DNA of 25,505 bases from positions 1 through 25,505 of the forward strand of contig JAAAJB010000522.1 in assembly GCA_016098155.1 (NCBI GenBank). Reading direction: 5' to 3'. A program made the position numbers and the translations under genes. A model generated the notes under the pieces. That model was not told where the DNA came from. It worked only from the letters and a program-made list of their open reading frames with translations, and did no database searches. Below are positions 1 through 25,505 of this stretch, in pieces; position 1 is the stretch's first letter; every line of letters starts with the position of its first letter. The DNA is from Actinomortierella ambigua (lineage: Eukaryota > Mortierellomycota > Mortierellomycetes > Mortierellales > Mortierellaceae).

Positions 1-735
1 GTATCGTAGCCTCGACGGTACGTGCGTCCATTGTTGCGGTACTCTGGCGCGAGCAACTCTTCGGTCGACATGCTCCACCAGGCATCCGTGCCATGTTGCT
101 TGACCACGTCGATGATGTGGCCCACAGACGCATCCGTCAGCAGAGGCTCGTCGGTCTCGGTATCGTACATGACCGGGATGGGTACGCCCCAGGACCGCTG
201 GCGCGAGATGCACCACTCGGACCGCGACTGGACAAATGCATTCAGACGGCCACGAGCATTGTCAGGCAGGATGCGCACTCCCTCGATCGCCTTGAGGGCA
301 TCTTCCTTGATCGAGCCGACATTGGCAAACCATTGCGAGGTCGCGCGCAGGATCACGGGCTTCTTGGAGCGCCAGTCGTAAGGGTACTTGTGCAGATAGT
401 TGTGCTCGTGGATCAACGACCCCTTCTCGCTCAGCATCTCAAGCACCTTGGCTGTGCCGTCTCCCTGGACGGCCAACCCTTCCAGCTCGGGGCCGGCCTC
501 GTTGGTAAACTTGCCCAGGTCGTCGGCGGGGCAAAGTGCATCGATACGCAAGGGTGCACGCCTTGAAGTCGTATTTTCCAGGTCATGGCACCGTGCGCGC
601 CAGACCCGAGTTCGAATCGGCTCTAGTAGACGAGCTTGTTGGCATGGTAGATCACGGTCTTCATCCTCTGATGAAAGACAGTCAACAGGTAGGTCTCGTG
701 GTCCACATAAAGTGTTTTGTGCCCGTTGGCAAATG
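1..735 (-). pseudogene. Degraded partial copy of the mitochondrial isoleucyl-tRNA synthetase gene
   Basis: Positions 1 to about 545 match 5842-6385 of the intact IleRS gene with roughly ten differences, so about 98% by eye. On the minus strand this part still reads as IleRS catalytic core and runs off the left edge. Near 555 a two-base deletion breaks the frame. About 570 bp of the parent are then missing. The copy resumes at about 620-735 with sequence equivalent to 7030-7148 (exon 2), much more diverged (near 78% by eye). There a Trp codon of the parent (PVYW) is a stop codon (LVY then TAG at about 623-625). No HIGH-motif exon or targeting sequence follows. Beyond 735 the sequence continues as a match to about 9080. 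This is a non-functional duplicate. The part left of the window could not be judged. Confidence 0.85.
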
Positions 736-1017
736 CAGAAGGCGTGTTCCAGCGGCAAAGAAGACATCGACGCAACGCCTGCATGTTCATGGTCGCCAAC
801 ACCACCCTTGAAATGGTTTACTACTACATGGATATCCTAATACATTAGCGCGGCGCGCGTCTAGTTCCTCTAGAGTGTCTCCTCTATGGTTGCCCTCAAT
901 GGCGCCTTTGATTTTGTCACTGTTTTTCCCCTGATGCCTCCTCAAAAAATTCCTTGATTTCACCTCCTCGACTATCCCGCTCTCGCCTTTTTTTTGTCAC
1001 TTTCGATATTCTTGACG

Positions 1018-1025
1018 TATAAAAA
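1018..1025 (+). promoter_or_regulatory. TATA box of the disrupted secreted-protein gene
   Basis: A TATAAAAA motif follows a pyrimidine-rich tract. It aligns with the TATA box at 9487-9494 in the other duplication unit, at nearly the same distance from the start codon (about 250 bp). Confidence 0.6.
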
Positions 1026-1190
1026 CGATGAATCGATCCACACAGACACAGCTTATCGTCCTTCAACACCTTTGATTTGCGATAGCTGTCACTGCTCTCT
1101 AAAACCCTCATTAGCGTAAGCGCAGCCGAGACTGCTTGCAAGAGTGCCGATACCAAAGCCAAAGCTATTCTTCTTCTGCTTCCTGAGAAG

Positions 1191-1254
1191 GTAATCGCAA
1201 TACTGACCTTCACCATGCCTCCTCTTGCCCTAATATTTAAAAAAAATCACACAG
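1191..1254 (+). other. Probable 5' UTR intron of the disrupted secreted-protein gene
   Basis: A GTAATC donor after GAGAAG, a CTAAT branch-like site and an ACAG acceptor lie 12 bp before the start codon. The paralogous leader has the same arrangement at 9681-9740. Conservation of donor and acceptor in both copies supports a spliced leader. Confidence 0.5.
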
Positions 1255-1430
1255 AGATTCTCGACCATGCGTTTCGTTCCTATGTTCTTTTTGCTTGCTC
1301 TGCCATTGTTGGCGCTTGCCGATGTTGTCAACATCACCAAGATATGCATCAACGAGCCAAACTCCAACAAGCTTATTGTAGATGTGTGGTATAGCTGTGT
1401 CAGTGACACGGTCGTCACTAACCTCCTTAG

Positions 1431-1438
1431 GTTGAGAC
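1431..1438. repeat. Left target-site duplication of the MITE
   Basis: GTTGAGAC, identical to 1969-1976 on the other side of the element. The 8-bp length fits hAT integration. Confidence 0.88.
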
Positions 1439-1968
1439 CAGTGATTCGTACCGCAGTGTACCTCCGTACCGCAGGTCGCCATGGATTGGCAGGAAAACAT
1501 ATCCATGTACCGCATTCTGTACCGCATCACGAAGCGCCCAGCTGTCTGTGTACCGTTCGTACTGCAGGGGTAAAAGGGTTGCGCCGCAATGCGACCCAGG
1601 TGAGACCAAAAAATAAAAATAAAAGTGCCCGATTCGAACCAGTGCCATCTGGTCAAGTTTCAGTCGACTCAACAGCTCTTCCAAAATCCACAAAACTACT
1701 TTACTTTTTCCTTTTATAGCTGCGCTACGCTTGTTGGGAACCAGCTAGGTTATATGGCTATGTCAGCTAGGCTATATGGCTGTGAAATGTCTAGCGGGTG
1801 ATGCGTCGAGGGTGTCTGCACAATAAACTCGTAATTACATTGAAAAAGGTACCGCTACCGTACCGAGGGTCTCATGAATAGTTTTGCGTACCGTCAGGCG
1901 TACCGCGAGACCTTGTGAGTTTTGCGTACCGTACCGCAGAGCCATTTTTAGCGCGGTACGAATCACTG
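1439..1968. mobile_element. Non-autonomous hAT-type MITE, 530 bp
   Basis: The ends are perfect 16-bp inverted repeats: CAGTGATTCGTACCGC at 1439-1454 and its complement at 1953-1968. The element is flanked by the 8-bp direct repeat GTTGAGAC (1431-1438 and 1969-1976). An 8-bp target duplication with CAG-starting ends is the hAT superfamily signature. The subterminal zones are crowded with GTACCG/CGGTAC motifs (around 1466-1560 and 1850-1950), as expected for transposase binding sites. There is no long reading frame, so it would need a transposase in trans. It sits in the coding region of the secreted-protein gene. Confidence 0.88.
1605..1700 (-). other. tRNA-like (Pol III B-box-like) segment inside the MITE
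   Basis: Read on the minus strand, this stretch contains GGTTCGAATC, a match to the Pol III B-box core, preceded 45-60 bases upstream by an A-box-like stretch and followed by TTTT-rich sequence that could terminate Pol III. The T-stem does not pair well and I could not fold a full cloverleaf, so it is not a working tRNA gene. It may be a tRNA-derived relic captured by the element, or chance. Confidence 0.3.
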
Positions 1969-1976
1969 GTTGAGAC
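1969..1976. repeat. Right target-site duplication of the MITE
   Basis: GTTGAGAC, identical to 1431-1438. Discounting the element plus one copy leaves the host reading frame uninterrupted. Confidence 0.88.
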
Positions 1977-2363
1977 ACGACACGGATCTAACAACTCTAG
2001 ATATCACCTGCAATGGAGAGCGGCGTTATGTTAAATCTATCGAGGTTAGAAGCGACACTCCACGTTACGTTGGGGACACAATCTCGTTCACTGCTGATTT
2101 CCCAGACAAAAAAAGTTCGACCGATAATGATCTTATCGATCTTTTCTCGGAGATAGTGGTTGCTCTCGAAAAGCTACGTCTTGTAAGGAAAAAAAAAAGC
2201 TATACTTTTCATTTCCAGGCGTTCGGTTGGTTCAGAAGATATGCCACACGATGACGGAGAGGCCAAAGAGTCCGAGGAATATGAAAAAAAAGTTTATTGA
2301 GATCACGCAGTAATGTTAGTGACATTGAATGGGGCAGAGAAAGAAGGATAACTAAAGGCTGGG

Positions 2364-2462
2364 CTACAGGTCATCGTTCCCATGTTGCCAGTCCATAATC
2401 TCGTGCGTAAGTCTTCTGATCTTATCTGATAACTGCTTTCTAACCGCGACTTTGGGTGGCAT
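2364..2462 (-). other. Conserved short reading frame in the duplicated 3' flank (32 aa)
   Basis: ATG at 2462 opens a 32-residue frame rich in basic residues (VRKQLSDKIRRL). The matching stretch in unit B (about 10330-10436) keeps VRKQLADRIKK but has GTG instead of ATG and a two-base length difference that changes the frame. Conservation at the protein level suggests a former coding exon, but no full gene can be built. Not recognised. Confidence 0.25.
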
Positions 2463-2689
2463 GGCGAGCGTTGAATTATCATCCCCTCTCGCCGCCACCT
2501 CAAAGACTGCTGTTCTGCGCGATCTGTCTGGCAACGCGGTCTACCTCAACAGTTCACTCGCAGAGCTTTGCTTTGATGCGATATGCCATGGAGATCGGAA
2601 CACGATCCATCAGGAGCTATGCGAAAGGAGGCGGCTCGATGTGAGACTGGTTCTTTACTTCACAGCCATACCTACATATTTTACCTTGA

Positions 2690-3210
2690 GCACGTTGATC
2701 CTTTTCCAGCATCTTCAGCATCATCTAGCATGTCCCACGAGTCTATCGTCGATAAAATCCTTCAACGGTAACATAGATTCTGTTCTTGTTTGTCCTCTCT
2801 CGTCCCATTTCAACCATTGCCACGGGGATGCTAGCTCGTCTTACCCTGATTTTTCTCTCCATTCATATCCCCGGCTCCTCCTTCTGTCCCGCACAATGTA
2901 TTTAAAAGAGGTACATGACCATCACTATGGCTTATATCGAGGCTTCAAGTCAATATTATCTCAATTTCGAGGTGATCTCTAGCTGGGTCAATGACAGTGT
3001 CATCGACAATATTGATTTCGCATTCAGAGGTGACATAGAGACCATTGAAGCTATCAGCGATGAGTGTCGCCACAATCTCGAGCTTGATGCACAGAGCGGC
3101 GGCTAACTCGATGTTTTGAATAGTGCCAAGGTATTCGCTCAGGTCACTGGCGCTCATGGCAAGACTATTGGTGGACATATCTGGCTATTCAGGACGGTCG
3201 ACTCGTATTC
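2690..3210. other. Possible small unrecognised gene, strand uncertain
   Basis: On the plus strand, an ATG at about 2732 (MSHESIVDKILQR) follows an AT-rich box and aligns with an ATG at about 10738 in unit B (MSHDSRVPSL). A frame at 2915-3106 (63 aa) ends in TAA and then continues in the same frame with a protein-like stretch (AKVFAQVTGAHG). On the minus strand, 3178-2945 is a clean 77-residue ATG-started frame (MSTNSLAMSASDLSEYLG). The two overlap antisense and I cannot decide between them. No family recognised. Confidence 0.25.
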
Positions 3211-3239
3211 ATGAAGGCTGATTCAATTATTTTCCACTA

Positions 3240-4280
3240 GCATACCATTGAATAGTAGTAAAGAAAAAGAAGAGTTGAAAGCATGATCCTGTGGGAAATT
3301 GTCCTTTCAGGGTTGTGACCAAACCATCCTCGGTCACCCTCAAGCTCTCCTTTGCACGAGCTGTGCCGTTTTAGTTTTTCTTTGGCATGAAGAATAAAGC
3401 TTGTGTCCGCGAAGGGGTATAGAGCGGTAGAAAGAAGACAAAGCGTGAGGAAGTGCGAGAAAGTGCGAGAGTGAGAGTTGACAGAATAAACCATGTGCTC
3501 CCAATCTGCTTCCACGTCATAGACTTTCTCTCTGTCCCTCCCTCCCCATATCGACTCTCATTGGTTAACTGCGATAACCATCGGGGAAGTCGGACCGAAT
3601 TGGCATGTTGGTTTTCGTTCCAGTACAAGAACAGCAGTTTGTCTTCGAATGGAGGTCGGTCCACGTCAATAGCATTGATCTTGGATCCGACGCACCGCGG
3701 GAAACGGCTCATGCTCTCGCGATCATGCGACGTTGCCAACCAGCTCTTGAACCTCAGGTTATGGGGCTTACAGCTCTCGCGGTGGTCAGACCATCTGAGT
3801 CTGGACTTCTGTCTGGATCAAAAGAACCCGAGGGGCCATTGGCCCCGCAGCAGCCATGGGAGGTTTCCAATAGCCCAGAAATTGACAACTAGAGGAGGCG
3901 CGGCTCGAAGATCACGTCGGTGCTGGCTGTCGTGATGAGTTCAAACCGGATTCTTTTGTGGGGAGGGCGAGAAACTCAACTCGTTCTACGACTTGCCTTG
4001 GAGTAAAGTAGCTTGAAAAAAAATGGGGAGAGTAAAAAAGTTTTGCCTTTTTCTTAGCTCTCTCTTTTTTCTCGACCGCGGAACCATCCACTCATGCAAA
4101 CACGAGCCATGAGAGTAGGGCCATTGAATCAATAAAACCTAGATTGCATTTTCTCTGTGGGAAACCGGTAAAAAAAAATGACAAGTCGACATACAATGAC
4201 TCGGTTCTATTTGAGTATCTAGAAACGCAAAAACACACCTACACATACACCAGACAAAAGACTACACAACTAAAAACTAC
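3240..4280. other. No recognisable gene
   Basis: Several overlapping frames exist on both strands (for example 3453-3935 plus, 3739-3371 minus). None has a recognisable motif or a supported splice structure. Positions 4010-4260 are A-rich and are probably the 3' flank of the IleRS gene. Confidence 0.4.
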
Positions 4281-4286
4281 CGACTT

Positions 4287-7200
4287 CTACAATAATGCAG
4301 GAGCCACCTCACGAACAACAGGTTCGCAGCGTGCGCACAAATGGCCCTCCGTCTCCGCCACATACTTCCAGCAGCGAGGGCACTTGTGCAGGGCCGCCTT
4401 GCGCGCCACCAGCTTGCACGAGCCCACGCGTGGGATCATCACCTCGCGCACAAAGACCTCGTTGTCGCCACCATCCTTGACTCCCTCGACCTCGCTGTCT
4501 TTGACCAACGTCACATCCGACGTGATGAACAGCTTGGCCAACAGATCCTTGTACTCCTCGGCCAGCGTGGCCAGGGCCGTCGACGACTCGTTCGCGGGGA
4601 CGTGCAACTCCAGATCGGCCTCGAGCGAGGACCGGATCATCTTGGCCGTGCGAGCCTGCTCCAGCAACTGGTTAGCCTCTTGGCGCAGGTGCCTCAGCAC
4701 GCGGAAATCCTCGACCAGCGCCTTGTTGTTCCATTCTTCGGGCAGATGCAGCCAACCCGTGCGGAACACAGATGGCTGAGGCGTTGTGAAGCAATCACGG
4801 TAGTGCTGGTAGACTTCCTCGCCGAGATGGGGGGCGAGTGGGGAAAGACTCTTGTTGAAGGCGTTCAGTGTCTATTTCAGAATAGGAAGCAGAGAGGAGG
4901 GAGTATGTGTGCGTGTGTTAGATTTTTTGTCCGCATGGGGGAACGACGAAATAAGGCCAATCCTAACCTAGAAATAAAGAAAAAATAGAAAAAATAAAAA
5001 AAAGACAACAACATACATGGAAAAGAACGGTCTGGATAGCGCGACGCTGCTGGCTCTTCTCGGGATCCGAGTACAGGCTATCCTTGACGACATCCAGATA
5101 CAAGCTGGAGAGTGTCGTGCTCGTCAGGTACTGGAGCTGAGTAAAGACGCGATGGAACATGTGGTCGTCATAGCCGGCCTCGACGGCCTTGCCAAACTGG
5201 TACACCTCGGACAGCATGAACTGGTCCAGCTTGGACAGTTGATCATATTGCAGGCTGTCCCGCTCGTGGAACCCTTGCAGGTTGCCCAGCATGAAGCGAG
5301 CCGTGTTGCGGAACTTGCGCACCGACTCTTGCACCTGTGTCAGGATCGTCTTGCCGATCGCCACATCCTTGGTGTACTCCGACGATGCTGCCCACAGACG
5401 CAACACATCCGTGCCATACGCTGGGTCCTTTTGGAGGTTCTATAAGTCGAGATATAAAGGAGGAGGAACAGGTGTCAGATGATTGTCCAGTCGAATATAT
5501 TCTCTCTCTCTCTTTCTTTTTTCCACTCGTTATTGATCATTCACGCCAAAACATCTGCTCTCACCTTGCCACCAAAGATGACAATCGACGGCTCGACAGT
5601 GTTGCCCACCGACTTGCTCTGCTTGAATCCCTTGGCGTCCAGCAAGAATCCGTGCGTGATCAACGTCGCATAGGGAGCCTTGCCCGTCAAGGCGACGCTG
5701 GTCAGCAGCGACGACTGGAACCATCCACGATGCTGATCACTTCCCTCGCTGTAGACGTCCGCGACATACGGCAGATGCGGCCGAGGCATCTTCTCCTCGA
5801 TCATGGTCCAGCTGGTGCCGCTGTCGAACCACACATCCATGGTATCGTAGCCTCGACGGTACGTGCGTCCATTGTTGCGGTACTCTGGCGCGAGCAGCTC
5901 GTCGGTCGACATGCTCCACCAGGCATCCGTGCCATGTTGCTTGACCACGTCGATGATGTGGCCCACAGACGCATCCGTCAGCAGAGGCTCGTCGGTCTCG
6001 GTATCGTACATGACCGGGATGGGTACGCCCCAGGACCGCTGGCGCGAGATGCACCACTCGGACCGCGACTGGACAAATGCATTCAGACGGCCACGAGCAT
6101 TGTCAGGCAGGATGCGCACTCCCTCGATCGCCTTGAGGGCATCTTCCTTGATCGAGCCGACATTGGCAAACCATTGCGAGGTCGCGCGCAGGATCACGGG
6201 CTTCTTGGTGCGCCAGTCGTAAGGGTACTTGTGCAGATAGTTGTGCTCGTGGATCAGCGATCCCTTCTCGCTCAGCATCTCAAGCACCTTGGCCGTGCCG
6301 TCTCCCTGGACGGCCAACCCTCCCAGCTCGGGGCCGGCCTCGTTGGTAAACTTGCCTAGGTCGTCGACGGGGCAAAAGGCATCGATGCGCAAGGGTAGAC
6401 ACGCCTTGTAATCGTCCATACCGTGGCCGGGCGCCGTGTGCACCAGACCCGAGCCCGAGTCGGCCGAGACATAGTCGGCGGCAATGAATGGCATCGTCTC
6501 ACCCGTCATCGGGTGCTTGTACTTGGATCCTAACAGCTCTGCACCCGTCAGCTGACCCAAAAGCTCGAACTGCGGCATGACCGTGTCCTCGCCTTGCTTC
6601 TTGGCGAACCGTGTGTGCATCTCATCCATGCGCTCGGTCGCGGCCAGGTAAACCTTGTCGGCACCGCCTGTGCTCGCCTTGAACAGCGTGTACGACAACT
6701 TGGGGTGCACTGCCACAGCGCGGTTAGCTGGCAGTGTCCATGGCGTGGTCGTCCATACTACGGCCTCTAACGTTGTTTTGGGCGGTAATAATGAGGCTAA
6801 CTTGGCGGCTATGGTAGTGATTACAATAGAAAAAAAAAGTTGAAACAGGTGAATAAAATGAGTCATTTCCCGTTGGTTCGATTTTACTGAATCCAGATTA
6901 TTATTATTTTTTAAATCATCTCCATATGGAACACTTACATGGTTGATCGGTCTCAAACGCAACCCAAGCCGACCGCGACTTGTGGTCGTCCTTGTACTCG
7001 AGCTCGGCCTCGGCCAGTGCGGTGCGGGACGATGGGCTCCAGTAGACGGGCTTGTTGGCACGGTAGATCAAGCCCTTCTTCATCATCCGATGAAAGACCG
7101 TCAGCTGGCGGGTCTCGTAGTCCTTGTCAAGTGTTTGGTACCCGTTGTCAAAATCGCCCATGATACCGTACGACAGAAAATCCTTCTTTTGGTTCGCGAT

Positions 7201-8103
7201 CGCCTCCAACGCAAACTTGCGGGCTGTCTCGCGCACCTCGGTCGGAGTCAGTGCTGAGACATCGGCAGTGGTTTTTCCATCGGAGGACGATGACGACTTG
7301 TTGGCCTTGAGTGCACTAAGGGCCTTGAGCTCGATGGGCAGGCCGTGGCAGTCCCAACCGGGACGGTAGTCGACCTTGTGGCCCTTGAGCACCTTTTGAC
7401 GGTTGACAAAGTCCTTGATCAGCTTATTGAGCGCGTGGCCCAAATGCAAGTTGCCGTTGGCATATGGTGGGCCGTCGTGCAGGACAAACAGCTCGCCGGG
7501 GTTGTGTTCACGCTTTGGAAAGGGGGAGAGGGGGAGGAGGAGGGGCAATAATTAAGTTAATATCATATTTGAAAGAGAGGCAGGGGCCAATTTCCTTTCC
7601 CACAAACGATTCGAGGCCTGCCGTTCATTTACCTGCCAGCAATACAGCTCCGATGTGCACCGCGGACGGAACTGGGCCTCGACTGCAGCACCACCAGAGC
7701 GCAAGGGAAAGTCTGTCTTGGGAAGGAGGAGGGTGGGTGCAAACGTTTGATCAGGCTTCTCCTTAGGTGCCTTCTTGGCTGCCTTGCCGGTAGCAGCGAC
7801 AGCAGGGTTGTTAGCAGGAGGAATGTTGTTGGTCGTGGAGGCCATGGTGGTTCGAATGGACGTTGAGAATGGTTTTTTTGACGGGAGGGCGTATGGTGCA
7901 GGTGAGAGGCGGGTGTGGGAGCAGAGTGGCGCCTGAGAGGGGTTGGATCGAATGCTGTGTAGTGTTCTTGCAGGTGTCGTTGTGGTCGACGTAAGAGAAT
8001 GATATGTAGTGGTTCGGACAGACACTTGTTGTATCCCGATGGTGCGGTGAAGGGGGACAAGGCGGAGAGTGCCCGAGGTTTTATAGGCGATATGGCCCAG
8101 CAT
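4287..8103 (-). CDS. ISM1: Mitochondrial isoleucyl-tRNA synthetase, five exons, 1098 aa
   Basis: Charges tRNA-Ile with isoleucine, most likely in mitochondria. Exons on the minus strand: 8103-7633, 7512-6939, 6808-5565, 5439-5017 and 4871-4287. All four introns (120, 130, 125, 145 bp) are GT-AG, and joined in phase they give one open frame. The first ~85 residues are rich in Arg/Ser/Thr and end in KKPFSTS, a targeting-peptide style. An alternative downstream ATG gives MASTTNN and could make a non-mitochondrial form. Class I motifs are visible: HLGH at residues 180-183 (HIGH), GWDCHGLPIE shortly after, WTTTPWTLPAN in the editing domain, ISRQRSWGVPIP, and KQSKS at 744-748 (KMSKS variant). The anticodon-binding region follows, and the C-terminus has a zinc site, CPRC at 1068-1071 and CARC at 1083-1086. 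Length is usual for the family. Part of the gene is duplicated as a pseudogene at the left end. Confidence 0.93.
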
Positions 8104-8163
8104 GGTGAGAAACAGAGGATATACTCCTACACCGATCACAAACACTTGCCGCAAGCAGGCAAT

Positions 8164-8180
8164 ACACACACACACACACT
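8164..8180. repeat. Short (CA)n microsatellite
   Basis: A run of about eight CA units lies roughly 65 bp upstream of the IleRS start codon, in its probable leader or promoter. Confidence 0.6.
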
Positions 8181-8209
8181 AACAACCGGAAAGGATGAGC
8201 AAGAGAGAT

Positions 8210-8700
8210 AAGGACTTTGGCTAGCTGACTGCGGCAGCTCTTCTTCTTTCTTCTTCTTCACTAACAAGGGAGCGAGGGGGAGGGGGAAGGGGGGAATGTG
8301 TCAATGGGCAGGCTGCTGATCAGGCTGCATGAATGAATGGAACACCATTTCGGAATCAGGCACACCCTCAAGCAGTCACTTTTTGGCTCAATCGAGTCAT
8401 TTTGAAGAAAATTGGTGGCAACGCGTCTTTTTCTCCCTGCTCAGAAATCCCCCCTTCCCGATAACTATATAGTCGCTACATTTTTCTGCGCTTGGAGCAA
8501 TTCTGGCCTCCACTTGCTGGAGCGCCTCCTCTTTCCACCATCAATCCCTCTCGTTGCTCATAGTGCAGTGATTGAAGGACGTCCTTACGACATGAAATAA
8601 ATGGAAAACAAGACTTGGTGTCTTCGAGAAGAACAACATGTATGTCATGCTGAACACTGTGCTCCTCAATCTATGTTACCGATAACCATATTACCGTCGA
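8210..8700. other. Non-coding stretch upstream of IleRS
   Basis: Contains TTC/CTT-rich and G-rich low-complexity runs (about 8240-8300), probably the IleRS promoter side. No gene, RNA or clear TATA box seen. The hAT relic begins just beyond it. Confidence 0.4.
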
Positions 8701-8719
8701 GCCCCGAAAACTCTACCGC

Positions 8720-9063
8720 ATGCTAGAGAATCATGGCAGTAATCAAAGCAACATCAGTATGACGTCCATCGACTTGGAAATCAGGCGGTACAGGGCGCTT
8801 ATTGAGGCCAACACGACCGAACCACCGGACAAGAACGAATCTTTTGCATGGTGGCGAACAAACAGGGAGCAACAGCCTATTTTATCAAAGGTCACCCGTG
8901 AATACTTGTCGGCTCTCTCTTCATCCGTGCCCTCGGAGCGACCCATTAGCCTTGCCAACGGTGTCATAACGAAAAAGATCAAAAGAATACTTACGACGGT
9001 GCACTTGTACGTGAAACGTGCGTCATGGCGATCGACTGGGACAAGTCTCAGCAAACCCATCTC
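8720..9063 (+). pseudogene. hAT transposase relic, C-terminal dimerisation domain only
   Basis: The frame reads like the hAT C-terminal dimerisation region: an EIRRYRALIEA lead-in, then FAWWRTN (the conserved WW), PILSKVTREYLSA, the hallmark SVPSERPIS, ANGVITKKIKRI, and TVHLYVK. This follows the family order of WW-x-N, P-L, YL, SVPSER and the final helix. The RNase H-like catalytic core and DNA-binding zinc finger that should precede it are absent from the 500 bp upstream. The frame then runs into unrelated sequence to a stop at 9163. I saw no inverted repeats around it, and nothing ties it to the MITE at 1439-1968 beyond superfamily. Confidence 0.75.
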
Positions 9064-9486
9064 TATACCATGTAGCACAAAGACAGAAGGTGGGCTTCCA
9101 GTAGCAAAGAGGGCATCGATGCAGCACCTACATATGTCCGGGTGGTCGTCAACCTCCCCTTAGAATCGCTCTCAGCCGCCGCCTTGTCGGAAGTAAGAGT
9201 CTTGAATTCGCCTTGTGCCAACACCCCCCCTCCTTCCTCCTCTCTTTTCTTTTCTCATACCATTTAATGTCACCCTGGGAATGCTATACCATTACATGGA
9301 CATCCCTGCTGTTTGTTTCCATGTCCTTCAGATGGCTCAGAAGACAAGGGGGTAGATGCAGACTCCACCAGACTACATTAGCTCAGCACGGACTAGTTCT
9401 TCCAGTGTCTCCTTGTCTCCGTTTTTTTTTACCGATGCCTCCTTTCCCCTCCCCCCTTTTTTTCTTCTCTTTCGACATTCTTGGCG

Positions 9487-9494
9487 TATATAAA
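9487..9494 (+). promoter_or_regulatory. TATA box of the secreted-protein gene
   Basis: TATATAAA after a T/C-rich tract, 257 bp upstream of the start codon. It is conserved in position with TATAAAAA at 1018-1025 in the duplicated copy. Confidence 0.65.
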
Positions 9495-9680
9495 CGGTGC
9501 GCCGGTGCACCCAGACACAGCTTATCCATTCAACACCTTCGATTTGCAACAGCATCCAATCCACTGCTCTTTGAAAACCCTCTTCAACGTAGGTACCATT
9601 GAAGTCACATACAAGAGTGCCAAAACCAAAGCCAAAGCCGAAAACATGTTTTCTTATTCTTCCTTTGTTTCTTGAGAAGG

Positions 9681-9740
9681 GTAAAAACAACACTGATCCT
9701 CACCATACTTCCTATTGCCTATTATTCAAAACAATCACAG
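9681..9740 (+). other. Probable 5' UTR intron of the secreted-protein gene
   Basis: A GTAAAA donor after GAGAAGG and a CACAG acceptor 10 bp before the start codon. The paralogous leader has the matching pair at 1191-1254. Confidence 0.5.
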
Positions 9741-9750
9741 ATTCACACCA

Positions 9751-10122
9751 ATGCGTTTCGTTCCTACACTTGTTCTGCTTGCTCTGCCATCGTTGGCACT
9801 TGCGGCCTTTGATGTGGCTATTACCAAGGCATGCATCAAGTATGCAGGCTCGGATGACATTATTGTCGATGTGTCGTATAGCTGTTCCGGACTCAGAGAC
9901 ATCAACCAGCTCGAGTTGACGAACAACAATAACATGATGGTAGAATTATTTTTCGATGACAAATGCGATGGGAATCGACATGATATCAAATCTATCACGA
10001 TTGTGGGCTTCACCCCACTTAATGTTGGGGATACAATCTCGCTCGACGCTTCTCTTCTTAATTCCGATAATATTTATATTGGCGAGCCTATCTCGTTGTC
10101 TCCAACCATAGTAAACTGCTAG
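9751..10122 (+). CDS. Small secreted protein, 123 aa, function unknown
   Basis: ATG at 9751 opens a 123-residue frame with a classic signal peptide (MRFVPTLVLLALPSLALA). Cleavage is likely after about residue 18-19. The mature part is about 105 residues, acidic, with five cysteines (KACIK, YSCSG, DKCDG and the final NC are visible), no transmembrane segment and no motif I recognise. The repeated alternation of hydrophobic and polar residues suggests a beta-rich fold. It has its own TATA box and a probable leader intron. A paralogue at 1267-2170 shares the signal peptide, VDVxYSC, VGDTIS and other blocks but is disrupted. Such short, cysteine-containing, duplicated secreted proteins are often effector-like in fungi. 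That is a guess, not shown here. Confidence 0.75.
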   Translation: MRFVPTLVLLALPSLALAAFDVAITKACIKYAGSDDIIVDVSYSCSGLRDINQLELTNNNNMMVELFFDDKCDGNRHDIKSITIVGFTPLNVGDTISLDASLLNSDNIYIGEPISLSPTIVNC

Positions 10123-10129
10123 GTTTCTA

Positions 10130-10890
10130 TTTTCTTTTAAGAAAAAAAAAGGTATATTTTTTATATCCTGATGCTATGTTGGTACAGAAGATACGCCATG
10201 TGGCTACTGGGACCCACGGATTTCGGGGGGAAATGAAAATAAAAAGTTTCGAAAGCATACATAGAGCAACATTGGTGACATGGAGCGAACCAGATACAAA
10301 AAAAGGCGGTGGAGGGAGAGGGACTAAAGGCTACGCTGCGGGCCATCGTTCCATTCTTGCTAGGCCACAATCTCACGAGCAGGTCTTTCTTGATCCTATC
10401 TGCCAGCTGCTTTCTAACCGTTACTTTGCGTGGCACGGGGAGCGTTGAATTATCCTCCCCTCACGCCGCAACCTCAAAGACTGCTGTTCTGCATGGTCTG
10501 TCTCGCAACGCGGTCTACCTCAACCCAGAGTCAGCAGTCCACTCGAAGAGCTTTGCTTTAGTGCAATAGGATATGGAAATGGACTCACGATCTACCCAAC
10601 TGGATCCGCCAGGATACATGCGAGAGGAGGCGGCTCAACGCGAGACTAGTTCTTTGAATCATGCATTTCGCAACCATTCCTATATATTATACCCTGGACT
10701 CCCTCATCCTTTTTCGCCATTCACAGCATCATTCAGCATGTCTCACGACTCACGAGTTCCATCATTGATGGCGTTCTTCAATACAGCTATAGATAATGTT
10801 ATAGAACGAAAGTAGCGAATCCGGGGCCTAATTCTATGACGTAACAGAACTACTGGCCGGCGCCACTTTCAGAATCCTACCCGGAGGTAA
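10130..10890. other. Duplicated non-coding flank
   Basis: Positions 10220-10650 match 2280-2660 of unit A. A TATA-like run (TATATATTATA) lies near 10680-10692 and is followed on the plus strand by a short frame (10738-10815, MSHDSRVPSLMAFF). No credible gene could be assembled on either strand. Confidence 0.35.
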
Positions 10891-10895
10891 GACAT

Positions 10896-10913
10896 AGGTG
10901 TTTGCGTACACCT
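10896..10913. other. Perfect 6-bp stem hairpin downstream of the Fanzor gene
   Basis: AGGTGT and ACACCT flank a 6-base loop, 100 bp beyond the Fanzor stop codon on its 3' side. A weaker TGGC/GCCA hairpin lies near 10853-10864. Guide RNAs of TnpB and Fanzor proteins are commonly encoded in this 3' flank, but nothing here proves one. Confidence 0.3.
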
Positions 10914-11012
10914 CAATGTGAAAAATGAGAGGAGTGAAAGCAAGAGAAAACTAGATAGCAATCGACCTTCATGACACATGCCATGATCTTGAGCGAGAGT
11001 GTCTTTAGCCAT

Positions 11013-14000
11013 CTACACAGTTGGCCCTTCGTCAACATCCATGGTGCTTGCCTTGACTGTGCGTGCTGTGGTAGAACGTGCAACCTTCTTGCCTGTGGTC
11101 GTTTTGGTCCGCGTGTCCTGTGCTTCTTGGTTGACCTGCTGGTCGTCATGCCGACGTTTTCGACTGCCGCTAGCCCGAGGGTCATCCCTGGTCGGGCCAC
11201 CGCCACGCTCTAGCCATGGGAAATGGCCGTCCTTATCCACAGGATGCAGGTACAAGGGACGCTCTTGTTTCTCGACGTGGCTACGCAGGATGTTGGCCAT
11301 ATTATGGCCTCCCATCACGTCGCGGTGCATGCTCTTTCGACACGTCCCACAGTACAAACGCCGGATGGACTTGGTCTGCGCAACAAACTCGTTGCATGTG
11401 GGGCATTTTTTGGACGTGTAGTATTCTTCGACCCCTACTACAAGGTACCCAAGAGCTCGGGCCTGTGAAAACAATGCAAGAGGAGCATGACGGTTAGCAG
11501 AGCAGGAAAGCAGTTTAAATAGCAACCTTAGATTAGTCGATGGATACCTACTTTCTGCACGAAAAAGGCCTGGAAGCTACTATGCAAGGATGTCATTCTC
11601 GAGGTGCTCTTAAAGTCTCCCATGCCAATACCAATGACGACTTTGTTTTCAACCGCCTTCTTCTCGCCTATTGTTCCCCCAACCATCCGAAGCAGAGAGT
11701 CGGCCAGACGATGAAACTCTTGGGCTCTTGCGGACTTTGCCATGTTCTTGTACCTTTTGAACTTGAACTGATGACCGTTGTAGAACTTGTCCAGATGTGC
11801 CCTGTTCGCCGCGCGGACTCTGCAATGGCCAGCGATGCTGGCATTGGGGCCACGAAGTGGGGGGAGCGATGACTCGATCGTGTTAATGCACAGGGTCTCA
11901 GATAGCGTTGTCTCCGCGCTGCTGGTGGAAGGTTGGTTGATTCGGGGTGCTGTTATCGACTGAGCGCTGGAGGTGGAGTGACGCGGAAATGGCTTCAAGT
12001 CGACACCCTTTTGCTTCTCCATCCAACTTCGGTGATGTAGCGAAGGCTGTGCAACCGCCTTTTGCTTGGCGACTAGGTTGATGAACCGCCGACGTCCCGC
12101 ACGACTAGTGCGCCTCTTGCCTTTGCCGCTCCCTCTCTTGCGCCGGCCTCGGCTGCCGCGTCGTCTCTTCTTCTTGCGACGCCCCTTGTGGATCCGCGGG
12201 TTCTTGTCCGGCGGAAGGTGCGCGTAGGCTCCTACTACAAAGGCCTGGCCCAGGTCTATGCCCAAGTAGGATACTTTGTCATGCTCGTCGGATGAGCACC
12301 CAAGCAGACGCTCAACATCGTCCATGGTCTTGAAAACGTTGCGCACCTCCGTCAAGTAGTCGCTCGTGCCGGCGGTGGTGGTGAGAAGCCTGTCTGGCAG
12401 CAAACTTGGATCGTATCTCTTGTACTTGACTGAGTTAAGCTCCCGAAGCTTAAACGCAAGTAGTTGCAGCTGGTAACCATCCGTGCGGATTGATCCGCGT
12501 AAAAAGTAGCCTTTTTCTTCGTAAGACTGTGGATCGGACTCTCGGTCACGGAGGGTATTGATGTGAGACCGGATCTCAGAGCGTTCAACAACCTTGACCG
12601 CGGCGGCGATACCAGCATCTTTCCTCGCACGTCCCTTAAGGCGCTCGCCAGTTGTTGTTTTTGGATCCACAGGTGCGATGAGACGCTTGATGAACAGTCC
12701 TGGTGGTCGGAGTGGCAGCCAACAATTTGTGAGATAAGTCTGAGCCATTGGACGCGATTGGTCGGAGTATCCAACTAGGTGCTGAAGGAAAGGAAGAAGA
12801 TCAGCTCGCTTGTGGAAAAAGGCTGCTAATTCAAGCTCTGTAAAGGTCATAAATCCATGTTCTTCGGAAGAGAGGGGAGCGAGACACCACGGATGACCAA
12901 GGATGGTGTTTGCATCGACAAATATTTGGATCGCTGGCCTTCGAGCTGTTAGATCGACGGAGTGATTGCTTGAGAGCTTTCCCTTTGTAATCATAGTCTC
13001 GATCTATGCAAAAAGGGGGGGGGGTGAACGAAGTCAAGTAATTGAGGAAAGGATAGATACCTTCTCCGAGCAACAACATACATAGCAAGAGACAGCACAG
13101 ATGATACTTTAACTTTTCCGACAATGTATCGGCTCCTTTCTTATAGTGTCTTGTAAGTTCAGCAGAGAGCTGTGAAGACACGGATCTCACCAAAAACGTC
13201 GGCGTGTACTCTTTGATGGTTCTAGACAACTGCCCATTTGTCAACGCATCCTTCTCCAGGTGGCCGAAGTCCTGTAAGCGACGGACAAAGGCTTTGATGG
13301 CTGCTGCGACCTCGCCCTTATTTGATATATTTCCAGAGTACAGGTACATTAGCACACCTCGGATGAACGGGGCATTAGATCCGTCATCCGTACCATCTTC
13401 AATGGAGCCGCTGTTCTCATCCGTCTCTTGGCCGAGTCTTGGACAGAGACTGTCTAGTATGGCTTGGTCTTCAGGGCCGAGAGTTGTCACAGGAAGAAGA
13501 GGCCGAGGATCGTCGGGCGAGCTCCGTGGGTAAAAGACATCCTCGAGAAACAGACCGATGAGTTGCTGAGAATATATTTTTGTCTCCCAGGCTACCTTCA
13601 CCGCGCCGCGGATGCATTCTATTACCGATTTGGTAATTCGGTCCTCGTCGAATTCAATAGAGGTGGCTGCGGTCTGGATCTCTTCCTTGATGGCGGTGCG
13701 GATGTTTTTGGACATTCTCCCAGGATTCAAGGTGACGATCGGGTGTTCAAAACCCAGCTCGGACATGACCTTTTTTCGTTCGAATGGGTCTGCGCCATCG
13801 ATTACCGGTCTCACGGGTGTCGGCTTCTTCGCGGGATGTGGTTGTATAGGCTTCTCGGTTCCTTCCTTCCAGGGCTTCAGGACGTATTGTAGCGAGATAT
13901 CTGGCGGCGGGCGCTCTTCTGTTGGTTCGTAGCGGACCTTTGGGGTGTATCTGCGACGATATTGATGGGCCCTCGCTGGGTTGGGATGGTCAACTGCCAC

Positions 14001-14058
14001 AAAGGGATTGGTGCGCTCGGGCACCGTATCGCGCCTCGACTCTTCCCCGTGCGCGGCC
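11013..14058 (-). CDS. Fanzor (eukaryotic TnpB-like RNA-guided nuclease) with N-terminal linker
   Basis: Exons: 14058 to about 13061 or 13108; about 12945 or 12968 to 11552; and 11462-11013. The last intron (11463-11551, 89 bp) is GT-AG with a CTAAC branch site. An ATG at 12994 could also start a separate Fanzor. Motifs in order: a family block EKGYFLRGSIRTDGYQLQ; RuvC-I YLGIDLGQAFVVGA with Asp at about 12254-12256; a very basic stretch (12086-12190); NLVAKQKAV; VVIGIGMGDF, where TnpB would have the RuvC-II Glu; VEEYYTSKKC, with the displaced Glu typical of Fanzors (about 11424-11426); a zinc ribbon CPTC...CGTC; and RuvC-III RDVMGGHNMANI (Asp at about 11319-11321). After the ribbon come SRKRRHDD, a likely nuclear signal, and a low-complexity tail. 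Family proteins cut DNA guided by an RNA. Activity of this copy is inferred. It is joined by phase-matched introns to the XPG-like exons upstream. Confidence 0.88.
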
Positions 14059-14164
14059 CTATTGACAACGCACACAATGATACAGACGTATCAAGAACTG
14101 ATCAGCATTTACCCTTCTTGTCTTAGCACGGTATGTGAACATGAATATAAAGGATGTCTCATAC

Positions 14165-15325
14165 CTCTTGTCTCTTCTGGATTTGTATTGCTCCTTCTTA
14201 AAAACACCAAAGGCAACCATGAACTGGGACATTCTCTTGGAAAGTGATGCATACGCATCCTCCACGGAGTTTGCATCACCATCAGCAGGAACAGATGATC
14301 TGACAGTCTGCTGGAGTCTGACGAAAACGTTGATCGCATCAGCATACGAATGCTCTGTCCATTGCGTAATCTCCTTGTCTGTCTGCCGCTTGACTTGAGG
14401 ATGGGCGAGGTATTGCTGAACGATACCGACTTCTCCTGCACAGTGAAAGCAGAAAAGAGAATGAGGAGTGAGAGCCTTGGTGTGAGAGACAAAGAAATAA
14501 AAGTATGAAATAAACTAGAAGGCCGAACTAGATATTTACCTTCATTTCCAGCAGGCAAGCCCTTGATGATCTTGAGATTTGTCTCAAACGCCAGATGCGG
14601 GATGTTGGGCACGTAGTCGTTGTCACTTAGGATAGCGAGGGCCGTGAGTTGTATGGCAGACAAGCCAAGAGCTTCGAGAACGGCGGTCTTCTCGTACGGG
14701 ACATATCGTCGCGATCTGTAGGAGCCGAGCGGGCGCCAGAGGACGGGAATAGTGCTGTAGAAGAGCAGGTCGCTATCGCAGGAAACGACCGCGTCCTCTG
14801 GCTGGCACTCTGCAGCGATTCGGACGTCCGCCTCCGTGTCGCACAGGACAACGTGGTACCCTTTTCCTGCCATGAAACGAACGAATGAGCGACGTTGCTC
14901 CAGAGGCCAGTGGAATGCCTGTCGAAGGGACTTGTTGGCGTTTGTGATATGATGCTTGCGTATTCTTTGTCGAGCGTCAAGACGCGTCTCAAGAATGCGA
15001 ACGCTCTCGTCGGCCTTCAACAGGGCTTCCGGCGGGTCAGGTTGCGGAGGGTGCATGTCTGCTCTTTCTCGGAGGATGGGTGACCATCGACATAGATGTG
15101 CATGTCTTCCTTCTAACCCATTCGGAGTAACAACTGCTCAAGTTTTGCATGGGCTTCATCAAGATTGGACCCGGAGCCATAAAAGTGGCGGATTGGTGTG
15201 TTGTGCGTCGCGCACAAATCAACGAGCATTCTGGAGTTGTCCGAACTGAAGGAGATTCTGTCCTGTGCTTAAGATTTAAGGCGTCCCTTCTTTCGTAGGG
15301 CCTTGAAAGCATTTTTCACCCCCAT
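14165..15325 (-). pseudogene. XPG/FEN1-like nuclease domain, 5' half of the Fanzor locus, apparently damaged
   Basis: Exons 15325-14540 and 14435-14165 splice (introns 14436-14539 and 14059-14164, phases 1 and 2) into the linker-Fanzor frame, so both domains belong to one gene. The start MGVKNAFKALRKKG resembles the XPG N-terminus. RMLVDLCA supplies the first acidic residue and MHIYVDG a core strand. CDTEADVRIA and SCDSDLL are the XPG-I acidic cluster, and SDNDYVPNI sits in a helix-hairpin region. The ancestral frame has stops at 15269-15271 (TAA) and 15113-15115 (TAG) and a missing base near 15024-15030. Two short GT-AG introns (15263-15319, 57 bp; 15059-15117, 59 bp) would restore an open frame but would remove the MGVK helix and the YVDG strand. 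An internal ATG at 15056 is a third option. XPG relatives cut flapped or branched DNA. Confidence 0.72.
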
Positions 15326-15359
15326 ATTGATGCGTGGTTGCTGGATGGCACTTTCCTAA

Positions 15360-15375
15360 GGCACTGGTTCGAATC
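15360..15375. repeat. 16-bp sequence shared with the MITE
   Basis: GGCACTGGTTCGAATC here is identical to the complement of 1631-1646 inside the hAT MITE. It lies 35 bp upstream of the XPG-Fanzor start codon. It contains a B-box-like core, but the flanks do not fold as a tRNA. Confidence 0.4.
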
Positions 15376-15420
15376 AGAACTGGCGTAGCTTGCATGGGTC
15401 GCCACTTTATCACATGACGA

Positions 15421-15714
15421 CTACCGCGGTACAGGGCTCGGCGGTATACCGTGACCGCCAAGTTCTGGAGTTGACGGTAACATAGTTGTCGGTAACAGAC
15501 ACTCATATGCGTACAAGAAGTAGGGGATATTCCTAAGGGTAGCCGACACATCAAAGTTGTTGACCGTTTTGGCAACGGCGATCTGATATCGATGGAACAT
15601 CTGGCTCACATTGTGCTCGTTAAGAATGTAATTGTGAACCGTAAAGGTCACAGGATCCAAGAACAGTTTCGCTTCCAGGCCACTGTCCGAGGAGAGACTC
15701 GAACTTTGACCCAT
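15421..15714 (-). CDS. Hypothetical protein fragment, 97 aa
   Basis: An ATG-started frame on the minus strand with ordinary protein composition (DPVTFTVHNYILNEHN, FHRYQIAVAKTVNNFD, LRNIPYFLYAYECLLP). It ends about 95 bp before the XPG-Fanzor start codon on the same strand. No motif recognised. It may be an exon of a gene whose other parts are lost, or a chance frame. Confidence 0.35.
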   Translation of the reverse strand: MGQSSSLSSDSGLEAKLFLDPVTFTVHNYILNEHNVSQMFHRYQIAVAKTVNNFDVSATLRNIPYFLYAYECLLPTTMLPSTPELGGHGIPPSPVPR

Positions 15715-15719
15715 GTCGT

Positions 15720-16180
15720 GTTTGGGAGGGCAGCGTGGACGAAAATGAGGGCGTGCATGAAGGCGTGCGTGACCATGGCGAGAGTTCAGAAGGGGAATAA
15801 GAGATGGATTGCTCTTCAGGCACTACAGGCTGTGCCAGTTGACCTACTGCAAAAGGGAACAGTATAAAAGCCAACGAGAAGCACAATCAGTGTCATACTC
15901 ACATGGACCCACAGTTTGTGCAGCGAGTACTCTCAGTATCACATACCGGCTAGGGGGTTTCGCTTCTTTTCACCTGCTTGGTGTTTGCTGCCTACATTGA
16001 GGTTCTTGAGTTTCGTGCCTAGAGGAAATTATCATGCAAGGGTTATAATCGGCCTCACAGCCCGGTCTGACACAGCCCGGAGGCCATAGAAACAAAAGAC
16101 TCGCCCCCCTCCTTGCTATTGCTATGTGTCCTCCTCCTTGAGGTCTCGAGGGGGGCAGAAATATTCTCATACAAATGCCT
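15720..16180. other. No recognisable gene
   Basis: Only short overlapping frames on both strands and a polypurine run near 16130-16160. Nothing supported. Confidence 0.4.
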
Positions 16181-16185
16181 CTTTG

Positions 16186-16797
16186 TTATCCTTGCAGACC
16201 GCGAATCGTCCGAAGACGTAAGAGTAGTGTCAGGTTGCTTGCCATGAATGAGTTCCTCTCGAAGTTGGTAGCTGTGGAAGTTGAGGTGGCAATGCGATCC
16301 TCCTGATAAAGTATCCATATTAGCTCAGAGTAGAGGTAACATATAACAATATCGCGCTCGCTGCAATCGCTTTCATACCTCAGGCGCGAGAAGATCCATG
16401 CTCAACTTGATAAGCTCGGATCCCTTGAGCAATCCGGTGATCTGTAGCTTATTGCGCTCCTTGTCCACAATGTTCTGGATGCTCAGCTTTTTCTGTCTCT
16501 TTGTCAACGTGAGTAGCGGGTCGCCCATTCTTTGAAATCGTCCTCCTATGAAACACATCAAATATGACATGAGTCTTCGATAGCATGCTCAGCGAGCTTT
16601 GCAAGCTCGCAGTTGCTGGTAGCTTTCAGTGATGCATGGAGAGCGTCTAGAGCCGCGCTCTCCATGGAGAGGCTGGATGCCTCAAAGAACTCTTGCGCTA
16701 ATTGTTTAACATTTTTGTGTGGTGCGTTCTGCAATATGAACTCGTCTCTCGCTCTGCGAAGATCAACAGAGGAGGCAGGCCGACCAGCTGCTGACAT
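16186..16797 (-). CDS. Hypothetical protein, multi-exon, helical, not recognised
   Basis: ATG at 16797 opens 79 residues rich in Ala/Leu/Glu (LRRARDEFILQNAPHKN, KQLAQEFFEASS), predicted mostly helical. A second coding block at about 16570-16379 (LTKRQKKLSIQNIVDKERNK, GLLKGSELIKLSMDLLAPE) ends in a good donor (GAG then GTATGA). It joins in phase 0 across a 75-bp intron (16303-16378, branch GCTAAT, acceptor TATCAG) to 16302-16186, which ends in TAA. The link between the first and second blocks is unclear: the first frame ends at TGA near 16558, the second is shifted by one, and no normal intron fits. Either a frameshift has occurred or these are two genes. Confidence 0.45.
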
Positions 16798-16799
16798 AT

Positions 16800-17390
16800 C
16801 CTAAATCTCGAAAAAGGGAAAGTTGAAAGGGGCAGTCAGCCCAATGCGAGTTGAATGACGCGACAAGTGCTAATGTGAGGGGAGAGAGATGCATTGGCTT
16901 GGATGGAAACCTTGCTAACCAGCAGTATAACTCAATTCGAATTCGAGCGCAAGGTGGCAGACCTTTACAAGAGTCAAGGTGCTGCAAACCATCAATGTCA
17001 GGTAAAAGGCCTCTCCATGACAACGACATGAAATGAAGAACAGTGGATCCGGCGAGCCGCCTTGAACGGGATTACACCGAACGCCCATTGTTCTTCAGCC
17101 CTGTACCTCACATCGGTTACAAATCCGTGTCTGTGGAAGGGATGCGGTACTGGGGTGCTTACCATTGAAAATGGGGAAGTAGAGAAAGGTTATTTCTCCT
17201 TTTTCGGTCTTTTGAATTTGGACTAAAAATGAAACCCTCGCTCCATTTTTTCTTTGATTCGCCTTCACACCTAGACCCAATACTCGCTTGGTGTGAAAGG
17301 TGTACCTAGAGGATTGCGTAGGTATGGAATGTGTAACCAAAGAGTTGCTGTGGTGCCCAAGAGCACTGTGATGCTGTATAACAATTGAGT
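16800..17390. other. No recognisable gene
   Basis: Frames such as 17340-17095 (minus, 81 aa) and 17029-16763 (minus) have no recognisable motif. An AG acceptor-like site (GATTTAG) just upstream of 16797 could belong to an earlier exon of the neighbouring hypothetical gene, but no donor could be chosen. Confidence 0.35.
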
Positions 17391-17394
17391 TGCG

Positions 17395-18255
17395 CGGTGT
17401 GATATTTGTACAGGGGCAGATGCTGTATAAATCCGACTCAATGGGTCAAAGAGTGGACTGCAAGTTCATATTTTGAGACAAGATTAGATTTTATTTCTCG
17501 TGCTCTCGCAGGGACCTTAATCGGGCTTTCGCATCCTCATGGCCCTGTTCAGCAGCCTTGCTGTACAACGCTACTGCCTTCTTAAGATTCTTCACCACTC
17601 CGAGGCCTCTTTCATACATTCGACCAAGGCTAAATGTCCTCTGTAGGCTCCATGCTTGTACAATAAGACAACATCGGAGAGATCGGTGTCTGTTCGGCGG
17701 CTGCGGTAGTAAGAACTAGTCAGCCATGCGATGTGAGAAAATGCATTTGGCACACTGCCTTCATTTGCCTCCCGAAACAAACGAAGAGCCTCATCACTAT
17801 CAGGGTCCACCGAGAGGCCAAGCTCATACATCGAGCCGAGGTTGAATAGCGCTGGTAGGTGATGCTGGTCAGCGCTCCGACTATACCATAGGAATGCCAA
17901 CTGATCGCTCTGTTCAACTCCTTTGCCTAATCGTATAGTCTTCCAACGCCGTATTGTGCCTCGGCGTTCCCTTGTTCGGCTGCTTTGGTCAACCACTTGG
18001 ACCGACTCCTTGGCCACTCATATACATCAATCCAAGAGACCTTTGTGCCCTGACATGGCCTTGCTCTGCTGCCATGGTGTACCACTTGAGTGCTTCGACC
18101 TTGCTCTCTTCAACACCGTCACCATTCTCATGCATCAAGCCAAGGTAGAATTGAGCAGCCTTGACCCCTTGCTCTGCTGCCTTGGTGGACCATTGGCCTG
18201 TAATGGAACTCCGACCGTACTTTAACGAAATCCCCTGCTCGACTGCCTTGGATCG
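17395..18255 (-). pseudogene. Relic of the lost C-terminal tail of the first kinase-Sel1 gene
   Basis: Downstream of the stop at 18261 the sequence keeps matching the C-terminal 280 residues of the second kinase-Sel1 gene (22329 to about 23110). Examples are FLWYSRSADQHHLPALFNLGSMYELGLSVDPDSDEALRLF (here with one change from the partner), a shortened tail without FEKRGPND, and the final repeat and 3' flank (17395-17520 matching 22226-22345). It contains frame changes and stops, for example near 17930-18010 and in the final repeat near 17590. So the truncation of the first gene is recent enough for the former tail to remain readable. Confidence 0.75.
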
Positions 18256-18260
18256 ACTGC

Positions 18261-21200
18261 TTACTCTTGCTGTAACATCAGCATAAGACTGTCTTGTGCT
18301 GTTTGATGACCTTGCTCAGCGGCTTTCTTGTACCACTTTACTGCATCCGGGACGCTCTGCTCGGTTCCTTCCCCGTTCTCATACATCCAACCTAGGTAGT
18401 CTTGCGAATCAGCATGACCCTGTTCTGCCGCCAAGGTGAACCACTTAAACGCCTCATCGTAGCTCTCCTCAACCCCTCGACCCTCTCTGTACATACAGCC
18501 GAGGACGTGGTGCGCTTCTAAGATCCCTTGCTCGGCTGCCATTGTGTACCATTTGACCGCCTCGTTTGCGATCTGCTCAATCCCTTCTACACGATCGTAG
18601 ATTCGTAATACACGATCGTAAATTCGCCCAAGTTGGTATTGTGCAAGGACATGACCTCGCTCTGCTGCTAAGGTGTACCACTTGAATGCGTCGATCTCGC
18701 TCCTCTTGCCACCGTACCCATTTTGATGAATCACGCCAAGGTGGAATTGGGCAGCTGTGATCCCTTGCTCAGCAGCCTTGGTGAACCATTGGACCATCTC
18801 TGACTTCAACCAATAGAGTTTCTGTCTCGGTATCCCCTGCTCGGCTGCCTCGGTGAGCCACTTGACAGCCTCCTCGTTACTCTGCTTAGCACCGCGTCCT
18901 TCCTTGTACAAAAAGCCAAGGCCGAATTGCGCCTCCTGAATGCCATGTGCTGCAGCCTTCGTGAACCACTTGAACATTTCGATGTCGCTCAGCTGGATTC
19001 GTCGACCTCGCTCTGCCGTCCATTCAGAGTTGTGCTGCACTGGCAATATCCCTTGCTCAGACGCTTGGACATAGCACCTGATCGCCTCTTCATGACTCTG
19101 TTCAACTCCTCGGCCTTCTTCATACATCCCACCAAGTTCGAATAGCGCTGCCTGTATCCCTGCCTCTGCTACTTCAGTGAACCACTTCACTGCCTCGACA
19201 TCGCTCTGATCGACTCCATGCCCTTGCTGGAACATCAGCCCGAGGCTATACTGTGCTGCTTCATGCCCTTGCTCAGCGGCTTCCGTGTACCACTTCACTG
19301 CATCTGAGGCGCTCTGCTCAGCCCCTTCTCCATTCTGGTACATCCAGCCTAGGTAATCTTGCGCATCGGCATCTCCATGTTCTGCCGCCATGGCGAACCA
19401 CTTGAGCGCTTCGTCGTAGCTCTGCTCAACTCCTCGACCTTCTCTGCACATACAGCTGAGCTCGAATTGCGCTTCGAGGATCCCTTGCTCGGCTGCCTTG
19501 GTGTACCATTTGATCGCATTAGCACTGCTCTGCTCAACCCCCTCTCCGCGATCGTACATCCGGCCAAGGCAGTCTTGTGCAAGGCCATGACCTTGCTCTG
19601 CTGCCATGGTGTACCACTTGGCTGCTTCCACCCTGCACCCTTCAACACCGTGACCATTCTCAAGCATCGAGCCAAGGTGGAATTGAGCAGCCTTGATCCC
19701 GTGTTCTGCTGCCTTGGTGAACCTTTGAATTGTCTCTGACTCCATCAAAGAATAGTATAGCACTGTAGAAACCCCTTGGTCTGCTGCCATGGTGAGCCAC
19801 TTGACTGCCTCATCGTCACTCTGCTCAACACTGCGCCCTTCGTTGTACATAAAACCAAGGTCGAATTGTGCTGCTTGGTTCCCTTGCTCAGCTGCCTTGG
19901 TGAGCCATTTGACTGCCAAGGCTGTGCTCTGCTCAACCCCTTGTCCTTTGTCGTACATTAAACCAAGACGAAGTTGTGAAGGGACACTGCCTTGTTCTGC
20001 CGCCAGAGTGAGCCACTTGACCGCCTCGGTATCGTTCTTCTCAACCTCTCGTCCATCCCACAACATCATCCCAAGAACATGTTGTGCTTCATTATTCCCC
20101 TGTTGTGCAGCCATTGTGAGCCACTTGAGTGCTTCCTGGTCGCTCTGTTTCACCCCTCGACCAAGAGAGTACCATTGCCAAAGCGTGTACTGTGCGTCGC
20201 TTTGCCCTTGATCAGCTGCTCGGTGGTACCACGTCGATGCCTCATCTTCGTCCCACCTGACACCACGACCATCCGCATACATGCGGCCAATCTGATATTG
20301 AGCCGACGCACTGCCTCCATCTGCCGCTCGCAGATACCATGACGCAGCCTTCTCATCGGTAGCATCGACACCTTGGCCTTGATCGTACATCTTGCCAACA
20401 CGAAGCTGCGCCACTACTGCTCCATGCGATGCCGCCAGTCGATACCACCAGAAGGCATCCTTGTCACTCTTGTCGACACCGTGGCCATGATCGTAGATCC
20501 ATCCGAGGAACAGTTGTGCCTCGACACTTCCTTGCTTCGCCGCCATGCACATATATGCCACCATATCATCGTCCGTCGATGGCAATCGACCAACATGCTG
20601 GCCGGGCTTCTTTTCGTGAGCGGCTTCCAATGGGTCTTCGGGGTTCCCGTGCGTCTCCAGTTGGCCACCTGTCTCATCGGACTGGTTGAAACTGAAGTCA
20701 AGAAATTTTCCTTCATCATCATCATCATCCTCATCTTTGTCGGTGCCCTCCTCGTCTGGCTCGACATGGATCTGTACTACCTCACTTGCGTCTGGACGAT
20801 GATCAGGATCCTGGTCCCAACATTGCTCTGCCCACGTACGATACTCGGTCGGAGTGTCATCTGGAAAGGTCTCGCGCTCACCTCGGCTGACAGCGAGAGC
20901 GACAAAGGCGTCGTTGTCCTGGTCTTTGAACGGTCGCGCACAGTTGGCCGCCATCTCCCACATCACCACGCCGAGTGCATACACATCCGACTTGGCCGTG
21001 TACTTTGGCTTCTTAGCGATTAGGAGCTCTGGCGCCACCCATCGGAGTGTCCCTGCGAGCCCAGCCCTCGACTGACTGCTTCTCAATGATCGGAGAGTCA
21101 TGGACTTGATCTGCGCCAGTCCAAAGTCTGCCAGCTTGACCTCCATGTGCTTGGTAAGGAGCACATTGGCACTTTTGAGGTCACGATGGAGGATTCCCTC

Positions 21201-21697
21201 CTGATGGATGAACGCCAGACCTTGAGCAATCTCACTCGCGAGCCGTCTCTTGGTCATCCAGTCACTGACTACGAGATGTCCCTTGTCAATGGCGTGCTGA
21301 AGACTGCCGTTCTCGGCCAGCTCCATGAGGAGATAGGTGCAGCCGTGCTCTTCGTGTGTTCGGTAGAACTGGATGATGTGGCGATGGCGAAGTTTTTGGA
21401 GTAACGACGTCTCACTCAGGATGTTCTGTTGGGCAAGCTCGGACTGGCCGAGGAAGAATTTCTTGACAGCACATGGCTGGTTTCCCCAATGAGCCTTGTG
21501 GACTGAGCCAAAGCCACCCGATCCTAGCAACTTTCCCAAGACAAGAAAGGAATGTTGAAGTGGAGCCTTGAAAAGAACAGAATATCAGGGGTGATAGAGT
21601 GAGTATCCATATTCGCTTAGATGCACGCAGACGACGCGTGTGATAGCTTTGGTGTTGTCCATACCGTGGATGAGTCTTGAGCCTGAACTGAAGTCAT
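18261..21697 (-). CDS. Protein kinase (TKL-like) with about twenty Sel1 repeats, 1112 aa
   Basis: Exon 1 is 21697-21665 (MTSVQAQDSST). A GT-AG intron (21567-21664, 98 bp) leads in phase 0 to 21566-18261, which begins APLQHSFLVLGKLLGSGGFGSV. All kinase hallmarks are present: a Gly loop (GSGGFG, residues 26-31), AVKK with the ATP-binding Lys near 46, HRDLKSANVLL (catalytic Asp at about 140), DFG at 158-160, the APE motif as VAPELL, and RPDASEV at the end of the domain (near 270). An acidic linker (DEDDDDDE) leads to Sel1 repeats of about 36 residues (pattern AAxxGxxxAQxxLGxMYxxGxGVxQSxxEAxKWxxxA). Sel1 repeats are protein-binding helix pairs, so this is probably a cytoplasmic signalling kinase with a scaffold tail. 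It stops early compared with its tandem partner (LMLMLQQE, then stop). Confidence 0.88.
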
Positions 21698-22225
21698 TGA
21701 GCTGAAGAAGAAAGGATGGGGAGAATGAGGAAAAAAAAATGGACGAGATGGTGGGAATGGGTTTGAGGAGGTGTGGCAGTGCCTCATGTGGTTTTGGCCA
21801 ACGTCACGTGGTGACACACTAGGAGGCATGCATGTGAGTGACATGCCCACATGCGGAGTCGCAAAAATTATTGCTTGGAGGCCATTTGCCTAGAACGAAG
21901 GGAGGCACTCTGCTTGGTGGCTGGCGGCTTACCTGGCATTCTTATTCTTCCCTATCCAAGTTCGAAGGTGGCTGTCCAACAAATATGCAACAGGTCCTGC
22001 GAATACGACATTCAGGATCTCTCACTGCTTAAGCGTTCTTGCGTCCCGAGGTACACTGTCATCAACAGCGAACTGACCCTGTCATGTTTCTAGTATTCTT
22101 TCTTCTATGGTCTGTGTACTCGCTCGCGTGAGCTTCCTTGGAGTATGACTTGAACAACCTTAGCTGATCGCAGTAAAGTGGGACAGCAACGCGTATGAAA
22201 AAAATGAGGGCGAAAGCGAAAGGAT
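21698..22225. other. Intergenic region between the tandem kinase genes
   Basis: On the minus strand, a pyrimidine-rich tract ending TTCTTCTTCAG lies directly before the start codon of the first kinase gene and is probably its core promoter or leader. The rest (21840-22200) has only short frames and nothing recognised. Confidence 0.5.
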
Positions 22226-22345
22226 TGCACGATGGAATGATATTTGTACAGGGGCAGATTCTGTATAAAACCGACTCAATGGGCTAAAGAGTGCACCGCA
22301 AGTTCATATTTTGAGACAAGATTCGATTTTATTTCTCGTGCTCTC
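22226..22345. repeat. Duplicated 3' flank of the kinase-Sel1 genes
   Basis: Matches 17395-17520 closely (shared GATATTTGTACAGGGGCAGA and TTCATATTTTGAGACAAGAT), showing that the two kinase genes arose by tandem duplication including their 3' flanks. On the minus strand an AATAAA polyadenylation-like signal overlaps the stop codon of the second gene (22328-22333). Confidence 0.75.
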
Positions 22346-25300
22346 GAAGGAACCCTAGTCGGGCTTCCGCTTCCTCATGGCCCTGTTCAGCAGCCTTGCT
22401 GTACCATGCTATTGCCTCCTCAACACTCTTCATCACTCCGAGGCCCCTCCCATACATTCGGCCAAGGTTGTATTCTGCCGCTGCATATTCTTGGTCGGCC
22501 CCTTGTTGGTACAGCAAGACAACATCTGAAGGATCATTGCTCGCTTGTCTGCAGAGATACTCAGGGCTAGTCAACCATCTAATGTGTGAGCGTGCATTCG
22601 GCACACTCTTATCATTTGGCCCCCGCTTCTCAAATACCATCCTGAACAAACGAAGAGCCTCATCGCTATCAGGGTCCACCGAGAGACCAAGCTCATACAT
22701 CGAACCGAGGTTGAATAGCGCTGGTAAGTGATGCTGGTCAGTGCTCCGACTATACCATAGGAATGCCAACTGATCGCTCTGTTCAACTCCTTTGCCTAAA
22801 TCGTACAGCCTTCCAACGCCGTATTGTGCCTCCGCATTCCCTTGTTCGGCTGCTTTGGTCAACCACTTGAACGCCTCAACACAGTCCTGCTCGACTCCTT
22901 GACCACTCATATACATCAATCCAAGAGCCTTTTGTGCCCCGACATGGCCTTGTTCTGCTGCCATCGTATACCACTTGAGTGCTTCGACCTTGCTCTCTTC
23001 GACACCGTCACCATTCTCATGCATCGAGCCAAGGTAGAATTGAGCAGCCCTGACTCCTTGCTCTGCTGCCTTGGTGAACCATTGGACTGTCTCGGGATTC
23101 TGACCGTACTTGCACGAAATCCCCTGCTCGGCTGCCGCGGTGAGCCACTTGACAGCCTCGTCGTCACTCTGCTCAGTGCCGCGTCCTTCCTTGTACAAAA
23201 AGCCAAGGCCGAATTGCGCTTCCTGAATGCCATGTGCTGCAGCCTTCGTGAACCACTTGAACATCTCGATATCGCTCAGCTGGATTTGTCGACCTCGCTC
23301 TCCTGTCCATCGAGAGCCGTACAGCACTGGCGATACTCCTTGCCCAGACGCTTGGACATAGCACCTAACCGCCTCCATATGGTTCTGTTCAACTCCTCGG
23401 CCTTCTTCATACATCCCACCAAGTTCGAATAGCGCTGCCTGTATCCCTGCCTCTGCTGCTTTAGTGAACCACTTGACTGCCTCGACATCGTTCTGATCGA
23501 CACCATGCCCTTGCTGGAACATCAGTCCAAGGGTATATCGTGCGAGGGGATGCCGTCCCTCAGCGGCCATTGTGTACCACCTCACTGCATCCTGCATGCT
23601 CTGCTCAGTTCCTTCTCCATTCTGGTACATCCAACCTAGGTAGTCTTGCGAATCGGACCATCCTTGTTGTGCCGCCAAGGTAAACCACTTGAATGCCTGG
23701 TCGTTGCTCTGCTCAACCTCTCGTCCCTCTTTGAACATACAGCCGACCTCGTGTTGTGATTCTGTGTCCCCTTGCTCGGCTGCCTTGGTGTACCATTTGG
23801 CCGCGTTGGAGGCGCTCTGCTCAGCTCCTACCCCATTCTTGTACATCCAACATAGGTATTTTTGCGAAACGACGTGTCCTTGCTCTGCCGCCTCGGTAAA
23901 CCATTTGAGTGCTTCATCAACGCTCTGTTCGACATCGCGTCCTCCATAGTACATGCAGGCAATGTTGAACTGCACTTCCTGACCCCCTCGCTCTGCTGCC
24001 TTGGTGAACCACTTGACCGCTATAGCCTTGCTTTGCTCGACCCCTTGTCCTTTGTCGTACATTGAACCAAGGCGAATTTGTGAAGGGACAATGCCTTGTT
24101 CTGCCGCCAGAATGAGCCACTTGACCGCCTCGGTATCGTTGTTCGCAATCTCTTGTCCATCCCAGTACATCACTCCGAGATCATATTGTGCTGTTGCATT
24201 GTCATGCTGTGCTGCCATGCGGAGCCACTTGAGTGCCTCCTCGTCGCTCTGTTCTACCCATCGACCAAGAGAGTACCATTGCGACAGAGTGTACTGTGCG
24301 TCGCTTTGACCTTGGTCAGCTGCGCGGTGGTACCATCTCGATGCCTCCTTTTCGTCCGGCTTGACACCACGACCGCCCGCATACATGTGGCCAATCTGAT
24401 ATTGAGCCGATGCACTGCCTCCTTCTGCCGCTCGCAGATACCATGACGCAGCCTTTTCATCGCTAGCATCAATGCCTTGGCCTTTGTAGTACATCTCGGC
24501 AACACGAAGCTGTGCCACTACTGCTCCATGCGATGCCGCCAGCCGATACCACCAGAAGGCATCCTTGTCACTCTTGTCTACACCGTGACCATGATCGTAG
24601 ATCCATCCGAGGAACAGCTGTGCCTCGACACTTCCTTGCTTCGCCGCCGTGCACATGTGTGTCACCACATCGTCGCCTGTTGATGGCAATCGACCAACAC
24701 TCTGGTCGGCCTTCTCGTTGTAGGTGACCTCCGCTTCCGAACCACCTTCGTGTTCGCCGTGAGTCCCCAGGCGGTCAACTGTCCAATCAGACTGATCGAG
24801 GACAACAAAGTCGTCATCGTTGTCATCGCTGTCGCTGCTCTCTTTGGTGGGCTCGACATGGATCTGGATCACCTTGTTTACGTCTGGACGATGGATTGGC
24901 TCCTGATGCCAGCATCGCTCTGCCAACAAACGATATTCGGATGGGGTGTCCTCTGGGAAGGTCTCACGCTCACCTTGGCTGACAGCCTGAGCGACATCGG
25001 CATTGCTGGCCATGTCTTTGAAGGGTCGCGTACAGTTGGCCGCCAACTCCCACATCACTACGCCGAATGCGTACACATCCGACTTGGCCGTGTACACTGG
25101 GTTCTTAGCGAACAGGAGCTCAGGCGCAGCCCATCGGAGTGTCCCTGCAAGTCCAGCTTTCGACTGAATGCCTCTCGTCGGTGCGGAAGTTATGGGCTTG
25201 ATCTGCGCCAGTCCAAGGTATGACAGCTTAACCTCCATGTGCTTGGTGAGGAGCACATCGGCACTCTTGAGGTTGCGATGGACGATCCCTTTTTGGTGAA

Positions 25301-25505
25301 TGAAGGCGAGACCTTGAGCAATCTCACTCGCGAGCCGTCTCTTGGTCGCCCAGTCATCGATGGCGAGATGGTTGTTGTCAATGGCGTGTTGAAGGCTCCC
25401 GTTCTCGGCCCACTCCATGAGGAGATAGGTGCAGCCGTGTACCCTGTGTATTCGGTAGAACTGGATGATGTGGCGATGGCGAAGTTTCTGGTGGAGCGCG
25501 ATCTC
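22329..25505 (-). CDS. Kinase-Sel1 repeat protein, probable pseudokinase, 5' end outside the window
   Basis: The frame is open from the right edge to TAA at 22329 (about 1058 residues in the window), so the Gly loop and ATP-binding Lys lie outside. The visible kinase domain is colinear with the neighbour's but has HRNLKSADVLL in place of HRDLKSAN and LSYLGLA in place of LADFGLA. Both the catalytic base Asp and the metal-binding Asp of DFG are therefore gone. The APE region (AAPELL) and RPDVNKV are kept. The Sel1 tail is longer than the neighbour's, about 22 repeats, with an atypical insert (FRMVFEKRGPNDKS) before the last two, and ends YSKAAEQGHEEAEARLGFLREHEK. It probably works as a scaffold or allosteric partner, possibly of the active kinase encoded next to it. 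That pairing is an inference. Confidence 0.85.
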   Translation of the reverse strand, partial: EIALHQKLRHRHIIQFYRIHRVHGCTYLLMEWAENGSLQHAIDNNHLAIDDWATKRRLASEIAQGLAFIHQKGIVHRNLKSADVLLTKHMEVKLSYLGLAQIKPITSAPTRGIQSKAGLAGTLRWAAPELLFAKNPVYTAKSDVYAFGVVMWELAANCTRPFKDMASNADVAQAVSQGERETFPEDTPSEYRLLAERCWHQEPIHRPDVNKVIQIHVEPTKESSDSDDNDDDFVVLDQSDWTVDRLGTHGEHEGGSEAEVTYNEKADQSVGRLPSTGDDVVTHMCTAAKQGSVEAQLFLGWIYDHGHGVDKSDKDAFWWYRLAASHGAVVAQLRVAEMYYKGQGIDASDEKAASWYLRAAEGGSASAQYQIGHMYAGGRGVKPDEKEASRWYHRAADQGQSDAQYTLSQWYSLGRWVEQSDEEALKWLRMAAQHDNATAQYDLGVMYWDGQEIANNDTEAVKWLILAAEQGIVPSQIRLGSMYDKGQGVEQSKAIAVKWFTKAAERGGQEVQFNIACMYYGGRDVEQSVDEALKWFTEAAEQGHVVSQKYLCWMYKNGVGAEQSASNAAKWYTKAAEQGDTESQHEVGCMFKEGREVEQSNDQAFKWFTLAAQQGWSDSQDYLGWMYQNGEGTEQSMQDAVRWYTMAAEGRHPLARYTLGLMFQQGHGVDQNDVEAVKWFTKAAEAGIQAALFELGGMYEEGRGVEQNHMEAVRCYVQASGQGVSPVLYGSRWTGERGRQIQLSDIEMFKWFTKAAAHGIQEAQFGLGFLYKEGRGTEQSDDEAVKWLTAAAEQGISCKYGQNPETVQWFTKAAEQGVRAAQFYLGSMHENGDGVEESKVEALKWYTMAAEQGHVGAQKALGLMYMSGQGVEQDCVEAFKWLTKAAEQGNAEAQYGVGRLYDLGKGVEQSDQLAFLWYSRSTDQHHLPALFNLGSMYELGLSVDPDSDEALRLFRMVFEKRGPNDKSVPNARSHIRWLTSPEYLCRQASNDPSDVVLLYQQGADQEYAAAEYNLGRMYGRGLGVMKSVEEAIAWYSKAAEQGHEEAEARLGFLREHEK

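Follow-up and report, generated by a model that had tools for sequence, protein, structure and literature searches.

Nucleases of the FEN1 family act on 5' flaps, including flaps of RNA. The Fanzors described to date are, in the accounts available to us, single-nuclease proteins, and the accessible text of a 2023 survey gives Fanzor1 lengths of up to about 800 residues (PMC10711439). A literature search, mostly without subscription papers and not to be taken as implying absence from print, returned no paper on a fusion of XPG and Fanzor domains, nor on Fanzor together with Mortierella.

The stretch analysed here (the window) comprises 25,505 nucleotides of Actinomortierella ambigua (contig JAAAJB010000522.1, positions 1 to 25,505). 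A. ambigua is a soil fungus, and mobile XPG-Fanzor genes are also found in its relatives. Alignments and a fold model support a family of proteins in Mortierellomycota, one copy of which lies in the window, that appear to begin with a Rad2/XPG nuclease and to end with a Fanzor1, the two being joined by some 150 linker residues.

Gene structure and the two-domain family

The window copy is divided as follows.

11013..15325, minus strand: A. ambigua DFQ27_006905, a copy of the XPG-Fanzor gene, annotated as coding over 11013-15056
15057..15325, minus strand: relic of the XPG N-region (MGVKNAF..., MLVDLCATHN, IYVDGHPSSEK), compared with P0002-P0004, with in-frame stops and a frame break
14540..15056, minus strand: exon with the XPG I-region (CDTEAD, SCDSDLLFY, SDNDY)
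14436..14539, minus strand: GT-AG intron
14165..14435, minus strand: exon, C-terminal part of the XPG domain
14059..14164, minus strand: GT-AG intron
13191..14058, minus strand: exon, true linker and start of the Fanzor REC lobe, in an open, family-like frame to about 13107
13004..13190, minus strand: annotated GT-AG intron of 187 bases, which takes out about 26 residues present in relatives
11552..13003, minus strand: exon, Fanzor REC/WED (GSIRTDG) and RuvC-I (YLGIDLGQAF)
11463..11551, minus strand: GT-AG intron
11013..11462, minus strand: exon, displaced E (EEYYTSKKC), C4 zinc ribbon, RuvC-III RD and basic tail

When the four introns are spliced out, exactly the annotated protein DFQ27_006905 results (P0001, 1185 aa). 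A sequence-only reading of the locus had named three of them (14436-14539, 14059-14164 and 11463-11551), all of which are GT...AG in the sequence and fit the annotated protein, but had overlooked the fourth junction at 13004-13190. The motifs on which it relied were located: CDTEAD, SCDSDLL and SDNDY in the XPG exon and, in the Fanzor half, the RuvC-I D, the displaced E, the C4 zinc ribbon and the RD. However, the linker of about 400 residues that it proposed must be shortened to about 150, as the remainder aligns with the Fanzor REC/WED lobe.

The central proposal, that XPG and Fanzor domains are joined in one protein, is supported by deposited models from different species, by the conservation of both active sites, by a fold model, and by the finding that divergence in one half is correlated with divergence in the other. 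The earlier reading would have been refuted by homologues that are always separate genes; this is not the case, with 23 of 40 aligned proteins carrying both domains. These fusion members represent nine genera and several locus-tag prefixes, always have the halves in one order, and when near-complete are about 1170-1360 aa in length. Four of the aligned proteins (P0033, P0034, P0042 and P0048) have the RuvC core with less than 30% of XPG-I, so that the XPG domain may be dispensable or these models truncated.

The gene models from which the fusion is deduced disagree in the linker, and one half is missing in some predicted relatives, as could be the case if gene prediction had merged a Fanzor gene with an adjacent gene for a standalone XPG nuclease. 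We regard such an artefact as extremely unlikely given the recurrence of both halves in the same order across the nine genera. In addition, an open exon in the window spans the passage from linker to REC lobe and is connected to the XPG exon by its own phase-matched intron, the linker is partly conserved (KPWK in the family consensus), and the XPG and Fanzor halves diverge together across the family.

The XPG-type and Fanzor1 halves

The N-terminal domain is predicted, with support from sequence comparison and modelling, to be an active 5' nuclease of the Rad2/XPG type (Exo1/FEN1-like). Pfam XPG_I scores 19 bits on the window exon, below the cut-off of 24.9; a search with the family profile matches archaeal FEN1 (1.2e-12), Rad2 (1.3e-11) and XPG (1.5e-8), far beyond chance. 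The fold model of this half matches the Rad2/XPG (FEN1/Exo1) fold, with identities to Exo1 and human FEN1 of just 15-16% among the top fold matches. Rad2/XPG nucleases have a conserved, functional Lys and Arg in the arch, at +7 and +14 relative to their second Asp. The family has these as K85 (23 of 23 sequences with letters) and R92 (24 of 25), which align with the K and R of 1a76.

The domain might instead be a catalytically idle module that binds DNA or flaps, a view favoured by the window copy, which retains only the I-region and whose N-region is broken and lost, and by P0037, which has N at one metal-binding position of the XPG domain. Yet all nine catalytic positions are intact in 14 of 15 near-complete members, while the XPG domains of 17 members differ by a mean p-distance of 0.62, and the acidic metal-binding positions align to FEN1 and Rad2. 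Moreover, 11 XPG columns are fully conserved and six of them are catalytic (D78, K85, E163, D165, D184 and D232), and we consider an idle module very unlikely.

The C-terminal half is, on similar support, a Fanzor1 for which RNA-guided DNA cleavage is predicted. The family sequence profile, compared with solved chains, found no Fanzor at E<=1 and, outside the XPG family, matched solely a zinc-ribbon stretch of LaTranC; the protein is assigned to the Fanzors by its fold, its motifs and Pfam TNB. The fold model shows REC/WED/RuvC/TNB as in Fanzor1, and Pfam Cas12f1-like_TNB matches the window half with E 1.7e-11. The Fanzor1 motif D-X(125,275)-[TS][TS]XX-C4 zinc finger-RD, as given in the accessible part of PMC3627910, is present in 30 of 48 proteins including P0001 (X=249) and in 0 of 48 shuffled proteins; seven of the 18 real failures are labelled partial. 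At the TDG motif of WED, as it appears in the survey text (PMC10711439), T is kept in 38/39, D in 32/39 (N in the other seven) and G in 38/39 proteins. The displaced catalytic Glu (Ealt) corresponds to E1063 in 32 of the 34 sequences having a letter there, a position judged by its placement directly before the zinc ribbon, as also appears to hold for SpuFz1 E541, going by the available text of PMC10432273. The RuvC-I DPG reads D-x-G in 39/40 aligned proteins, with P in 3/40 only. DPG is not universal in Fanzors, because SpuFz1 itself, according to the same text, coordinates metal through D383 and N385 (PMC10432273).

Decay, mobility and the 3' hairpin

Judged by its sequence, the window copy is decaying, whereas its relatives look intact as deposited protein models assessed at the protein level. 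The sequence-only reading had started the gene at 15325. The residues MGVKNAF... encoded there are indeed those of an XPG N-region, but the frame meets stops at 15269-15271, 15113-15115 and 15017-15019 and is not continuous with the XPG-I frame. The window copy is therefore broken, though the family is not. The annotation begins at 15056, leaving DFQ27_006905 without the first part of the XPG nuclease. Past 13191 the exon frame is still open and relative-like down to 13107, inside the annotated intron 13004-13190. Substitutions relative to the C165 copy, counted by codon position, are near neutral in the Fanzor (27/36/35) and REC (29/27/34) exons, whereas the XPG exons (13/16/26 and 3/5/10) have slightly more at third positions. 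Intact-looking copies are found, for example, in Linnemannia exigua (P0003), Podila verticillata (P0004) and Mortierella sp. GBAus27b (P0016).

The flanks of the gene carry the following features.

15338..15503: left part of a dispersed inverted-repeat element of about 290 bp (TIR AGTGTTTGTTACCGACA), preceding the XPG start codon by 13 nt
10808..10876, minus strand: conserved hairpin RNA, candidate omegaRNA/reRNA scaffold, between the stop codon and the insertion edge
10781..10807, minus strand: variable sequence right after the hairpin, the putative guide position
10800..10801: edge of the insertion; the match to two C599 loci stops at 10800

The repeat at 15338-15503 is either the left end of the XPG-Fanzor element or a neighbour. 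A MuDR/TIR DNA transposon carrying Fanzor would have paired TIRs and a target-site duplication on either side of the gene. The TIR here (15487-15503) is present on the left side only, and neither a matching right TIR nor a target-site duplication was found around the window copy. With the left end alone shared, the inverted-repeat element is at most a candidate parent of the gene. An LTR retrotransposon was also rejected for the repeats 10305-10800 and 2351-2743, which are taken to belong to a gene locus that has been duplicated, because Pfam identifies leucyl-tRNA synthetase genes at 3-767 and 5541-8175. No tRNA or known RNA was found within the window. Relatives in viral contigs were likewise discounted, with none for A2 and, for A4, three weak matches that cover just the end of the query where the zinc ribbon lies.

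The XPG-Fanzor copies are dispersed and decayed in the manner of transposons. This pattern, together with the terminal-inverted-repeat element 13 nt from the window copy and a Pfam scan of 10 window ORFs that found no transposase family, would suit an XPG domain that is a transposition accessory, excising or joining the element ends, with Fanzor serving retention and the processing of guided-cut ends being incidental. However, Rad2/XPG enzymes are not known to be transposases, and this role is distinctly unlikely.

The 3' hairpin, which the earlier reading did not mention, is new here. Some of the other Fanzor copies also have it a short way downstream, and it stops where the copies diverge; its sequence and its location at the expected place make it a putative guide-RNA scaffold. 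Among 24 hairpin matches, 14 lie on contigs without a detected Fanzor and another five are located elsewhere than in the 500 same-strand bases that follow a Fanzor. The hairpin of the C145 copy scores 17.7 bits, which antisense and other matches (16-18 bits) equal, and the region downstream of the C64 copy has no significant fold (z -1.67), which rules out a hairpin after every Fanzor copy. Covariation is modest, the observed score being reached by 48/500 (A6) and 6/500 (A7) shuffles, with rows picked for visible similarity.

The hairpin also bears on whether the XPG domain could act on RNA or R-loops, trimming the guide-RNA precursor or cutting the displaced strand at an R-loop junction, with no resection of breaks. 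FEN1-family enzymes accept RNA flaps as substrates, and maturation of a hairpin RNA located 3' of the coding sequence from the mRNA would need a 5' cut. TnpB, in the available text of PMC10278001, processes its own mRNA. Described Fanzors, however, cut as RNPs with no XPG domain mentioned in the accessible part of PMC10432273, so an extra nuclease seems unneeded for guide maturation, and we hold a role on RNA to be unlikely.

Proposed function and relation to known systems

The reading we prefer, with a probability of about one half, is that the window holds a decaying mobile copy encoding a fused 5' nuclease and Fanzor1, with a 3' guide scaffold, and that a guided cut followed by end resection would aid retention or spread. 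Sequence and model support the fusion, both active sites, the mobile-type multiplicity and decay, and the 3' hairpin; from these we infer the remainder. The hairpin would serve as the Fanzor guide-RNA scaffold, and the Fanzor RNP would cut DNA matching the element-flanking sequence, such as an emptied or uninserted allele. The tethered 5' nuclease might then resect or trim the 5' ends or flaps of the break and thereby direct repair towards homologous copying, which would keep or spread the element. That one XPG-Fanzor protein makes the guided cut and processes its ends, as proposed earlier, is a reasonable inference. Only tentatively, and at less than even odds, would we extend this to a two-nuclease RNA-guided homing enzyme, whose own Exo1/FEN1-type domain would resect the 5' ends of the guided double-strand break and so commit it to homologous copying of the element, forming a phylum-wide "cut-and-resect" editor with a 3'-edge guide RNA.

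A widespread natural fusion would show that evolution has linked guided cutting to end processing. It bears on the open question of how TnpB/Fanzor cutting benefits carrier transposons, which becomes testable because both activities can be switched separately within one protein. It would also offer a natural blueprint for editors that bias repair to homologous recombination, with P0002, P0003, P0004, P0016, P0021 and others as near-complete starting proteins.

For the Fanzor1 proteins SpuFz1, GtFz1 and PpFz1, the available descriptions mention no N-terminal XPG/Exo1-type domain and linker, which are present in the XPG-Fanzor family, and near-complete members (about 1170-1360 aa) exceed the Fanzor1 maximum of about 800 residues in the survey text (PMC10711439). 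PpFz1 of Parasitella is similar in being a fungal Fanzor1 with an acquired extra domain, FRI; however, in the accessible part of PMC11423790 FRI is a small RuvC insert that binds cyclophilin, whereas the XPG-Fanzor family carries a whole nuclease at the N-terminus. From the Rad2/XPG nucleases (FEN1, Exo1 and Rad2/XPG) the family differs in its fusion to an RNA-guided nuclease and in having no known host-repair role. With TnpB/OMEGA it shares a mobile-element RNA-guided nuclease and, presumably, a guide from the 3' edge of the element, but it is eukaryotic, contains introns, and combines a Fanzor-type displaced Glu with a second nuclease.

XPG and Fanzor domains in one protein family

We identified a family of proteins that join an N-terminal Rad2/XPG-type 5' nuclease domain (XPG) to a Fanzor half (REC/WED lobe, RuvC and zinc ribbon, TNB). 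A search with a single query, the joined window protein, scored 7990 candidates and found 48 proteins, including P0001 (DFQ27_006905), the annotated window product. Named genera are Actinomortierella, with A. ambigua in the phylum Mortierellomycota, and Gryganskiella, Linnemannia, Podila, Mortierella, Dissophora, Entomortierella, Benniella and Haplosporangium, which we take to be Mortierellomycota. One further protein is from Umbelopsis.

Members are deposited protein models, judged at the protein level. Forty of the 48 were aligned (omitting P0006, P0007, P0011, P0012, P0041, P0044, P0045 and P0047), and 15 of these cover all four regions to at least 80%. The XPG I-region (XPG-I) and RuvC/TNB are both covered in 23/40. 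Four have RuvC/TNB with less than 30% of XPG-I (P0033, P0034, P0042, P0048), one has XPG-I with less than 30% of RuvC (P0046), and the remainder show intermediate coverage. The two-nuclease protein proposed in the sequence-only reading is supported: rather than always lying apart, the halves occur together in these 23 models.

The window is contig C471, 25,505 bases long. Its XPG-Fanzor gene and the hairpin downstream are arranged as follows.

14540-15056, minus strand, exon
14165-14435, minus strand, exon
13191-14058, minus strand, exon
11552-13003, minus strand, exon
11013-11462, minus strand, exon
10808-10876, minus strand, conserved hairpin, candidate guide-RNA scaffold

The three introns proposed earlier are all GT-AG in the window sequence, and a fourth GT-AG intron lies at 13004-13190. 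Splicing the five exons reproduces P0001 exactly, at every letter. At the fourth join P0001 reads ...TPTFL joined to IETMITK...; relatives instead run on as LVRSVASQLSAELKRHYK...LSEK, and the window frame stays open and relative-like as far as 13107, so the annotated join loses residues that relatives keep. The window copy is decaying. The start proposed at 15325 is that of the family (MGVK..., compare P0002-P0004), but its frame carries stops (15269-15271, 15113-15115 and 15017-15019) and departs from the XPG-I frame.

Active sites and joint divergence

Nine XPG residues align with conserved FEN1/Rad2 residues that have catalytic roles: D35 (18/19), D78 (23/23), K85 (23/23), R92 (24/25), E163 (29/29), D165 (30/30), D182 (30/32), D184 (32/32) and D232 (34/34), numbered by P0016 and counted over rows having a letter at that position. 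The Fanzor residues, counted likewise, are D877 (40/40), E1063 (32/34) and D1097 (30/31). All twelve are kept in 14 of the 15 near-complete members; P0037, a near-complete member, has N at position 182. Of the XPG columns, 294 hold 15 letters or more; 11 of these are invariant, including six catalytic positions. The mean XPG p-distance is 0.62 (17 members), so this conservation is not a matter of recent identity. The alignment supports conserved active sites in both halves.

Pairwise XPG distances correlate with those of REC/WED (r 0.75) and RuvC/TNB (r 0.69), each with 0/5000 permutations, close to the correlation within the Fanzor half (REC/WED vs RuvC/TNB, r = 0.76). The trees disagree in several branches (e.g. 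P0009, P0016), so there may have been some exchange or misplacement.

Dispersal, decay and the candidate guide RNA

The A. ambigua genome (33.8 Mb, 846 contigs) holds 61 matches to the Fanzor exon and 23 to the XPG exon, window included; family pieces are many and dispersed, and many carry stops. At the edge of contig C171 (L001:1-945), an XPG N- and I-region frame with its catalytic motifs runs uninterrupted to the contig end. On C40 (L047) and C103 (L048), XPG pieces (the C103 match being weak) and mid-Fanzor pieces nearly abut on one strand, resembling internally deleted copies. The C165 copy is colinear with window 11721-15132 at 89.8% identity. Counted by codon position, substitutions fall almost evenly in the Fanzor exon (27/36/35) and in the exon for linker and REC (29/27/34); the XPG exons (13/16/26 and 3/5/10) show a mild excess at third positions. 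Introns, of which three are covered (7/104, 10/106 and 8/103 positions changed), resemble the exons. We take these counts to reflect mostly neutral decay.

The window resembles two loci on C599 that have the same leucyl-tRNA synthetase flank; this homology breaks off sharply at 10800, which puts the insertion's right edge about 210 bases beyond the stop codon. Tandem synthetase-like genes occupy 3-767 and 5541-8175 (minus strand), and their flank 9052-10800 is repeated, partly twice, on C599. On the other side, 17592-25505 (minus strand) holds two large genes that combine a protein kinase domain with 17-18 Sel1 repeats; DNA beside the C145 Fanzor copy is similar (kinase frame by eye).

The RNA at 10801-11012 folds better than shuffles (z -2.9), as does 10801-10900 (z -5.0, 0/200 shuffles), the lowest z in a scan of both strands that covered 1018 distinct stretches of 100 nt; 10901-11000 (z -0.3) and 11013-11112 (z +1.5) fold no better than shuffles. 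The C771 Fanzor copy is followed downstream by a homologous hairpin (z -6.3). A pattern built from the window, C771 and similar stretches matched 24 places in the genome, and its reverse two. Three further places, independent of pattern-building, follow a Fanzor match on its own strand at a distance of less than 400 bases (C66, hairpin 41145, Fanzor 40764; C84, hairpin 54758, Fanzor 54510; C230, hairpin 30737, Fanzor 30640, the last Fanzor match being weak, E 6e-4), where chance would give about 0.01 by our own arithmetic. The match at C64:2034 is 1.6 kb downstream of a Fanzor match. Fourteen of the 24 are on contigs without a detected Fanzor (C225, C843, C45, C318, C580, C24, C97, C494, C837, C72, C313, C325, C443 and C477), and those on C112, C334, C2 and a second on C771 are distant from Fanzor or on the opposite strand. 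Such hairpins may be non-autonomous copies or parts of undetected relatives. On C2 (L036), plus-strand hairpins (322-390 and 2258-2324) flank a minus-strand XPG fragment. C145, outside the model, has a match right after its Fanzor (17.7 bits, E 0.1), scoring no higher than antisense and other matches (16-18 bits).

Two hairpin alignments, A6 (13 sequences) and A7 (9), have 90.1% and 87.2% paired cells and two-sided changes at two and three pairs; shuffles equalled their covariation scores in 48/500 and 6/500 cases. Since their rows were hand-picked from 20 extracted sequences to align without large gaps, the covariation lends support without being decisive. The conserved block terminates in CACTTTC, beyond which copies vary, as expected for an element edge and a guide alike. 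Published Fanzor1 guide RNAs lie at the right end and extend about 15 nt beyond the target-site duplication (PMC10711439).

Window 15338-15503, the left part of a dispersed low-copy element of about 290 bp (also L056-L058, L060-L063) with terminal inverted repeats AGTGTTTGTTACCGACA, meets the XPG-Fanzor gene 13 nt ahead of the start codon. Its C735 copy has a duplicated 9-bp flank (by eye). From its position it may derive from the XPG-Fanzor element as a non-autonomous form, but a matching right end is absent at the window copy; possibly it is a MuDR-type non-autonomous element. MuDR-like elements with terminal inverted repeats that carry fungal Fanzor1s are already known (PMC3627910).

Proposed function and known Fanzors

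What is new is the recognition of the fusion and its evidence, because the proteins are already public, mostly as hypothetical proteins; P0027 and P0028 carry a Pfam XPG_I and TNB pair. Within our incomplete coverage of the open-access literature, we found no paper on Fanzor together with XPG or with Mortierella. The words 'fused' and 'fusion' occur 0, 3 and 0 times in the available texts of PMC10432273, PMC10711439 and PMC11423790, the three denoting protein tags.

Fusion, active-site conservation, the predicted fold, mobile-type spread and a structured 3' RNA are supported. The Fanzor half would cut DNA under RNA guidance, and the XPG half would act as a 5' nuclease on the products. Alternatively, the XPG half may process guide RNA or R-loops, or have a role in transposition. 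SpuFz1 cuts leave 5' overhangs, but those of other Fanzors leave blunt or 3' ends (PMC10432273). Exo1-type enzymes resect 5' ends, and a tethered 5' nuclease could thus make the site of a guided break a substrate for recombination, favouring copying of the element. Fanzor1s in the 2023 survey reach about 800 residues (PMC10711439).
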